A stretch of DNA of 64,000 bases from Actinomycetota bacterium (GTDB lineage: Bacteria; Actinomycetota; Actinomycetes; Nanopelagicales; Nanopelagicaceae), in NCBI GenBank assembly GCA_016870365.1, contig VGBW01000001.1:1-64000 (forward strand). The letters are read 5' to 3'. The notes under the pieces are model-generated. The model did no database searches. It saw only the letters and a list, made by a program, of their open reading frames with translations, and was not told the origin of the DNA. Of the stretch, positions 1-64,000 are shown piece by piece (positions within the stretch are counted from its first letter, which is position 1; each line of letters begins with the position of its first letter). Made by a program: the position numbers and the translations under genes.

Positions 1-227
1 AAATTCAATTTGGGCATATACCTGTTGACTGCGAAGGTAAGACAACTCATCATTAGCACCTCCATCAACATAATCAAAAACTGCTTTCGGTACTCGTTTT
101 TTAGCTAGCAACCTAATTTCTGGCAGATTGACTGCTTGATTCAATTTCCTGCCCAGCCTGGGAAATTTTGGCAAAGACCAACCTAGTAATGGTTTAATGT
201 TTTCTATCTTGGCAGCTGTCTTTTCAT
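1..227 (-). CDS. lldD: FMN-dependent L-lactate dehydrogenase-like protein, N-terminal part, possible frameshift
   Basis: The minus-strand frame that runs off the left edge encodes about the first 75 residues of an FMN alpha-hydroxy-acid dehydrogenase. The family run KKRVPKAVFDYVDGGAND is clear, followed by an arginine-rich helix. Such enzymes oxidise L-lactate to pyruvate at the membrane. The ATG at 227-225 follows the TAA of the upstream amidohydrolase gene by one base, so the two are probably translated together. That ATG gives the family-like start MKRQLPR but then meets TAG; the conserved frame continues as IENIKPLLGW one base out of phase (near 208-212). Either one base is missing in the gene or assembly, or translation starts at an internal TTG. 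A lactate oxidiser fits as the last step of 6-deoxy-sugar breakdown. The 3' end is outside the window. Confidence 0.62.
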
Positions 228-228
228 T

Positions 229-1080
229 TTAGATTGTAAGTCTATAGGCGCGTTTGGCCGTTCCCGACCAAAACGACTCCTGTTCAGATATCGAGAGAGA
301 CTGTACGAAAGATTCAACTAATTCGATAGTTTGGCTATAGGTGGCAGCTAACAAGCAAACAGGCCAATCTGAACCGAACATCATTCGTTGTGGTGTAAAA
401 CTATGCAGTACATGCTCCAGATATGGTTGAAAAGTTTTATTGGTCCAGTTATCCCATTTTGCTTCAGTAAATAGACCAGAAACTTTTACATATACATTTT
501 GAAATTTCGAAATCTCACTTATTTGATCAGCCCAAGGCTGCATAATTCCCTGCGCCATGAAAGGCTTTGAAATATGATCAAGCACAAAAAAATTGTCAGG
601 CGATTGCCTAACCATATCAACGGCAGCAGCCAGCTGAGGAGGCCTAGTTAGAATATCAAAAGTTAGACCCGATTCTGCTATTCGCTTAATATTTTTTAGT
701 ACATCATCACGAAGAAACCAATTTGGATCCGATTTATCTTGTGCTAAATCTCGAATTGAAACTAAGTTTTTTCCACCTGGATGAGATTGATACTTTTCCA
801 ATTGGGGTCTGATATCTGAACTCTCTAAATCTAGCCAGCCAACCACAGCACATACTTTTGGGTGTTTCAAGGATAAATCTAAGAATTCAGGAGTTTCATC
901 AACTGTTGGTACGGTTTGCACTATGACCGTATAGTCAATCTCTGCTTTTGCTAATTCAGGTTCAAATTCATCCATTAAAATAGTTCGTGCGATGGGTTTT
1001 ACCGCTTCCCCTTGCATCCAAGTTTGTGGACGGACCTTTAAATCCCAGATGTGATGATGTGAATCAATTCGCATAGTCAC
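229..1080 (-). CDS. amidohydrolase, L-fuconolactonase-like (COG3618 type)
   Basis: A 283-residue metal-dependent hydrolase of the amidohydrolase_2 / 2-pyrone-4,6-dicarboxylate lactonase type. The metal-binding HxH lies in DSHHHIW near the N-terminus and the late catalytic Asp in MMFGSDWPVC. Family members open sugar lactones such as L-fuconolactone, which fits the L-fuconate dehydratase encoded just across the divergent promoter. The GTG start at 1080 lies 9 bases after an AAGGAG ribosome site and overlaps the stop of the upstream AOR gene by four bases; ATG at 1074 is the alternative. It probably forms one operon with the AOR and lldD-like genes. The exact lactone substrate is inferred from context. 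Confidence 0.78.
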   Translation of the reverse strand: MTMRIDSHHHIWDLKVRPQTWMQGEAVKPIARTILMDEFEPELAKAEIDYTVIVQTVPTVDETPEFLDLSLKHPKVCAVVGWLDLESSDIRPQLEKYQSHPGGKNLVSIRDLAQDKSDPNWFLRDDVLKNIKRIAESGLTFDILTRPPQLAAAVDMVRQSPDNFFVLDHISKPFMAQGIMQPWADQISEISKFQNVYVKVSGLFTEAKWDNWTNKTFQPYLEHVLHSFTPQRMMFGSDWPVCLLAATYSQTIELVESFVQSLSISEQESFWSGTAKRAYRLTI

Positions 1081-2828
1081 AGTATCTTACTCCTTACAAT
1101 CTCAAACTCCACCTCACATTTGCGCCAAATTTCTGTCGACTTATTCACCCCACCTTCTTCATTCCAAAATAATCTATTCAATATGTGCGATTTCATATTT
1201 TCAAATTGCTTTTTATTTATGACCGCGCCATCCAATTTAGCGCCTTTTGAATTTATCGAGGTGTTGAAAAATAAATCGGGTAAGGTGTCGCTCTCTACCG
1301 ACACTCCTAATTTATCATTCATATCTCGCTGAAAAGCCAAGCGCATAAGGCCTATTTCGAATAACTCTGCTCTAGTTATTTGCTTATTTAATTGAAAACT
1401 TAAGATTTTTAGAATGTCAGCTAACTTCAATTCACGGGTTGGTGGAGCTGCATAAATACAGACACCGATGGCATCCAGTGCAGACCATAGTAGCCACAGG
1501 TCTGCAATACTTTGCTCTCGTCTTGAATCTAAAGTTCCAAGTGGTAATCCACCCTTTGGAATGCCAAACTCTTCACCATATTCGACATGTCTACTCCAAG
1601 CCCAATTTGGATCAAAATCTATGTCATGTTCTATTACATCATATCTTGGACCTGAAGGATTTAACGCCATAGCTAAGAATAGTCCTTGATTGCCCCTTGG
1701 ATCCCATGGTGGAATTGCCATGCCTTTTATCTGATTGAAACCTGTTTGTAGTTTCTTCCTTTTTACCAGATCTACTGACTCAATAATTGATCCATTTGAT
1801 TCTAAATTTTCTTGACTTAGCAGGGAGGCTATATATAGGTGTTCAACTCCTATCTGATTGCAGTACGAATTAAATTGAATTAGCTGTTCGGTATTAGCCT
1901 CGCCAAATTGAGATAGCAGTGCCGCGATACTTAATTGGTGTTGTCGACCCCCATCAATCGGAGAATCATCAACCAGATAAGACTTAAAACATTGTTGAGG
2001 ACATCCTGGACAGCTATTCGTTCCCACATCCTTTAAGTAAGGAATAAAGGATTCAGGTTCAAAAATTTCCACGCTTGTAGGAAGGTTTGAGCCAAAGTTG
2101 TTTCCTGCCATATAACCCACTAAGGAAGAATTTGCCCAAAGTCCAAAGCCAGGAGGGTCATACTCTGATTTAGTTAGTGGGTTATTGGAAATTTCAGAAA
2201 GGTATTGCTTAGTTACATCAGCTATCACAGGGCTTACATCCTTATTACACTTGCCTTTGAATGTTATGTACTTAATGTTCATTCGACCAAATACCGCCCC
2301 AAGACCACCTTGGGAAGTCGCAAAACCATAATCGCCAACTACTGACGAAGAGATATTTTCTTTCTCACCTGTATCGCCAATTGCAAGCGTTGATAAAGTG
2401 TTGTGACTCAAAACCGATTTTGTGGTTTGCCAGACCGTGGCTCCTTTGAATTTTCTTGCGTCTTGGCAAGTAACACTCAGTGTTTGCTCTAATTCCATCT
2501 CTATACCAGTAATTGAAGAGGCTTGATTAATTACTGCCACGGCATCAATATCAAGTGAATAGAGTGAGTTGGCAAGTCGACCTTGTACCTTGGATTCAAT
2601 TAATCCGCCAGATTGGGGGGATACTGCTGAAATTGTTGCATCTGAAAGTCCAACCCCATATCTTCCTCCCAATATGCCTCTTGATATGACAACAAAATTA
2701 TTGCCATTTACCAAATCAGTTAAAGCCGATAAGAGTGGCACTGCAATCGGCAGTAAAGGATTACTTAGACTTACCCATATCACATTATGAGTGGAATTAC
2801 TTAGGTCAATTACTACAACCTTAGCCAT
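1077..2828 (-). CDS. aldehyde ferredoxin oxidoreductase family protein (tungsten/molybdenum pterin enzyme)
   Basis: A 583-residue AOR-family protein. Visible marks are the cofactor-domain motif GGLGAVFGRMNIKYITFKG (about 174-192), the cluster motif CPGCPQQC (C273, C276, C280), the WDPRGNQG region near 375, and LDAIGVC, which supplies a fourth Cys at about 457 and the second pterin motif. All four [4Fe-4S] ligands appear present. AORs oxidise aldehydes to acids with ferredoxin or another low-potential carrier and bind W- or Mo-bis-pterin. The gene is first in a minus-strand operon with a fuconolactonase-like and an L-lactate dehydrogenase-like gene. Oxidation of L-lactaldehyde to lactate is therefore the most economical guess, but it is only inferred. 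The N-terminus is somewhat shorter than in archaeal AORs. No cofactor biosynthesis genes are in the window. Confidence 0.85.
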   Translation of the reverse strand: MAKVVVIDLSNSTHNVIWVSLSNPLLPIAVPLLSALTDLVNGNNFVVISRGILGGRYGVGLSDATISAVSPQSGGLIESKVQGRLANSLYSLDIDAVAVINQASSITGIEMELEQTLSVTCQDARKFKGATVWQTTKSVLSHNTLSTLAIGDTGEKENISSSVVGDYGFATSQGGLGAVFGRMNIKYITFKGKCNKDVSPVIADVTKQYLSEISNNPLTKSEYDPPGFGLWANSSLVGYMAGNNFGSNLPTSVEIFEPESFIPYLKDVGTNSCPGCPQQCFKSYLVDDSPIDGGRQHQLSIAALLSQFGEANTEQLIQFNSYCNQIGVEHLYIASLLSQENLESNGSIIESVDLVKRKKLQTGFNQIKGMAIPPWDPRGNQGLFLAMALNPSGPRYDVIEHDIDFDPNWAWSRHVEYGEEFGIPKGGLPLGTLDSRREQSIADLWLLWSALDAIGVCIYAAPPTRELKLADILKILSFQLNKQITRAELFEIGLMRLAFQRDMNDKLGVSVESDTLPDLFFNTSINSKGAKLDGAVINKKQFENMKSHILNRLFWNEEGGVNKSTEIWRKCEVEFEIVRSKIL

Positions 2829-2889
2829 GGCACTCCTTTAGAATTATTAAGAGCATATAGGCTAGGGGCTACAAATAGAAGGGCAAGTC

Positions 2890-4191
2890 ATGGCTAAGAT
2901 TACGGCTTTTAGAACTTTAGATATTAGGTTTCCAACCTCGACGGAAAAACATGGGTCCGATGCCATGAATCCAGATCCAGATTATTCTGCTGCTTACCTA
3001 ACTCTCGAGACGGATGATCCAAAACTTACTGGACATAGTTTGGTTTTTACTATTGGTAGAGGAAATGATTTGCAGTGCAACTCGATTGCGCAACTAGCCG
3101 AGACAGTCATAGGTGAGGAAGTTGGGACTCTTGAAAAGCGAATCGGCCAAATAGGCAGAGATTTAGTTAGAGACTCTCAAATTCGTTGGCTTGGACCTGA
3201 AAAAGGTATACCTCATATGGCAGCCGGTGGAGTGATAAATGCGTTATGGGATTTGATTTGCAAGAAAAACAATAAGCCGTTATGGAAACAACTAGCAGAT
3301 ATGAGTCCAGAGGAATTGGTGGAGTTAATTGACTTCAGACACATATCTGATGCCATTACACCAGCTGAAGCGTTGGCAATTCTAAGGAGCGCTCAGGCAA
3401 ACAAGAAAGTTAATGAGGATTTACTTTTACAAAAAGGTTTACCTGCATATACCACCACTCCGGGTTGGTTGGGATACAGCGATGAAACCATGATCAGGTT
3501 AGCAAAAGAGGCGATGGCAGAGGGATTTGAATTAATCAAAATGAAAGTCGGACGTTCGCTTGAAAATGATATTCATCGTTTAGAGCTAATTCGCAAAACC
3601 ATTGGTAAAGATATAAAGCTAGCTTGTGATGCAAATCAAGTTTGGGATGTAGAAGAGGCAATCCGTTGGATAAAAGCCATTAGTCACGTAGATTTGTTTT
3701 GGGTAGAAGAACCTACCTCCCCAGATGACATCTTAGGACATGCAACAATTGCAAAGGCAATTGCTCCAACCAGAGTTGCAACGGGAGAGCATGTTCATAA
3801 TCGAATTATGTTTAAACAAATGTTGCAAGCGGGATCTATGTCTTTTCTCCAACTAGATGCCACCCGTACTGCTGGAATTAACGAAAATGTGGCCATTATT
3901 GTTATGGCAGCTAAGTTTGGTGTACCAGTTTGTCCACATGCCGGGGGAGTAGGGTTGTGTGAAATGGTGGCTCATTTAGCTATGTTTGATTCAGTAGCTG
4001 TGACTGGACATCATGATAGAAGAGTGGTTGAGTTTGTTGACCATCTACATGAGCATTTTGTTATCCCAACTCAGATAAGAAACGCTAATTATGTTGCACC
4101 ACTGGTACCTGGTGCAGGAGCTGAAATTAAGCAGCAATCTTTAATTGATTATGACTACAACACGGGTTCTGTTTGGAAATCTAGGAAATAA
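2890..4191 (+). CDS. fucD: L-fuconate dehydratase (enolase superfamily)
   Basis: A 433-residue enolase-superfamily enzyme converting L-fuconate to 2-keto-3-deoxy-L-fuconate. The N-terminal capping-domain signature (FPTSTEKHGSDAMNPDPDYS) and FTIGRGND are those of the L-fuconate dehydratase/ENOSF1 group. In the barrel one sees K217 and K219 (KMK), metal ligands D248 (DANQVWD), E274 (WVEEPT) and E300 (TGEH), and H350 (CPHAGGVG), matching the known catalytic layout. The ATG follows a GAAGGG ribosome site; TAGGCT at 2858-2863 is a possible -10 box. It is transcribed away from the AOR operon and ends at a bidirectional terminator. This is the best evidence that the neighbourhood handles L-fucose or a close 6-deoxy sugar. 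Confidence 0.92.
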   Translation: MAKITAFRTLDIRFPTSTEKHGSDAMNPDPDYSAAYLTLETDDPKLTGHSLVFTIGRGNDLQCNSIAQLAETVIGEEVGTLEKRIGQIGRDLVRDSQIRWLGPEKGIPHMAAGGVINALWDLICKKNNKPLWKQLADMSPEELVELIDFRHISDAITPAEALAILRSAQANKKVNEDLLLQKGLPAYTTTPGWLGYSDETMIRLAKEAMAEGFELIKMKVGRSLENDIHRLELIRKTIGKDIKLACDANQVWDVEEAIRWIKAISHVDLFWVEEPTSPDDILGHATIAKAIAPTRVATGEHVHNRIMFKQMLQAGSMSFLQLDATRTAGINENVAIIVMAAKFGVPVCPHAGGVGLCEMVAHLAMFDSVAVTGHHDRRVVEFVDHLHEHFVIPTQIRNANYVAPLVPGAGAEIKQQSLIDYDYNTGSVWKSRK

Positions 4192-4221
4192 AAATAGGCC
4201 CAGCAATAGCTGGGCCTATTT
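4192..4221. terminator. bidirectional intrinsic terminator
   Basis: A perfect 13-bp inverted repeat (AAATAGGCCCAGC, loop AATA, then its complement), A-rich on the left arm and T-rich on the right, sits directly after the fucD stop. It lies between convergent fucD (+) and the sugar-binding lipoprotein gene (-), so it can end both transcripts. Confidence 0.85.
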
Positions 4222-4247
4222 GATCTACAGAAGATCAGATTTTGCTA

Positions 4248-5210
4248 TTAGTCGTATAGAACGGCTGCAATATCTGGATCGTCAATATTGGTCTTGTCGT
4301 ACCACTTGAATCCAGTGTCAATTAATTTAGGCAATGTCTCGCCAGCAATTGCACGCACTGAAGCTTCAATGCACTTTGTTCCAATTCCAATTGGATCTTG
4401 AGTAATGGCACCGGCCATGGATCCATCACGGATCGCATCCTTTTGTGCCTTTCCTGAGTCATATCCAATAACGGTGATCTTTCCTACCTTATTGGACTCC
4501 TTGACACCATTTAGGACACCAATTGCTGATCCCTCATTAGCACCAAAGAAGCCTTTGATGTCTGGGTTTGAAGCAATGATTGCCTTTGTGATGTCTGTTG
4601 ACTTAAGTTGATCGCCACCACCATATTGGGTAGTAACGATCTTGATGTTTGGATACTTGCTCTTAATTTGATCAGTGAATCCCTTAACACGGTCAATACC
4701 GGTTCGTGATGTTTGATCATGAGCAACAATTGCCACTTTGCCTGAGCCACCAATTAGTTCAGCCATCTTATCTGCAGCAAGTGCAGCGGAAGCGACTGAG
4801 TCAGTAGCAGCAGTTGTGACTGGAATGTCACTATCTACACCAGAGTCGAAACCAATTACAGGAATACCTGCAGCTTTAGCTTCTTCTAGTAGTGAATTTG
4901 CAGCTTTTGAATCAAGAGCAGCGAAGCAAATTGCAGCTGGCTTCTTGGCAAGTGCTGCCTGAAGTTGCTCAAGTTGCTTATCAACCTGTGACTCATTTTC
5001 TGGACCTTCATAGGTCATAGTTACATTGTTAGCCTCAGCAGCATTTGTGGCACCCAGTTGTACTGCTTGCCAGAATTGATGCTGGAAGCCTTTAGAAATG
5101 ATGGCAACATATGGCTTGTCGCCAGACGCGCTATCACCGCCTGAAGAACAACCAGTCAAAATTAGAGCCATTGCTGAAGCAACAACTCCGACTTTGTGAA
5201 TTGCTTTCAC
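4248..5210 (-). CDS. sugar ABC transporter substrate-binding lipoprotein (RbsB-like)
   Basis: A 320-residue periplasmic-binding-protein-like domain of the ribose/galactose class (Peripla_BP_4). It begins with a lipoprotein signal peptide ending in the lipobox LTGC (Cys 21) and a Ser/Gly linker, so it should be anchored on the outer face of the membrane. The body has typical RbsB features: the FWQAVQLG strand-helix start, a two-lobe pattern and PVIGFDSGV. It is the last gene of a minus-strand operon after the ATPase and permease genes, separated from the permease by a hairpin that may raise its mRNA level. The substrate is probably L-fucose or a related sugar, by context only. Confidence 0.88.
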   Translation of the reverse strand: MKAIHKVGVVASAMALILTGCSSGGDSASGDKPYVAIISKGFQHQFWQAVQLGATNAAEANNVTMTYEGPENESQVDKQLEQLQAALAKKPAAICFAALDSKAANSLLEEAKAAGIPVIGFDSGVDSDIPVTTAATDSVASAALAADKMAELIGGSGKVAIVAHDQTSRTGIDRVKGFTDQIKSKYPNIKIVTTQYGGGDQLKSTDITKAIIASNPDIKGFFGANEGSAIGVLNGVKESNKVGKITVIGYDSGKAQKDAIRDGSMAGAITQDPIGIGTKCIEASVRAIAGETLPKLIDTGFKWYDKTNIDDPDIAAVLYD

Positions 5211-5233
5211 TTTATTCCTTTCCGTACATAGAT

Positions 5234-5260
5234 GATTCAGATTTACGTACTATCTGAATC
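5234..5260 (-). other. intercistronic hairpin between permease and binding-protein genes
   Basis: A perfect 9-bp inverted repeat, GATTCAGAT and ATCTGAATC, flanks a 9-base loop at the end of the permease gene and just before the binding-protein gene. There is no T-run, so it looks like an mRNA processing or stability element, as often found around sugar-binding-protein genes, rather than a terminator. A protein operator is also possible. Confidence 0.5.
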
Positions 5261-6273
5261 TATTTATCTCCAGTTGTTTGTCGAGCCGAGGCCACAGCCT
5301 CACGTCTACGACGAACGATATCGAGGTAAACGGCCAAAATGACGATAGCCCCCGTTACTACCGTCTGCCATTCCTGTGGGACTGAAAGAACTCGTAATCC
5401 ATTTGTCAGAGTAGAGATAACCAGTGCTCCGATTACAGTACCGATTATTTTTCCTTCACCGCCTCGAAGTGAAGTACCACCAATTACAACTGCTGCAATA
5501 GCTTCTAATTCATATCCCATACCCAAAGAGGGTTGAGCTGAATTTAGCCGAGCAGAAATTAATACTCCGGCTAAACCTGCAGTTGCTCCTGCAAAAACGT
5601 ACACCCATATTTTCCACATATTGACATTCACACCAGAGAGACGCGCTGCCTCTTCGTTAGATCCTAGGGCAAATGTGTATCGGCCAAAGGTGGTTTTAGT
5701 GAGTAACAAGTGGGCAAGATAAGCAACAAAGAAGAAAATCAGCACTATGTTAGGGATTTCCAGCACAGGAACTATAGTTCCCATAGCAATTTCATTAAAT
5801 CTTGGGGTGTCATTGAAATAAATTGGCTTTAAACCTGAAGCTACTAAGGCAAGTCCTTTTGCAATATATAAAGTGCCTAAGGTAGCAATAAAGGGTGGAA
5901 TTTTTAGTCTTGCGATCAAAACTCCATTAAAAGCCCCACCTGAAGTTCCAGTTACTATACCGACAATTATTCCTAACCAGATCGGTAACTCCCAGTTAGT
6001 AATAATAATTCCAGTTGCTACCGCCGAAACAGTCATCATAGTTCCCACTGATAGGTCAATGCCACCTGTGATGATCACAAAAGTGGCACCTAAAGCCAAT
6101 ACCCCATTAACCGTAGCTGCTAACAAGATTCCATTAATATTTGGAATTGTTAGAAAATTTTCAGAGGCAAATGAAAAGAAAATAATCATTATCACTAAGG
6201 AACCAAAAGCCAATACTCGTTGCAGTGCATCAGATCTAATCTTTAGAGACCTCGAAAATCCCCGGTTTTGCAC
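5260..6273 (-). CDS. sugar ABC transporter permease (RbsC-like)
   Basis: A 337-residue integral membrane protein of the branched-chain/ribose permease family (BPD_transp_2). It has many hydrophobic segments, the conserved ATFVIITGGIDLSVG motif of RbsC-type permeases near residue 65, and the AIAAVVIGGTSLRGGEGKI loop near residue 265 that contacts the ATPase. The length is normal for the family. It lies between the ATPase gene (12 bases upstream) and the binding-protein gene and forms the membrane channel of this importer. The C-terminus is short, basic and cytoplasmic. Confidence 0.9.
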   Translation of the reverse strand: MQNRGFSRSLKIRSDALQRVLAFGSLVIMIIFFSFASENFLTIPNINGILLAATVNGVLALGATFVIITGGIDLSVGTMMTVSAVATGIIITNWELPIWLGIIVGIVTGTSGGAFNGVLIARLKIPPFIATLGTLYIAKGLALVASGLKPIYFNDTPRFNEIAMGTIVPVLEIPNIVLIFFFVAYLAHLLLTKTTFGRYTFALGSNEEAARLSGVNVNMWKIWVYVFAGATAGLAGVLISARLNSAQPSLGMGYELEAIAAVVIGGTSLRGGEGKIIGTVIGALVISTLTNGLRVLSVPQEWQTVVTGAIVILAVYLDIVRRRREAVASARQTTGDK

Positions 6274-6285
6274 ATCTCCTCCTGA

Positions 6286-7779
6286 CTAGTTTCTCATCGT
6301 GGCAAATGCCATGATGCTTTCCTGGTTGGCTTCTTTATTGAGAAGCTCTCCAGTAATTCTTCCTTCACACATTACCAAAATTCTATGGCTCATCCGCAAA
6401 ATTTCTGGAAGTTCCGAGGAAATCATGATGATCGACTTACCTTGTTCAATTAGATCATTCATTAATTTGTTGATTTCGCTTTTAGCACCAACATCAATTC
6501 CTCTAGTGGGCTCATCAAAAATTATTATTCGTGAATCAGTGGTCAGCCACTTACCAATAGCTACCTTTTGCTGATTGCCACCAGATAGATTTCCTACTCG
6601 CTGTTTAGTTGTTGGTGTTCTGATGGAGAGATTTTTTACCTGCCGTTCTGCTGCAACTTGAATTTTCTTGTTGACAGTTAATCCAAATTTGGCGAATTTT
6701 TTATAGACACCTAGCACCGTATTGGCTTCAATATCTAGGCTCAAAGCTAGTGCTAGTTGTTTGCGATCTTCAGATAGGTATCCAATACCGTGCTTAAGCG
6801 CATCTTGCGGTGTGTGAATTTCAACTTTCTGATTGTTGATGAAGATTTCCCCGCTAACTAATCGATCAGCACCAAAGATTGTTCTTAGTACCTCAGTTCT
6901 ACCCGCGCCGACTAGTCCAGCAAATCCCAAAATTTCACCTTTATACAACTTAAATGAAATATTTTTTACAAATCTACCGTTATTGAGATTTCTAACCTCA
7001 AGCACTACCGGTTGTTTTGTGGTCGAGGGTATGTGAGGAGACTCTTGAAAGAGAGTTCTACCTACCATCATTGAAATAATCTTATCTACGGCCGCCTCTT
7101 TAGTATCTAGGGTATCTACATACTTTCCATCTCTCATAACAGTTATGCGGTCAGATATCTGCTTCAACTCTTCAAGACGATGAGAGATATAGATAATTCC
7201 AACCCCTTTAGCTTTTAAACCTCGAATGACGGTAAACAACTTATTAATTTCATTATTGGTTAACGCAGCGGTTGGCTCATCCATAATCAAAACTTTTGAG
7301 TTAAAAGATAAAGCCTTGGTGATCTCTACCATTTGCTGCTGGGCAACAGATAGGCCTTGAACTTTTCGATTTGGATCTAATTCAAGGTGTAACTGCTTGA
7401 ACAGCTTACTAACTTCAGCAGCTAGTCCACTATCGTTTAAGATAAACTTTAATTTTCGAGGTTCTCTGCCAATAAAAATATTTTGGGCAATTGTTAGATC
7501 CGGCATTAAATTCAACTCTTGGTGAATAATGCTGATTCCCAAATCTTGGGCACTCCTTGGGCCATCTAAGTGGAGTGGTTTGCCTTCCAATAAAATCTCA
7601 CCACTATCGGCAGTGGCAATTCCAGAGAGAATTTTGACTAAAGTAGATTTGCCAGCACCATTTTCCCCAACCAGGGCATGCACCTCTCCTGGGCGCAAAT
7701 CAAACCGTGCTTTGTCCAAAGCTAGAACGCCGGGATAACGTTTTGAGACACTCTCCATACTTACTAAATTACGAACCAA
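6286..7779 (-). CDS. sugar ABC transporter ATP-binding protein (RbsA-like, two nucleotide-binding domains)
   Basis: A fused double ABC ATPase of about 497 residues, the usual RbsA/MglA length. The first domain has Walker A GENGAGKS and a signature region LSVAQQQ; the second has a degenerate P-loop (GLVGAGRTE) and the signature LSGGNQQK, as typical for sugar ATPases of this class. It powers uptake with the permease and lipoprotein encoded downstream. The frame is open to a TTG at 7785, but the AAGGAG site is only two bases from it; the TTG at 7779 has a better 8-base spacing and was chosen. It is the first gene of the operon and is divergent from a zinc dehydrogenase gene. Confidence 0.9.
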   Translation of the reverse strand: MVRNLVSMESVSKRYPGVLALDKARFDLRPGEVHALVGENGAGKSTLVKILSGIATADSGEILLEGKPLHLDGPRSAQDLGISIIHQELNLMPDLTIAQNIFIGREPRKLKFILNDSGLAAEVSKLFKQLHLELDPNRKVQGLSVAQQQMVEITKALSFNSKVLIMDEPTAALTNNEINKLFTVIRGLKAKGVGIIYISHRLEELKQISDRITVMRDGKYVDTLDTKEAAVDKIISMMVGRTLFQESPHIPSTTKQPVVLEVRNLNNGRFVKNISFKLYKGEILGFAGLVGAGRTEVLRTIFGADRLVSGEIFINNQKVEIHTPQDALKHGIGYLSEDRKQLALALSLDIEANTVLGVYKKFAKFGLTVNKKIQVAAERQVKNLSIRTPTTKQRVGNLSGGNQQKVAIGKWLTTDSRIIIFDEPTRGIDVGAKSEINKLMNDLIEQGKSIIMISSELPEILRMSHRILVMCEGRITGELLNKEANQESIMAFATMRN

Positions 7780-7863
7780 TCCCAATGCTCCTTAAATCTA
7801 GTGACGGGCAAGCATGAATTCTTGCCCCTTGCTATCTACCCGGCAAGCCATTTTGGTTAAGAA

Positions 7864-7879
7864 ACAATAACGTTTTTGT
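7864..7879. promoter_or_regulatory. LacI-type operator-like palindrome
   Basis: ACAATAACGTTTTTGT is symmetrical around a central CG with seven of eight base pairs matching, the usual form of LacI/GalR-family operators. It lies in the 140-base divergent region between the ABC transporter operon and the zinc dehydrogenase genes. No regulator gene is in the window, so the binding protein is unknown. Confidence 0.4.
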
Positions 7880-7926
7880 GATTACTCAGGCTGGTCTCTA
7901 CTTTCCCATGATGGTTTGATTGCCGC

Positions 7927-8919
7927 ATGAAAGCGATCTCTATTACCGCTCCAAGCCAATTGGAACTGATTGAACTTGCCGATCCCACCCCAGGTAACTC
8001 TGAAGTAGTAGTCGAAGTTGCTGCAGTTGGTATTTGTGGCACCGATTTACATATTTTTGAAGGAGAGTTTGCCCCGAAACTACCGATAATTCCTGGCCAT
8101 GAGATGAGCGGAGAGGTAGTGGCTATTGGTGCAGGAGTCAAAGGAATCAAAGTTGGAGATTATGTTGCGATCGATCCATCTTTGCATTGCGGAGAGTGTT
8201 TTTATTGTCGCCGTGCCCGCGGCAATTTGTGTGAAAATTGGAATGCATTAGGTGTCACATTCCCAGGAGCTGCTGCAGAATTTTTACTATCACCCCAGAA
8301 AAATATCCATAAGTTACCAAAGGGAGTTGATTTGAAATCAGCTGCTTTGATCGAGCCACTCTCCTGTGCAGTTAGGGGATTTGATCAACTACCACGAAAC
8401 CCCGGTTCTCATTATTTAATCTATGGCTCTGGCACTATGGGATTGATGATGGCAGAGCTAGCCAGAATTAATGGTGCTGCGTCAGTCTCGATTGTTGATC
8501 TCAACTTAGAAAAACTAAAAACTGCGACAATTTTAGGATTTACCAATACTGCTTCCTCTGCTGATGTATTTGATCAACCGAGAGGATTTGATGTAGTTAT
8601 AGATTGCACTGGAGTTACCGCCGCAATAAAGGATGGATTAAAGCATGTCATGCCTGGTGGAACTTTTCTACAGTTTGGCGTAGCCAACGAAGGGGCTAAG
8701 GTAGAGATTGAGCCATTTTGGATTTATAACAAGGAAATCACCATCGTCGGCTCGATGGCAGTACTGCATTCTTTTGATCGTGCGGTAGAACTTTTCAGCA
8801 CGGGCGTTTTAAATGCTGAGGTAATGATTTCCGATCAATATCCACTTGACAAATATCAGGATGCATTATTAGCCTTTAAGTCTGGCAAGGGGCGCAAGAC
8901 GATTGTGCTGCCTAACTAA
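7927..8919 (+). CDS. zinc-dependent alcohol/sugar dehydrogenase (MDR superfamily)
   Basis: A 330-residue medium-chain dehydrogenase of the sorbitol/threonine dehydrogenase type. The catalytic zinc region is GICGTDLH (Cys 37) and GHE; the structural zinc site is CGECFYCRRARGNLC; a dinucleotide-binding segment YGSGTMGLMMAE follows. The length is normal. It starts a two-gene plus-strand unit with a second MDR enzyme five bases downstream. In this cluster it could oxidise the free sugar to its lactone or act on a keto-deoxy acid, but the sequence does not fix the substrate. Known L-fucose dehydrogenases are mostly of other families, so the assignment stays open. Confidence 0.85.
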   Translation: MKAISITAPSQLELIELADPTPGNSEVVVEVAAVGICGTDLHIFEGEFAPKLPIIPGHEMSGEVVAIGAGVKGIKVGDYVAIDPSLHCGECFYCRRARGNLCENWNALGVTFPGAAAEFLLSPQKNIHKLPKGVDLKSAALIEPLSCAVRGFDQLPRNPGSHYLIYGSGTMGLMMAELARINGAASVSIVDLNLEKLKTATILGFTNTASSADVFDQPRGFDVVIDCTGVTAAIKDGLKHVMPGGTFLQFGVANEGAKVEIEPFWIYNKEITIVGSMAVLHSFDRAVELFSTGVLNAEVMISDQYPLDKYQDALLAFKSGKGRKTIVLPN

Positions 8920-8924
8920 TTACT

Positions 8925-9917
8925 ATGAATGCTCTTTTGCTCTCAGCCATTAATCAGATTGCCATCGCAGAGCAACCTACGCCAAAGCCTGAACCAGGAA
9001 GATCGGTAATCAAAGTCTTGGCCTCTGGTTTGTGTGGCACTGATAGACATATTTATAAAGGCGAGTATCCATCGAATAAGCCAGTGATTTTGGGGCATGA
9101 ATTTGGGGGCGTAATAAACTCCCCCAGTCCAGACTGCAAATATTCCGCAGGGGATCTAGTTTCAGTGGACCCCAACATAGTCTGCGGTAAATGTATAGAT
9201 TGTTTGGCAGGGCGAACCGCATTTTGTCCCTCACTAATAGCTTTAGGTGTCAATATGAATGGCGGGTTTGCGCAGTACGCATTAGTCCCAGATACTCAAC
9301 TACATAAAGTAAGTAATGCACTTAATCCGTTGCATTTAGCATTTATTGAACCCACAGCATGCTGTATTCGAGGCCTGGATATTGCAGCTATGCAAGGTGG
9401 TGAAAAAGTAGCGGTGCTTGGGGGAGGAGTAATGGGCCAGATTGTGGCTCAGTTAAGTGCACTAGCTAATGCCTCACAGATTACTATGGTAACCCGACAA
9501 CGTGCTCGACGAGAGCTGGCCATCTCACTAGGTGCTACAGATTCGGTTGATCCGGTAGAAAAGGAGGTCGAATCCAAATTACAAAATTACGATGTGGTTT
9601 TTGAGTGTGCCGGAGTAGTGGAAACATTTAATTTGGCTCAAAAAATTGCTCGCAGAGGTGGATCAATTGTGGTTCTAGGCTTAACTCCAGAGAAAACTAT
9701 GGTTGACTTTAATCCATTTCAATTAGTGATCAAAGAATTACGTATCCAAGGCTCTTTTTTGAATCCCCTAACACAACGGCGAGCCGCTGATTTAGTTGAC
9801 TCCGGAAAATTGCGTCTAGATCCACTTATTTCTCGTACTTTATCTTTGCTAGAAGTACCAGAAATCCTAAACAAACCACCAGGGCAAAGCGATGTAAAGT
9901 ATGTGGTAGTGCCTTAG
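8925..9917 (+). CDS. second zinc-dependent alcohol/sugar dehydrogenase (MDR superfamily)
   Basis: A 330-residue paralogue of the preceding enzyme, clearly diverged. It keeps the catalytic zinc motif GLCGTDRH, GHE, the four-cysteine structural zinc site CGKCIDCLAGRTAFC and the coenzyme loop LGGGVMGQI. The five-base gap to the upstream gene makes co-transcription almost certain. Two MDR dehydrogenases beside one sugar transporter and a fuconate dehydratase suggest two oxidation steps of one pathway, for example sugar to lactone and 2-keto-3-deoxy acid to diketo acid; this is inference. Confidence 0.85.
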   Translation: MNALLLSAINQIAIAEQPTPKPEPGRSVIKVLASGLCGTDRHIYKGEYPSNKPVILGHEFGGVINSPSPDCKYSAGDLVSVDPNIVCGKCIDCLAGRTAFCPSLIALGVNMNGGFAQYALVPDTQLHKVSNALNPLHLAFIEPTACCIRGLDIAAMQGGEKVAVLGGGVMGQIVAQLSALANASQITMVTRQRARRELAISLGATDSVDPVEKEVESKLQNYDVVFECAGVVETFNLAQKIARRGGSIVVLGLTPEKTMVDFNPFQLVIKELRIQGSFLNPLTQRRAADLVDSGKLRLDPLISRTLSLLEVPEILNKPPGQSDVKYVVVP

Positions 9918-9918
9918 T

Positions 9919-10460
9919 TCAAGTCGCTGAATTTAGGGTGTTATCACAGGTTCTTGGGGGATTAGTAACCATCTTTCCGATTTCATCATATGAGGATGCA
10001 ACAGTTTTTTGATTTTGACTTTGGATTTAGGTTGGAAACTGCACTAAGAGTAGCGCTGTTTTATAGCTCCAAGCAGCAATATCTTTGTCGAGTGATTTTT
10101 GAGCAAGCACTGATAATCGAGCAGCAGCAAGCTTGGTATTTTCAATAACTTAGCCTTGGTTTCATCTTGGTTGGTATAAGAGTTATCAACTTGTACGGAA
10201 ACTTCCGCATTTACGATCGTGGCGCATTCAACATTTCGAGGTGGATTCCAAGATTTACCGATATCGGTACCTTGGCTTGGGTCTAATTGTTGGTAACTAG
10301 AAGAAGGAGTTCCACTCTGCCTACTACTGAGATAAACTGATGCTACTGCTACGGTTGTAACTACCAGTACAACCAAAGCAGCTGAACTAAATTTTTCATA
10401 GGCTGATATATTCTCAAGTAAAAACATTCTAGCTAAAACTAAATCAAGATTCATCACCAA
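9919..10460 (-). pseudogene. decayed gene for a membrane-anchored protein of unknown family
   Basis: The N-terminal part reads well: a short cytoplasmic stretch, one transmembrane helix (about residues 27-45, AALVVLVVTTVAVASVYL), then a Ser/Pro-rich extracellular linker and VECATIVNAEVSVQVDN. After NQDETKAK the open frame becomes unlike protein (LLKIPSLLLLDYQ...), while the neighbouring frame continues with VIENTKLAAARLSVLAQKSL and, after one in-frame TAA, NPPRTCDNTLNSAT to a stop at 9919. One frameshift plus one nonsense codon is the simplest reading. The remnant lies tail to tail with the MDR gene, two bases away. I do not recognise the family. Confidence 0.5.
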
Positions 10461-10500
10461 ATTCTAGTTAGAAATCTCAAAGAGTGCTAGCGTCCAAGTG

Positions 10501-11349
10501 TTACTTGTCTATACTCAACTGGTTAATCTCAATTGGTCCAATCCCACAGCAGCCACCAATAATTTCAGCACCCGCATCAAACCACTCTTGAACCAACCGA
10601 TTACTAAATCCAGATGCGCTACTCCCTGTCCAGATCTTCTTCTTTGCATCCCAAACTCTTCCGGAATTGGGATAGACAATATAAGGCTTGTTTGATTTTA
10701 CAGAGCGCAATAGATCTGTAATTAACTCTGGTTTGGTGCAATTTATGCCAACTGCCATTGCACTATCGGCTAGATCAACTGCGCTTTGAAAACTTTGCCC
10801 AGCATTTGTTTGTTTACCCTCCTTGCAGGAATATGAGATCCAATATGGAATTGGGCAATTAGTTAATAACTCCACTAATACCTCAACCTCAAAGGTATCT
10901 GGCATAGTTTCAAGTGCTAAGTAATCTGGTGAAGTTGAAATCAAGATTTCAAGACGCCTGGCATGAAATCCTTTTAGAACGGACTTACCCACACCGTAAT
11001 TTCCCTTGTACTCAGAGCCATCAGCAAGGGATGCGCCATACGGGCCAATTGATGCTGCCACCTTTACATCTTTACCACTTTGAGCAACAGCATCCTCTGC
11101 TAATTGAGTTGATGAGATCAAGGCTTGATCAGTTTCTGCTTCACTCCAGCCACTTTGAGCACAACCTGAGTAGGAGAGTTGATAGGAGGCGGTAATAATG
11201 ATTTGGGCCCCAGCATTAATGAAATCCAAATGAGCTTTGGTAATTTCAGCAGGGTTTGTTCGAACTAATTCACCAGTCCAGAGTGAGGTGGTTAGTTTGT
11301 TGCCATTATTTTCAAGTGCGGTAGATAGTCCACCATCTAATTTGATCAC
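10501..11349 (-). CDS. mmuM: homocysteine S-methyltransferase
   Basis: A 282-residue homocysteine S-methyltransferase-domain protein. It starts with LDGGLST, and the zinc ligands are visible as C204 (GINCTKPE) and the pair C267/C268 (IGGCCGIGP). Such enzymes methylate homocysteine from S-methylmethionine or S-adenosylmethionine to give methionine. The only possible start is the GTG at 11349, because the conserved LDGG begins three codons later and no other start codon lies in frame upstream. This GTG is two bases after the 3' end of the CAT tRNA gene, so there is no room for a ribosome site; the mRNA is probably freed by tRNA 3' processing and translated leaderless. Confidence 0.88.
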   Translation of the reverse strand: MIKLDGGLSTALENNGNKLTTSLWTGELVRTNPAEITKAHLDFINAGAQIIITASYQLSYSGCAQSGWSEAETDQALISSTQLAEDAVAQSGKDVKVAASIGPYGASLADGSEYKGNYGVGKSVLKGFHARRLEILISTSPDYLALETMPDTFEVEVLVELLTNCPIPYWISYSCKEGKQTNAGQSFQSAVDLADSAMAVGINCTKPELITDLLRSVKSNKPYIVYPNSGRVWDAKKKIWTGSSASGFSNRLVQEWFDAGAEIIGGCCGIGPIEINQLSIDK

Positions 11350-11350
11350 G

Positions 11351-11424
11351 TGGGGCGGGTAGGGCTCGAACCTACGACGACCGGATTATGAGTCCGGGGC
11401 TCTAACCAACTGAGCTACTGCCCC
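11351..11424 (-). tRNA. tRNA with CAT anticodon (elongator Met most likely, Ile2 possible)
   Basis: The minus strand folds as a 74-nt cloverleaf: acceptor GGGGCAG against CCGCCCC with one mismatch, D arm GCTC/GAGC, anticodon arm CCGGA-CTCATAA-TCCGG, and T arm GTAGG-TTCGAGC-CCTAC. The 3' CCA is not encoded. The CAT anticodon fits elongator tRNA-Met; a lysidine-modified tRNA-Ile cannot be excluded by eye. Its 5' half is repeated exactly at 22569-22606, marking this gene as the integration site of the island to its right. Confidence 0.88.
11387..11424 (-). repeat. left attachment-site repeat (38 bp) inside the tRNA gene
   Basis: This is the 5' half of the tRNA gene, from its first base to just after the anticodon. 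It is identical to 22569-22606. The identity stops in the anticodon loop, which suggests that strand exchange took place there. Confidence 0.8.
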
Positions 11425-11517
11425 TAGCGCTCCATACTCTACAAGATAGGAGGGTAAGTGATACCTCCGGCTCCTCCTGGTCAGAGGCAATCGCCAAGGC
11501 TTTGCTAATGTTTCAGG

Positions 11518-12741
11518 GTGGAGCAAAGTTTTTGCAACAGAGTAATTGAAAGTTCCTTCAAAGGTTTTCCAATAGATTCCTATGGGAAAACCCTTAAGCA
11601 GTTTTTAGCCACTAAGCCAAATCTTTTTGCCGCAAACTTTCAATTTCCCATCATGGTGCTCAAAGCGGGAGCGCTGAAAAACAATATTGAACAGATGGCA
11701 AAGTTTTGCAAATCAGTGGGCGCCGAACTTGCCCCACACGTTAAGACCACTATGTCTCCGCAGATTGCGCAAATGCAAATGCAGGCTGGGGCCTTTGGTT
11801 TAACCATTGCCAATTTTTGGCAGGCATCAGTATTTCTAGATTTTGGGTTTAAGCGATTGATAATTGCAAATGAGGTTCTAGATTCAATTGCAATTGCCAA
11901 AATCTCAGAGTTAAACAAAGCTGGGCAGGCTGAGATCATTTTCTATGTTGACTCACTTGCCGGTCTAGAAATTATTCAAGAACACACACCGCAAAATGGT
12001 GAGCAAAATCTATTTATTGAAATCGGCACAGAGAAAGGTCGTGGGGGAGTAAGAAATCTAGCTCAGGTGGAGCTAATTGCCCAAGAAGTTAAGGCAGATG
12101 GCAGATTGAAGTTGCGCGGTGTGACTGGCTTTGAAGGAGCGGTACCGGATGCGGCTAGGAGTAGAAAAGGTGAGCGGAGTTTGATTAGGTTTTGCCAAAA
12201 AATTGTGGCAGCCGCCAACCTGGCTTATCCATACCGATCGGAACAAGAATTTATCGTCTCCGCCGGGGGAAGTGCCTACTTTGAAATTGTGGCAACGGAG
12301 CTAAATAAGTTTGCTCAACCTAAGATCTTGCTGCTTAGAAGTGGTGGGTATGTTACGCATGATAGTAAGTATTATGAGGATATCTATCCTTTTAAAGATT
12401 CTAAACAAGGTTTTCAGCCAGCGATTGAGGTCTGGACGCAGATTATTACCACGCCAGAGGCTGGTTTTGGGGTGCTAAATCTTGGGAAAAGAGATATTGG
12501 TAATGATCTGCACAACCCCATCCCCTTTGCCAAATTTGGCAGCGAACTAACCGCCTTTGCCGGTGCGGTGGAAAAGCTCAATGATCAGCATGGCTACTTG
12601 CGCAGCAAGCAAAGCTTTGCAGTTTCAGAGTTGATTGGGTTGGGTATTTCTCACCCGTGTACTACCTTTGATAAGTGGCGGTTAATCCCACTGGTCAAAG
12701 ACAATTATGATGTTGTAGATTGTTTGTATACATTCTTCTAA
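11518..12741 (+). CDS. D-serine dehydratase / D-threonine aldolase-like PLP enzyme (DSD1 family)
   Basis: A 407-residue fold-type III PLP enzyme: an alanine-racemase-like barrel followed by the D-serine dehydratase-like C-terminal domain. The PLP lysine is K76 in APHVKTTMSP. The metal-binding pair is HPC in GISHPCTTFDKW near residue 382, as in eukaryotic-type D-serine dehydratases and D-threonine aldolases. It would cleave or dehydrate a beta-hydroxy D-amino acid. First gene of the island cargo; RidA, which clears the 2-aminoacrylate made by serine dehydratases, is encoded 22 bases downstream and supports a dehydratase role. The GTG start is not well fixed; a later start is possible because homology becomes clear only near residue 40. 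Confidence 0.8.
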   Translation: MEQSFCNRVIESSFKGFPIDSYGKTLKQFLATKPNLFAANFQFPIMVLKAGALKNNIEQMAKFCKSVGAELAPHVKTTMSPQIAQMQMQAGAFGLTIANFWQASVFLDFGFKRLIIANEVLDSIAIAKISELNKAGQAEIIFYVDSLAGLEIIQEHTPQNGEQNLFIEIGTEKGRGGVRNLAQVELIAQEVKADGRLKLRGVTGFEGAVPDAARSRKGERSLIRFCQKIVAAANLAYPYRSEQEFIVSAGGSAYFEIVATELNKFAQPKILLLRSGGYVTHDSKYYEDIYPFKDSKQGFQPAIEVWTQIITTPEAGFGVLNLGKRDIGNDLHNPIPFAKFGSELTAFAGAVEKLNDQHGYLRSKQSFAVSELIGLGISHPCTTFDKWRLIPLVKDNYDVVDCLYTFF

Positions 12742-12763
12742 ATCAATCATAAATGGAGGCCTT

Positions 12764-13147
12764 ATGAAAGTCGAACATGTAACCGCCCCTGGTGCCCCAG
12801 CTCCTGGTGGTTCTTATTCACACGGGGTAGTGGCAAATGGTTTTCTCTACACCTGTGGCATGGGACCAGCCGACCCAGTAAGCGGCAAAGTGGTGGCAGG
12901 TGGTGTGGCCGAGCAAACTAGACAGACCTTGAAAAATCTACAAAAGATATTGGATGTGAAAGGCGCTAAGTTTTCTGATGTGGTCAAAGTAACCGCGCAT
13001 CTGCAAGATGTGAATCGTGATTTTGCTGCCTATGATGCGGTCTACCGGGAGTTTTTTTCTGCACCATATCCAGTAAGGACCACCGTGGGATCTGATCTAA
13101 TAAATATATTAGTTGAGATTGATTTCGTAGTTGCTCTACCAAATTAA
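12764..13147 (+). CDS. ridA: RidA family 2-iminobutanoate/2-iminopropanoate deaminase
   Basis: A 127-residue YjgF/YER057c/UK114 protein. The catalytic arginine is kept as R105 (PYPVRTTVGSDL) with E118 in ILVEIDFVV, so it should be an active enamine/imine deaminase. It hydrolyses reactive 2-aminoacrylate and related imines formed by PLP lyases. A strong GGAGG site precedes the ATG, and the gene directly follows the D-serine dehydratase-like gene, so the pair probably works in sequence, giving a 2-keto acid and ammonia. Confidence 0.88.
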   Translation: MKVEHVTAPGAPAPGGSYSHGVVANGFLYTCGMGPADPVSGKVVAGGVAEQTRQTLKNLQKILDVKGAKFSDVVKVTAHLQDVNRDFAAYDAVYREFFSAPYPVRTTVGSDLINILVEIDFVVALPN

Positions 13148-13148
13148 T

Positions 13149-13946
13149 ATGAAACCAGAGCAGGATTTGGCGGGCAAGGTAGTAGTAATTACCGGAGCAG
13201 GGCGAGGGATCGGTCGACAGATCGCTAAAGGTGCTGGTGAGCGCGGTGCTATGGTGGCATTAGTTGAGTTGATCAGAGAAAATCTGGACTCTGCCGTTAA
13301 TGAGTTGGTGGCTATGGGAATTGATGCCAGAGGTTATTTGACCGATATCTCAAATGAATCTGAAATCAATAAGAATTTTGCGCTAATTGAAAAAGATTTT
13401 GGCCAAATTGATTGTCTAGTAAATAACGCCATGATTCATGACCCAGAGGATTTATTAGCCACCTCATTGGAGCTGTGGAATCGCACCTTAGCGGTCACCT
13501 TAACTGGCAGCTTCTTAGCGATTAAAGCGACCCTGCCGGGGATGATTAGGCGCAAGAAAGGGTGCATCATCAACATGGGTACGGTTAATGCCAAAGCGAT
13601 GATTGGCAGTGATTCCTACAGTGTTGCCAAAGCTGGAATTCATGCCTTAACCAGGACAGTGGCAGTTAGATATGGTGGCGATGGAGTTCGTTGCATCACG
13701 GTAGTTCCAGGAACTATTGCCACCGATGCCTGGCAGGAGCGGGTGGATCGTAATCCACAAATCTTTGAAAAATTGAAACCCTGGTATCCACTGGGACGGG
13801 TTGGCACCCCAACTGATGTTGCTGAATTAGTTTTGTTTTTGCTCTCAGATAGATCGCAATGGATTAGCGGAAGTGAGTTTGTGGTAGATGGTGGGCTTCT
13901 AGCTGGGTATGCACCGATGTTTAAGATGGTTGAAGGCTCAGATTGA
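13149..13946 (+). CDS. short-chain dehydrogenase/reductase
   Basis: A 265-residue classical SDR. The NAD(P) loop is TGAGRGIG, with VNNAM after strand 4, catalytic Ser in GSDSYSVAKAG giving YxxxK, and the C-terminal WISGSEFVVDGG. It lies between ridA and the deacylase gene; the ATG at 13149 follows the ridA stop by one base, so translation is probably coupled. A TTG at 13131 would extend it without added homology. It probably oxidises or reduces a product of the same pathway; the substrate cannot be read from the sequence. Confidence 0.85.
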   Translation: MKPEQDLAGKVVVITGAGRGIGRQIAKGAGERGAMVALVELIRENLDSAVNELVAMGIDARGYLTDISNESEINKNFALIEKDFGQIDCLVNNAMIHDPEDLLATSLELWNRTLAVTLTGSFLAIKATLPGMIRRKKGCIINMGTVNAKAMIGSDSYSVAKAGIHALTRTVAVRYGGDGVRCITVVPGTIATDAWQERVDRNPQIFEKLKPWYPLGRVGTPTDVAELVLFLLSDRSQWISGSEFVVDGGLLAGYAPMFKMVEGSD

Positions 13947-15550
13947 ATAAAGTGAGTGAGAATACATTCACTATCCGTGGGGCAAATGTCATAGATGGTA
14001 GTGATACCCCTGCTATTCGCCAAGATATTTTAGTAAGTAATGGAGTGATTGCCGCAGTTGGTTCGATTCTAAAAGGTGCCGAGGAAGGGAAAGTCATTGA
14101 TGGCTCTGGTTTAACCTTGACACCAGGGTTTATTGATATGCATGCCCACTCAGACCTTGCGGTGCTAGCTGACCAGCAACATTTAGCCAAAGTTACCCAA
14201 GGGGTCACCTTGGAGGTGGTGGGCCAAGATGGTCTTAGCTATGTGCCAAGTAATCCAGAGAGCCAACTGGCCCTTCGGGAGCAGTTGTTTGGATGGAACT
14301 CTGATCCAAAAAATTTCGATTGGAATTTTTACACTGTGGAGGATTATCTTAAGAAAGTTGATCAGGGGTGTGCGGTAAATGTTGCCTACCTAATCCCACA
14401 TGGCACAGTTCGATTATTGGTCAGAGGTAATGAACCCGGATTTGCCTCAGCGGATGAACTGCAAGAAATGAAGGATCTGACCTATCAGGGAATGCAGCAA
14501 GGAGCCTTTGGTTTGTCAGCTGGCCTGACCTACACCCCAGCAATGTATGCAGATGATCTAGAGATTGTGGAGTTATGTAAGGTGGTAGCCGAATTTGGCG
14601 GTTACTACGCACCACATCATCGCAACTACGGGGCTAAGTTTCTAGATGCGGTAAATGAATGCTTTGAGATTGCAAAACTATCCAAATCTCCACTACATCT
14701 AACCCACTGCCATATGAGTCACCCAAGTTTTCATGGTAGAACTGATCTACTCTTTGAACAAATTAATTTGGCAGAAAATAGTGGAGTCGATGTGACTTTA
14801 GATACCTATCCTTACTTAGCGGGTTCAACCTACCTACACGCCCTACTGCCATCTTGGGTGCAGGCAGGTGGAGCGGCGGAGACAATTAAGCGCTTAAACT
14901 CCAGAGAAAGTCGCCAAAAGGTTATTTTTGAGTTAGCTTTGACTGGCAGCGATGGAAATCATGGCGGAGTAGTTAATTGGGCGGCAATCACTATCGCTGG
15001 TGTGGAAAAAGCGCACAACCTTAGATTTGTTGGGATGGATCTAATCTCGGCAGCGAAGTTACTTAATAGGAAAGTAGAGGAGTTTTATTTGGATCTTATT
15101 GTGGATGAGCAGTTGAAGGCATCCTGTGTGATATTTGCCGGGCATGAACCAAATGTTCGGGCCATAATGCAAGATAAAAGACATATGGTTGGTAGTGATG
15201 GAATCTTGACTGGTAACCGACCGCACCCGAGAGGTTATGGAACCTTTGCCAGATATCTCGGTGTTTATGCTCGGGATGAAAAAGTTTTAACCTTGCATGG
15301 TGCCATTGCCAGAATGAGTGGGCGGCCAGCGAGAAGACTTGGGCTAATAGATCGTGGATTTATTAAAGTTGGCATGAAAGCTGACATGGTTTTGTTTGAT
15401 GCTGATTCGGTAATTGACCGCTCAACATATGAAGAGCCAAGGGTTGCTGCCGCTGGATTTGAGATGGTTTGGGTATCAGGAATTGCAACTTTGCGCCATG
15501 GCAAGCGCACCCAAGCCACCCCAGGGGTTGGGTTGCGAAAAGCCCGCTAA
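13943..15550 (+). CDS. N-acyl-D-amino-acid deacylase family amidohydrolase
   Basis: A 535-residue amidohydrolase of the D-aminoacylase/dihydroorotase group. Visible metal-site motifs are HAHSD (H67, H69), HLTHCHMSH in the middle, and the catalytic Asp in VGSDGIL, with the C-terminal beta segment GMKADMVLFD. D-aminoacylases have a metal-ligand Cys in a NCG motif; here the matching place reads VGQDGLS, so this belongs to a variant subgroup and its exact substrate is uncertain. It overlaps the SDR gene by four bases (TTG start). With the D-amino-acid lyase and RidA upstream, removal of an acyl group from a D-amino acid is a sensible role. Confidence 0.8.
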   Translation: MNKVSENTFTIRGANVIDGSDTPAIRQDILVSNGVIAAVGSILKGAEEGKVIDGSGLTLTPGFIDMHAHSDLAVLADQQHLAKVTQGVTLEVVGQDGLSYVPSNPESQLALREQLFGWNSDPKNFDWNFYTVEDYLKKVDQGCAVNVAYLIPHGTVRLLVRGNEPGFASADELQEMKDLTYQGMQQGAFGLSAGLTYTPAMYADDLEIVELCKVVAEFGGYYAPHHRNYGAKFLDAVNECFEIAKLSKSPLHLTHCHMSHPSFHGRTDLLFEQINLAENSGVDVTLDTYPYLAGSTYLHALLPSWVQAGGAAETIKRLNSRESRQKVIFELALTGSDGNHGGVVNWAAITIAGVEKAHNLRFVGMDLISAAKLLNRKVEEFYLDLIVDEQLKASCVIFAGHEPNVRAIMQDKRHMVGSDGILTGNRPHPRGYGTFARYLGVYARDEKVLTLHGAIARMSGRPARRLGLIDRGFIKVGMKADMVLFDADSVIDRSTYEEPRVAAAGFEMVWVSGIATLRHGKRTQATPGVGLRKAR

Positions 15551-15567
15551 CCGACTTAGGCGCTGGT

Positions 15568-15579
15568 TTTGATATCAAA
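15568..15579. promoter_or_regulatory. 12-bp perfect palindrome upstream of the island ABC operon
   Basis: TTTGATATCAAA lies about 85 bases before the binding-protein gene, just after the deacylase stop. It may be an operator or part of the promoter. No regulator is encoded in the island. Confidence 0.3.
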
Positions 15580-15664
15580 TAGTTATCATTCTGACTTGCC
15601 TCCTTCATGAATTAGTGATGGGCTAGATCCCCCACAATCAGTGGAGAGGCCGGAGGAATAAGTA

Positions 15665-16906
15665 ATGAAAAGACCAACCAAGCGCAGAATTGCTGCGCTG
15701 GCTTCACTTGGATTGGTAGCAGCTGCTCTGGCAGCTGCGCCAGCTCAAGCTAACGTAACAATTAAGGTTGTTACTCCAAACTACACAGATGCCATGCCTG
15801 CATACTATGAGGATCTAAATGCACGCTTTATGGCTGCTAACCCAACTATCAAAGTTGTTCATGAGAATCTAAGCTGGGATGATATCTTGGTTAAGGGTCG
15901 TACTTTTATTTCAACCAAGTCATATCCAGATGTATTGAACCTAAATACATTCTCAGAGTTTGCTGCTGAGGGACTTCTATATAAGACCAGCGATCTATTC
16001 ACCGAGGCAAAACTTTCTGACTTTGTTACCGCATTCCGCGATAACTCAAAGTACAACGGTGTTGAATATGCTGTCCCAGATTTGGCTTCAGCACGAATGT
16101 TCTTTATTAACAAGGCTTTGTTCTATGGCGCTGGCAATACCAAGATCCCAAAAACTTGGGCTGACGTAACTGCTGCCGCTAAGAAAATCAAGGCAAAGTA
16201 TGGTTCAAAAGTCTACCCATTGGCTATCCCACTAGGCTCAGAGGAAGCTCAAGCTGAGTTCCAAATTTGGGCTGGTGGAAATGGGGGACGTTACTTCGAT
16301 GAGAAGAACAAGAAGTGGGTTATCAACTCAAAGGAAAACCTAGAGACCCTTAATCAATTGAGAGCATGGGTAAAAGCTGGTTACACACAACCAAACCCAG
16401 CATCAACAAACCGTACTGATGCATTTAAGCTATTTAGCCAAGGCCGAGTGGCGATGATCAACGCCTCCGTGTTCTTCCCTTCAACTTTGAAGGATTACAA
16501 GAGCAAGGTTGACTACGGTGTTGCTCCATTCCCATCTGCTAATGCCAGCAAGAAGCCAATCACTCTCGGAGTCCAGGATTACTTCATGGCTTTCAAGAAG
16601 GAAGGAAACAAGGATGCTGTTTCTAAGTATCTAAACTTCTTGTTTGAGGGTAAGAACTACGCAGGCTTCCTAAAGGCTGCTGGTGGATTTATCCCAGCCA
16701 CCAAGTCCGCTTCAACTGAAGTGGATTCATCTTTGCTTCCATTCATTGAGCAACTTCCAAACGCTATCTTCTACCCAGGAACACTAGGTGCCTGGGGTCC
16801 TGTCGTCGCCAAGATCACAACTCAAATCGGCACAGGCATAACCAAGAATCCAAAGACAGTTTTGGATTCGTTGCAGAAGGCTGCTGAGAGTGCTGGTACC
16901 AATTAA
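15665..16906 (+). CDS. ABC transporter extracellular solute-binding protein (family 1, MalE-like)
   Basis: A 413-residue solute-binding protein. The N-terminus is a basic signal peptide with cleavage after AQA (about residue 29) and no lipobox Cys, unlike the lipoprotein at 4248-5210. The body follows the SBP_bac_1 pattern: a first strand TIKVVTPNYT, WADVTAAAKKIKAKYG near 170, a domain-crossing GVQDYFMAFKK and PATKSAS near the end. A GGAGGAA site precedes the ATG. It is followed by a strong hairpin and two MalFG-type permease genes. The ligand is unknown; the island enzymes suggest N-acylated amino acids or amino sugars. Confidence 0.86.
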   Translation: MKRPTKRRIAALASLGLVAAALAAAPAQANVTIKVVTPNYTDAMPAYYEDLNARFMAANPTIKVVHENLSWDDILVKGRTFISTKSYPDVLNLNTFSEFAAEGLLYKTSDLFTEAKLSDFVTAFRDNSKYNGVEYAVPDLASARMFFINKALFYGAGNTKIPKTWADVTAAAKKIKAKYGSKVYPLAIPLGSEEAQAEFQIWAGGNGGRYFDEKNKKWVINSKENLETLNQLRAWVKAGYTQPNPASTNRTDAFKLFSQGRVAMINASVFFPSTLKDYKSKVDYGVAPFPSANASKKPITLGVQDYFMAFKKEGNKDAVSKYLNFLFEGKNYAGFLKAAGGFIPATKSASTEVDSSLLPFIEQLPNAIFYPGTLGAWGPVVAKITTQIGTGITKNPKTVLDSLQKAAESAGTN

Positions 16907-16935
16907 TTACTGAAATAGTAATTCAAAGGTAAGAC

Positions 16936-16978
16936 TTATGAGCGGGACCTGGCGAGTAATCACAGGTCCCGCTCATAA
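16936..16978 (+). terminator. 16-bp hairpin between binding-protein and permease genes
   Basis: A perfect 16-bp inverted repeat (TTATGAGCGGGACCTG and its complement, 11-base loop) is not followed by a clear T-run. It probably protects the binding-protein mRNA or partly stops transcription, giving more binding protein than permease. Confidence 0.6.
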
Positions 16979-17027
16979 CATATTAGGTAGTGTTAAAGGT
17001 AACTAACTAAGTTTGAAATGAGGGACC

Positions 17028-17963
17028 TTGAGCGGCAAACTGCTGATAAAGAACAACGCAACAATAACCAAGAAATCTGTTGCAACTCATGATGTTTCGT
17101 TAACTAGCGCACTCCCATGGATCGGGCCTGCACTTATCTTGATTGCTTTGGTGGTGATCTGGCCGGTAGTTGAGTTAGTGAGAATTTCCTTTACCGACAT
17201 CACCATTGCAGGTAGTTTGTTGGATTTCCATGGATTTACCAACTATCGAGAGTTACTAGCCAATCCAGATTTGTATCCAGTCGCTCGTAGAACTTTGCTG
17301 TGGGTTTTTGGGATTGTTTTCTCTACCGTCATATTGTCTTTGCCACTGGCACAATTGATAAATCAAGATTTCCCAGGACGTAAATATGTGCGCTGGGCTC
17401 TGATCTTCCCATGGGCAGCTTCAGTAGTTATGACATCTATGATCTGGACATGGATTTTGGATGCTTACTCAGGTGAATTCAATCTAACCCTCACCCAAAT
17501 TGGACTAATCACCGAACCCGTGGATTGGGTAAACAATCCGGGGAACTCTTTTTATGTCTTAATGGCAGTTGCAGTTTTCGTTTCTATCCCTTTTACCACC
17601 TATGTATTGCTGGCAGGTTTGCAATCCATACCTAATGACATTATCGAGGCTGCTGCGGTGGACGGAGCAGGTCATTGGCAGATTTATCGTCAGATAAAGT
17701 TTCCTTTGTTAAGAAATTCATTACTAATCGCAACAATTATCAATCTGATTAATGTGTTCAATTCATTCCCAATTATTTGGATTATGACTCGGGGTGGACC
17801 AGGATATGAAACCGATACCACCACGACCTTTGCTTATAAGCTGGCATTTATTGAGTCCAATATGGGTCAATCAACGGCCTTGGGAGTCTTCAACTTCATC
17901 GTAATCCTCTTAATCGTTAGTTTGTATTTGAAGGTTACTAAGGCGACAAGGACTGAGCTGTGA
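17028..17963 (+). CDS. ABC transporter permease (MalF-like)
   Basis: A 311-residue inner-membrane subunit with about six transmembrane segments. The cytoplasmic EAA loop is seen as EAAAVDGAGHWQIYRQIKFP near residue 209, the contact point for the ATPase. A TTG start follows a GAGGGA ribosome site. It overlaps the next permease by four bases, and together they form the heteromeric channel of a sugar-type importer. No ATP-binding protein is encoded in this operon, so a shared MsmK/MalK-type ATPase encoded elsewhere is presumably used. Confidence 0.9.
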   Translation: MSGKLLIKNNATITKKSVATHDVSLTSALPWIGPALILIALVVIWPVVELVRISFTDITIAGSLLDFHGFTNYRELLANPDLYPVARRTLLWVFGIVFSTVILSLPLAQLINQDFPGRKYVRWALIFPWAASVVMTSMIWTWILDAYSGEFNLTLTQIGLITEPVDWVNNPGNSFYVLMAVAVFVSIPFTTYVLLAGLQSIPNDIIEAAAVDGAGHWQIYRQIKFPLLRNSLLIATIINLINVFNSFPIIWIMTRGGPGYETDTTTTFAYKLAFIESNMGQSTALGVFNFIVILLIVSLYLKVTKATRTEL

Positions 17964-18802
17964 AAAATACTAAGTCCAAAACAATTAGCGTCAAAAAGGT
18001 CGCAACTATGACTGGTGCCTATTTCATAGCGTGGTTCTTCTTGTACCCATACATAAACATGTTCTTAACTTCGGTTAGATCACATGAAGAGTTATATGCC
18101 CATCCAACTACTCACCTTCCCCAAGCCTGGCAATGGCGAAATTACTTAGATGTTTGGGACAACGCCCCAATTGCCAATTTTCTTAAATCTAGTTTGATCA
18201 TATCGATTTCAGCCACCATATTGGCATTAGTAGTGTCGCTACCTGCGGCATACTTCTTAGCCAGATATAGATTTAAATTCCGTGGTGCATTCTTGCTACT
18301 AGTTCTTGCCACCCAAATGTTTTCGCCAACAGCATTGATAATTGGAATTTTCCGAGAGGTAGATTTCTTTAGCCTGCTAGATTCCTACCTTGCTCTTATC
18401 ATCCTAAATGCTGGATTTAACCTTGCCTTTTCCATTTGGCTCTTAGCTGGGTTCTTCTCCAGTATCCCAATAGAAATCGAAGAGGCGGCTTTAATTGATG
18501 GCTGCACTAGAATTCAAGCACTGCGAAGAGTCACCATTCCGATTGCACTTCCTGGTGTAGTCACCGCAATCATTTTCACCTTTGTTGCTGCTTGGAATGA
18601 ATTTACTATTGCATTAACAATCATAAGCTCTATTAACAAAAAACCACTTCCTGTGGGATTGACTCAATTTATTGGCCAATATGACATTGCCTGGGAGTAT
18701 CTATTCACCGCAACTATCATTGCCATCATACCAGTAGTAGTTTTGTTTATTGTCATTGAGAGGTATCTAGTAAGTGGGTTAACAGCCGGTAGCGTCAAAT
18801 GA
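17960..18802 (+). CDS. ABC transporter permease (MalG-like)
   Basis: A 280-residue membrane protein, partner of the MalF-like subunit. About six transmembrane segments are visible. The EAA loop reads EEAALIDGCTRIQALRRVTI near residue 175. The ATGA-type overlaps at both ends indicate tight translational coupling with the upstream permease and the downstream unknown gene, so the latter probably serves the same substrate. Confidence 0.9.
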   Translation: MKNTKSKTISVKKVATMTGAYFIAWFFLYPYINMFLTSVRSHEELYAHPTTHLPQAWQWRNYLDVWDNAPIANFLKSSLIISISATILALVVSLPAAYFLARYRFKFRGAFLLLVLATQMFSPTALIIGIFREVDFFSLLDSYLALIILNAGFNLAFSIWLLAGFFSSIPIEIEEAALIDGCTRIQALRRVTIPIALPGVVTAIIFTFVAAWNEFTIALTIISSINKKPLPVGLTQFIGQYDIAWEYLFTATIIAIIPVVVLFIVIERYLVSGLTAGSVK

Positions 18803-19998
18803 TTTCGATTCAGTCAAACGCATTCACCTTACCCTATACATTTTTTCGAGAACCACCTGAGAAAGTTATTCCAGAGCTAAAGCAGTACGGCTTTTCTGGA
18901 ATCAATTTGGCCTTGAATTACCACAGCAGCCGAGACTTGTTATTGCGCCAAGGCCCGCAGTTAGAGTATCTAGCAGATGGATTTCATTACTATAAATCAA
19001 ATTATCAAATGTACTCTGGTGATGCACTCAAACCTGATCTAAGAGATCAATCACCCAGTAATGATTTGATTGATTCAGTCATTCTGGTGGCTAAGACAAA
19101 TGACTTTCAGGTCAACGCTTGGGCGGTTTACCTACATAACTCAGCGATCGGTATGGCTCACCCTGAGACGGTAGTTACTAACGTATTTGGCAATAGATTT
19201 TTGTCAGAGCTCTGCCCAGCAAATCCGCAGGTAGCAGGATACGCATTGGGAATGACCCGTGATCTATGCAATTTAGGAATTGCTGGAATCAGGGCAGAAT
19301 CCCTGCATTTTCATGGGGCACGGCATGGTGAGCATCATGAAAGGTTTTTTATTGAACTTAGTCAAGTTAGTGAGTTCTTATTCGCACTTTGTTTTTGTGA
19401 TCATTGCAAGAAAAATTATCAAGCTGAGCACTCAGAGCTTGGAAACTTGGTGCAGTCAGTCAAATCTAAGCTGACACATGTCTTTGAGGACCGTGATCCA
19501 TGGATTGGAAAGAAACTGAGCAAAGAGCTACTAGCCGAAATAATTGGCCCGAATATCTTAGATTATCTCTTAACCAGAGAAAAATCGGTCTCAAATCTCT
19601 ATCGAAAGATAAAGGACATTACACAAGAATTGGAAGTATCATTTACTTTTGTGGATCAAGCTCCACTTCTTGATTTGGATTCGGCTAATGCTAGCCAAAA
19701 TAGTTGGCAAGTTGGGATAGATAACTCCCAAATTAAGCAGTTCGTAGATAGATTTGCACCCCTAATTTATCGCAGACAGAGTGATCAAGTTGTCGCACTT
19801 ACCAATGATTACCTCAAAAATACTGCTAATGAGATCAATGCAATATTGAGACCGACTTTTCCAGATTGCACAACTTTTGAAAACTTGGCAGCTAAGGTAA
19901 AAAACTTAGTTGGATTAGGAGTTAGTGAAATCGATTTTTACCTGCTAGATACCATGCGGAAAAGAGATCTAGATAATATTCGGCAAGTACTCAACTAG
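18799..19998 (+). CDS. protein of unknown function, TIM-barrel hydrolase-like
   Basis: A 399-residue soluble protein without signal peptide that I cannot assign to a named family. It overlaps the MalG-like gene by four bases. Features seen: an N-terminal strand-helix pattern like a (beta/alpha)8 barrel (GFSGINLALNYH, FQVNAWAVYLHN), GIAGIRAESLHFHGARHGEHHE near residue 160 with a cluster of His/Glu, and a CxxC motif FCDHCKKNY near 200. The CFCxxC context recalls barrel-type glycosidase-like proteins, but no catalytic pair can be proved. Its place with an importer suggests that it works in the cytoplasm on the imported compound. Confidence 0.6.
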   Translation: MISIQSNAFTLPYTFFREPPEKVIPELKQYGFSGINLALNYHSSRDLLLRQGPQLEYLADGFHYYKSNYQMYSGDALKPDLRDQSPSNDLIDSVILVAKTNDFQVNAWAVYLHNSAIGMAHPETVVTNVFGNRFLSELCPANPQVAGYALGMTRDLCNLGIAGIRAESLHFHGARHGEHHERFFIELSQVSEFLFALCFCDHCKKNYQAEHSELGNLVQSVKSKLTHVFEDRDPWIGKKLSKELLAEIIGPNILDYLLTREKSVSNLYRKIKDITQELEVSFTFVDQAPLLDLDSANASQNSWQVGIDNSQIKQFVDRFAPLIYRRQSDQVVALTNDYLKNTANEINAILRPTFPDCTTFENLAAKVKNLVGLGVSEIDFYLLDTMRKRDLDNIRQVLN

Positions 19999-20071
19999 CA
20001 TTCTCGACAGATCAGGATTTTAAGGACCAGTCAGAAAAGATTTCAATTTAGTCGAAGAAGGAAGGTGCACC

Positions 20072-20968
20072 TTGGAGCGAGGCGTCTACTGTGTCCTGCA
20101 AACACCACTTAATGATGATGACAGTATTAATCAACAAGAATTCATGAGAGAAATTGATTGGCTCATCCAGCGTGGAGTTAAAGGTCTAGTCCTAGCTATG
20201 GCGTCAGAAGTAATGAGATTTACCGCAGCCGAACGACGAAGTCAGTGGAAATTGGCCCTGCAGTACATAAATGGCCGAGTTCCATTCATTGTGAGCGTTG
20301 GTGGTGAAAGTACTGCGATCGCAACTAAGCTTGCTCGCTGGGCTGAATTAGATGGTGCCAACGCGTTAATGGCCACTGCACCTGCCATCTTTCCAGCGAC
20401 CTCATCTGAGATATATGGGTATTACGCGGCGATAATTGAATCCATTCAGATTCCACTAATTGTGCAGGACGCTAGCAATTATATGGGGCAACCTTTAGAA
20501 CTTGAGCTCTATGGAAATCTCATTCAAAAATATGGAACAGATCGAGTGCAATTTAAACCTGAGGCCAAACCGGTAAAGGAGCGAGCGGTGGCATTACAAC
20601 AAATTGCACAGGGAAAAGCGAAGATATTTGAAGGACAAAGTGGTCTAGATTTGTTAGATACACATCCGTTGGGACTAATGGGCACAATGCCAGGCAGCGA
20701 AATTCCTTGGGCGATTATCAAACTTTGGTCGGCACTAGAAGAAAATGAATTTGATAAGGCTATTGCAATTCATGCGGTGGTTGCTCAATTAGTCTCTTTC
20801 CAACAAAACATTGATAGCTATGTCGCAGTTGAAAAGTACTTACTAGCTAAACAAGGAATATTTAGTTCAACCCATCAACGAGGACCAGTAAGGACTATTC
20901 TAAGTGGAGAAACAAAAAGAGAAATAGATCAGGTTTTTGAAAAGTTAGTTCAAATAACTAATTACTGA
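20072..20968 (+). CDS. DapA / N-acetylneuraminate lyase family aldolase
   Basis: A 298-residue class I aldolase-type barrel. The Schiff-base lysine is in VQFKPEAKP near residue 167. GGESTAIATKLARWAELDGAN is the usual second-helix region (shown here only in part as motif). The Tyr motif of true dihydrodipicolinate synthases (YNxP) is replaced by VQDASNYMG, so a lysine-biosynthetic role is unlikely; keto-acid or sugar-acid aldolases and dehydratases of the family are better candidates. TTG start after a GAAGGAAGG ribosome site. It ends over the remnant of nagA on the opposite strand. Confidence 0.82.
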   Translation: MERGVYCVLQTPLNDDDSINQQEFMREIDWLIQRGVKGLVLAMASEVMRFTAAERRSQWKLALQYINGRVPFIVSVGGESTAIATKLARWAELDGANALMATAPAIFPATSSEIYGYYAAIIESIQIPLIVQDASNYMGQPLELELYGNLIQKYGTDRVQFKPEAKPVKERAVALQQIAQGKAKIFEGQSGLDLLDTHPLGLMGTMPGSEIPWAIIKLWSALEENEFDKAIAIHAVVAQLVSFQQNIDSYVAVEKYLLAKQGIFSSTHQRGPVRTILSGETKREIDQVFEKLVQITNY

Positions 20969-21423
20969 GCTATACAAGACCCCAATCAGATCACAAGCTC
21001 TGGTGGTAGCGCTAGCTAGTGCGATTTCCCTTGGCACTCCAAGTTTCTCTAGTCGATCTAATGAATCATCCATGCTGGCAAAGAAACGGCTAACATTCCG
21101 TCAATGCTGCGTGCCTGACCATTTTCGGTGATTACATTGATCTCGCCAAAAGTGAAATTTCCAGAACCTAATCCTGCAGCAACATCATTGGTGATGATAA
21201 ATCTATCTATAACCTTTGGCAATGTTCTAGCCAATAAATCGTCGGCAACATGAACTCCGTAGACAATAATTTGAATGATCACATCTTTGCGCTGTAATGC
21301 AGCATCACTAAGACCTTCATCTGGTAGTTTCGGTATGCCATTGAATAGATGTGTAACAGTCTTGGCACAGGGTGAAAATCCAGCATTTGCTTGAGCTTTT
21401 GTAGCATTTGTATGGCCAATCAA
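20945..21423 (-). pseudogene. nagA: nagA remnant (N-acetylglucosamine-6-phosphate deacetylase, C-terminal half)
   Basis: The open part begins GHTNATKAQANAG and continues THLFNGIP and IVYGVHVADDLL, the characteristic second half of NagA; the position of the catalytic Asp reads TNDVAAGLG instead of the usual TDA. After DGMLA the frame breaks: the neighbouring frame carries MDDSLDRLEKLGVPREIALA and runs to a stop at 20945, the normal end of the protein. The whole N-terminal half, with the HxH motif, is missing. It is therefore a dead gene. It shows that the island once carried, or was inserted into, an amino-sugar catabolic locus. Confidence 0.82.
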
Positions 21424-21590
21424 CCTATTCCTACATATGTTATCTAAAGCAAGAATTATCAGAGAGAGCTGATGCGAATCCCACGTCGATCAATTTCGGA
21501 GTTGTGATTTAGAATTAGGGTTGCATACCCTGGCCAGATGGTCTTAAACTGATTGGCACCCATCCTGCTTGCCAACCGAAATGAGCTTTA

Positions 21591-21992
21591 ATGTCTGATG
21601 TAAATCAAAATAAAGAAATCGTTCGGCAATTCTTTGAGCAGATTTGGAATCAAGGCGATGAAAGTGCTATAGATAGATTCATAGCCGAAGATGCAATCGG
21701 CAATGACCCTAAATTTGGGGTGGGCCGGGAGTCATTCCGGGCTCAATGGCGCAAATGGCGGATAGCTTTTCCTGATATAAATTTTGCCATTCAGGAGTTG
21801 GTTGCCGAAAATGATGTGGTGGTATCTAGATGGCTGCTAACTGGAACTCATTTGGGACAATACCTTAATAAACCAGCAACTGGTAAGAAAATTTCGGTCG
21901 ATGGCGTAAGCATTGACAGGTTGAAAAATGGCATGGTGGTTTCAGGCTTTGACGCTTGGGACTCACAAGTTCTAGCAGCGCAGATTTCTTAG
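21591..21992 (+). CDS. SnoaL-like / ester cyclase domain protein
   Basis: A 133-residue NTF2-like protein of the SnoaL polyketide-cyclase/ester-cyclase group. Typical features are the N-terminal helix NKEIVRQFFEQIWNQGDESA, GRESFRAQWRKWRIAFPD and VVSRWLLTGTHLGQYL. Such proteins bind small hydrophobic ligands and may isomerise or hydrolyse them; no specific reaction can be assigned. ATG start; single gene with its own upstream region of about 160 bases. It is the last intact cargo gene before the integrase remnant. Confidence 0.8.
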   Translation: MSDVNQNKEIVRQFFEQIWNQGDESAIDRFIAEDAIGNDPKFGVGRESFRAQWRKWRIAFPDINFAIQELVAENDVVVSRWLLTGTHLGQYLNKPATGKKISVDGVSIDRLKNGMVVSGFDAWDSQVLAAQIS

Positions 21993-22001
21993 GCCAACTG
22001 A

Positions 22002-22471
22002 ATCATCCCTTTTGCAGGCTTTACTGCACCTTCCGTTGAGATTGCCACCCATTATCTGACTTTGAGTCAATTCGTGAAGGTGGCAGAGTATGCAGGTCTT
22101 TATCGGGATGTGGTTCTAGTTCTAGGTCCTTGTGGTCTTCGATGGGGAGAGTTGGTTGGGCTTCAGGTAAGGGATCTAAGTGTTGCTACTAGCACACTGA
22201 CTATCCGCCGTTCTCTTGTAGAAATAAATAGAAAACTGGAGGAAAGCGCTACCAAGTCACATCGTTGGCGTATAGTCCATCTTCCTCAGATATTGCAAAG
22301 TGCGTGCCATAGTTGGGTATTTGATAAGAATCAAGAAGACCCTATCCATACAAAGGAAGGCGCCTTCTTAAGAAATACCAATTTCATCCGAATAATATTC
22401 ATACCCGCCTAAAAAATGCCGAGGTTAAGAGGATCCGAATTCACGACCCCAAATGTGCGTTCACCCATTAA
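22002..22471 (+). pseudogene. tyrosine recombinase (phage-type integrase) remnant
   Basis: Only the catalytic-domain start is left. The frame open from 22002 reads YLTLSQFVKVAEYAG, then GPCGLRWGELVGLQVRDL, with the first catalytic Arg, and the actinophage-integrase-like TIRRSLVEI and HRWRIVHLP. After about residue 130 the matching sequence moves to another frame, where NAEVKRIRIHDPKCAFTH stands for the normal RIHDLRHTFAT box; the second catalytic Arg is lost and a stop follows. The N-terminal DNA-binding domain and the Tyr nucleophile are absent. It lies 98 bases from the right attachment repeat, as expected for the integrase of the island. Confidence 0.85.
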
Positions 22472-22568
22472 ATGAGGATTCACATGTGCACCCCATTGAG
22501 CCAAGAACCTTCCTGGCCAGCGTTCTTATTTGCAAACGAGTAACCAAGATGAGTTTGGAACATCGGAC

Positions 22569-22606
22569 TATGAGTCCGGGGCTCTAACCAACTGAGCTAC
22601 TGCCCC
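22569..22606 (-). repeat. right attachment-site repeat: partial tRNA copy
   Basis: 38 bases identical to the 5' half of the CAT tRNA gene at 11387-11424, in the same orientation. It cannot form a tRNA because the anticodon 3' stem, T arm and acceptor 3' strand are missing. It marks the right end of the island. Confidence 0.85.
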
Positions 22607-22732
22607 CAGCCTCCGATGATACTTGGCAATTGGATATCGCCACTAATTTCAAGGTGGGCTTTACTTCCCACAGAAATTGGCACTTAGCGCATAGCATCAG
22701 AGCACTGTCTAGGAAGTCAGTACAGTATCGAG

Positions 22733-23308
22733 GTGAATGCTCTGCGCAAGGCGATTCTGCTTCTAACGATCTTGATGATTTCGATGAGTAATACCTGGGC
22801 AGCGCCAATTTATGCTTATCCGGTAGTCGGCTGTGAGACTATCTATGGCAAATACCATCATGATTATCCAGCTACTGATATTAAGGCAGAACTTGGTTGT
22901 GCTTTTGTGGCACCCATTGGTGGAGTTATCCAAGATGTAAGTAGAAAAGATCTCTGGAGTGGCAAGACTAACTTAGGCCAGCATCGTGGCGGTCGCTCTG
23001 TGTCTCTAATCGGTGATGATGGGGTGCGCTACTACGGGTCCCACCTATCAAGAGTCATGAAGGGAATTGAACCCGGGCTTCGAGTTGAGGTTGGCCAGAA
23101 ATTAGGTGAAATTGGCACCAGTGGCAGCGCTCGGGGAATTCCTCGCCCACATCTACATTTTGGAATCTCTTATCAAACCCAGCCAGGGGACTGGCAGATT
23201 AGACGTGGAGTCATAGCCCCGTGGAAGTATCTAGATGCCTGGAAGGCGGGTAAAGATCTCTCTCCGGCAAAAGCTGTTGCTAAGGCACAGGCCAAGGCCG
23301 GGAATTAG
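22733..23308 (+). CDS. secreted M23 family metallopeptidase
   Basis: A 191-residue protein with a signal peptide (cleavage near WAA, residue 24) and a peptidase M23/LytM domain. The zinc site is visible as HxxxD in YHHDYPATD and HxH in RPHLHFG; GEIGTSGSARG is the usual loop before it. Such enzymes cut peptidoglycan cross-links or act in cell-wall remodelling outside the membrane. The C-terminus ends in an Ala/Lys-rich tail. GTG start; first core gene to the right of the island. It ends in a strong terminator. Confidence 0.85.
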   Translation: MNALRKAILLLTILMISMSNTWAAPIYAYPVVGCETIYGKYHHDYPATDIKAELGCAFVAPIGGVIQDVSRKDLWSGKTNLGQHRGGRSVSLIGDDGVRYYGSHLSRVMKGIEPGLRVEVGQKLGEIGTSGSARGIPRPHLHFGISYQTQPGDWQIRRGVIAPWKYLDAWKAGKDLSPAKAVAKAQAKAGN

Positions 23309-23336
23309 AAAAGCCCCAGATTTCTCTGGGGCTTTT
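23309..23336. terminator. bidirectional intrinsic terminator
   Basis: AAAAGCCCCAGA, a 4-base loop and the complement followed by a T-run, lying between the convergent peptidase (+) and cold-shock (-) genes. Confidence 0.88.
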
Positions 23337-23354
23337 TATAACTAGTTAGGGTAA

Positions 23355-23558
23355 TTAGTTAGCGGTAACTGCATCTGCCTGAGGACCCTTTGGCCCCTGG
23401 ACAACTTCAAATGTTACTGACTGACCCTCTTCAAGGGTCTTGTAGCCATTTCCCTGGATAGCAGAGTAATGAACGAATACGTCCTGTCCGCCACCATCAA
23501 CAGCGATGAACCCAAAACCTTTTTCAGAGTTGAACCACTTAACTGTACCTGTTGCCAT
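23355..23558 (-). CDS. cspA: cold-shock protein (CspA family)
   Basis: A 67-residue single cold-shock domain with both RNA-binding motifs: KGFGFI (RNP1) and VFVHYSAI (RNP2), and the common C-terminal [11 protein letters not shown]. It binds single-stranded RNA/DNA and helps translation or transcription antitermination. Ribosome site GGAAAG precedes the ATG. A long upstream region that could hold an untranslated leader is shared with the divergent DUF3145 gene. Confidence 0.95.
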
Positions 23559-23692
23559 TTATTACTTTCCTTCGGTATTTATGGGGACAAACGCGAATTC
23601 CACGTTCGCCAGTCTTTCCGTTCTACAGCGATACCGATTCAAGCGAGAGCTAGCAAGCGGGTACTGATAAGCGTTGGACTGGGTAAGAGCCT

Positions 23693-23851
23693 ACCCTGAA
23701 GGCAGGGTTTTTAGAAAAGCACTCACCTTGCCTTCCTCTTGAAATGAGGGTGGAAATAGGGCAAGAATTCTCCTCTGGCAAGAGCGCTACCGCTAGATGG
23801 GCTGGGGAAGGTCGCATCTAGGAGGTAGATACGCCCTTATCTAGTAAGGAG
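23693..23851 (+). ncRNA. possible structured RNA or regulatory leader upstream of DUF3145 gene
   Basis: The 300-base divergent region between cspA and the DUF3145 gene holds a row of hairpins: ACCCTG-AAGG-CAGGGT with a T-run (23693-23712, terminator-like), CTTGCC/GGCAAG (23727-23765) enclosing CCTC/GAGG, CTAGATG/CATCTAG (23793-23821) and TAGATA/TATCTA (23826-23843), the last one ending three bases before the AAGGAG ribosome site. CTAGAT at 23793 could also pair with ATCTAG at 23839-23844, giving two exclusive folds. No known riboswitch class was recognised by eye. Confidence 0.35.
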
Positions 23852-23857
23852 TTGCTC

Positions 23858-24373
23858 TTGATCACCTATACCCCTATGGATATCGGCCTCTGCCATGGCA
23901 GGCTACATATCTACTCATGCCCCAAAGCGCTGACAAAGCATGTGCAGACAGTAATGGAGGGTGAGCTCAACCAATCTCTAGTGCTTAATTGGCAGAGGCA
24001 ACCACTTAGGCCTGGTGGCTATCGAGGGTCACTTAGCTATAGCCATGGGATTGGAAGTGGGGCCAAGATTGTTACCGCTCTGAAATCATGGAGCTATCTG
24101 ATCTTTGAACTATCAGAGTTCAATTCCTTTGAAGGCTCTCTCTATCTATATACCAAAGAACTTGGACTCTATAGGAGTCCAATAAATAGCCAAGGACAGA
24201 TCATGGTTAGTGAAGACTTGTTAAATAGTGTTATCACTCAAGACATGATTCAAGGGGATTTAAGAGATGCTGTTGAGAAATTGATGGGAAAACCTTGGGA
24301 TATCGCACTTGAACCCTTTCGTGAAGTAGAAATTCAGGCAGTTACAAATGTGGCTGATAGGCTTTCGGTATGA
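23858..24373 (+). CDS. DUF3145 family protein (actinobacterial)
   Basis: A protein of about 171 residues matching the actinobacterial DUF3145 pattern: HGRLHIYSCPKAL at the start, LNWQRQPLRPGGYRGSLSYS, FELSEF, GLYRSPINSQGQIMVSED and the C-terminal KLMGKPWDIALEPFR. The function is unknown. Three starts are possible (TTG 23852, TTG 23858, ATG 23876); TTG 23858 has a 6-base gap to AAGGAG and was chosen. The leader before it is highly folded, so expression may be controlled there. It overlaps the SIMPL gene by four bases. Confidence 0.82.
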   Translation: MITYTPMDIGLCHGRLHIYSCPKALTKHVQTVMEGELNQSLVLNWQRQPLRPGGYRGSLSYSHGIGSGAKIVTALKSWSYLIFELSEFNSFEGSLYLYTKELGLYRSPINSQGQIMVSEDLLNSVITQDMIQGDLRDAVEKLMGKPWDIALEPFREVEIQAVTNVADRLSV

Positions 24374-25107
24374 GTGAGAGCCAACGAGAAAAGTCCATAA
24401 CTCTAATTGCAGCCTCTGTGGTGTTGGCTCTTGCAATCGGAGTTGGTTTGAATCAAGTCGGTTCAGGATTTGCTTCAAGGACTAGCGAGGGAATCACCGT
24501 AACTGGTTCTGCTCGCGTTGATGCCAAAGCAGATCGAGCAGTTTGGACTCTAAATGCAGAGCAAATAGCACCAACGATTTCTGAGTCGGTGAGAAAAGTT
24601 GAGGCTACAACTCTGGCTGTGACCGGTTATTTAACCGAAGGGGGAGTTGCAAGTGGAGCAATAGAGCTCGGATCAGTCTCTGCATACCCTCAAGAAGAAT
24701 ATTCAAATGGAAATAGTACTGGTCGAATCCTCAACTACCGAGCATCAAGATCAATAACAGTTCGAAGCGATGATGTGAATTTAATTGCCAGGCTAAGTAA
24801 TCAAATAGGATCACTGCTTCAAAGTGGAATAAGTGTTACCAATTATGGACCACAGTTCTATGTCTCTAAGTTAAGTGAGCTTCGCCCAGAGCTACTCAAA
24901 GAAGCGATGGCTGATGCCAAGATAAGAGCTGAAGCAATTGTTGGGGCTACAGGTGGCAAAGTTGGAGCGGTAATGAGCGTTAGATCAGGTCCATTCCAGG
25001 TCACCTCTCCTGATTCGGTAGAAATTTCATCTGGTGGCTTCTATGACACCCAAACCATTGATAAGACAATAACCTCAACGGTTTCGGTGGTATTTAAAGT
25101 CGATTAA
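24370..25107 (+). CDS. SIMPL domain protein (DUF541)
   Basis: A 245-residue protein with one N-terminal transmembrane helix (ITLIAASVVLALAIGVGL) and an outer SIMPL/DUF541 domain starting at GITVTGSARVDAKADRAVW. The conserved middle (YRASRSITVRSDDVNLIARL) and the C-terminal ALKEAMADAKIRAEAI-like helix are present. Members are linked to oxidative stress defence and outer-surface assemblies, with no proved activity. It is translationally coupled to DUF3145 and meets glgX tail to tail with a four-base overlap. Confidence 0.82.
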   Translation: MSESQREKSITLIAASVVLALAIGVGLNQVGSGFASRTSEGITVTGSARVDAKADRAVWTLNAEQIAPTISESVRKVEATTLAVTGYLTEGGVASGAIELGSVSAYPQEEYSNGNSTGRILNYRASRSITVRSDDVNLIARLSNQIGSLLQSGISVTNYGPQFYVSKLSELRPELLKEAMADAKIRAEAIVGATGGKVGAVMSVRSGPFQVTSPDSVEISSGGFYDTQTIDKTITSTVSVVFKVD

Positions 25108-27215
25108 CTCCGATCAATTAACCAGATCTGCAACGCTAAAGCCTTAATCAGATAGGTTTCATCAGGCTTTCTTAATACCGGAGCGAAGCCATCAATACTC
25201 TCACCTGAGTCAAAGATAGATCTATAGAAATTGCCCCAACTCGCTCCAGGGAGCTTAAATTCACAATCTTTAAGGCCGCCATTGATAGCTACAAACAAAC
25301 CTTGGGCGTTTCTGGCATCGATAGCAAAGCCAAGATAGCGAAGGCTGGTATCAGCCCAGCCCTGCTCATTGAGCTCAGTGCCATCGCTTTGGAACCAGGC
25401 AATATCTTTTCGAAGGCTCTCTTGGTCTAGATCTCCAGTGAAGAAATCTTCAGTGGCATCAATTAGATGGTTTGAACGAATCTGAATGAGCCTTGCTAGG
25501 GATTTTCTAACTTCGGCTTGAAAGTCATTTAACGTCCAATCAAGGGCCCAAGAGCCATAGAGATTCTCTTTGCTATCAATCGGATGGCTTGCAGAGAGTG
25601 AATAGGCGTTATTGCATCCATGTTGAGTTCTAGATACCTCATCACCCATAGCGATCATGGGAACTCCGGATGAGAGTAGAAGGGTTGCAAGTATTGATTT
25701 CTGTAGCTGCTCTCTTTTCCTTATGATCTCTAAATCACTGCTAGGCCCTTCAACTCCGCTATTCCATGATCTATTCTCATTGCTTCCATCATGATTATCC
25801 TCGCCATTTACTTCATTATTCTTCTGAGAGAAAGAGGTGAGATCATTTAGAGTGAAACCATCATGAGCGGTGATGAAGTTGATTGATGAGGTTGGCCCAC
25901 GAGATGAAAAGATGTCATCAGATCCAGCTATTCGTTTGGCAAGGTTTGATACCCCAGATGACGTATTACTAGCGTTATCAGCGAGCCAGAATTGCCGCAG
26001 ACCATCTCTATAAGCATCGTTCCACTCTCTAAAGGGGCGGGGGAAGCTGCCTAATTGATAACTGGTGATATCCCAGGGCTCTGCAATCAACTTTCTCTGG
26101 CTCAATATCGGATCACATAATATGGCTGAAATCAAATCTGAGCCATTCTTGTCTCTGATAGCGGTAGTTAGATCAAATCTAAAGCCATCTATGCCGATGA
26201 CCTGACTCCACCAAAGAAGCGAGTCAATTATGATCTGGGTGACAAAGGGGTTTCTAGTATCTAAGGTATTGCCACAGCCAGTGAGGTCCTCGTAATTTGA
26301 ATCATCACTATGGCGATAAAAATAGCGATTATCAATACCTTTAAAGCTATAGGTAGGCCCTGATAACCCTTCCTCGGCGCTATGGTTATAAACCACATCA
26401 AGGATTACCTCTATGCCTGCTGCATGGAGTGCATCGACACTTGCCTGTAATTCACCAATGGGATCATTTGTTGCAGCATAGGCGCGGTGAGGAGCTGAGA
26501 AAGCAATCGGGTTATAGCCCCAGTGATTTACTCGCCCCCTAGTGGCAACTGAGACTTCAGTTGCGAAGTGATGGATCGGAAGCAGTTCTAGGGCCGTTAC
26601 CCCTAGATTCTTCAGATAACTAATTGTTGATGGATGAGAGAGCGCCCTATAGCTTCCGCGCTCACTTTCTTCAATCGCACAATTCTTAGCAGTCAAACCT
26701 CTTACATGAGCTTCATAGATCAAAGTTCTTTTCCAAGGAGTGTTAGGCCGGTCAAGAATTCTTGGTCTATTTGCAGTGACCACCGAGAGAGGAATCAGCC
26801 CTGCTGAATTGCGATCATCTCTTGCTGCCAGATCGCCAGCTCCATGGCCATCTCTGGCCTTATGGCCAAATATTTCTGGGCGATATGAAACCTCGCCCTC
26901 CAGCAGATGGGCATAGGGATCGATCAGAAGTTTTGCTGGATTAAATCTCTGGCCCATCTCGGGCTTCCATGGCCCATGGATGCGATATCCATATCTGGTG
27001 CCAACTCCAACACCTTCGATATGGCCATGCCAGATAGCCCCATCTCTATGGATTAATTCAAAGTGTCTCTCCTGGAAACTGCCATCTACTTGATCAAATA
27101 GGCAGAGTTCAACGCGGCTAGATGCATCCCCGGCCCAGATGGCAAAGTCGGTGCCGCCGTCTCCTACCTGACTGCCGAGAATATGGGGATTGGCCGGCTT
27201 CACTTTAGTATTCAA
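25104..27215 (-). CDS. glgX: glycogen debranching enzyme
   Basis: A 703-residue isoamylase-type GH13 enzyme: N-terminal CBM48 (DGGTDFAIWAGDASSRVELC), alpha-amylase barrel and C-terminal beta domain. Catalytic positions are seen as D in DGFRFDLTT, E in KLIAEPWD and HD in TAHDGFTLNDL; VILDVVYNHSAEE is region I. It removes alpha-1,6 branches from phosphorylase-limited glycogen in the cytoplasm. TTG start with AAGGAGG five bases before it. It stands alone, without other glycogen genes in the window. Confidence 0.93.
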   Translation of the reverse strand: MNTKVKPANPHILGSQVGDGGTDFAIWAGDASSRVELCLFDQVDGSFQERHFELIHRDGAIWHGHIEGVGVGTRYGYRIHGPWKPEMGQRFNPAKLLIDPYAHLLEGEVSYRPEIFGHKARDGHGAGDLAARDDRNSAGLIPLSVVTANRPRILDRPNTPWKRTLIYEAHVRGLTAKNCAIEESERGSYRALSHPSTISYLKNLGVTALELLPIHHFATEVSVATRGRVNHWGYNPIAFSAPHRAYAATNDPIGELQASVDALHAAGIEVILDVVYNHSAEEGLSGPTYSFKGIDNRYFYRHSDDSNYEDLTGCGNTLDTRNPFVTQIIIDSLLWWSQVIGIDGFRFDLTTAIRDKNGSDLISAILCDPILSQRKLIAEPWDITSYQLGSFPRPFREWNDAYRDGLRQFWLADNASNTSSGVSNLAKRIAGSDDIFSSRGPTSSINFITAHDGFTLNDLTSFSQKNNEVNGEDNHDGSNENRSWNSGVEGPSSDLEIIRKREQLQKSILATLLLSSGVPMIAMGDEVSRTQHGCNNAYSLSASHPIDSKENLYGSWALDWTLNDFQAEVRKSLARLIQIRSNHLIDATEDFFTGDLDQESLRKDIAWFQSDGTELNEQGWADTSLRYLGFAIDARNAQGLFVAINGGLKDCEFKLPGASWGNFYRSIFDSGESIDGFAPVLRKPDETYLIKALALQIWLIDRS

Positions 27216-27281
27216 GCACCCTCCTTAAGTCCTAGATTCCACCCTTAGTTATTTGGAGTGGAGAGCAAGGTTACTGCCCAG

Positions 27282-27287
27282 TAACAT
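27282..27287 (+). promoter_or_regulatory. -10 box of a leaderless etfB promoter
   Basis: TAACAT ends seven bases before the GTG start of etfB, which leaves no room for a ribosome site and places the expected transcription start on the start codon. No good -35 was found. Confidence 0.4.
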
Positions 27288-27294
27288 ACCTGTC

Positions 27295-28089
27295 GTGAAA
27301 ATCGCTATCTGCGTCAAACAAGTCCCTGATTCTTGGGCTGAGAAGAAAATGTTAAATGGCCTACTTGACAGAGCCAGCGTTGATGCAGTTCTAAATGAAT
27401 TAGATGAATATGCCATTGAAGAAGCGCTTCGAATTGTTGAGCCGCTAAATGCCGGTGGCGCAACTCATAGCATCACGCTAATTTCTATGGGGCCAGATCG
27501 GGCGAGTGAAGCAATTCGCAAGGGCCTATCAATGGGCGCAGATGAGGCGATACTAGTTAGCGATCCATCCCTTGTTGGCTCTGATGCACTCGCTACATCA
27601 AAGGTTTTAGCAAAAGTCATCAGCGAAGGTGGTTTTGATTTGGTTTTCTGTGGAACCGAATCAACAGATGCACGCATGAGTGTGATTCCAGCGATGTTGG
27701 CGGAAAGACTTGGTTGGGCACAGCTAACTTTCGCAGGAACTGTAAAAGTCGATGCTGCATCATCTAGCGTCGAGATTGCAAGAATGAGCGAGAGCGGCGT
27801 AGAGGTAATGTCAGCAGCGCTACCTTGTGTGATTAGCGTAATTGAAAAAATTAATGAGCCTCGCTATCCCTCCTTCAAAGGAATCATGGCTGCAAAGAAG
27901 AAAATCATTACTACCAAGAGCCTTGGCGACATTGGACTTTCAGCAGGTGAGGTTGGGATGAGCGGTGCCTGGAGCGCGGTGATTGATGCTAAAGCTCGCC
28001 CACCTCGCGATAAGGGAATCAAGATTGAAGATAGTGGTGATGGTGGCCTAAAGCTTGCTGAGTTCCTCCAAGAAAGGAGATTGATCTAG
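27295..28089 (+). CDS. etfB: electron transfer flavoprotein subunit beta
   Basis: A 264-residue ETF beta subunit: KIAICVKQVPDSW at the start, ALRIVEPL, GADEAILV and CGTESTDARMS. With EtfA it carries electrons from acyl-CoA and other dehydrogenases. The frame is open upstream to 27253, but homology starts exactly at the GTG 27295, which also fits a leaderless promoter. The etfB-etfA-iscS-mnmA-ligA order is typical for actinobacteria. Confidence 0.93.
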   Translation: MKIAICVKQVPDSWAEKKMLNGLLDRASVDAVLNELDEYAIEEALRIVEPLNAGGATHSITLISMGPDRASEAIRKGLSMGADEAILVSDPSLVGSDALATSKVLAKVISEGGFDLVFCGTESTDARMSVIPAMLAERLGWAQLTFAGTVKVDAASSSVEIARMSESGVEVMSAALPCVISVIEKINEPRYPSFKGIMAAKKKIITTKSLGDIGLSAGEVGMSGAWSAVIDAKARPPRDKGIKIEDSGDGGLKLAEFLQERRLI

Positions 28090-28091
28090 CT

Positions 28092-29045
28092 ATGGCACAA
28101 GTATTGATTCTGGTTGATCATACTTCGGCAAAAGTAGCGAAAACTACTGGGGAATTAGCAACATTTGCCAAGCGAGCCGGGGATTGCGTGGGGCTGATCA
28201 TGGCCCCGGCCGGGCAGGGCCAAGCTTTAGGTGAGCAATTAGCAAATACTCTTATAGATCAAGTGATTGCAGTTGAAAGCGATGACTTTGCTCGACATGG
28301 CGCAGCTTGCCTTGTTGATGCAATTACTCAGGTGGTTGAAAAGGTTAGACCTGATGCAATCTTGATTCCATCAACTTCTGCTGGCAAAGAGATAGCAGGA
28401 AGATTGGCAATTAGACTAAATAGCGGAGTCATTACTGATGCTGTTGATTTTGCATCAGATCTAAGTGCAACCCAATCAGTCTTTGGTGGATCATTTACTG
28501 TCTCTTCAAGGGTCAGAGTGGGAATTCCAGTGATAACAATTCGCCCCTCTGCTATCGAAGCTGAAGTTGGGGGTAGCGCACCAGCATTTGAAAGAATGGA
28601 TGTAGTGATCTCAGATAAGGCCAAGCTAGTTACCATCACAGATACTAAGCCAGCGGTCAAGGGTGGAAGGCCAGAACTAACTGAAGCTAGAGTTGTGATC
28701 TCTGGCGGGCGTGGAACTAATGGGGACTTCAAACCTGTGGAAGCCCTTGCAGATATACTGGGCGCAGCAGTTGGCGCATCAAGGGCTGCTACAGATGCTG
28801 GTTGGTATCCCCACACTCATCAGGTTGGTCAAACCGGAAAGACTGTTAGTCCACAACTCTATTTAGCGTGTGGCATCTCTGGTGCCATTCAACATCGGGC
28901 AGGGATGCAGACCTCAAAGACGATTGTGGCGATCAATAAGGATCCAGAGGCCCCGATATTTGATGTTGCAGATTTTGGAGTAGTTGGAGATCTCTTTGCA
29001 GTTCTGCCTCAAGCCGGTCAAGCTATCTTGGCTAAACGCGCCTAG
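28092..29045 (+). CDS. etfA: electron transfer flavoprotein subunit alpha
   Basis: A 317-residue ETF alpha subunit, two bases after etfB. The C-terminal FAD domain is clear: ARVVISGGRGTNG, GASRAATDAGW, VGQTGKTVSPQLYLACGISG, AIQHRAGM and NKDPEAPIFDVADFGVVGDL (conserved parts). It forms the FAD-binding half of the heterodimer with EtfB. The usual length and no oddities are seen. Confidence 0.95.
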   Translation: MAQVLILVDHTSAKVAKTTGELATFAKRAGDCVGLIMAPAGQGQALGEQLANTLIDQVIAVESDDFARHGAACLVDAITQVVEKVRPDAILIPSTSAGKEIAGRLAIRLNSGVITDAVDFASDLSATQSVFGGSFTVSSRVRVGIPVITIRPSAIEAEVGGSAPAFERMDVVISDKAKLVTITDTKPAVKGGRPELTEARVVISGGRGTNGDFKPVEALADILGAAVGASRAATDAGWYPHTHQVGQTGKTVSPQLYLACGISGAIQHRAGMQTSKTIVAINKDPEAPIFDVADFGVVGDLFAVLPQAGQAILAKRA

Positions 29046-29052
29046 GGACTCA

Positions 29053-29082
29053 TTGAGCGCTTTTCCTAAAGACATTTAGAAT
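29053..29082 (+). promoter_or_regulatory. leaderless promoter of iscS
   Basis: -35 TTGAGC (29053-29058), 18-base spacer, -10 TAGAAT (29077-29082). The ATG of iscS lies seven bases after the -10, at the expected transcription start. Confidence 0.5.
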
Positions 29083-29089
29083 TAGCAAT

Positions 29090-30262
29090 ATGCCTCAGGT
29101 CTATTTCGATCACGCGTCAACTACGCCCATTTCACCTGTGGCGCTGGAGAGCTATATCGAACAATCACGTTTGGTGGGAAACGCCTCCAGCCTTCATAGC
29201 TATGGGAGGCTGGCGCGAAAGAGAGTTGAGGAATCAAGAGAATCTCTAGCCAGCTTGATTGACTGCCACTCAAGTGAAATTATCTTCACCTCATCAGGAA
29301 CCGAGGCCAATAACCTTGCAATTAAGGGAATCTTCTGGCACCGGGCAACCGAAGATCCAAAGCGAAACCTGATTCTAATTTCAACCTTTGAGCATCACGC
29401 GGTATTAGATCCGGCCCTCTGGCTTGGTGAAACTGGGCAAGCTCAGATTGAGATGATTAAGGTCAGCAAAGATGGCTATATAGATCTTGAGCAGATGGAA
29501 GAAGTTGTCAAGGCTCGCCATGAGCAGATAGCTCTAATTAGCGTCATGCACTCCAATAATGAGGTTGGAACCATTCAACCAATTGAGAAGATCGCCAAAC
29601 TCGCAGATGCTTATCAGATCCCACTTCATAGCGATGCGGTTCAAAGCCTTGGGAAAGTCAAGCTCTCTTTCAAAGGCCTAGGGTTATTTGCCATGACAGT
29701 GAGCGCCCATAAAGTGGGAGGGCCAATTGGAGTAGCAGCGCTGGTTCTAAGAAAAGGCGTTGATATCACGCCATTGATTCATGGCGGAGGACAGGAGCGA
29801 GATATTAGGAGTGGAACGATTAACCCTGCAGGTATTGCCTCTTTTATCTCAGCAACAGCTTCTGCCATGCGAGATATGGAAAGTAATTATCAAAAGATTT
29901 TTTCGCTACGGCAGAAGTTGATTTCCACGATTCAGGAGCAAGTAAGTGATGTCAAACTCAATTCACCGCTAAGTGGTGAGATCTTGCCTGGTATTGCCAA
30001 TATTGAATTTCCTGCAACCGAGAGTGACTCACTGCTTCTGCTCTTTGATGCCGAAGGAATCGCTTGTAGCACAGGCTCTGCTTGCAGCGCTGGGGTCCAA
30101 GAGGCCAGTCATGTGCTGCTAGCCATGGGAAGAAGTGAGGTTCAAGCGCGTGGCTCTCTGCGTTTTTCACTGGGAATTGGCAATAGTGAGAGTGAAATCG
30201 AATATCTTGAAGTATGTATTAAGCGCGTAGTAGATCGCGCCCGAGCCGCCTATCGAGGTTGA
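29090..30262 (+). CDS. iscS: cysteine desulfurase (NifS/IscS type)
   Basis: A 390-residue class V PLP aminotransferase-fold enzyme that takes sulfur from cysteine for tRNA thiolation and Fe-S clusters. Seen: YFDHASTTP at the start, SSGTEANN, the PLP lysine in SAHKVGGPIG, and the mobile-loop Cys in CSTGSACSAG. It lies ten bases before mnmA, which uses its persulfide sulfur, so the two form a functional pair. Confidence 0.95.
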   Translation: MPQVYFDHASTTPISPVALESYIEQSRLVGNASSLHSYGRLARKRVEESRESLASLIDCHSSEIIFTSSGTEANNLAIKGIFWHRATEDPKRNLILISTFEHHAVLDPALWLGETGQAQIEMIKVSKDGYIDLEQMEEVVKARHEQIALISVMHSNNEVGTIQPIEKIAKLADAYQIPLHSDAVQSLGKVKLSFKGLGLFAMTVSAHKVGGPIGVAALVLRKGVDITPLIHGGGQERDIRSGTINPAGIASFISATASAMRDMESNYQKIFSLRQKLISTIQEQVSDVKLNSPLSGEILPGIANIEFPATESDSLLLLFDAEGIACSTGSACSAGVQEASHVLLAMGRSEVQARGSLRFSLGIGNSESEIEYLEVCIKRVVDRARAAYRG

Positions 30263-30266
30263 TAAT
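30261..30266 (+). promoter_or_regulatory. -10 box of a possible leaderless mnmA promoter
   Basis: GATAAT lies six bases before the ATG of mnmA, overlapping the end of iscS. mnmA may be read both from the iscS promoter and from this one. Confidence 0.4.
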
Positions 30267-30272
30267 TCAGTT

Positions 30273-33391
<3,119 letters not shown>

Positions 33392-33400
33392 GATAAGAGC

Positions 33401-33550
33401 GTGGTGAAACTATTCTCAATTGCAATACTGATACAGAACTTTAGCGAGGAGAAGCGAGAGCTTCCTGCCTCTCCAGTCTTTTTTGGAGTCTTTACTTTTG
33501 CCACCCTGATGCTGATGCTCTATCTAGCGCTACGCCTTGATCGCGACTAA
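33401..33550 (+). CDS. small single-pass membrane protein
   Basis: A 49-residue reading frame starting with GTG GTG. A charged segment (NFSEEKRELPASP) is followed by one hydrophobic helix (VFFGVFTFATLMLMLYLALRL) and a basic end. It overlaps the nadD start by 14 bases, so it is part of the operon. Similar short proteins with one helix are often found in actinobacteria; the function is unknown. Its length and pattern favour a real gene. Confidence 0.55.
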   Translation: MVKLFSIAILIQNFSEEKRELPASPVFFGVFTFATLMLMLYLALRLDRD

Positions 33551-34139
33551 GTCAATCGCCCTATATGGGGGAAGTTTCGACCCCATCCATAACGGCCATC
33601 TCCATGTAATACAGGCACTTTTAAGCTCAGGCCGTTTTGAAAAGTTCATTGTTATTCCTGCAGGAAATCCTTGGCAAAAAAAAGCGGTGGCAAGTGGCGC
33701 TGAGCGCTTAGCGATGGTTGAGATTGCCTTGAAAGAGATTATGAAGGAATACAGGGAGTTAGAGATAAGCACTTTTGAACTTGATAACTCTGGACCAAGT
33801 TATGCCTATCAAAGCCTTGAGCACTTTAGATCGCGAAGTCCTGGAGATTATTTGGTCTGGGTAATTGGTAGCGATGCCTTTGCAAAGATTGATACCTGGA
33901 AAGTGATAGAGCAAGTGGGAAGAAATGTTGACTTCCTAGTCGTCAATCGCCCTGGCCAGCAAGTAGAGATAGCGAACATTCCAGAGTTCATCACTTATAG
34001 CCAAATAGAGATAAAGGCAATTGATATCTCCTCAACCAAGGTGCGGACTCTGATAAAAGAATCAAAACCTTTTGAGTCCTTCCTTCCTTCTAGAGTCGTC
34101 GCCTATATCAAGAGCCATGGGATCTATGCCGCCGCGTAA
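33537..34139 (+). CDS. nadD: nicotinate-nucleotide adenylyltransferase
   Basis: A 200-residue nucleotidyltransferase that makes deamido-NAD from nicotinate mononucleotide and ATP. The signature GGSFDPIHNGHLHVI is at the start, VIGSDAF in the middle and DISSTKVR near the end, all as in NadD. TTG start inside the preceding small gene. It overlaps rsfS in the standard nadD-rsfS order. Confidence 0.94.
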   Translation: MIATKSIALYGGSFDPIHNGHLHVIQALLSSGRFEKFIVIPAGNPWQKKAVASGAERLAMVEIALKEIMKEYRELEISTFELDNSGPSYAYQSLEHFRSRSPGDYLVWVIGSDAFAKIDTWKVIEQVGRNVDFLVVNRPGQQVEIANIPEFITYSQIEIKAIDISSTKVRTLIKESKPFESFLPSRVVAYIKSHGIYAAA

Positions 34140-34509
34140 ATCCACCCTAGAACACACCCAGATAGCTGCTGCTGCCGCTATCGACAAGCTGGGAAGTGAC
34201 TTAGTAGCAATTGATTTGTCAGAGCAAATGCTACTTAGCGAAGTATTCCTTTTGATTAGCGGAGGTAATGAGCGACAAATCGATGCTGTTGCCGACGAAG
34301 TTGAAAGTCAACTAGCAATCTTGGGCGAGAAACCAAGTAGACGAGAAAGTTCTGAAAGCTGGATTCTTCTTGACTATCAGGATCTAGTGGTTCACATTCA
34401 AACCCAGGAAGCTCGCCAGTATTACAGCCTGGATCGGCTTTGGAATGATTGTCCCATTATTGAATTAGAGGCGCTCACCACCGCCGATGCCTCTACGACA
34501 AGAGAATAG
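34117..34509 (+). CDS. rsfS: ribosomal silencing factor
   Basis: A 130-residue RsfS/Iojap protein that binds ribosomal protein L14 and prevents subunit joining in starvation. Motifs: AAAAIDKLGSDLVAIDLS, LISGGNERQIDAVADEVE, and WILLDYQDLVVHIQ. The frame is open to 34072, but this would lie far inside nadD; ATG 34117 (or 34126) matches the family start. It is followed after two bases by a phosphatase gene, as in many actinobacteria. Confidence 0.93.
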   Translation: MGSMPPRKSTLEHTQIAAAAAIDKLGSDLVAIDLSEQMLLSEVFLLISGGNERQIDAVADEVESQLAILGEKPSRRESSESWILLDYQDLVVHIQTQEARQYYSLDRLWNDCPIIELEALTTADASTTRE

Positions 34510-34511
34510 TT

Positions 34512-35156
34512 ATGCCAGGACAACGGATAGTTCTCTGGCGCCATGGACAAACTGATTGGAATATTGCTAATCGCTTTCAAGGACACTCAGATATTCCCCT
34601 GAATGAAGTGGGCATAAAACAAGCCCAGCACGCTGCCCCACTATTACTTAGCCTAGAGCCTTCCAAGATTATCTCAAGTGATCTGATAAGAGCAAGAAAG
34701 ACCGCCGAGGAATTAGCTAAGTTAGCTGGCCTCGAGGTCCATATCGATTCAGATCTTCGAGAGACCAACGGCGGTAATTGGGAAGGAAAAACTGGGGAGC
34801 AGAATAGAGCCGAGGATTATCATCGATTTCTTCATTGGCTAGATGGCGATGATGAGCGAGCGGGCCAAGTTGGCGAAAAGAGAAGTGAGATTGCCACAAG
34901 GGCTCTCCGAGCAATTCAAAAGGGTCTAAGTGGCGATGTCTCAACGTTGATTGTTGCTACCCATGGCGGAACTGCGCGCTGTATTCTAGGAAAGATGTTA
35001 GATATGCCGATGAAGCAATGGTCATCACTTGGTGGACTTTCAAATGCTTCATGGTCGATATTGGAAAATGGACTTCACCGTTCAGGTTGGGTTTTAGTGG
35101 AACATAACTCTGGCTCTCTACCTGAGCCGATCTATGGGGAGGAAAGCGGGGCCTAG
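34512..35156 (+). CDS. histidine phosphatase family protein (phosphoglycerate-mutase-like)
   Basis: A 214-residue histidine phosphatase. The phospho-His motif is RHGQTDWN at residue 10; further catalytic residues in SDLIRARKTAE, ETNGGNWEGK and the second His in VATHGGTAR. Enzymes next to rsfS in actinobacteria are often named glucosyl-3-phosphoglycerate phosphatase or PGM-like; the substrate cannot be fixed here. It ends shortly before tRNA-Ala. Confidence 0.88.
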   Translation: MPGQRIVLWRHGQTDWNIANRFQGHSDIPLNEVGIKQAQHAAPLLLSLEPSKIISSDLIRARKTAEELAKLAGLEVHIDSDLRETNGGNWEGKTGEQNRAEDYHRFLHWLDGDDERAGQVGEKRSEIATRALRAIQKGLSGDVSTLIVATHGGTARCILGKMLDMPMKQWSSLGGLSNASWSILENGLHRSGWVLVEHNSGSLPEPIYGEESGA

Positions 35157-35201
35157 TGTGAGGTAAGGTCTGGGCTGAAAGATAAGCGGTGAGAAAAGTT
35201 C

Positions 35202-35274
35202 GGGGCTATGGCGCAGCTGGTAGCGCACCTGCATGGCATGCAGGGGGTCAGGGGTTCAAGTCCCCTTAGCTCCA
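35202..35274 (+). tRNA. tRNA-Ala (GGC)
   Basis: A 73-nt cloverleaf: acceptor GGGGCTA/TAGCTCC, anticodon arm CCTGC-ATGGCAT-GCAGG giving anticodon GGC, T arm GGGGTTCAAGTCCCC (T arm start GTCAGG not paired). CCA is not encoded. An SDR gene frame opens four bases downstream. Confidence 0.93.
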
Positions 35275-35278
35275 CGTT

Positions 35279-36235
35279 ATGGACAGTAACCCTCAAAGAA
35301 GTGCACTAGTTCTTCAAGTGATTCCAAAAGGCTGGAGCGCGCTTGATATGGGCGATCTAAGTGGAAAACACTTTCTAATTACTGGAGCAACTAGTGGCAT
35401 TGGCCTTGAGAGCGCTCGAGAACTAATTAGAGCAGGGGCTCAAGTAACTATTACAGCAAGAGATCCTGAAAAAGGTGCAAAGGTAGTAAAAGAGCTATCA
35501 AGTCAGAGAGCCAAAGTCTTGCTACTTGATTTAGCAGATCTAAATAGCGTGAGAAAAGCCGCCAGGGATGTAAAAGATGAGATAGATGTTTTGATACTAA
35601 ATGCTGGGGTTATGGCAACTCCTTTTACAAAGACTGCTGATGACTTTGAACTTCAAATGGGAGTCAATCACTTAGGTCACTTCGCATTCGCTGGCCTGCT
35701 AGTCGAGAAAATTAGATCAAGAATTGTCTCGGTATCAAGTGCAGCCCATCGAATGGGAAACCTTGGCGAAGGGAGCCAAGAGGCAATTAGGGATATCTGC
35801 CTTGGTAAGAATAAGTATCAACCATGGCCGGCATATGGAGCTAGCAAGTTGGCCAACCTGCTGTTTACATTTGAGTTAGAGCGCTTGGCTAGAAAAGCAA
35901 ATTATGGTTTTAGCGCATTTGCCGCTCATCCTGGCTATGCAAGCACGAATTTGCAGAGCGTAGGGCCAAAGATGCGCGGAAATATTATCGAGCAGCGCGG
36001 CGCAGCTCTTGCTAATGCCGTCTTTGCGCAATCTGTATCAAGGGGAGCTCTTCCGATCCTATGCGCTGCCACATTTCCAAATCTCTACGGCGCCTCATTT
36101 ATTGGTCCTGATGGATTGATGGAGATGCGCGGTTCTCCAAAAGCAACTAGAGCTCGCTCGATTGCCTATGATCAAGGCTTGGCACGAAATCTCTGGATCG
36201 TTAGTAGTGAATTAACTGGAGTTAATTGGCGGTAA
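35279..36235 (+). CDS. short-chain dehydrogenase/reductase (retinol-dehydrogenase-like)
   Basis: A 318-residue SDR: coenzyme loop TGATSGIGLE, NAGVMATP, and YxxxK as YGASKLA, with the AAHPGYASTNLQ stretch typical for the protochlorophyllide-reductase-like/RDH subgroup. The ATG at 35279 is five bases after the tRNA-Ala 3' end; an ATG at 35348 (MGDLSGKHFLITG) with a weak GGAG site 11 bases before it would fit the family start better. The substrate is unknown. Confidence 0.82.
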   Translation: MDSNPQRSALVLQVIPKGWSALDMGDLSGKHFLITGATSGIGLESARELIRAGAQVTITARDPEKGAKVVKELSSQRAKVLLLDLADLNSVRKAARDVKDEIDVLILNAGVMATPFTKTADDFELQMGVNHLGHFAFAGLLVEKIRSRIVSVSSAAHRMGNLGEGSQEAIRDICLGKNKYQPWPAYGASKLANLLFTFELERLARKANYGFSAFAAHPGYASTNLQSVGPKMRGNIIEQRGAALANAVFAQSVSRGALPILCAATFPNLYGASFIGPDGLMEMRGSPKATRARSIAYDQGLARNLWIVSSELTGVNWR

Positions 36236-36238
36236 TCT
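36233..36238 (+). promoter_or_regulatory. -10 box of a leaderless leuS promoter
   Basis: TAATCT ends six bases before the ATG of leuS; no ribosome site is present between them. Confidence 0.45.
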
Positions 36239-36244
36239 AGGCCA

Positions 36245-38704
36245 ATGCTTCCGGCCAATGACTTCCACTTCATTCAAGAGAAGTGGTTGCCAATCTGGGA
36301 CAAGTTAGCTCCCTTTAGATCAGGTGATGCAAACGATCCCCGACCGAAGAAGTATGTGCTGGATATGTTTCCCTATCCATCCGGCGATCTTCATATGGGC
36401 CATGCCGAGGCTTATGCCTTAGGTGATGTGATTGCTCGATATTGGGTGCAGAAGGGCTTCAACGTTATGCATCCAATCGGTTGGGATGCATTTGGACTGC
36501 CGGCTGAAAATGCTGCAATTAAGCGAAATGAAGATCCAAGCGTTTGGACTTACGAGAACATAAATAGGCAGAGAGCTTCGATGCGCCGTTATGCCTGCTC
36601 CTTTGATTGGGACCGGGTGTTCTACACCTGTAATAGCGATTACTACCGCTGGAATCAGTGGATTTTCTTGAGGATGTATGAAAAGGGCCTGGCCTATCGC
36701 AAAGACTCCGCGGTTAATTGGTGTCCTGATTGCCAGACTGTTTTGGCAAATGAGCAGGTTATCGCAGGACTATGTGAACGCTGTGATAATACAGTAACGA
36801 AGAAAAAGCTTAACCAGTGGTATTTCAAGATTACTGATTACGCCGAGAGATTGCTTGATGATATGAAGGAACTTGAAGGCAAGTGGCCTGAGAAAGTTCT
36901 AACTATGCAGCGCAATTGGATTGGAGAATCCGTCGGTGCTGAAGTTAACTTCACAATCGAGGGCAGGGCTGAAGCGCTAACCGTCTATACCACCAGACCC
37001 GATACCCTCTATGGAGCAACCTTTATGGTGGTAGCCGTTGATAGCGAGTTAGCTAGAGAGTTAGTTGAAAATACCAGCGTTGAACCTGCTTTTAATCAAT
37101 ACTTCGAAAGCGTTAAGTCAGCAAGTGATATCGAAAGATTGGCAACAGATGGAGCTAAGAGTGGAATCTTTCTTCAGCGTTATGCCATAAACCCAGTAAA
37201 CGGTGAACGCATTCCCATCTGGGCAAGTGAATATGTGCTAGCAGATTATGGGACAGGTGCCATCATGGCGGTTCCAGCCCATGATCAGCGGGATCTAGAC
37301 TTTGCCAAAGCGATGAAGCTACCGATAAGGCAGGTAGTTAAGGTCGAGGGCGAGGAAGACCCTGAAGTAAGCGGAGTTGCATCCATCGGCGCTGGGGTAA
37401 TGATCAACTCTGGAAGCCTAAATGGGCTAAATAGTGGCGAGGCTATCGGAAAGATAATTGAAGAACTTGAGGCAAAGAATCTAGCTAGAGCTTCGAATAA
37501 TTATCGCCTAAGAGATTGGCTCATCTCGCGCCAACGTTATTGGGGAACCCCAATCCCTATTATTCACTGCCCTAAGTGTGGCGAGGTGCCAGTTAGTGAT
37601 GCTCAGCTCCCGGTTAAGTTACCTGATTCCAAAACCTTAGATCTAAGACCAAAGGGAACTTCACCGCTTGCAACCGCAACCGATTGGGTCAATGTGGCTT
37701 GTCCTAGATGTGGGGCTAGTGCTAAGAGAGACACCGACACCATGGATACCTTTGTTGATTCATCTTGGTATTTCCTGCGCTATACCAGCGTTGATACTCA
37801 CGATAAACCCTTTGATAGAAGAGAAGTTGATACCTGGCTTCCAGTTGATCAGTATGTGGGCGGGGTTACCCATGCCATCTTGCATTTGCTCTATTCGCGC
37901 TTCTTCACCAAAGCCTTGAAGGATATGGGATATATAAATTTCTCAGAACCTTTTACACGGCTTCTTAATCAAGGAATGGTTTTGATGGACGGCTCTGCTA
38001 TGAGTAAGAGTCGGGGTAATCTAGTTGCCCTCTCAGAAGAACTTGAAAAACATGGTGTAGATGCCATTCGCTTATCAATGGTCTTTGCCGGTCCTCCCGA
38101 GGATGATGTTGATTGGGCCAATGTCTCACCAACTGGGTCATCTAAGTTCTTACATCGCGCTTGGCGTCTTGCAGGAGATGTTGAAAGCAAGCCAGGAATT
38201 GATTTTACAAAAGGCGATCTAACTTTAAGAAAAACCTCGCATAAAGCGCTTCAAGACATTTCATTTGCAGTTGAATCCTTTAGGTTCAATGTGGTTGTTG
38301 CTCGAATCATGGAGTTGGTAAACGCTGCTAGAAAAGCCATAGATTCAGGCGTTGGTCCAGCCGATCCGGCAGTTAGGGAAGCCGTTGAAATAGTGGCCAT
38401 TTCTCTATCTCTTATCGCCCCTTATACCGCTGAAGAAATGTGGGAGGTCTTGGGTCATGGGCCATCAGTTGCAAGGGCGGGATGGCCAAGTATTGATCCT
38501 GAGTTATTGACCCAGGATTTTGTCACAGCTATTTTCCAGATAAATGGCAAAATCAAATCCAGAGTTGAAGTATCACCTGATATCTCAGATGAGGCTCTAG
38601 AGAAGATGGCTTTGAGTGATTCAGCCTTGTTAGCCGATCTGGGGGGAGCAAGCCCAAGGAAAGTAATCACCAAGGCCCCTAAGTTTGTGAATGTAGTTCT
38701 ATAG
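36245..38704 (+). CDS. leuS: leucyl-tRNA synthetase
   Basis: An 819-residue class I synthetase charging tRNA-Leu. The HIGH-type motif is [20 protein letters not shown] appears as AMSKSRGN, and the editing domain has the T-rich [13 protein letters not shown] and [15 protein letters not shown]. Two CxxC zinc-ribbon-like pairs are present (CPKCGE, CPRCGA). Length is normal. The start seems leaderless. The gene precedes the comEA-comEC competence genes. Confidence 0.97.
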
Positions 38705-38706
38705 CC

Positions 38707-38715
38707 TTATCCACA
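38707..38715 (+). promoter_or_regulatory. single DnaA-box-like site
   Basis: TTATCCACA, a perfect consensus DnaA box, lies just after the leuS stop. It stands alone, so it is not an origin; it could be a titration or control site, or chance. Confidence 0.3.
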
Positions 38716-38784
38716 ACACCTATTTCTCCACTATTGGTTCAGTAGTTCAAATTATTTAGCATCTAAATCTGATTTCATCAGGGT

Positions 38785-39390
38785 ATGAATTTTGCAAAAT
38801 TGAAGGAAGATTTTCAAGACTACACCTACTCTCAGAGAAGAGCCCTTTTAGTTCTCTCTTTGGTCGCAATACTTTTTGCCACATTTCTCTTCACCACAAC
38901 TAGGGGTAGAGCAGTTGCGCAGGAATCTGCTAAACCAACTTTAACTATGCCGGCAGTAACCAAGACAATACTGATACATGTTGCAGGCAAAGTTAAGCGT
39001 CCTGATGTTTATCCTCTTCTTGCAGGCTCAAGAGTCTCTGATGCGATCAAAGCTGCGGGGGGTGCAAATAAGGGAGTTGATCTAGGCGATATAAACCTGG
39101 CGAGAGTCTTGGTGGATGGCGAACAAGTCTATGTGGGCTATGTTGCAAAAGTTGGTGCAAGCAGCAGCGCCAGCAAGAGTGGCAAATCAAGATTTTTTGG
39201 CATTATCAATATTAATAGAGCTACAAAAGCTGAATTTGATTCACTGACTGGGATAGGGCCGGTTATTGCAACTCGAATAGTCAATTATCGAAATAGCAAT
39301 GGACCTTTCTTGGCTATAGACGATCTGCTTAAAGTTTCTGGCATAGGTAGCAAGACTCTGGAGCGGATTCGCCCACGTTTGAGCCTGTAG
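38785..39390 (+). CDS. comEA: ComEA-like DNA-binding protein
   Basis: A 201-residue protein: N-terminal transmembrane helix (LVLSLVAILFATFLFTTT), a SLBB domain (HVAGKVKRPDVYPLLAGSR) and a C-terminal double helix-hairpin-helix (ININRATKAEFDSLTGIGPV, LLKVSGIGSKTLERIRP). It would bind double-stranded DNA at the outer face and hand it to ComEC. It lies directly before comEC. Confidence 0.92.
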   Translation: MNFAKLKEDFQDYTYSQRRALLVLSLVAILFATFLFTTTRGRAVAQESAKPTLTMPAVTKTILIHVAGKVKRPDVYPLLAGSRVSDAIKAAGGANKGVDLGDINLARVLVDGEQVYVGYVAKVGASSSASKSGKSRFFGIININRATKAEFDSLTGIGPVIATRIVNYRNSNGPFLAIDDLLKVSGIGSKTLERIRPRLSL

Positions 39391-39482
39391 ACCAGAGGGT
39401 AAGAAGTGATTACCGCGCACTGCTCTTTGCGCTAGCTCTTTGGGCTGGGGTATTAGGTGCGACCTATTTCTCTTGGTCAGCG

Positions 39483-41666
39483 TTGGTGGTAAGTGCGGTA
39501 ATCACATCCTCTACCTTTCTCTTAAAAAGACGCTTCTGGATCATTGCCTCAGCGCTTCTGGTAGGCAGTGGCTTATTCTCGATTCACAGCCAGATATTGC
39601 AAACCAGCGTAATTGCTCAATTGGCCAGCAGCTCTCCCGATGTGAAAGTAATCGCAAGAGTTACTGGTGACCCTAAGCTCACATTTGAAAAAGTCCGCGG
39701 TTCAAAAATCAATCCTTCGCAGAGTTCATTCTTGGTGAGAACCTCAAGAATAGAGAGTGAAAGTGGATCCTATGAAGCAAGGCTTGCGCTTCGAGTATTA
39801 ATACCCAAGAAAGTAGAGTTAATCCCTGGCGATTTGATTGGTCTAGAAGGAAGGCTTGTAAAGAGTAAAGAAAGACGGGTTGCCGCACTCCTAATTGCCG
39901 AAGAGGACTTGGTGCAACTGTCTAAGGCGGGAGCATTAGGTCAAGTATTAGCTAAGGTCAGATCTAGTTTTAGAGATCAAGCAGCAAAGTTTGGTAGTAA
40001 TTCTGGAGCACTAGTTCCAGGAATGATCCTGGGGGATACCTCGCTTCAAAGCGAGGAATTTACCAAGCAAATGCGCCGCTCGGGCCTTGCTCATCTAACT
40101 GCTGTTAGCGGGGCAAATTTTGCAATTGTCAGCGCGCTAGTTTTCTTCCTTCTGCGCCTATTCATTCCAAAGCTAGCTGTAAGAATTGGTGCTACTGGGT
40201 TATTTCTCTTTCTTTTTCTCTTACTAGTCAGGCCATCACCTTCGGTACTGCGGGCAGGAATCATGACGCTTGTCGTTCTTTTCGCAATTGCCACCGGTAA
40301 TAGGGCAAATGCGTCAGCGGCTCTATCTACGGCAGTGATTGTCTTACTTCTCTTTGATCCTTTTCAGGGGCAAGACCCAGGCTTTATTCTCTCTGTCCTT
40401 GCTACCTCTGGATTGATATTTCTCTCACCTGGGATTAAGTCATATCTAATTAGGTTTTTTCCCTCTTGGCTAGCAGAGGTTGTGGCAGTCTCAACCGCTG
40501 CAACCCTGCTATGCACCCCATATTTGATCGCCTTTACCGCTCAGGCCCCGCTTCTTGCCATTCCATCTAATGTCGTTACCTATCTTCTGGTAGCTCCGGT
40601 GACGATTGTCGGCTTTCTATCTGTTCTCACCCTTCCCATTCCTTCTATCTCCCAGATCTTACTGGTCGTGGCCGAGTTTCTTGCCCGCTGGATTGCATTT
40701 GTTGCATCGCTATCTGATGCAACTCCAACTCTCGCACTTTCCGCCCAACTTCTGTCAATAACTCTTGCTCTTATACTTACAGTCTTCTTCATAGCACCTC
40801 TTAGAAAAGTTGCCATTGCACTCCTCGTTGTATTTGTTCTATTGGGAACGCTTAGCAAAGCTAGCTTCCCGGGGAGCGATTGGAGGCTAGTGCAGTGTGA
40901 TGTTGGTCAGGGCGATGCTCTGGTGATAAAGATTTCTTCGCAGAGTGCGCTGCTCCTCGATGCTGGCCCTGATCCGACCCTCCTTGATCGTTGTCTGAAG
41001 ATCCTTGGAGTTAAGCACTTACCACTCATCGTCCTAAGTCATAATCATGCTGATCATTATTATGGAGTAAGCGGGGCTTTGAGAAATAGAGAGATAGGCC
41101 AGATCTGGAGCAATGGCAACATTATTAGAGATGAGCTCGCCAACTACTTAGTATCAAAGGTGAGCCTTGGAGATGTTGCCATAATCGATGATGTATCGCT
41201 AGAAGTTCTCTGGCCGCCTGCCAATAATGCGCAATACTCGAACCTTTCAGGAGATGGCTCCGAGGAGAATAATCGATCGTTGGTAATCCTTGCCCAAGTA
41301 GGGCAGGTGAAGATATTGATAACTGGTGATATAGAGCCTGAAGTGCAAGAAGAGATTGCAAGGAAGTTTGACTTATCTGGCATTTCAATCTTGAAAGTCC
41401 CCCATCATGGATCGCGCTTTCAAAGCGATCTATTTCTTAGCCAAGTTTCACCGAAGATCTCACTAGTTAGCGTGGGTGAGGCAAATAGCTATGGCCATCC
41501 CGACTCGCAGCTATTGGAGAAGCTAGGCCTTATGGGCTCTAGGGTTTATCGAAGCGATAAAGATGGGCCAATTTCGCTGGCCTGGAGGCTTGATGACAGC
41601 GCCAGGGGCTATATATTCACCGCTAGGAACTTAGGAAGGAAGTGGTGGCAGATTCAATGGCTATAG
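39483..41666 (+). CDS. comEC: ComEC/Rec2 DNA-uptake channel protein
   Basis: A membrane protein of at least 727 residues with the N-terminal OB-like DUF4131 region, the competence domain with many helices (GLAHLTAVSGANFAIVSALV) and the C-terminal metallo-beta-lactamase domain (LSHNHADHYYG, LKVPHHGS). It forms the channel for single-stranded DNA. The first ATG/GTG/TTG in frame is the TTG at 39483, but the same frame is protein-like upstream to 39351 (YRALLFALALWAGVLGATYF looks like the first helix) with only a CTG at 39420. The true start is unclear. The end overlaps holA. Confidence 0.9.
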   Translation: MVVSAVITSSTFLLKRRFWIIASALLVGSGLFSIHSQILQTSVIAQLASSSPDVKVIARVTGDPKLTFEKVRGSKINPSQSSFLVRTSRIESESGSYEARLALRVLIPKKVELIPGDLIGLEGRLVKSKERRVAALLIAEEDLVQLSKAGALGQVLAKVRSSFRDQAAKFGSNSGALVPGMILGDTSLQSEEFTKQMRRSGLAHLTAVSGANFAIVSALVFFLLRLFIPKLAVRIGATGLFLFLFLLLVRPSPSVLRAGIMTLVVLFAIATGNRANASAALSTAVIVLLLFDPFQGQDPGFILSVLATSGLIFLSPGIKSYLIRFFPSWLAEVVAVSTAATLLCTPYLIAFTAQAPLLAIPSNVVTYLLVAPVTIVGFLSVLTLPIPSISQILLVVAEFLARWIAFVASLSDATPTLALSAQLLSITLALILTVFFIAPLRKVAIALLVVFVLLGTLSKASFPGSDWRLVQCDVGQGDALVIKISSQSALLLDAGPDPTLLDRCLKILGVKHLPLIVLSHNHADHYYGVSGALRNREIGQIWSNGNIIRDELANYLVSKVSLGDVAIIDDVSLEVLWPPANNAQYSNLSGDGSEENNRSLVILAQVGQVKILITGDIEPEVQEEIARKFDLSGISILKVPHHGSRFQSDLFLSQVSPKISLVSVGEANSYGHPDSQLLEKLGLMGSRVYRSDKDGPISLAWRLDDSARGYIFTARNLGRKWWQIQWL

Positions 41667-42613
41667 CTAACCTCCTACTTATCCATGGCGCTGAAAGCGT
41701 ATTGGCAGATCGGGCTTTATTTGATGCCCTCGATGAACGGGCAGATTGTGAAAAAACGGTGTTAGAAGGTTCTGAATTAGAAATTGGCAGCTTTGCCTCA
41801 GCAATCGCTCCCTCACTGTTTGCCGATAAGCGCGTTGTTGTTCTAAAGGATTTACAGGATTTAAGTAGTGAAGTTCAAGAAGAAGTTGAGAATTACTTAT
41901 CGGAGATTGACCCTTCTCTGCACATCATTTTTATTCATAGAGGTGGAGTCAAAGGAAAAGCCCTCCTTGAAAGGATTAAGAAGTTGAAGCCAGAGATAAT
42001 CCTCTGCGAGGCGATGAAGAAAGAGAGTGATAAGGCAAGCTACGTTGCTCAAGAGTTTGAAAGACGGGGTCGCAGGATTTCATCTGCAGCAATTAGCGCA
42101 CTAGTTGATGCCACTGGAAGTGATACCAGAGAGTTAGCCGCTGCCTGTAGCCAGATTGCTTTTGACACCAATGCTGCTAAGACAGTAATTGATGAAGAAG
42201 ATATTGCCCTTTATTACCAAGGAAGAGTTCAAGCAACAGGCTTTGATGTCGCCGATGCAACCTTAGCTGGAGATAGTAAAGCTGCGCTGATTTCACTAAG
42301 AAATGCGCTCGATTCTGGAACAGAACCGATCATGATTCTCTCGGCAATTACCTCATCAATTAGAGCTCTGGCAAAAGTCTCGGGAGCCCCCCGTGGTGCT
42401 AATGCTTTTCAACTTGCTGGATCCCTTGGCCTTGCTCCCTGGCAGATAGATAAGGCTAGGCGCCAATTAGGAAAGTGGACCCCTTCTCTAATCGCTTTTT
42501 CAGTAGGTGAGTTAGCAAAAGCCGATGTTGCTATCAAAGGAGCTGAAGCTGACCCAATTTTTGCCCTAGAGCGAAGCGTAATGGCCATTGCCGCCAGAGT
42601 GGGGCGAAAATAG
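41645..42613 (+). CDS. holA: DNA polymerase III subunit delta
   Basis: A 322-residue HolA that opens the sliding clamp within the clamp loader. Typical features are LLLIHGAESVLADRALFDAL at the N-terminus, the SLFADKRVVVLKDLQDL box and the C-terminal helical collar region (WQIDKARRQLGKW). GTG 41645 has the best spacing to AGGAAGGA; GTG 41642 and ATG 41657 are alternatives. It overlaps comEC by 22 bases and precedes rpsT, the usual order. Confidence 0.92.
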   Translation: MADSMAIANLLLIHGAESVLADRALFDALDERADCEKTVLEGSELEIGSFASAIAPSLFADKRVVVLKDLQDLSSEVQEEVENYLSEIDPSLHIIFIHRGGVKGKALLERIKKLKPEIILCEAMKKESDKASYVAQEFERRGRRISSAAISALVDATGSDTRELAAACSQIAFDTNAAKTVIDEEDIALYYQGRVQATGFDVADATLAGDSKAALISLRNALDSGTEPIMILSAITSSIRALAKVSGAPRGANAFQLAGSLGLAPWQIDKARRQLGKWTPSLIAFSVGELAKADVAIKGAEADPIFALERSVMAIAARVGRK

Positions 42614-42712
42614 GGGTTATTTAAGGCAGGCGAAAATCTCGGTTTGAGCCCAGATAACTCTGGCTGATACCCTGCCACGCTGTAATTCACTCAAATGGAA
42701 GGCTTTAAGTTC

Positions 42713-42982
42713 GTGGCAAATATCAAATCCCAGATCAAGAGAATCAAGACCAATGAGAAGGCTCGCCTGCGAAACAGATCAGTGCGCTCCTCATTTAAGA
42801 CGGCTATCCGCCGCTTCCGTGATTCCCTCGCCGCAGGGGACTCCAAAGTGATTGCCACTGAGTTATCAAATGCCTCTCGTGAACTCGATATCGCGGTATC
42901 AAAAGGCGTAATCCATGCCAACCAGGCTGCAAATAAGAAGTCAGCTATGGCTAAGTCAGCCCATAAAGCTGGCGTTCGTTAA
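42713..42982 (+). CDS. rpsT: 30S ribosomal protein S20
   Basis: An 89-residue S20: [20 protein letters not shown] at the N-terminus and [20 protein letters not shown] at the C-terminus. The GTG at 42713 follows GGAAGG with about ten bases between; an in-frame ATG at 42695 would add six residues absent from the family. It binds 16S rRNA early in assembly. Confidence 0.96.
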
Positions 42983-43018
42983 TCCAGCCACTTCATTTAG
43001 ACAAAGTAGGCGATAGGC

Positions 43019-44887
43019 ATGCCTGCAATCGACTTAAGTAAAGCGCCGCAACCTGCTGCCACCAGACCTGAGCAGATCCGTAATTTCTGCATCATTGCTC
43101 ACATTGATCATGGTAAATCCACTCTGGCAGATCGGATGTTGGGAATAACTGGAGTTGTTGACGCGCGCAATATGCGTGCGCAGTATCTAGATCGCATGGA
43201 TATCGAACGTGAGCGTGGAATTACCATCAAGAGCCAAGCGGTTCGACTGCCTTGGCGCTCCGGCCTTGATGGCCAGGAATATATTCTCAACATGATTGAT
43301 ACTCCAGGACATGTTGATTTTACCTATGAAGTCTCACGCTCTCTTGCAGCATGCGAAGGGGCCATTCTATTAGTTGATTGCGCACAAGGAATTGAAGCCC
43401 AAACGCTAGCTAATCTCCATCTAGCCATGGAAAATGATTTAACAGTAATCCCAGTGTTAAATAAGATTGATCTGCCCTCAGCTCAACCTGATAAGTTTGC
43501 GATCGAGTTATCTAAGCTTGTTGGTTGCAGGCCGGAGGATTGCTTACGAGTCTCTGGAAAATCAGGAATCGGCGTTGAAGGGCTATTGGATCAAATTGTG
43601 GCTCAGATTCCAGCTCCCAAAGGAAATTCAGAGGGGCCAGCAAGGGCGCTAATTTTCGATTCGGTCTATGACACATATCGTGGAGTAGTGACCTATGTTC
43701 GAGTATTTGATGGTCACCTCTCACCTAGGGAGCAGATACAGATGTTCTCAACTGGAGTTAAGCATGAGCTATTAGATATTGGAGTGATTTCACCTGAACC
43801 AGTATCTAGTAAGGGTCTAGGAGTTGGCGAGGTGGGCTATCTAATCACCGGAGTCAAGGAAGTTCGCCAATCAAGAGTCGGAGATACTGTTACCTCTTTC
43901 CATAGACCAGCACTTGAAGCTCTATCTGGATATGAAGATCCAAAACCAATGGTCTTTTCCGGACTATTTCCCATAGATGGCGATCAATATCCACTACTAC
44001 AAGATGCCTTAGATAAATTGCAATTAAATGATGCTGCTCTCGTTTATGAGCCAGAGAATTCGGCAGCGCTTGGCTTTGGCTTTAGATGTGGCTTTTTGGG
44101 ACTTCTTCACATGGAAATCGTTCGAGAGCGCCTTGAGCGAGAATTCGATCTAACACTTATCTCTACCGCACCGAATGTGGTTTACACCGTTACCACTGAG
44201 AGTGGCCAGGAACTTGTGGTCACAAACCCTAGCGAATATCCCAATGGAAAAGTAGCTCAGGTGCGAGAACCTTTAGTCAAGGCAACAATTCTCTCCCCCG
44301 CTGATTACATCGGAACGATTATGGAGTTATGCCAACAAAGGCGCGGTTCGCTAATTGGCATGGACTACCTCTCTGAAGATCGCGTCGAGATTCGCTACGC
44401 CTTGCCACTTGCTGAGATCGTCTTTGATTTCTTTGATCAATTAAAGTCTAGAACTAGGGGCTATGCCTCACTTGATTACGAACCAATTGGTGAAGCGGAA
44501 GGCGATCTAGTAAAAGTCGACATCTTGCTACAAGGGGAAAAAGTCGATGCCTTCAGCTCAATTGTGCATCGCGAGAAGGCTTATAGCTATGGAGTGATGA
44601 TGACTTCAAAGCTTAGAGAGCTAATTCCAAGGCAGCAGTTTGAAGTACCGATTCAAGCAGCCATTGGGGCCAAGATTATTGCTCGCGAAACAATTCGCGC
44701 GATCCGCAAAGATGTTTTGGCAAAGTGTTATGGCGGAGATATTTCTCGTAAGCGTAAACTCTTAGAGAAGCAGAGAGAGGGAAAGAAGCGAATGAAGATG
44801 GTGGGAAGAGTCGAAGTCCCACAGGAAGCATTCATTGCGGCACTTTCAACCAATTCTGATAAAGAGAGCGGAAAGGCGAAGAAGTAG
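43019..44887 (+). CDS. lepA: elongation factor 4
   Basis: A 622-residue translational GTPase: G1 [15 protein letters not shown]2/G3 ERGITIKSQ and DTPGHVDF, G4 NKID, and the LepA-specific C-terminal domain ([22 protein letters not shown], key residues only partly listed). It moves stalled ribosomes backwards. It is followed by hemW after one base. Confidence 0.97.
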
Positions 44888-44888
44888 C

Positions 44889-46034
44889 ATGAGCCAGCAA
44901 CTCTCTTTCTACGTGCATATCCCTTACTGCGCAAAAAGATGCGGTTATTGTGACTTCAACACCTACACCCCAGGTGAGTTAAAGAGCGGAGATCTAGATG
45001 CTCTCTCATCTAGCTATATTGATTCGACAATAAGGGAAATCCAGATGGCCTCTCAGGTTGTTGGCCCGGCTGTTGTTCCCACAGTGTTCTTTGGAGGGGG
45101 AACACCTTCACTTCTTCCTGCAGCCCAATTAGCGCGGGTAATTGGCGCAATTAGAAGTAACTTCACCATAGAGCAAGGCGTTGAGATAACACTTGAGGTG
45201 AACCCAGATTCGGTAAGTAGGCCATTTCTAGATGAAATCAAGAGTGTTGGTGCGACACGGATTTCTATGGGGATGCAATCTGCAGTTGGCTCGGTGTTGA
45301 AAACTCTAGGTCGCACTCATCATCCCGAAAGTGTTGGCCAAGCGGTAACTATGGCAAGAGCTTCTGGATTTGAGCATGTGAGCGTCGACTTAATCTATGG
45401 CTCACCTGGCGAAACTATGGAGGATTGGCAGAAGAGTTTGGAATATGCACTCTCATTAGATATCGATCACATTAGCGCATATGCCTTAATCGTTGAGAAG
45501 GGCACAAAGCTTGCTGCTCAAGTTAATCGCGGTGAATTAACAATGCCTCCAGATGATCAGAGTGCCGATAAGTATTTGCTAGCAGATGAACTCTTTGAGG
45601 CGGCAGGGTTTAGTTGGTATGAGCTAAGTAATTGGAGTAAGCCTGGCGGGCAATGTCGCCACAACATCGCCTATTGGGATGGGTCATTTTGGTGGGGAGT
45701 AGGAGCCGGCGCTCATTCTTACTTCAAAGGTAAGCGTTGGTGGAACGTTAAGCACCCCGGTTCTTATCAAGAAAGGATTTCACTGGGTCAAAGCCCAGAA
45801 TCATGTCATGAGATATTGACTCCAGGTAATCTCCTAGATGAGTTCATAATGCTTCAAATGAGAAGGCGTGAGGGAATCATGCATAGTCGTTTGAATTCTT
45901 CACAGCTGAGTAAAGCTGAAGATTTTCTTTGCTCTGGATTTCTAGACACCGCAAGTTGGAGCGATTTGCGATTGGTATTGAACAGAAACGGGCGCCTGAT
46001 TGCCGATAGAATCGTGCGCGAGTTAGTCTTGTAG
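44889..46034 (+). CDS. hemW: HemW-like radical SAM protein
   Basis: A 381-residue radical SAM protein with the cluster motif CAKRCGYCDF near the start, FGGGTPSLLP, and the C-terminal HemN-like domain. It belongs to the HemW group (haem chaperone), often misnamed coproporphyrinogen III oxidase; one extra Cys after the CxxxCxxC motif typical for true HemN is not seen. ATG 44889 begins one base after the lepA stop. The lepA-hemW-hrcA order is typical. Confidence 0.93.
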   Translation: MSQQLSFYVHIPYCAKRCGYCDFNTYTPGELKSGDLDALSSSYIDSTIREIQMASQVVGPAVVPTVFFGGGTPSLLPAAQLARVIGAIRSNFTIEQGVEITLEVNPDSVSRPFLDEIKSVGATRISMGMQSAVGSVLKTLGRTHHPESVGQAVTMARASGFEHVSVDLIYGSPGETMEDWQKSLEYALSLDIDHISAYALIVEKGTKLAAQVNRGELTMPPDDQSADKYLLADELFEAAGFSWYELSNWSKPGGQCRHNIAYWDGSFWWGVGAGAHSYFKGKRWWNVKHPGSYQERISLGQSPESCHEILTPGNLLDEFIMLQMRRREGIMHSRLNSSQLSKAEDFLCSGFLDTASWSDLRLVLNRNGRLIADRIVRELVL

Positions 46035-46040
46035 TAACTT
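46035..46040 (+). promoter_or_regulatory. -10 box of a leaderless promoter (DoxX-like gene)
   Basis: TAACTT ends six bases before the ATG of the following membrane protein gene, directly after the hemW stop. Confidence 0.4.
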
Positions 46041-46046
46041 TGCCTT

Positions 46047-46391
46047 ATGGCCACTATGCATACCGTCATTACCCTCCTGCTTGCCTTAATTTTCCTCATC
46101 GCAGGGCTTTCAAAATCCAGTGGTAGTAGCGCCGGACTATCTGGAACCAGGGATGTGGGATTTCCCGATGGATTGGCAAGGTTGGTGGGGATTTTTGAAA
46201 CCCTAGCCTCATCTGCTCTAATAGTCGGTTTTTCTCTTGATAACTCGGATTTGAAACTCTATGGATATGTGATTATCTGGTTTGTTATGGCGGGGGCGAT
46301 CTTCTTTCACTTCAAAGCGAATAAGATTCGCACAGGATTTCCAGCCATGCTGCTAATCATTTTGGCCACTTTAGGTATTGCTACGCTCTAA
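46047..46391 (+). CDS. DoxX-like membrane protein
   Basis: A 114-residue protein with four hydrophobic segments, the first two enclosing GLSKSSGSSAGLSGTRDVG and DGLARLVGIFETLASSALI, as in the DoxX/DoxX-like family. The role of these proteins is poorly known; some work in thiosulfate or oxidative stress metabolism. It lies between hemW and hrcA and may have its own leaderless promoter. Confidence 0.8.
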   Translation: MATMHTVITLLLALIFLIAGLSKSSGSSAGLSGTRDVGFPDGLARLVGIFETLASSALIVGFSLDNSDLKLYGYVIIWFVMAGAIFFHFKANKIRTGFPAMLLIILATLGIATL

Positions 46392-46417
46392 TGAGATCGA
46401 AAGGGAATTGCTAGAGG

Positions 46418-47431
46418 ATGGAAAGAAGGCAACTTGAAATCTTAAAGGCCATAGTTGAGGAGTATGTGGCTACTGAAGAGCCAGTGGGCTCCAAAACAAT
46501 TTCAGAAAAGAGCACCCTTGGAATATCTTCGGCAACTATTCGAAACGAGATGTCGATCCTTGAAGGCGCTGGATTAATCACTCAACCACATACCAGTGCC
46601 GGAAGGATCCCCACCGATAAGGGATACCGTCTGTTTGTCGATAAAATCGCCACAGTTAAGCCTCTCTCAACTGCTGAACGTCGGGCTATTGAAACCTTCT
46701 TAGAGGGCGCCAATGATCTAGATGACATCGTGATGAGAACTGTTCGCCTCCTTGCTCAGGTGACTAAGCAGGTGGCGGTTGTTCAATACCCACTGCTAAC
46801 CAAGTCACGAGTAAGACATATTGAGCTAGTGCTTTTGACCCCATCTCGCTTGATGTTGGTGCTCATCACTACTGCTGGTCGGGTCGAGCAGCGAGTACTA
46901 GAGCTTCCTTATGATCTCAGCGATGCTCTCTTGAGTGATTTGCGTCAGAGATTAAATGGAGCAGTGGTTGGGAAAGCAATGTCAGATGTTGGGCAGGACC
47001 TTGATGCAATCTTGGCTCACTTTGGCAAGAATGAGAGGACTTCTACTGCTCTGATAATTTCAAATCTAATTGAGATGGCAATTGAGAGACCAGAGGAGAA
47101 AGTTGTATTAGCAGGCACGGCTAATTTAGCCAGATCAAATAGTGAGTCATCATCAGAAATTCATGGAGTATTAGAGGCCCTTGAGGAGCAAGTAGTTCTA
47201 TTAAGGCTGCTAAGTGATGCTGGGGATACGATGCGAGTTCGAATTGGAATGGAACAGTCAGAAAGCGGTCTGCAGCGCACCAGTTTGGTATCGATGGGCT
47301 ATGGAGTAGATGGCAATTCACTTGGAGCGCTAGGAATTATAGGACCGACCAGAATGGATTACTCGTCCTCCATGTCTGCGGTTAATGCCGTTGCCAGATA
47401 TGTTGGAAGATTCTTGATGGATAATCAATGA
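46418..47431 (+). CDS. hrcA: heat-inducible transcription repressor
   Basis: A 337-residue HrcA: N-terminal winged helix (RQLEILKAIVEEYVATEEPV, SATIRNEMSILE, GLITQPHTSAGRIPTDKGYR) and a C-terminal ligand/dimer domain ending in GPTRMDYSSSMSAVNAV. It represses chaperone genes via CIRCE operators. No CIRCE-type repeat was found before hrcA itself in this window. It overlaps dnaJ by four bases, the standard actinobacterial hrcA-dnaJ2 pair. Confidence 0.95.
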   Translation: MERRQLEILKAIVEEYVATEEPVGSKTISEKSTLGISSATIRNEMSILEGAGLITQPHTSAGRIPTDKGYRLFVDKIATVKPLSTAERRAIETFLEGANDLDDIVMRTVRLLAQVTKQVAVVQYPLLTKSRVRHIELVLLTPSRLMLVLITTAGRVEQRVLELPYDLSDALLSDLRQRLNGAVVGKAMSDVGQDLDAILAHFGKNERTSTALIISNLIEMAIERPEEKVVLAGTANLARSNSESSSEIHGVLEALEEQVVLLRLLSDAGDTMRVRIGMEQSESGLQRTSLVSMGYGVDGNSLGALGIIGPTRMDYSSSMSAVNAVARYVGRFLMDNQ

Positions 47432-48555
47432 TGAGTGATCTTTATAAAGCACTTGGCCTTGATAGAGATGCCTCACAAGATGAGATAAAGAAGAGCTATC
47501 GCAAACTTGCTCGCGAGCTTCATCCAGATGTCAATCCAGATCCTAAGGTGCAGGATCGCTTCAAAGAGATTACTGCTGCCTACGAAATATTAAGTGATCC
47601 AGAAAAGCGCAGTAACTATGATCGCGGAGGAGATAGTTTTGCTGGCTTCGGCGGGGGCTTTGGCGGCTTTAGTGACATTATGGATGCTTTCTTTGGTGGA
47701 AGCGGAAATCCCAGAGGGCCAAGAGCTAGAACTCGTCAGGGGCAAGATGCGCTAATTCGCACCACAATTACTCTGTCTGAGGCATGCTTTGGAACAGAGC
47801 GTGAAATTGGAGTTGAGACGGCCATCATCTGCTCTAAGTGTGGTGGAGATGGCTGCGCGCCGGGAACTACGACTCGCACTTGCGATATTTGTAAGGGAAG
47901 AGGCGAGATTCAACAAGTCACTCGATCCTTTATTGGCCAAGTTATGACCTCCAGGCCATGTGGAACATGCCAGGGTTTTGGCACCATGATTCCACAAGTC
48001 TGTACCGAGTGTTCTGGAGATGGCCGGGTGAGGGCGCGCAGAAATGTCTCCGTAAAAATCCCTGCTGGGGTTGAGACTGGAAATCGCATGCAACTATCTG
48101 GCCAAGGAGAAGTTGGCGCATGGGGTGGACCTGCTGGGGATCTATATGTAGAGATGATCGTTGAAGAACACGAGTATCTTGTTCGCGATGGAGATAACTT
48201 GCATATCGCAGTCTCGGTTCCAATGACTGCAGCGGCTCTAGGAAGTGACATGACTATTGAAACTCTCGATGGCCCGATGGATATCTTGATAAAGCCTGGG
48301 ACTCAAAGTGGCGAGATGATTGTAGTCAAAGCAAAGGGGATGACTAGGTTGCGTGGCGGTGGCAGGGGCAATCTCTACGCCCATGTAAGCGTTGAAGTGC
48401 CTAGTAGGTTATCGAAAAAAGAGAGCGACGTATTAAGGGAATTTGCCAAACTGCGCAGTGAAAATAAGAGCTCAAATAAGATGAAATCCAATAAAGAAGT
48501 TGGCCAGAATAACGGTGGCTTTTTTGGTAAATTCAAAGAAGCCTTTAGAAACTAA
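47428..48555 (+). CDS. dnaJ: chaperone DnaJ
   Basis: A 375-residue DnaJ of the hrcA-linked type: J domain with HPD in ELHPDVNPD, Gly/Phe region (GFGGGFGGFSD), four zinc-finger repeats (CSKCGGDG, CDICKGRG, CGTCQGFG, CTECSGDG) and C-terminal substrate domain. It stimulates DnaK. Starts at ATG 47428 or the next ATG, overlapping hrcA; ends by one base overlap with rsmE. Confidence 0.96.
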   Translation: MMSDLYKALGLDRDASQDEIKKSYRKLARELHPDVNPDPKVQDRFKEITAAYEILSDPEKRSNYDRGGDSFAGFGGGFGGFSDIMDAFFGGSGNPRGPRARTRQGQDALIRTTITLSEACFGTEREIGVETAIICSKCGGDGCAPGTTTRTCDICKGRGEIQQVTRSFIGQVMTSRPCGTCQGFGTMIPQVCTECSGDGRVRARRNVSVKIPAGVETGNRMQLSGQGEVGAWGGPAGDLYVEMIVEEHEYLVRDGDNLHIAVSVPMTAAALGSDMTIETLDGPMDILIKPGTQSGEMIVVKAKGMTRLRGGGRGNLYAHVSVEVPSRLSKKESDVLREFAKLRSENKSSNKMKSNKEVGQNNGGFFGKFKEAFRN

Positions 48556-49289
48556 TGATCCCAGTATTTATCGTCGATGAGCTACCAGATAAGGGCGAGT
48601 TACTTGTTTCAGGGGATGAAGCCCATCATGCGATAAATGTAACCAGGATCAAGGTCAATGAGATCATTGCGCTAACCGATGGCAAGGGTCGTAAAGTCAG
48701 TGTTGAAGTCACCTCGATTAGTAGGAAGTCATTTTCTGCCAAAGTCTTAACGGTTCAAGACTTTCCCCCTTCAAAGATTTGGCTCACGGTCATGCAAGCT
48801 TTGACCAAAGGTGATAGGGCAAGGGAAACAATTGAGTTATTAACAGAAGCTGGAGTCGATGAGATTGTTCCGTGGTGCGCCAATCGCTCTATTGGACAAT
48901 TTAGAGATGAGCAAGATTCTCTGGATAAGTGGCGTAATTGGGCCAGAGAATCTACAAAGCAATCAAGGAGAGCTTGGTTTCCAAAGATTTCTCCCTTGCA
49001 AAGCGGAGTAGGCGCAAGTGAAGTTCTAGCAGATTTTGACCTAGCGCTACTTTTCCACGAATCTGATGGGGGAAAGTTGTCAGGACTGCTATCTAGAGCT
49101 CAGGGCGAAAGAAAGGTTAATAGGGTCTTACTTATCATCGGGCCTGAAGGTGGAATCAGCGATGAAGAAGCTTCAGCGTTCCTAGAGCGCGGCGCTCTCC
49201 CTGTTGCCATGGGACTTCCAATCTTCCGTTCAGCTCACGCCGGGGCTGCAGCCCTTGCAGCAGTGCAAACTGGCCTTGGTATCTGGTAG
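48555..49289 (+). CDS. rsmE: 16S rRNA (uracil1498-N3)-methyltransferase
   Basis: A 244-residue SPOUT methyltransferase. PUA-like N-terminus (DEAHHAINVTRIKVNE) and the knot region with IIGPEGGISDEEASAF and LGLPIFRSAHA-like MGLPIFRSAHAGAAAL. It methylates U1498 of 16S rRNA. It is tightly packed after dnaJ, in the usual order. Confidence 0.94.
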   Translation: MIPVFIVDELPDKGELLVSGDEAHHAINVTRIKVNEIIALTDGKGRKVSVEVTSISRKSFSAKVLTVQDFPPSKIWLTVMQALTKGDRARETIELLTEAGVDEIVPWCANRSIGQFRDEQDSLDKWRNWARESTKQSRRAWFPKISPLQSGVGASEVLADFDLALLFHESDGGKLSGLLSRAQGERKVNRVLLIIGPEGGISDEEASAFLERGALPVAMGLPIFRSAHAGAAALAAVQTGLGIW

Positions 49290-49298
49290 AGATAACCC

Positions 49299-49634
49299 AT
49301 GAAATGTCTCTTCTGCTCGATTGTAAGCGGTGAGATCCCTGCCGATACAGTCAAAGAGAGCGATAACGTCATAGCATTTAATGACATCAATCCGGTAGCA
49401 CCAACTCATGTGCTGGTAATTCCCAAAATTCACTATGAAAATGCCTCGGAGCTAGCAAGTGCAAGCCCTGACGTTCTAATCGAGTGCCTTGAGATGGCTT
49501 CAAGTATTGCCAAAGAGCGTGAGTTAGATGGTTATCGCACAGTTTTCAATACTGGCGCTGATGGCGGCCAGAGCGTATTCCACGCTCACCTGCACCTCCT
49601 AGGTGGTCGTGCATTGGCCTGGCCGCCTGGATAG
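49299..49634 (+). CDS. HIT family protein (histidine triad nucleotide-binding)
   Basis: A 111-residue HINT-type protein: CLFCSIVSGEIPAD at the start, FNDINPVAPTHVLVIPK, and the histidine triad HAHLHLL near the end. Such enzymes hydrolyse AMP-lysine or similar nucleoside phosphoramidates. A normal length; conserved between rsmE and phoH in actinobacteria. Confidence 0.94.
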   Translation: MKCLFCSIVSGEIPADTVKESDNVIAFNDINPVAPTHVLVIPKIHYENASELASASPDVLIECLEMASSIAKERELDGYRTVFNTGADGGQSVFHAHLHLLGGRALAWPPG

Positions 49635-49644
49635 AATTGGTGTA

Positions 49645-50652
49645 ATGGATCGAATCGTTCTAACGCTACCTAGCGATATCTCCAGCGTCTCCATAACTGG
49701 TCCTAATGATTCTTACATCAAGTCCCTTGAGGGCGCCTTTCGTGATGTGGCAATTACCGTTAGAGGAAATGAAGTAATTCTTCGGGGAAGCCCTGAAGGA
49801 TGCGAGAGAGTAAAACAGCTAATTCAAAGTTTTCTCACCGTCATCCGTGCCGGTCAGCCCCTAAGTGATGATGCAGTTAGACGCTCCATAGCGATGATTA
49901 ATGATGGAAGCTCACCTGCTGAAGTTTTGACTCTCAATATCTTAAGCAATCGTGGCAAGACAATTCGCCCCAAGACTCCCAATCAGAAGCGCTATGTAGA
50001 TGCCATTGCCAAGAACACGGTCACCTTCGGAATCGGACCTGCAGGAACTGGGAAAACATACCTTGCGATGGCAAAAGCAGTGCAAGCTCTGCAATCAAAG
50101 CAGGTAAATAGAATTATTCTTACAAGGCCAGCAGTTGAGGCAGGCGAGAGACTTGGCTTCTTGCCTGGAACCCTGCATGAAAAGATCGATCCCTATCTTC
50201 GTCCTCTCTTTGATGCTCTCCATGACATGCTCGATCCAGAGGCCATTCCTCGCCTAATGTCATCAGGAACTATTGAAGTTGCGCCTCTGGCATATATGCG
50301 GGGAAGAACGCTCAATGACTCATTCATTATCTTGGATGAAGCGCAGAACACCTCTGCTGAGCAGATGAAGATGTTTTTGACCAGACTGGGATTTTCATCA
50401 AAGATGGTCATTACTGGAGATATTACCCAGATAGATCTTCCGAGCCATCAGGATTCGGGCTTAAAGATCGTGCGCGATATTCTAGAAGGTATCGATGATA
50501 TCTCCTTTATGGATTTGACTTCAGAGGACGTGGTTCGCCACAGATTGGTTAGTGAAATCGTTGATGCGTATGGCCGTTTTGATACTTTGGTAGGTGAAAA
50601 TATAGGCGGCAGACGAGAGAATAAACCACGATCCCTAAGGAGTGACCGCTAA
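49645..50652 (+). CDS. phoH: PhoH-like ATPase
   Basis: A 335-residue PhoH protein: a small N-terminal KH-like part and an ATPase domain with Walker A GPAGTGKTYLA and Walker B FIILDEAQN, plus TGDITQIDLP. It is linked to RNA metabolism with the endonuclease YbeY encoded next. The frame is open to 49603, but ATG 49645 (MDRIVLTLP) is the plausible start because the earlier GTG lies within the HIT gene. Confidence 0.94.
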   Translation: MDRIVLTLPSDISSVSITGPNDSYIKSLEGAFRDVAITVRGNEVILRGSPEGCERVKQLIQSFLTVIRAGQPLSDDAVRRSIAMINDGSSPAEVLTLNILSNRGKTIRPKTPNQKRYVDAIAKNTVTFGIGPAGTGKTYLAMAKAVQALQSKQVNRIILTRPAVEAGERLGFLPGTLHEKIDPYLRPLFDALHDMLDPEAIPRLMSSGTIEVAPLAYMRGRTLNDSFIILDEAQNTSAEQMKMFLTRLGFSSKMVITGDITQIDLPSHQDSGLKIVRDILEGIDDISFMDLTSEDVVRHRLVSEIVDAYGRFDTLVGENIGGRRENKPRSLRSDR

Positions 50653-50681
50653 CTTACTTGACCTATTAGGTAAAGTGCGAG

Positions 50682-51128
50682 ATGAATATAGAACTTAGCA
50701 ATTTAACTGATTCTAATTGCGATTTAGCGCGCCTGAAGTCTCTGGCCCATTTCACGATCTTGGCCCAGGGAGCTCATCCTGATTCAGAGCTAAGTATTTC
50801 CTTGCTTGATGAAGAAGAGATGAGCGCACTTCACTTGCGTTGGATGAATGAAGATGGTCCCACCGATGTTCTCTCATTTCCGATGGATGAAGTTCAACCG
50901 AATTCGGCAGCGCTAGGCCCGGCAATGCTCGGAGATATCGCTCTTTGTCCAAGCTATGCCAAGCAAAATGCGCAAAAGGTTAATTCCAGCCTCCAAGATG
51001 AATTGGAATTGTTGACGGTCCATGGAGTCCTCCATCTTCTAGGATATGACCACCTTGAAGCGGATGAGAAAGAAGTGATGTTTACCCTGCAGGATAGATA
51101 TCTAACCGAATGGAGAGTTAAGCGGTGA
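50682..51128 (+). CDS. ybeY: endoribonuclease YbeY
   Basis: A 148-residue metal-dependent RNase with the zinc motif HGVLHLLGYDHLEAD and the substrate region GPTDVLSFPMDE. It matures 16S rRNA and degrades faulty ribosomes. It overlaps the CBS transporter gene by four bases; phoH-ybeY-CBS is the standard order. Confidence 0.96.
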   Translation: MNIELSNLTDSNCDLARLKSLAHFTILAQGAHPDSELSISLLDEEEMSALHLRWMNEDGPTDVLSFPMDEVQPNSAALGPAMLGDIALCPSYAKQNAQKVNSSLQDELELLTVHGVLHLLGYDHLEADEKEVMFTLQDRYLTEWRVKR

Positions 51129-52414
51129 GCGTTACTGAAGTTTTATCAGTCGTTGCCCTACTGCTTCTTGCTGGTTTCTTAGCTGGCTCTGAATCTGCCA
51201 TTAACTCCATTTCTCGAGTATTTGTAGAAGAGCTAGAAGTCAAGTCTTCCAAAAGAGTTGCTTGGGTTGCTAGAGTTATTAATGAGCCTGCCCGCTATTT
51301 GAATGTGATTCTGTTTGTAAGAAAAGCATCTGAGTTAACCGCAACGGTAATTGTTGCTCAGGCATTTATCGCTTTTTTTGATCCTATTGCCTTAGCTATG
51401 TTTTTTGCAGTGTTCACGATGGTTGTGCTCTCCTATGTCGTTATCGGAGTTGGTCCAAGAACTTTGGCAAAACAGAATGCCGGACGCTGGATAATTCCTT
51501 CCTGTGTGGTTGCGGTAATAATGTCAAAGATATTGGGTCCACTGACTGCTCTATTAATTGCCATTGGTAATGCCATCACCCCGGGAAAAGGTTTCAAATC
51601 TGGCCCTTTTGCCAATGAGGCAGAGCTTCGAGATCTAGTTGATCAAGCCCACGAACGTGGATTGGTTGAAGAGTCGGAGCACGAGATGATTCACTCTGTA
51701 TTCGAATTAGGCGATACCTTAGTTCGAGAGTTGATGGTTCCAAGGACTGAAATGGTCTGGATTGAAGGCGAAAAGAACCTACGACAAGGTCTCTCACTTG
51801 CTCTTCGCTCAGGTTTCACCAGAATCCCAGTAATTGGGGAGAATCTTGATGAGATTCTAGGAATTGCGTATGTGAAAGATTTAGCCAGAAGAACCCATGA
51901 ATATCGCGAAGCCGAATTGAGCGAACTGGTCGGCCAGCACATTAGAGGAGCAACATTTGTTCCTGAAACCAAGGCTGCATCTGAGCTATTAAAGGAGATG
52001 CAGCGGGATCAGATCCACTTAGCTATCGTAGTTGATGAGTATGGCGGAACTGCCGGACTCATTACTATTGAAGATATTTTGGAAGAAATTGTTGGCGAAA
52101 TTGCTGATGAATACGATGATGATTTAGAAGAGTTCGAATGGGTTAGTGATTCTCAAGTGCGGGTTTCGGCCAGACTTCATCTAGAAGATTTGGCAGATAA
52201 ACTTGAATTCGAATTAAGCGAAGATGAAAGGGAGGACGTAGACACAATTGGTGGATTTGTGGCCAAAAGCCTAGGACGAGTGCCAATTCCAGGAAGCACT
52301 GTCGCGCTGAAAGGTTGGGTCATTACTGCAGAGCGTCCTATTGGAAGAAGACATCGCATTGCAACTTTCTTAGTTGAGCGCCCAGCTGATCAAGTTCCAA
52401 CCAAAGAGGTTTAG
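51125..52414 (+). CDS. CNNM/CorC-type membrane protein with CBS domains
   Basis: A 429-residue hemolysin-family protein. The N-terminal CNNM (DUF21) domain has three to four helices (VLSVVALLLLAGFLAGSESA); two CBS domains follow (ELMVPRTEMVWI and FVPETKAASELLKEMQ), with DEYGGTAGLITIEDILEEIV between, and a C-terminal CorC_HlyC domain. Members act in magnesium efflux or ion balance. In this place many actinobacteria next have era, which is missing here. Confidence 0.92.
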   Translation: MSVTEVLSVVALLLLAGFLAGSESAINSISRVFVEELEVKSSKRVAWVARVINEPARYLNVILFVRKASELTATVIVAQAFIAFFDPIALAMFFAVFTMVVLSYVVIGVGPRTLAKQNAGRWIIPSCVVAVIMSKILGPLTALLIAIGNAITPGKGFKSGPFANEAELRDLVDQAHERGLVEESEHEMIHSVFELGDTLVRELMVPRTEMVWIEGEKNLRQGLSLALRSGFTRIPVIGENLDEILGIAYVKDLARRTHEYREAELSELVGQHIRGATFVPETKAASELLKEMQRDQIHLAIVVDEYGGTAGLITIEDILEEIVGEIADEYDDDLEEFEWVSDSQVRVSARLHLEDLADKLEFELSEDEREDVDTIGGFVAKSLGRVPIPGSTVALKGWVITAERPIGRRHRIATFLVERPADQVPTKEV

Positions 52415-52417
52415 AGT
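52412..52417 (+). promoter_or_regulatory. -10 box of a leaderless promoter (FAH gene)
   Basis: TAGAGT overlaps the stop of the CBS gene and ends six bases before the ATG of the next gene. Confidence 0.4.
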
Positions 52418-52423
52418 TGGCTA

Positions 52424-53212
52424 ATGCGTATCGTTAGATTTTCTCCTCCTACCGGCTCTAAATTAGGAAGCGATCCTCACTTTGGCATCCTGGAGGATGA
52501 CGCGAGCATCACGGCTATTGCTAGCGATCCGCTCTATGCTGAAATCTTTAGGCAAAAGGAAGTCTTTGCACTTAAAGACGTGCGACTCCTTGCGCCAGTA
52601 ATTCCAAGAAGCAAAGTGGTCTGTGTTGGAAAGAATTATGCCGATCATGCAGCAGAGATGGGCGGCGAGGTTCCTGCAGAGCCGATCATTTTCATCAAGC
52701 CAAATACTTCAGTAATTGGACCGGAGGATCTAATTCAATGGCCAGATTCCAGTGAGCGGATTGATCATGAAGCAGAGTTAGCCGTGGTTATCTCCAAGAT
52801 TTGCAAAGAAGTTCCAAGACAAAAGGTAAGAGATGTGATTTTTGGCTTCACGTTGGCCAATGATGTAACCGCTAGAGATCTGCAGAAGAAAGATGGGCAA
52901 TGGAGCAGGGCCAAGGGTTTTGATACTTTTTGCCCAATTGGTCCTTGGATTGATACAGAATTCGTTCCAGGCGAACAGTTGATTACTGCTCATGTTGATG
53001 GTCAACTAAAGCAGAGCGCCAAGCTCTCCGATATGGTCTTTGATGTGCCATTTATCATTGAATTTGTCACGAAAGTCATGACCCTGCTTCCAGGAGATGT
53101 AATACTCACTGGTACTCCCTCAGGAATTGGCCCGATGAATCCCTTAGGTGAGGTGAGCGTCTCCATCGATGGACTTGGAACGCTCCGGAATAGGGTAAGT
53201 AGCCGTGGCTAA
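52424..53212 (+). CDS. fumarylacetoacetate hydrolase family protein
   Basis: A 262-residue FAH-domain protein: VVCVGKNYADHAAEMGGE, EAELAVVI with the metal Glu residues, DVTARDLQKKDGQW, and GDVILTGTPSGIG. Family members hydrolyse or decarboxylate beta-diketo acids. It overlaps gltX by eight bases, the same pair as in many actinobacteria, so it is a core gene; a role in the fucose pathway at the other end of the window is unlikely. Confidence 0.92.
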   Translation: MRIVRFSPPTGSKLGSDPHFGILEDDASITAIASDPLYAEIFRQKEVFALKDVRLLAPVIPRSKVVCVGKNYADHAAEMGGEVPAEPIIFIKPNTSVIGPEDLIQWPDSSERIDHEAELAVVISKICKEVPRQKVRDVIFGFTLANDVTARDLQKKDGQWSRAKGFDTFCPIGPWIDTEFVPGEQLITAHVDGQLKQSAKLSDMVFDVPFIIEFVTKVMTLLPGDVILTGTPSGIGPMNPLGEVSVSIDGLGTLRNRVSSRG

Positions 53213-54671
53213 TCCATCGACTCGAGAAGTTAGAACGCGCTTTGCGCCATCTCCAACAGGTGATCTCCATCTGGGAAATGTCCGCACAGCTCTCTTTGCT
53301 TGGGCCTATGCCAGACATTGCTCGGGAAAATTGATATTTCGCGTTGAAGATACTGATCGCGAGAGAGTTACCGATGAATATATCCAGCGCGCCGTAGAGA
53401 CCCTTAAATGGCTGGGAATTGATTGGGATGAGGGCCCGCAAGTTGGGGGAGAACATGGGCCTTATCTGCAATCTCAGAGGCTTGAGATTTATCAACATTG
53501 GGCCGATTTCTTTATCAAGAATGGCGATGCCTACTATTGCTACTGCTCAACTGAGGAGTTAGAGATACGGCGCAAGAAGCAGAGAGAGTTGAATCAAGCT
53601 CCCGGATATGACGGAAAGTGTAGTTCTCTTGCTAGTGCTGAGATTCAAGGATTTATCAAAGAGGGTAGAGCTCCGGTTATCCGTATGCGCATGGCAGGCG
53701 GTGTTACAACTTTTACCGATTTAATCAGAGGTGAAGTCAGCTTTGAACATAAATATGTTCCAGACTTTGTCTTAATGCGAGCTGATGGTTCACCGCTCTA
53801 TACCCTAGCTGTTGCTGTCGATGACGTACTCATGAAGATTACCCATGTGCTTAGGGGAGAGGATCTGCTCTCATCAACCCCTAGGCAGATTAGGGTTTAT
53901 CAAGCAATGGGGGTTGCGCCTCAAGACTTTCCAGTTTTTGCTCACTTGCCATTTGTTATGGGTCAAGATAATGCCAAACTCTCCAAGCGTAATGGCGAGG
54001 TATCAATTGCTTGGTATCGCCAGGCAGGCTTCTTGCCTGAGGCAATCTGCAATTACCTAGCTCTATTGGGTTGGTCTCCTGGCGATGATCGTGAAAATGT
54101 CTCGATGAGTGAATTAGCGGAGTTATTTGTTCTGGAACGAGTTAGTAGCTCACCAGCCAGATTTGATATGAAAAAACTTGAAGCAATAAACGGCGAGAAG
54201 ATTAGGAGTTTAAGCCTCGATGATTTCTTATCAAGGGCCTTACCTTTCCTGCTTAAAGATGGCGTAGTAAGCGGTAAGGAGGAAGAAATTGCAATTCTCC
54301 GCCACGCACTTCCTATTATCCAAGAGCGTATTGCCAGGATGAATGAAGTCAGCGCCATGCTTAAATTCCTCTTTACCGATGAGCTTTCCTTCGACCAAGA
54401 ATCTATTTCCGCGCTATCCCAAGATCGAGCCAAGGAAGTCATTGTTAAGTCCTTAGAGGCCTTGGAAGGACTTAGTGATTGGAGCCATGAGGCCATTGAG
54501 GCGAAATTGCGTGGAGCTCTAATTGAGCAGATGGCCCTAAAGCCACGCCTGGCCTTCTCGCCAGTTCGAATCGCAGTTACTGGAAGCCGCATCTCCCCTC
54601 CGCTATTTGAATCTATGGAGCTGCTCGGAAAGCAGCGCTGTATTTCGCGTCTAAATGCTGCAGTTCGATAG
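53205..54671 (+). CDS. gltX: glutamyl-tRNA synthetase
   Basis: A 488-residue class I synthetase with HIGH as SPTGDLHLGNVRTALF and KMSKS as AKLSKRNGEV. GTG start within the end of the FAH gene. It charges tRNA-Glu, whose gene follows 200 bases downstream, and, as in bacteria without GlnRS, possibly also tRNA-Gln. Length and motifs are normal. Confidence 0.97.
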   Translation: MANPSTREVRTRFAPSPTGDLHLGNVRTALFAWAYARHCSGKLIFRVEDTDRERVTDEYIQRAVETLKWLGIDWDEGPQVGGEHGPYLQSQRLEIYQHWADFFIKNGDAYYCYCSTEELEIRRKKQRELNQAPGYDGKCSSLASAEIQGFIKEGRAPVIRMRMAGGVTTFTDLIRGEVSFEHKYVPDFVLMRADGSPLYTLAVAVDDVLMKITHVLRGEDLLSSTPRQIRVYQAMGVAPQDFPVFAHLPFVMGQDNAKLSKRNGEVSIAWYRQAGFLPEAICNYLALLGWSPGDDRENVSMSELAELFVLERVSSSPARFDMKKLEAINGEKIRSLSLDDFLSRALPFLLKDGVVSGKEEEIAILRHALPIIQERIARMNEVSAMLKFLFTDELSFDQESISALSQDRAKEVIVKSLEALEGLSDWSHEAIEAKLRGALIEQMALKPRLAFSPVRIAVTGSRISPPLFESMELLGKQRCISRLNAAVR

Positions 54672-54759
54672 AGCCGGAGATTCACGGTATTCTTAAGACC
54701 CTCTTGTAGACAAGTTAAGTAATTTATTTTGCTTAAATCCTATTTAAGAGTAAGTGCTT

Positions 54760-54831
54760 TGGGGTATGGGGTAATTGGCAGCCCAGCTGATTCTGGATCA
54801 GCTTGTCTAGGTTCGAGTCCTGGTACCCCAG
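54760..54831 (+). tRNA. tRNA-Gln (CTG)
   Basis: A 72-nt cloverleaf with acceptor TGGGGTA/TACCCCA and anticodon arm GCTGA-TTCTGGA-TCAGC, anticodon CTG, discriminator G; CCA not encoded. Confidence 0.94.
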
Positions 54832-54875
54832 CGGAAGAAAACTTAATAGTAATTTTCCAGTAAAGAAATGAATCT

Positions 54876-54951
54876 GGCTCCGTCGTCTAGTGGCCTAGGA
54901 CTCTGGCTTCTCAAGCCAGCTACGGGGGTTCGAATCCCCTCGGAGCTACCA
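54876..54951 (+). tRNA. tRNA-Glu (CTC)
   Basis: Acceptor GGCTCCG/CGGAGCT, anticodon arm CTGGC-TTCTCAA-GCCAG, anticodon CTC. The 3' CCA is encoded (54949-54951), unlike in the other tRNA genes of the window. Confidence 0.94.
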
Positions 54952-54955
54952 GGTA

Positions 54956-55675
54956 TTAGTTCTTCCTTGAGATGTATTCACTAAGCTTCTGGGATGTTGC
55001 AACTAGAGCTGCAGCATGAATTCGCCCCGGCTGTCTTCCAAGTCTCTCAATTGGCCCACTGATGCTAACTGCAGCAATTACTCGATTATTTGGCCCACGT
55101 ACCGGGGCTGATACTGAAGCGACCCCTGGCTCTCTTTCACCAACGCTCTGTGCCCATCCGCGTCTGCGCACTGCAGCAAGGGTTGCAGCATTGAATCTGG
55201 CGCCAGTTAGTGCGCGATGTAATTTGTCAGCATCTTCCCAAGCAAGAAGAATCTGAGCTGCAGATCCAGCACTCATAGTAAGAGCGGCTCCAATTGGAAC
55301 TGAATCACGAAGCCCTGATAATCGCTCGGCTGCTGCAACACAGATTCGCATCTCACCTTGGCGGCGATAGAGCTGGGCGCTCTCGCCGGTGGCATCACGC
55401 AGAGCAATTAGCGCTGGGTTCGCCGCGGCAAGGAGGCGATCCTCACCGGCTGAGGCGGCAAGCTCTCCGGACCTTGCTCCAAGAACAAAGCGCCCGGTCA
55501 AATCACGGGCAAGTAGGCGGTGAAATTCCAGGGCCACAGCCAGTCGATGAGCCGTTGGGCGTGAGATTCTTGTAGCGGCAACTAGCTCACCTAAGGAGTG
55601 AGGCCCAGATTCTAGAACTGAGAGGATCTTTACCGCTTTATCTAAGACGCCAACTCCGCTAATCTTCTTGTCCAT
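54956..55675 (-). CDS. ndgR: IclR family regulator (NdgR/LtbR type)
   Basis: A 239-residue IclR regulator: winged helix (KAVKILSVLESGPHSLGELV, ISRPTAHRLAVALE) and an effector domain with SAQLYRRQGEMRICVAAAER and GRIHAAALVA. The gene is divergent from leuCD, exactly as ndgR of Streptomyces and ltbR of Corynebacterium, which control leucine and other amino-acid genes. The open frame extends to 55828, but the ATG at 55675 gives the normal start; the longer form would overlap leuC. Confidence 0.92.
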   Translation of the reverse strand: MDKKISGVGVLDKAVKILSVLESGPHSLGELVAATRISRPTAHRLAVALEFHRLLARDLTGRFVLGARSGELAASAGEDRLLAAANPALIALRDATGESAQLYRRQGEMRICVAAAERLSGLRDSVPIGAALTMSAGSAAQILLAWEDADKLHRALTGARFNAATLAAVRRRGWAQSVGEREPGVASVSAPVRGPNNRVIAAVSISGPIERLGRQPGRIHAAALVATSQKLSEYISRKN

Positions 55676-55690
55676 AATCCAATATTGCCA

Positions 55691-55705
55691 TCTCATCATT
55701 TGAGA
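55691..55705. promoter_or_regulatory. operator-like palindrome between ndgR and leuC
   Basis: TCTCA-TCATT-TGAGA lies in the 63-base divergent region and is a good candidate for binding of the IclR protein to control both directions. Confidence 0.4.
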
Positions 55706-55738
55706 AGCAAGTAGTAAGGGGTAAGAAGTAAGGAGACT

Positions 55739-57136
55739 ATGGGAAAGACGCTGGCCGAAAAAGTCTGGGACGACCATCTTGTAAGAAGCGCAGATGGTGA
55801 GCCAGATTTGCTCTATGTCGATCTTCATTTAATTCATGAAGTAACAAGTCCTCAGGCCTTTGATGGGTTGCGCCTGGCAAAGAGAGCAGTACGTAGGCCT
55901 GATTTAACTTTAGCTACTGAAGATCACAATGTTCCAACCCTTGACATCGATAAGCCAATTGCCGATCCCATCTCGCGCTTACAAGTTGATACCCTGCGAA
56001 AGAATTGCCAAGAGTTTGGCATCAGACTCCACTCGCTGGGAGATGTAGAGCAGGGAATTGTCCATGTAGTTGGTCCGCAACTGGGGTTGACCCAACCTGG
56101 AATGACTATTGTCTGCGGTGATTCTCATACCTCAACCCATGGAGCATTTGGCGCACTTGCTTTTGGAATTGGCACTAGTGAAGTTGAACATGTCCTGGCT
56201 ACTCAAACTCTGCCATTGACTAGGCCCAAGACCATGGCCATCAGTGTTGAAGGAGAGCTAAAACCTGGAGTGACCAGCAAAGACATCATCCTTGCTATCA
56301 TCGCCAAAGTTGGAACCGGTGGTGGACAGGGGCACATCCTTGAATATCGCGGAAGCGCCATTACAGCCCTATCAATGGAGGGGCGAATGACGATCTGCAA
56401 TATGTCAATTGAGGCAGGGGCTAGAGCTGGGCTCATTGCTCCTGATGAGACCACCTTTGCATATCTTCGGGATCGCCCACATGCCCCAAAGGGTCAAGAG
56501 TGGGATAGAGCCCTTGCTTACTGGAGTGCATTAAGAAGCGATAGCGACGCCAGATTTGATAGAGAGATAACTCTTGATGCCAATCAACTCTCTCCCTTTG
56601 TTACCTGGGGAACTAACCCGGGACAAGGAATTGCCTTAGATGGAGCGATTCCAAACCCTGAGGATTTCGCAGACCCTGAGGAAGTTAGCGCAGCCCAGCG
56701 CGCCTTGGTCTACATGGATCTTAAGGCGGGAACCCCGATGAAGAGTATAAAGATTGATACGGTATTCCTTGGATCCTGCACCAATGGTCGGATTGAGGAT
56801 CTAAGGGCGGCGGCCCAAATCATCAAGGGGAAGAAAGTTGCTGCCAATACGCGCATGTTGGTAGTTCCTGGTTCTGCCAGGGTGAGATTGCAAGCTGAGG
56901 AGGAAGGGCTGGATAGGCTCTTTTTGGAAGCTGGGGCCGAGTGGCGCAGCGCCGGTTGTTCTATGTGCCTTGGTATGAACCCTGATCAATTAACTCCAGG
57001 TGAGAGATCGGCATCAACTAGCAATAGGAATTTTGAAGGAAGACAAGGAAAAGGTGGAAGGACCCATCTAGTAAGCCCTCTGGTTGCTGCCGCCACTGCC
57101 CTACGTGGAACCCTTTCATCACCGGCAGATCTTTGA
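55739..57136 (+). CDS. leuC: 3-isopropylmalate dehydratase large subunit
   Basis: A 465-residue aconitase-family subunit of leucine biosynthesis. The Fe-S Cys residues are in FLGSCTNGR and [25 protein letters not shown] and [15 protein letters not shown] are substrate regions. Works with LeuD. An AAGGAG site precedes the ATG. Confidence 0.97.
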
Positions 57137-57147
57137 AGGATATAGCT

Positions 57148-57747
57148 ATGGAAAAGTTTCTTTCTCATACTGGAAGCGCTCTTCCGCTAAGGCGTAGCAA
57201 TGTTGATACCGATCAAATAATTCCGGCTGTCTATCTAAAGCGCGTTACCCGCTCAGGATTTGAAGATGGCTTATTTGCTGCCTGGAGAAGTGATCCTGAC
57301 TTTGTACTAAACAAGGCGGAATATAGTAAGGCTAGCATTCTGGTTGTAGGCGCTGATTTTGGCACTGGATCCTCAAGAGAGCATGCGGTATGGGCGCTAC
57401 AAAACTATGGATTTAGAGTAGTAATTTCATCGAGATTTGCCGATATCTTCCGGGGGAATTCCCTGAAAGCAGGCCTTCTCCCGGTAATCCTCCCGCAGGC
57501 AGATGTCGAGGCGCTCTGGAGCGCTGTTGAGGCAGAGCCAACCTTGGAGATAAAAGTAGATCTCCAGACTCGCTTGGTCTCCTATAGAAATCAAGTAATT
57601 TCCTTTGATTTAGATGACTACACCCGCTGGCGCTTGATGGAGGGCCTTGACGATATTGGTCTAACTTTAAGAAACATTCATGAAGTAGAGAATTTCGAAG
57701 AAAAAGGCGCGAAATTCAAGCCAAAAACGCTGCCTGCCTTGCCCTAA
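57148..57747 (+). CDS. leuD: 3-isopropylmalate dehydratase small subunit
   Basis: A 199-residue swivel subunit: [15 protein letters not shown] and [15 protein letters not shown]. The frame is open from 57133, but the ATG at 57148 follows AAGGA with proper spacing and fits the family start. It lies 11 bases after leuC and ends in a terminator. Confidence 0.96.
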
Positions 57748-57763
57748 GCAGTTCTTTTGCGCG

Positions 57764-57791
57764 ACTCTCAACTTTGAATTGAGAGTTTTTT
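57764..57791 (+). terminator. intrinsic terminator after leuD
   Basis: ACTCTCAA, a 7-base loop and TTGAGAGT followed by a run of T. Confidence 0.85.
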
Positions 57792-57939
57792 ACGCATAAA
57801 ACAGGCATTTTTTAGTGTTTACTGGCAATTAATTTATTGCGACACACCGACTTTGATGCGCGAAAACCTTGATTTTCTTGCGTAAATTAACCACTAGGTT
57901 AGGCAAAAGCTTAACTTCACGCGTATATAAGGGGATTAA

Positions 57940-58341
57940 ATGAACAAGACCCAGTTCATTGCTTCGTTGGCTCCTCACTTCAACGGAAGCAAGAAAGAGG
58001 CAGCACACGCTGTTGAAATCGTCTTCGATTCACTCGTGCGCAACCTTCACAGAGGCGAAGATGTCATCATCAACGACTTTGGAAAGTTTAAGAAAGTAGA
58101 TCGCAAAGCTCGTCAGGGACGGAATCCTTTTACTGGCGAAACTATCGAAATCAAGGCAAGCAAGAAGGTTCGCTTCCTGCCAGCCAAGGCCCTCAAGGAA
58201 ATTGTCTCTGGTGCTCGCAAATTAGGACCGGCGCCAAAGCCAGCTCCAGTAGTCAAACCTGCGGCTAAGAAGGCAGTCAAGAAAGTGGCTAAAAAGCCAG
58301 CCAAGAAGGCCAAGAAGGCCAAGAAGGCCAAGAAGAGATAG
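57940..58341 (+). CDS. hup: histone-like DNA-binding protein HU with lysine-rich tail
   Basis: A 133-residue protein: an HU domain of about 90 residues (VIINDFGKFKKVDRKARQG, GRNPFTGETIEIKASK) and a C-terminal tail of Ala/Lys/Pro repeats (KKAKKAKKAKKR), the two-domain form seen in actinobacteria (HupB/HupS). It compacts the chromosome; the tail binds DNA non-specifically. A 190-base upstream region holds the promoter and leader; the ATG follows AAGGGG. The terminator after the gene is strong, fitting high expression. Confidence 0.95.
   Translation: MNKTQFIASLAPHFNGSKKEAAHAVEIVFDSLVRNLHRGEDVIINDFGKFKKVDRKARQGRNPFTGETIEIKASKKVRFLPAKALKEIVSGARKLGPAPKPAPVVKPAAKKAVKKVAKKPAKKAKKAKKAKKR
58303..58335 (+). 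repeat. 9-bp tandem repeat in the HU tail
   Basis: AAGAAGGCC is repeated three times plus a partial copy, coding the KKA repeats. Such a tract can vary in length between strains. Confidence 0.75.
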
Positions 58342-58355
58342 TTATCTTTTCATCT

Positions 58356-58384
58356 AAAGGCCACGCCTAGGGGGCGTGGCCTTT
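58356..58384 (+). terminator. intrinsic terminator after hup
   Basis: AAAGGCCACGCC, a 5-base loop and its complement ending in TTT. Stem of 12 bp. Confidence 0.85.
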
Positions 58385-58397
58385 ATTCTCTCTGTCC

Positions 58398-58403
58398 TAG
58401 GCT
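58398..58403 (+). promoter_or_regulatory. -10 box of a leaderless promoter (plsC)
   Basis: TAGGCT ends six bases before the ATG; no ribosome site is present. Confidence 0.45.
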
Positions 58404-58409
58404 AGAGCC

Positions 58410-59204
58410 ATGAGCGCCGTGCGGCCAGAGACTCTATATCTTCCGCCTCAAGGAGATCCCCCAGGAACCAATCCTTGGTTTCGCTTTGGTGCTGCGGTAA
58501 TCAAGCCAATTCTTAACTTAATCATTAAGAAAGATTGGAAGGGTGCGCAGCATCTGCCAAAAAGCGGGCCGGTGATAGTAGTTTGTAATCATCTCTCATA
58601 CATTGACCCTCTTACCTTCACCCATTTTCTTTATAACAATGGTCGCGCCCCAAGGTACCTAGGAAAAGAGTCGGTCTTTCGCATTCCTATCATCGGCCGG
58701 GTGATCAGCGGAACGGGGCAGATTCCAGTCAGCCGCGAATCAAAGGATGCAGTCAAAGGTCTAGAGCATGCCATTGCGGTATTAAAGGCCGGACACCTGC
58801 TCGGCGTCTATCCTGAAGGAACCCTTACTCGTGATGAAAATTTATGGCCGATGAAGGCCAAGACAGGAGTTGCTCGCCTTGCCCTAATTACCGGAGCACC
58901 AGTAATTCCCTGTGCATCCTGGGGGCCTGAGAAGGTACTGCCGCCCTATAGTAAAAAGTTAAGGGTATTTCCGAGGAGCAAAGTTTCAATTCTTATGGGA
59001 GCACCTGTTGATCTCTCGCCTTGGCATGGAAAGAGCGATGATCTAGAGGCAGTTGAGGCAGCAGTAGATCACATCATGGACCGAATTACCGAGCTACTTG
59101 AGATCTTAAGGGGAGAGAGCGCACCTGCAATTCGCTTTGATCCTAAAGGCTCTGATCTGCCAAGAATTGGCAATTTCAAGAAAGCAAAGAAAGCAAAGGA
59201 ATAG
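58410..59204 (+). CDS. plsC: 1-acyl-sn-glycerol-3-phosphate acyltransferase
   Basis: A 264-residue PlsC-type acyltransferase: NHLSYIDPLTF (HX4D), GTGQIPVSR and YPEGTLTRD. It acylates lysophosphatidic acid at the membrane in phospholipid synthesis. The C-terminus is Lys-rich. It overlaps gpsA (TAGTG), and both serve glycerolipid formation. Confidence 0.92.
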   Translation: MSAVRPETLYLPPQGDPPGTNPWFRFGAAVIKPILNLIIKKDWKGAQHLPKSGPVIVVCNHLSYIDPLTFTHFLYNNGRAPRYLGKESVFRIPIIGRVISGTGQIPVSRESKDAVKGLEHAIAVLKAGHLLGVYPEGTLTRDENLWPMKAKTGVARLALITGAPVIPCASWGPEKVLPPYSKKLRVFPRSKVSILMGAPVDLSPWHGKSDDLEAVEAAVDHIMDRITELLEILRGESAPAIRFDPKGSDLPRIGNFKKAKKAKE

Positions 59205-60208
59205 TGAAGATCGCAGTTCTTGGCTCAGGTCAATGGGGCAGCGCTCTGGCCCAAGTCCTTATTGATGCCGGCAATGCAGTTGTTCTTTGGGGAAGAAGTC
59301 AAGAAGTGATCGATGAGATAAACGCGAAGCACACCAACAACGCCTATCTTGCTCAGCATCTTCTTCCAGAGCAGATATCTGCTACTTGCGATATCAGACA
59401 AGCTTTAGGTGGGGCAAATCTCATAGTTCTAGCTATTCCCTCCCAAGCTCTACGGCAGAGCCTCGAGACCTGGAAAGGCTTGATCTCACCTGATATTCCA
59501 ATAGTTTCCAGCCTGAAAGGAATCGAGATCTCTACTCAACTTCGTATGAGTGAGGTGATTGGCCAGGTACTAGGTAGGGATGGCTCAACGATTTCAGCAT
59601 TGACCGGGCCTAACTTAGCCCTCGAAGTAATTCTAAGACAGCCTGCTGGAGCAGTTTCCGCCTCAACTAATCAAGGGTTAGCGGATATGACTGCTAAAAC
59701 TTTTAGCACACCATACTTTCGTGTCTATACCTCAAATGATGTTATTGGTTGTGAATTAGCAAGTGCCGCCAAGAATGTCATTGCCATAGCAGTTGGCATG
59801 TCAATCGGCATGGGCTTTGGCGAGAATACTCAAGCATTAGTTATTACTAGAGGTTTAAACGAACTGACCCGATTAGCAGTTGCCAGAGGTGCTTTGCCCC
59901 TAACTTTTGTAGGACTTGCCGGAGTCGGTGACCTTTTAGCAACATGTGGATCTCCACTCTCGCGCAATCGCACATTCGGGGAAGCTCTAGGAAGAAGCGG
60001 TTCAGTTGAGCAGGCCATGAAAGCTATTTCATCAACTGCAGAAGGGGTAACCTCAGCCCAAGCAGTAGTTGAACTTGCTCATCTTGTTGGCATTGAGGCT
60101 CCAATCATGGAGGCAGTCTGTGATGTGGTTACAAGTAAGATTAGTCCGCAACAGGCATTTGTTAATTTAATGAAGATTCAAACTGGAGCGGAGATAGATC
60201 ACGTATGA
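59204..60208 (+). CDS. gpsA: glycerol-3-phosphate dehydrogenase [NAD(P)+]
   Basis: A 334-residue GpsA: NAD loop LGSGQWGSALAQVL, SLKGIE, the catalytic Lys in SAAKNVIAIAVG, and GLAGVGDLLATC. It makes sn-glycerol-3-phosphate for lipids. GTG start overlapping plsC; overlaps ddl by four bases. Confidence 0.96.
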   Translation: MKIAVLGSGQWGSALAQVLIDAGNAVVLWGRSQEVIDEINAKHTNNAYLAQHLLPEQISATCDIRQALGGANLIVLAIPSQALRQSLETWKGLISPDIPIVSSLKGIEISTQLRMSEVIGQVLGRDGSTISALTGPNLALEVILRQPAGAVSASTNQGLADMTAKTFSTPYFRVYTSNDVIGCELASAAKNVIAIAVGMSIGMGFGENTQALVITRGLNELTRLAVARGALPLTFVGLAGVGDLLATCGSPLSRNRTFGEALGRSGSVEQAMKAISSTAEGVTSAQAVVELAHLVGIEAPIMEAVCDVVTSKISPQQAFVNLMKIQTGAEIDHV

Positions 60209-61272
60209 AGAGAATGCGCGTGGCCATCATCGCAGGCGGTCAAAGCAGTGAGCATCCGATCTCTTGTATTTCAGCCAGTGGAGTGCTAGCTGCAATCGAT
60301 CAATCAAGATTTGACCCAATACTTATCGGCATTACCCAATCTGGCGCCTGGATTGATATGCGCCATAGTAGATTTGAAAGAGGCAGTGATGGACTCTCTT
60401 ATGTGCCAGATGGGGGCGAGAAGTTAATTGTTGATATTCATGGCATCAAAGATAGTAAAGGCCATGATCTAGCAATTGACATCGCATTTCCTCTTCTGCA
60501 CGGGGCATATGGCGAAGACGGAACGATTCAAGGCCTCCTTGAGATGGCTGGAATTGCCTATGTAGGCTCTGGGGTTTTGGCCTCAGCAGTTGCTATGGAC
60601 AAGAGTTTTGCCAAGCCAATTTATGCAGACTTTGGATTAGAGGTTGTCGATGGAATTACTGTTCACAGAGATAATTGGGAGAAGTCAAGAGATCTGGAAA
60701 TAGCGAAGATTAGAGCCCTGGGCTTTCCTATCTTCATAAAACCTGCTCGCAGTGGTTCAAGTCGGGGGACTGCTAAAGTAAAGGATGAATCAGCAATAAG
60801 TGGGGCAATTGAAGATGCATTTAGATTTGATCCAAGGGTCTTGGTTGAGGTCGCTGTTAAAGGCCGGGAGATTGAGTGCGCGGTGCTCCAAGTTGATTCA
60901 ATTGCTAAGGCTTCAGTCTTAGGCGAGGTGAGAGTTCATCCACCTCATGAGTTCTATGACTTTGATGCCAAGTATCTAGATAGTTCAACCACATTTGATA
61001 TTCCAGCAAACCTCCCAGAAGCGATCGCTCGCGAGATTAGCCAGGCAGCCATTACCGCCTTTGAGGCCCTCGGTTGTGAAGGGCTAGCAAGGGTCGACTT
61101 CTTCTTGACCGATTCTGGCGAAGTGATAATCAACGAGCTAAACACGATGCCTGGTTTCACCCCAAGATCGGTATTCCCTATGCTCTGGAGGGCCACTGGC
61201 AAGTCTTATAAAGAAGTAATAAGTGTGCTCTGCCGAAGTGCGCTTGATAGGTCAAAGAATGTAATTCGCTAA
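60205..61272 (+). CDS. ddl: D-alanine--D-alanine ligase
   Basis: A 355-residue ATP-grasp ligase: RVAIIAGGQSSEHPIS, HGAYGEDGTIQG, PIFIKPARSGSSRGTAKV and the C-terminal INELNTMPGFTP. It forms D-Ala-D-Ala for peptidoglycan. Start ATG 60205 or 60214 (MRVAII). The gpsA-ddl-thiL order is typical for actinobacteria. Confidence 0.96.
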   Translation: MKRMRVAIIAGGQSSEHPISCISASGVLAAIDQSRFDPILIGITQSGAWIDMRHSRFERGSDGLSYVPDGGEKLIVDIHGIKDSKGHDLAIDIAFPLLHGAYGEDGTIQGLLEMAGIAYVGSGVLASAVAMDKSFAKPIYADFGLEVVDGITVHRDNWEKSRDLEIAKIRALGFPIFIKPARSGSSRGTAKVKDESAISGAIEDAFRFDPRVLVEVAVKGREIECAVLQVDSIAKASVLGEVRVHPPHEFYDFDAKYLDSSTTFDIPANLPEAIAREISQAAITAFEALGCEGLARVDFFLTDSGEVIINELNTMPGFTPRSVFPMLWRATGKSYKEVISVLCRSALDRSKNVIR

Positions 61273-61277
61273 TTGGC

Positions 61278-61775
61278 ATGAAACTCCAATTCCAAGCAGA
61301 GCGAGCAACTTCTGATCAATGGCGCCGCATTGCTGCACTTCGATTACGCGCCTTAACTGATAGCCCACAGTGGTTTGCGGGGAATTCTAAGAAAGAAAGT
61401 GAACGAAGTGAAGCCGATTGGCGCTCACTCGTTACAAGCATCCGTTTTGTCATCTATACCTATGATGGCCGCGATGTTGGAATCATGAGCGTAGAGAAGG
61501 CAGAACCAATAAGAGGGACTGATTGCTGGCTAGGTGGTTGTTGGATTGAACCTGCGCTTCGAGGCAGAGGAATTACCGCGATGATGATTGCGCAACTAGA
61601 TCAGATTTGTAGAAGCGAAGGCTGGAAGATTCAGGGTTTAGGAGTCTGGCCCGATAACGAGATTGCGATTAGGGCCTACTTAAGTTGCGGGTTTGAAAGG
61701 CATGGCGAACCTATGTCGAGCCTGAGCAGACCGGGCCAGATGTATCAAATAATGGTTAGAGATTTACCTAGCTAG
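61278..61775 (+). CDS. GNAT family N-acetyltransferase
   Basis: A 165-residue acetyltransferase. GGCWIEPALRGRGITAMMI is the CoA-binding core (R/Q-x-x-G-x-G/A) and VWPDNEIAIRAYLSCGFER the usual later motif. The substrate is unknown. It converges with the Lrp-like gene with an overlap of four bases. Confidence 0.85.
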   Translation: MKLQFQAERATSDQWRRIAALRLRALTDSPQWFAGNSKKESERSEADWRSLVTSIRFVIYTYDGRDVGIMSVEKAEPIRGTDCWLGGCWIEPALRGRGITAMMIAQLDQICRSEGWKIQGLGVWPDNEIAIRAYLSCGFERHGEPMSSLSRPGQMYQIMVRDLPS

Positions 61776-62008
61776 AGGATTGCTACCGGACAGGTCAAAG
61801 TTCTAGTGATTCCCGGAACTGCATGAATCTTTGCAAGAACTGCTCTTCCTAAATCTTCCATGCTTGATGCCTCAGTTCTCATGATCACGTCATAAGGGCC
61901 AGTGACGCATTCGGCGATAGTTACTCCAGCTATGGCATTAACCGCCTTGGTAACGCTGGCGGCCTTGCCTACTTCGGTCTGAATCAAGATATATGCCTGA
62001 ATTGACAT
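61772..62008 (-). CDS. Lrp/AsnC-type ligand-binding domain protein (no DNA-binding domain)
   Basis: A 78-residue protein consisting only of the RAM/AsnC effector domain: QAYILIQTEVGKAASVTKAV, and GPYDVIMRTEASSMEDLGRAV. The helix-turn-helix is absent. Such stand-alone domains are conserved in this place in actinobacteria and may partner a complete Lrp protein. ATG 62008 with AAGGA was chosen; the frame opens to 62026. Confidence 0.88.
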   Translation of the reverse strand: MSIQAYILIQTEVGKAASVTKAVNAIAGVTIAECVTGPYDVIMRTEASSMEDLGRAVLAKIHAVPGITRTLTCPVAIL

Positions 62009-62151
62009 TGATTTACCATCCTTCAATAAGAGATAGGACTGAGTCTCCCCGTTGGACTCCGCCCTCTAAATCCCCCCCTTGCTACAGGTGAGAGGTTAGC
62101 GCATTTAGGCTAGCCTGCGTAAGTATCAATTTTGGGATTGGAAGTGGGCCT

Positions 62152-63081
62152 TTGCGCGAAGATGAAGTATTGATCAGGGTGCGCTCCATCTTGGATGATG
62201 GCCGGGGCGATTCGGCTCTAATCGTAGGCAATGGAGATGATGGCGCTGTTCTTGGGCCAAGAAGTGATTTGACCGTCCTTGCAAGCGATATGGCCGTTGA
62301 GGGAGTTCACTTCAGCTTCTCTTGGAGTAGCGCTGAACAAGTTGGTCGAAAAGTATCTGCCGCAAACTTTGCAGACATTTGCGCGATGGGTGCCTGGCCA
62401 GAGTATCTCCTGGTGGCACTGGCATTTCCTGCAAGATTCGCCGATCAAGTAACCAAGTTGGCTCAAGGGATAAAGACCGAATGCCAAAGAGTTGGGGTTA
62501 AAGTAATTGGCGGTGATCTGAATAAGGCAAACGAAGTCGTGATTTCCATGACTGCTATCGGAAGAGTCAAGAAGCCAATTCGTCGAAGTGGGGCAGCGAT
62601 TGGAGATAAGCTATTTATCTCAAGCCTGCCAGGATTTTCAGCAGCTGGCCTGTCGCTCCTAAAGCGCTCGAGTAATAACCAAAGCGGTGCATCTCTACAA
62701 GCTCGCTTGCTTCACCTAGCTCCTGATTTGGATTATGAGAAGTATCGCAAGAGCTACGAATTCTTATCATCGGCAATTGATACTAGCGATGGGCTAGTTA
62801 TCGATGCCTCTCGCATTGCCAAGGCAAGTGGGATTGGGATAAACATCAGAGTCGATGCCTTACTTAATTGTTCAGAATTCAAAGAATTAGAAAGCGCTTC
62901 CGAATCTAGAGAGTCTGCCCTTGAGCATGCTCTATATGGGGGAGAGGATCATCTACTCCTTGCCACCAGCTCAGCTAAGGAGTTTGGATTTATTGAAATA
63001 GGTGAGGTGATCAAAGGCGATGGGGTTTATCTAGATGGGAAAAGAGCAGATACCAGCCCGGGCTACCAACACATTTGGTAG
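62152..63081 (+). CDS. thiL: thiamine-monophosphate kinase
   Basis: A 309-residue ThiL that phosphorylates thiamine phosphate to thiamine diphosphate. Motifs: GNGDDGAVL, SDMAVEGVHFSFSW, NFADICAMGAWP, VIGGDLNKA and IDTSDGLVIDASRIA. TTG start with GGAAG before it; TAGGCT at 62108-62113 in the 125-base upstream region may be its -10 box. No TPP riboswitch was recognised there. Confidence 0.94.
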   Translation: MREDEVLIRVRSILDDGRGDSALIVGNGDDGAVLGPRSDLTVLASDMAVEGVHFSFSWSSAEQVGRKVSAANFADICAMGAWPEYLLVALAFPARFADQVTKLAQGIKTECQRVGVKVIGGDLNKANEVVISMTAIGRVKKPIRRSGAAIGDKLFISSLPGFSAAGLSLLKRSSNNQSGASLQARLLHLAPDLDYEKYRKSYEFLSSAIDTSDGLVIDASRIAKASGIGINIRVDALLNCSEFKELESASESRESALEHALYGGEDHLLLATSSAKEFGFIEIGEVIKGDGVYLDGKRADTSPGYQHIW

Positions 63082-63090
63082 CCAGCTCTG

Positions 63091-63276
63091 CTAGCGGAGA
63101 ACCTTTCCAGCCTTTAAGCAGGAGGTACAGACATACTGGCGCTTGGCATATCCATTAACTAGGGTGCGGACTTTCTGGATATTTGGATTCCAACGGCGGC
63201 GGGTACGGCGGTTTGAGTGAGAGACATTGTTACCAAAGCTAGGTCCCTTGCCACAGATATCGCATACAGCTGCCAC
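63091..63276 (-). CDS. rpmB: 50S ribosomal protein L28 (zinc-ribbon form)
   Basis: A 61-residue L28: [36 protein letters not shown] and [12 protein letters not shown]. The two CxxC pairs show it to be the zinc-containing C+ type. The frame opens to 63303, but GTG 63276 after AAGGAG gives the family start. Divergent from recG. Confidence 0.95.
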
Positions 63277-63445
63277 GCTACTACTCCTTGGATTTGCCCA
63301 CACTAGGGCTTGGTTAGTTGCGGGCGCAAGATTAGTCGCAAAGGCGCCAGTTGCGCCAATCAGCCTTCAATTTAGGCGAGAAATTTCCCCACATGGATAG
63401 CAAAGTGAGCCTAAGTCTTATCACTCCCACCTGAGAGAATGAAGC

Positions 63446-64000
63446 ATGGCAAGCCTGGATTCATCACTGCTTTCAATACTTGGAGATAAGACGGCCCAAG
63501 TATTAGATGAAAACCTGGGGCTTAGAACCATCTCTGATCTTCTACGTCACTATCCCAGGCGCTATGTCATTCGCGGGGAGCTTACCGATATTCAGAGCCT
63601 GATTGAAGGCGAGGAGGTAACCATCTTTGCCAAGGTGGAAAGTAGCAAGGTGAAGAGGATTCCAGGAAGAAAAGGAGGGATTGTTGAAAGTGTAGTGACA
63701 GATGGTAGGGCTAGGTTAACGCTCACGTTCTTTAATCAAGCCTGGCGAGAGAAAGAGTTGCGACCTGGAAGACGGGGGCTCTTTGCTGGCAAAGTTGGCA
63801 TATTCAAAGGAAAGCGCCAGTTAGCTCACCCTGACTACTTACTAATTCCTGAAGGCGATGATCTAGACCAGGCGATTGGCGATTTTGCTGGAAAGTTTCT
63901 TCCAGTTTATCCAGCAACTGCAAGAATGCCCTCATGGAAAATCGCTAAGTGTGTGCGATTAGCACTCGATACTTTAGATGAGATTACCGAGTATCTACCT
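63446..64000 (+). CDS. recG: ATP-dependent DNA helicase RecG, N-terminal part
   Basis: An open frame of 185 codons running off the right edge. The wedge/OB region of RecG is visible: LRTISDLLRHYPRRYVIRGE, EGEEVTIFAKVES, LTLTFFNQAWREKEL and GKVGIFKGKRQLAHPDY. RecG reverses stalled replication forks. ATG 63446. The helicase motifs are outside the window. The rpmB-recG pairing is the usual actinobacterial one. Confidence 0.93.
   Translation, partial: MASLDSSLLSILGDKTAQVLDENLGLRTISDLLRHYPRRYVIRGELTDIQSLIEGEEVTIFAKVESSKVKRIPGRKGGIVESVVTDGRARLTLTFFNQAWREKELRPGRRGLFAGKVGIFKGKRQLAHPDYLLIPEGDDLDQAIGDFAGKFLPVYPATARMPSWKIAKCVRLALDTLDEITEYLP

Follow-up and report, generated by a model that had tools for sequence, protein, structure and literature searches.

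The 64-kb window (the whole stretch of DNA analysed, which forms the start of contig C1) most probably contains a decayed integrative element that entered the single elongator tRNA-Met gene of its host from the 5' side by means of a tyrosine integrase (probability about 0.88). The locus is a genuine genomic island, targeted to a tRNA and since decayed; insertion on the 5' side is known but rare, and the site is a hotspot entered from both sides. Sequence comparison gives the mechanism good support. An intact tRNA gene with a fragment of it in the same orientation on the correct side, an empty site in relatives, an integrase pseudogene and foreign cargo were all found, as in other tRNA-targeted genomic islands.

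The host belongs to the family Ca. Nanopelagicaceae and is represented by a 1.29-Mb draft genome of 25 contigs, 96.3% complete with a contamination of about 0.3%. It is a freshwater lake bacterium with a tiny genome. Obvious mobile elements are scarce in streamlined freshwater actinobacteria, which raises the question of how genes for uptake and catabolism are exchanged across species and genera. The locus would offer a base-exact, family-wide port of entry, in which one essential single-copy tRNA is entered from both sides. The genomes used for comparison carry handles of the form G###; g1 denotes the genus of the window and g2 another genus of the family, probably Ca. Nanopelagicus.

The elongator tRNA-Met gene and its displaced half

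Within 9-25 kb of the window, the only direct-repeat family of at least 18 nt was a 47-nt pair (11382-11428 and 22564-22610) with 96% identity. Forty-three of these nucleotides were located inside the tRNA and contained one mismatch (T at 11386, C at 22568), which fell in the anticodon loop. The exact 38-bp repeats described in the initial annotation were recovered within this 43-nt match at 11387-11424 and 22569-22606, and no match as good as the tRNA repeat arose by chance in shuffles. The intact CAT tRNA and the dead half-tRNA of that annotation were also recovered, since ARAGORN called the gene on the left and the right repeat copy lacked the tRNA 3' half, which renders it dead. The features of the tRNA region were as follows.

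11350-11424, minus strand: intact elongator tRNA-Met (CAT; ARAGORN), chimeric, with an A6-C67 mismatch in the acceptor stem
11382-11424, minus strand: left repeat, tRNA nt 1-43 (5' half with anticodon stem-loop), presumably supplied by the attP of the element
11425-11517, minus strand: sequence now flanking the tRNA on its 5' side and required to supply the promoter; weakly similar to the flank of the dead half
22564-22606, minus strand: right repeat, dead 5' half of what was probably the original tRNA-Met of the host (attB half), on its native flank

A genome-wide tRNA search, combined with patterns for either half, found a single full copy of the elongator tRNA-Met in the genome. The duplication covered the 5' half of the tRNA as far as the anticodon stem-loop, and the element was located on the 5' side (upstream) with the displaced fragment at an offset of -11182. 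An insertion on the 5' side replaces the promoter of the tRNA, so a new one would have to come from the 93 bp that separate the tRNA from the first cargo gene. The similarity of this flank to that of the dead half was weak, with equal scores reached in 1 of 1000 shuffles and in 11 of 1979 random window pairs.

The acceptor stem was fully paired in 77 of 78 elongator tRNA-Met genes, the sole mismatch being A6-C67 of the window. Both 5' halves in the window carried GGGGCAG, the type of most same-genus genomes, and four g2 genomes (G024, G097, G098 and G101) carried GGGGCGG. The 3' half of the window tRNA, CCGCCCC, was as in g2 genomes and two same-genus genomes, and it ran gaplessly into a g2-like methyltransferase with 81-85% identity. 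Because a GGGGCAG 5' half is joined here to a g2-type 3' half, the tRNA-Met gene is best understood as a hybrid whose two halves differ in origin, with A6-C67 as the scar of the insertion.

The integrase remnant and the cargo cluster

A tyrosine integrase remnant had been noted just inside the right repeat, and profile searches agreed. The segment 22062-22412 matched the Pfam tyrosine integrase with E=6e-4, under the gathering cut-off, and PHROG integrases with E=4e-7 and 2e-6. The tyrosine segment was gone, and the following pieces were left:

22062-22412, plus strand: piece of the catalytic domain of a tyrosine integrase pseudogene; contains the box I arginine, in CGLRWGELVGLQ at 22131-22166
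22436-22468, plus strand: integrase box II, eroded and frame-shifted (RIHDPKCAFTH)
22530-22595, plus strand: integrase C-terminal tail LQTSNQDEFGTSDYESGALTN, ending in a stop; its reading frame crosses the att core and enters the tRNA 5' half in antisense

The arm on the inner side of the dead 5' half was found in three other genomes of 296 (G168, G265 and G317). This shared arm was coding sequence, namely the C-terminal tail of the integrase, which passed through the att core to a stop inside the antisense of the tRNA. The tail of the G317 integrase, which read MRVYAH and, further on, LQTGNQVDSGTSDYESGALTN before its stop, likewise ended antisense to the 5' half of the tRNA. Recombination at tRNA-Met was presumably carried out by this type of integrase. 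Among the 296 family genomes, an intact integrase of the window type was absent and only fragments were present. Viral contigs contained no integrase of this type in DNA-pattern and protein searches, plasmids gave no match to the tail, and the PDB gave no match. Phages and plasmids searched with the core fragment yielded only actinobacterial or Aeromonas integrases with about 30% identity. A weak match in G223 was rejected as a SufS-type aminotransferase ORF, as judged by eye. The island now looks immobile, and with the integrase broken, neither excision nor a circular form is expected.

The catabolic and transport genes reported between the repeats were supported by Pfam matches. The cluster consisted of the following genes.

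11518-12741, plus strand: PLP enzyme of the D-serine dehydratase / 3-hydroxy-D-aspartate aldolase type
12764-13147, plus strand: RidA/L-PSP family protein
13131-13946, plus strand: short-chain dehydrogenase
13943-15550, plus strand: amidohydrolase, D-aminoacylase-like
15665-16906, plus strand: ABC solute-binding protein, 94-95% aa identity to g2
17028-17963, plus strand: ABC permease 1
17960-18802, plus strand: ABC permease 2
18799-19998, plus strand: 399-aa protein that matches no Pfam or NCBIfam family; other genera of the host family also have it
20072-20968, plus strand: aldolase of the DHDPS/N-acetylneuraminate-lyase family
21058-21423, minus strand: NagA-like amidohydrolase pseudogene, a 121-aa remnant of 301 aa, complete in G111
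21591-21992, plus strand: SnoaL-like protein

This set suggests the uptake and breakdown of a putative N-acylated amino acid or amino sugar. The cluster was syntenic in the g2 genomes G101 and G111, with a median aa identity of 86% and 85%, respectively; the core genes of the window genome had 62% aa identity to those of G024, below the level of the cargo. In the g2 genomes the cluster was located elsewhere than at tRNA-Met, and the gene for the 399-aa protein, used as a marker, had no match in other same-genus genomes. In G111 three further genes followed the cluster: the amidohydrolase in full length, a BadF-type ATPase that may be an amino-sugar kinase, and a SIS-domain gene. In the window these were lost or truncated. 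Beyond the integrase fragment, no phage gene was found by Pfam among the cargo ORFs, three ORFs of the window also being compared with PHROGs, and the element was not assigned to prophages or satellites. It was not assigned to integrative conjugative elements either, as no relaxase or transfer gene was present among the Pfam matches of the cargo ORFs. The initial annotation mentioned neither the duplication of the 5' half of the tRNA nor the pseudogene state of the NagA-like gene and the integrase.

Empty and filled sites, and foreign DNA on both sides of the tRNA

The recurrent gene order of the family at this locus was ORF537, ORF85, (response regulator), tRNA-Met, (ORF110, ORF315) and M23 peptidase. 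The peptidase gene served as the core anchor on the right:

22733-23308, plus strand: M23 peptidase, outside the island

The proposed comparison with relatives lacking the insert gave the expected result. A homocysteine methyltransferase gene, tRNA-Met and the M23 gene were adjacent in the g2 genomes G024, G101 and G098, which thus showed the predicted tRNA-Met/M23 join, and in 18 of the 80 named family loci tRNA-Met and the M23 gene were 36-200 bp apart, with nothing intervening. In same-genus genomes, tRNA-Met was beside M23 or ORF110, the cluster was absent and the neighbour on the 3' side was different. The closest relatives (G004, G001 and G014) had about 1.7 kb with two to four small genes between the tRNA and M23; the window had none of this stretch, so an extra deletion or an older loss would be needed. 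This 1.7-kb gap was also considered as another island and dropped, as ORF110 and ORF315 within it recur across the family.

An independent filled site was found in G168, of a third genus. Its tRNA-Met was intact and was separated from a dead 5' half by 13.9 kb of other, unrelated catabolic genes, with the core flanks kept on both sides (ORF110-ORF315-M23 next to the dead half, ORF537 and the response regulator at the other end); of its integrase, only the tail remained. G033 and G317, two genomes of one genus, shared a flank of 1567 bp in which identity stopped exactly after nt 43 of the tRNA, where G033 continued into the tRNA 3' half and G317 into the integrase C-terminus. In the window, the dead half broke off at this base too and was followed by the arm seen in G317 (TCCG and then directly ATGTTCCA). 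Empty, filled and decayed states stand side by side, and the locus makes the exchange of cassettes testable. The right inner flank was homologous among the elements, and the left arms were not clearly common to them.

Foreign DNA also occurred beyond the borders first proposed, 3' of the tRNA:

1-11349, no strand: foreign DNA 3' of the tRNA, GC 41.6% against 47.1% in the core
10501-11349, minus strand: homocysteine S-methyltransferase (SmeT), abutting the tRNA 3' end with the junction as in g2; part of the 3'-side foreign segment

The GC content was 41.6% in 1-11349, 43.8% in the island and 47.1% in the core. The tetranucleotide distance to the host's own core was 0.27 for 1-11349 and 0.235 for the island, against 0.083-0.126 for 11-kb pieces of the core, and the distances to g2 were 0.148 and 0.157, respectively. 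Syntenic same-genus contigs had no counterpart of 1-11349. With this foreign composition and no same-genus counterpart, the foreign DNA extends past the left repeat. Of the borders that had been defined to the base, the right one was exact to the base, and the left one did not hold since 1-11349 was equally foreign; the island in the CAT tRNA gene stood, and its bounding at 11387-11424 did not. As judged by composition and synteny, the only foreign-DNA border in contig C1 is the right one, at 22606/22607, and tRNA-Met appears to be mid-way in a composite variable region that reaches the contig start. In this draft, C1 starts within the variable region.

About 110 loci were scanned, each with its own intact tRNA-Met, and the extra fragments found were 12 in sense and 1 in antisense orientation, the latter being the chance level. 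All of the 5' fragments were upstream (the window, G168 and G119), all of the 3' fragments were downstream, and the longer fragments ended in the anticodon stem-loop. The core left flank of the host was on contig C7, and beyond it were three eroded remnants of the 3' half in the same orientation. The pattern of fragments marks tRNA-Met as an apparent two-sided, repeatedly used hotspot.

The integrase would have recombined the element with the anticodon stem-loop of the host tRNA-Met, the attP bringing in nt 1-43 of the tRNA, its 5' half, together with a promoter-bearing flank. Integration would have left the native 5' half of the host gene without function next to M23 (22564-22606), and the working gene at 11350-11424 would have been rebuilt from the 5' half of the element and the resident 3' half. 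The integrase gene would have been oriented towards the att site, with its end within the tRNA, and the cargo cluster for uptake and breakdown was presumably taken from a relative of genus g2. Loss of the tyrosine region and of the reading frame of the integrase would then have fixed the island in place, and separate insertions on the 3' side of the same tRNA probably delivered 1-11349.

A variant that does not exclude this scheme is that the cluster at 11.4-22 kb and the left segment came as one g2-like segment already holding the 5'-side island, instead of by separate insertions. The g2-like composition on both sides and the SmeT-tRNA junction, which is the native g2 arrangement, speak for it, but the 5' halves in the window are the same-genus GGGGCAG instead of the GGGGCGG of the four g2 genomes, and the g2 cluster sits away from tRNA-Met. 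Neither objection is decisive, and we regard this variant as doubtful. Much less credible is an assembly chimera, in which the first 22.6 or 11.4 kb of C1 would come from a Nanopelagicus-like organism and be misjoined at the tRNA-Met repeat. It would account for the g2-like composition of both segments and for the absence of SmeT from the locus in same-genus relatives, and a join inside the tRNA would yield the A6-C67 mismatch. However, contig ends overlapped by exactly 127 nt at 8 places, which implies an assembly with k=127, far above the 43-nt repeat, and thereby argues against a misjoin. The dead half and the inner arm also recurred in three independent assemblies from two other genera, the intact tRNA on the foreign side still had the genus-type 5' half GGGGCAG, and contamination was 0.29%. 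Plain contamination was downgraded, as no contig was wholly g2-like among the 5-kb pieces whose composition was sampled from the contigs. An origin free of any integrase, by decay of a second tRNA-Met gene and entry of the cluster through homologous recombination between tRNA flanks, would fit the loss of a functional integrase and the homologous replacement known for flexible islands of aquatic bacteria (PMC7771536), but it is highly improbable in view of fragments that are always on the side expected from integration and, when longer, end in the anticodon stem-loop, of the G033/G317 breakpoint at nt 43 with integrase sequence immediately past it, and of an integrase tail adjoining the dead half in four genomes.

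Insertion by a tyrosine integrase from the 5' side thus remains the preferred reading. A broader proposal, tentative and at somewhat less than even odds, is that Ca. Nanopelagicaceae have an undescribed integrase group that enters the elongator tRNA-Met from the 5' side and has its C-terminus encoded antisense to the 5' half of the tRNA, so that one crossover would regenerate both tRNA and integrase. Entered from both sides, this essential gene would then be a main gateway through which the family acquires cassettes for nutrient uptake, the price being hybrid tRNAs with mismatches.

Comparison with known systems

Islands in tRNA genes usually duplicate the 3' half and are located downstream of the gene. 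The Islander collection of 3919 islands contains 3760 with 3' fragments and 159 with 5' fragments (PMC4383910). The island resembles this 5'-fragment class in its tyrosine integrase, its tRNA attB, the regenerated gene and displaced fragment at opposite ends and the anticodon-centred crossover (PMC4383910), and its displaced 5' part is upstream of the tRNA, as in the anticodon-centred subclass. It differs in that the integrase is a pseudogene and that the site was entered also from the 3' side. Integrases that extend across attP are on record, for example those of Mx8 and SSV (PMC4383910). Islands need not sit 3' of the tRNA, and searches tuned to 3' fragments can miss such cases.

The cassette islands with tRNA direct repeats in the streamlined marine Ca. 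Actinomarinales (PMC7771536) show single-copy tRNAs repeatedly targeted by small cassettes, adjoining ABC transporter genes, partial tRNA repeats as scars and transfer between genera, all of which resemble the island. The order, the tRNA and the cargo are different, and neither a 5'-side insertion nor an integrase tail read into the tRNA is described in the available part of that report (PMC7771536). Tycheposons of Prochlorococcus, with a tRNA-Met form in Methylophilaceae (PMC10872708), are likewise cargo elements with a tyrosine recombinase at a tRNA and nutrient-related cargo in streamlined plankton; unlike them, the window element has no intact recombinase and duplicates the 5' half; tRNA-Met and an integrase remnant are present in it. 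In the tRNA-dependent lysogeny of actinobacteriophages (PMC10865867), actinobacterial tyrosine integrases similarly cross over in a tRNA, commonly at the anticodon loop. Except for the integrase remnant, no phage genes were seen in the island. Those phages do not restore the host tRNA but supply one of their own in its place (PMC10865867), whereas the tRNA of the window was rebuilt from the 43-nt core.

tRNA-Met remnants in G000 and G119

Three successive eroded remnants of the tRNA-Met 3' half, all in one orientation, lay on contig C7 of the genome holding the window (G000), in the interval from the core left flank to the contig end. These remnants are scars of repeated 3'-side insertions. 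The third dead tRNA-Met 5' half of G000 was located on contig C5 without an intact tRNA, and its flank was similar to the tRNA-Met flank of the family genome G013 (L040). In another family genome, G119, a short dead tRNA-Met 5' fragment adjoined the M23 peptidase gene, together with a small 5'-side insertion.

tRNA-Met features (coordinates within sequence pieces)
L083:12670-12696 (C7), eroded 3'-half remnant
L083:13366-13383 (C7), eroded 3'-half remnant
L083:14308-14344 (C7), eroded 3'-half remnant
L039:7571-7607 (C5:35570-35604), dead 5' half
L218:11035-11063 and 9559-9626 (G119), 1.4-kb 5'-side insertion

Contig ends and tRNA genes

Several contig ends of G000 were at or near tRNA genes, including C1:255928-256053 and C16:1-127, which overlapped exactly over 127 nt, and ends of C11, C15, and C20. 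The tRNA genes of this genome look like strain-variable breakpoints. When contig ends were compared for overlaps, the start tip of contig C25 (L244, 2978 bases) matched its end tip. One composition was not computable for this contig, which is probably masked sequence.

Foreign composition and antisense ORFs

A further stretch of foreign composition (GC 40.6-45%), resembling that of another genus of the family (g2), was found on contig C2 (L223:5000-20000) close to a tRNA at C2:1939-2011, and is possibly a second tRNA island. Long minus-strand ORFs antisense to the island cargo genes (window 11640-11939, 13640-14208, and similar) are probably mechanical.
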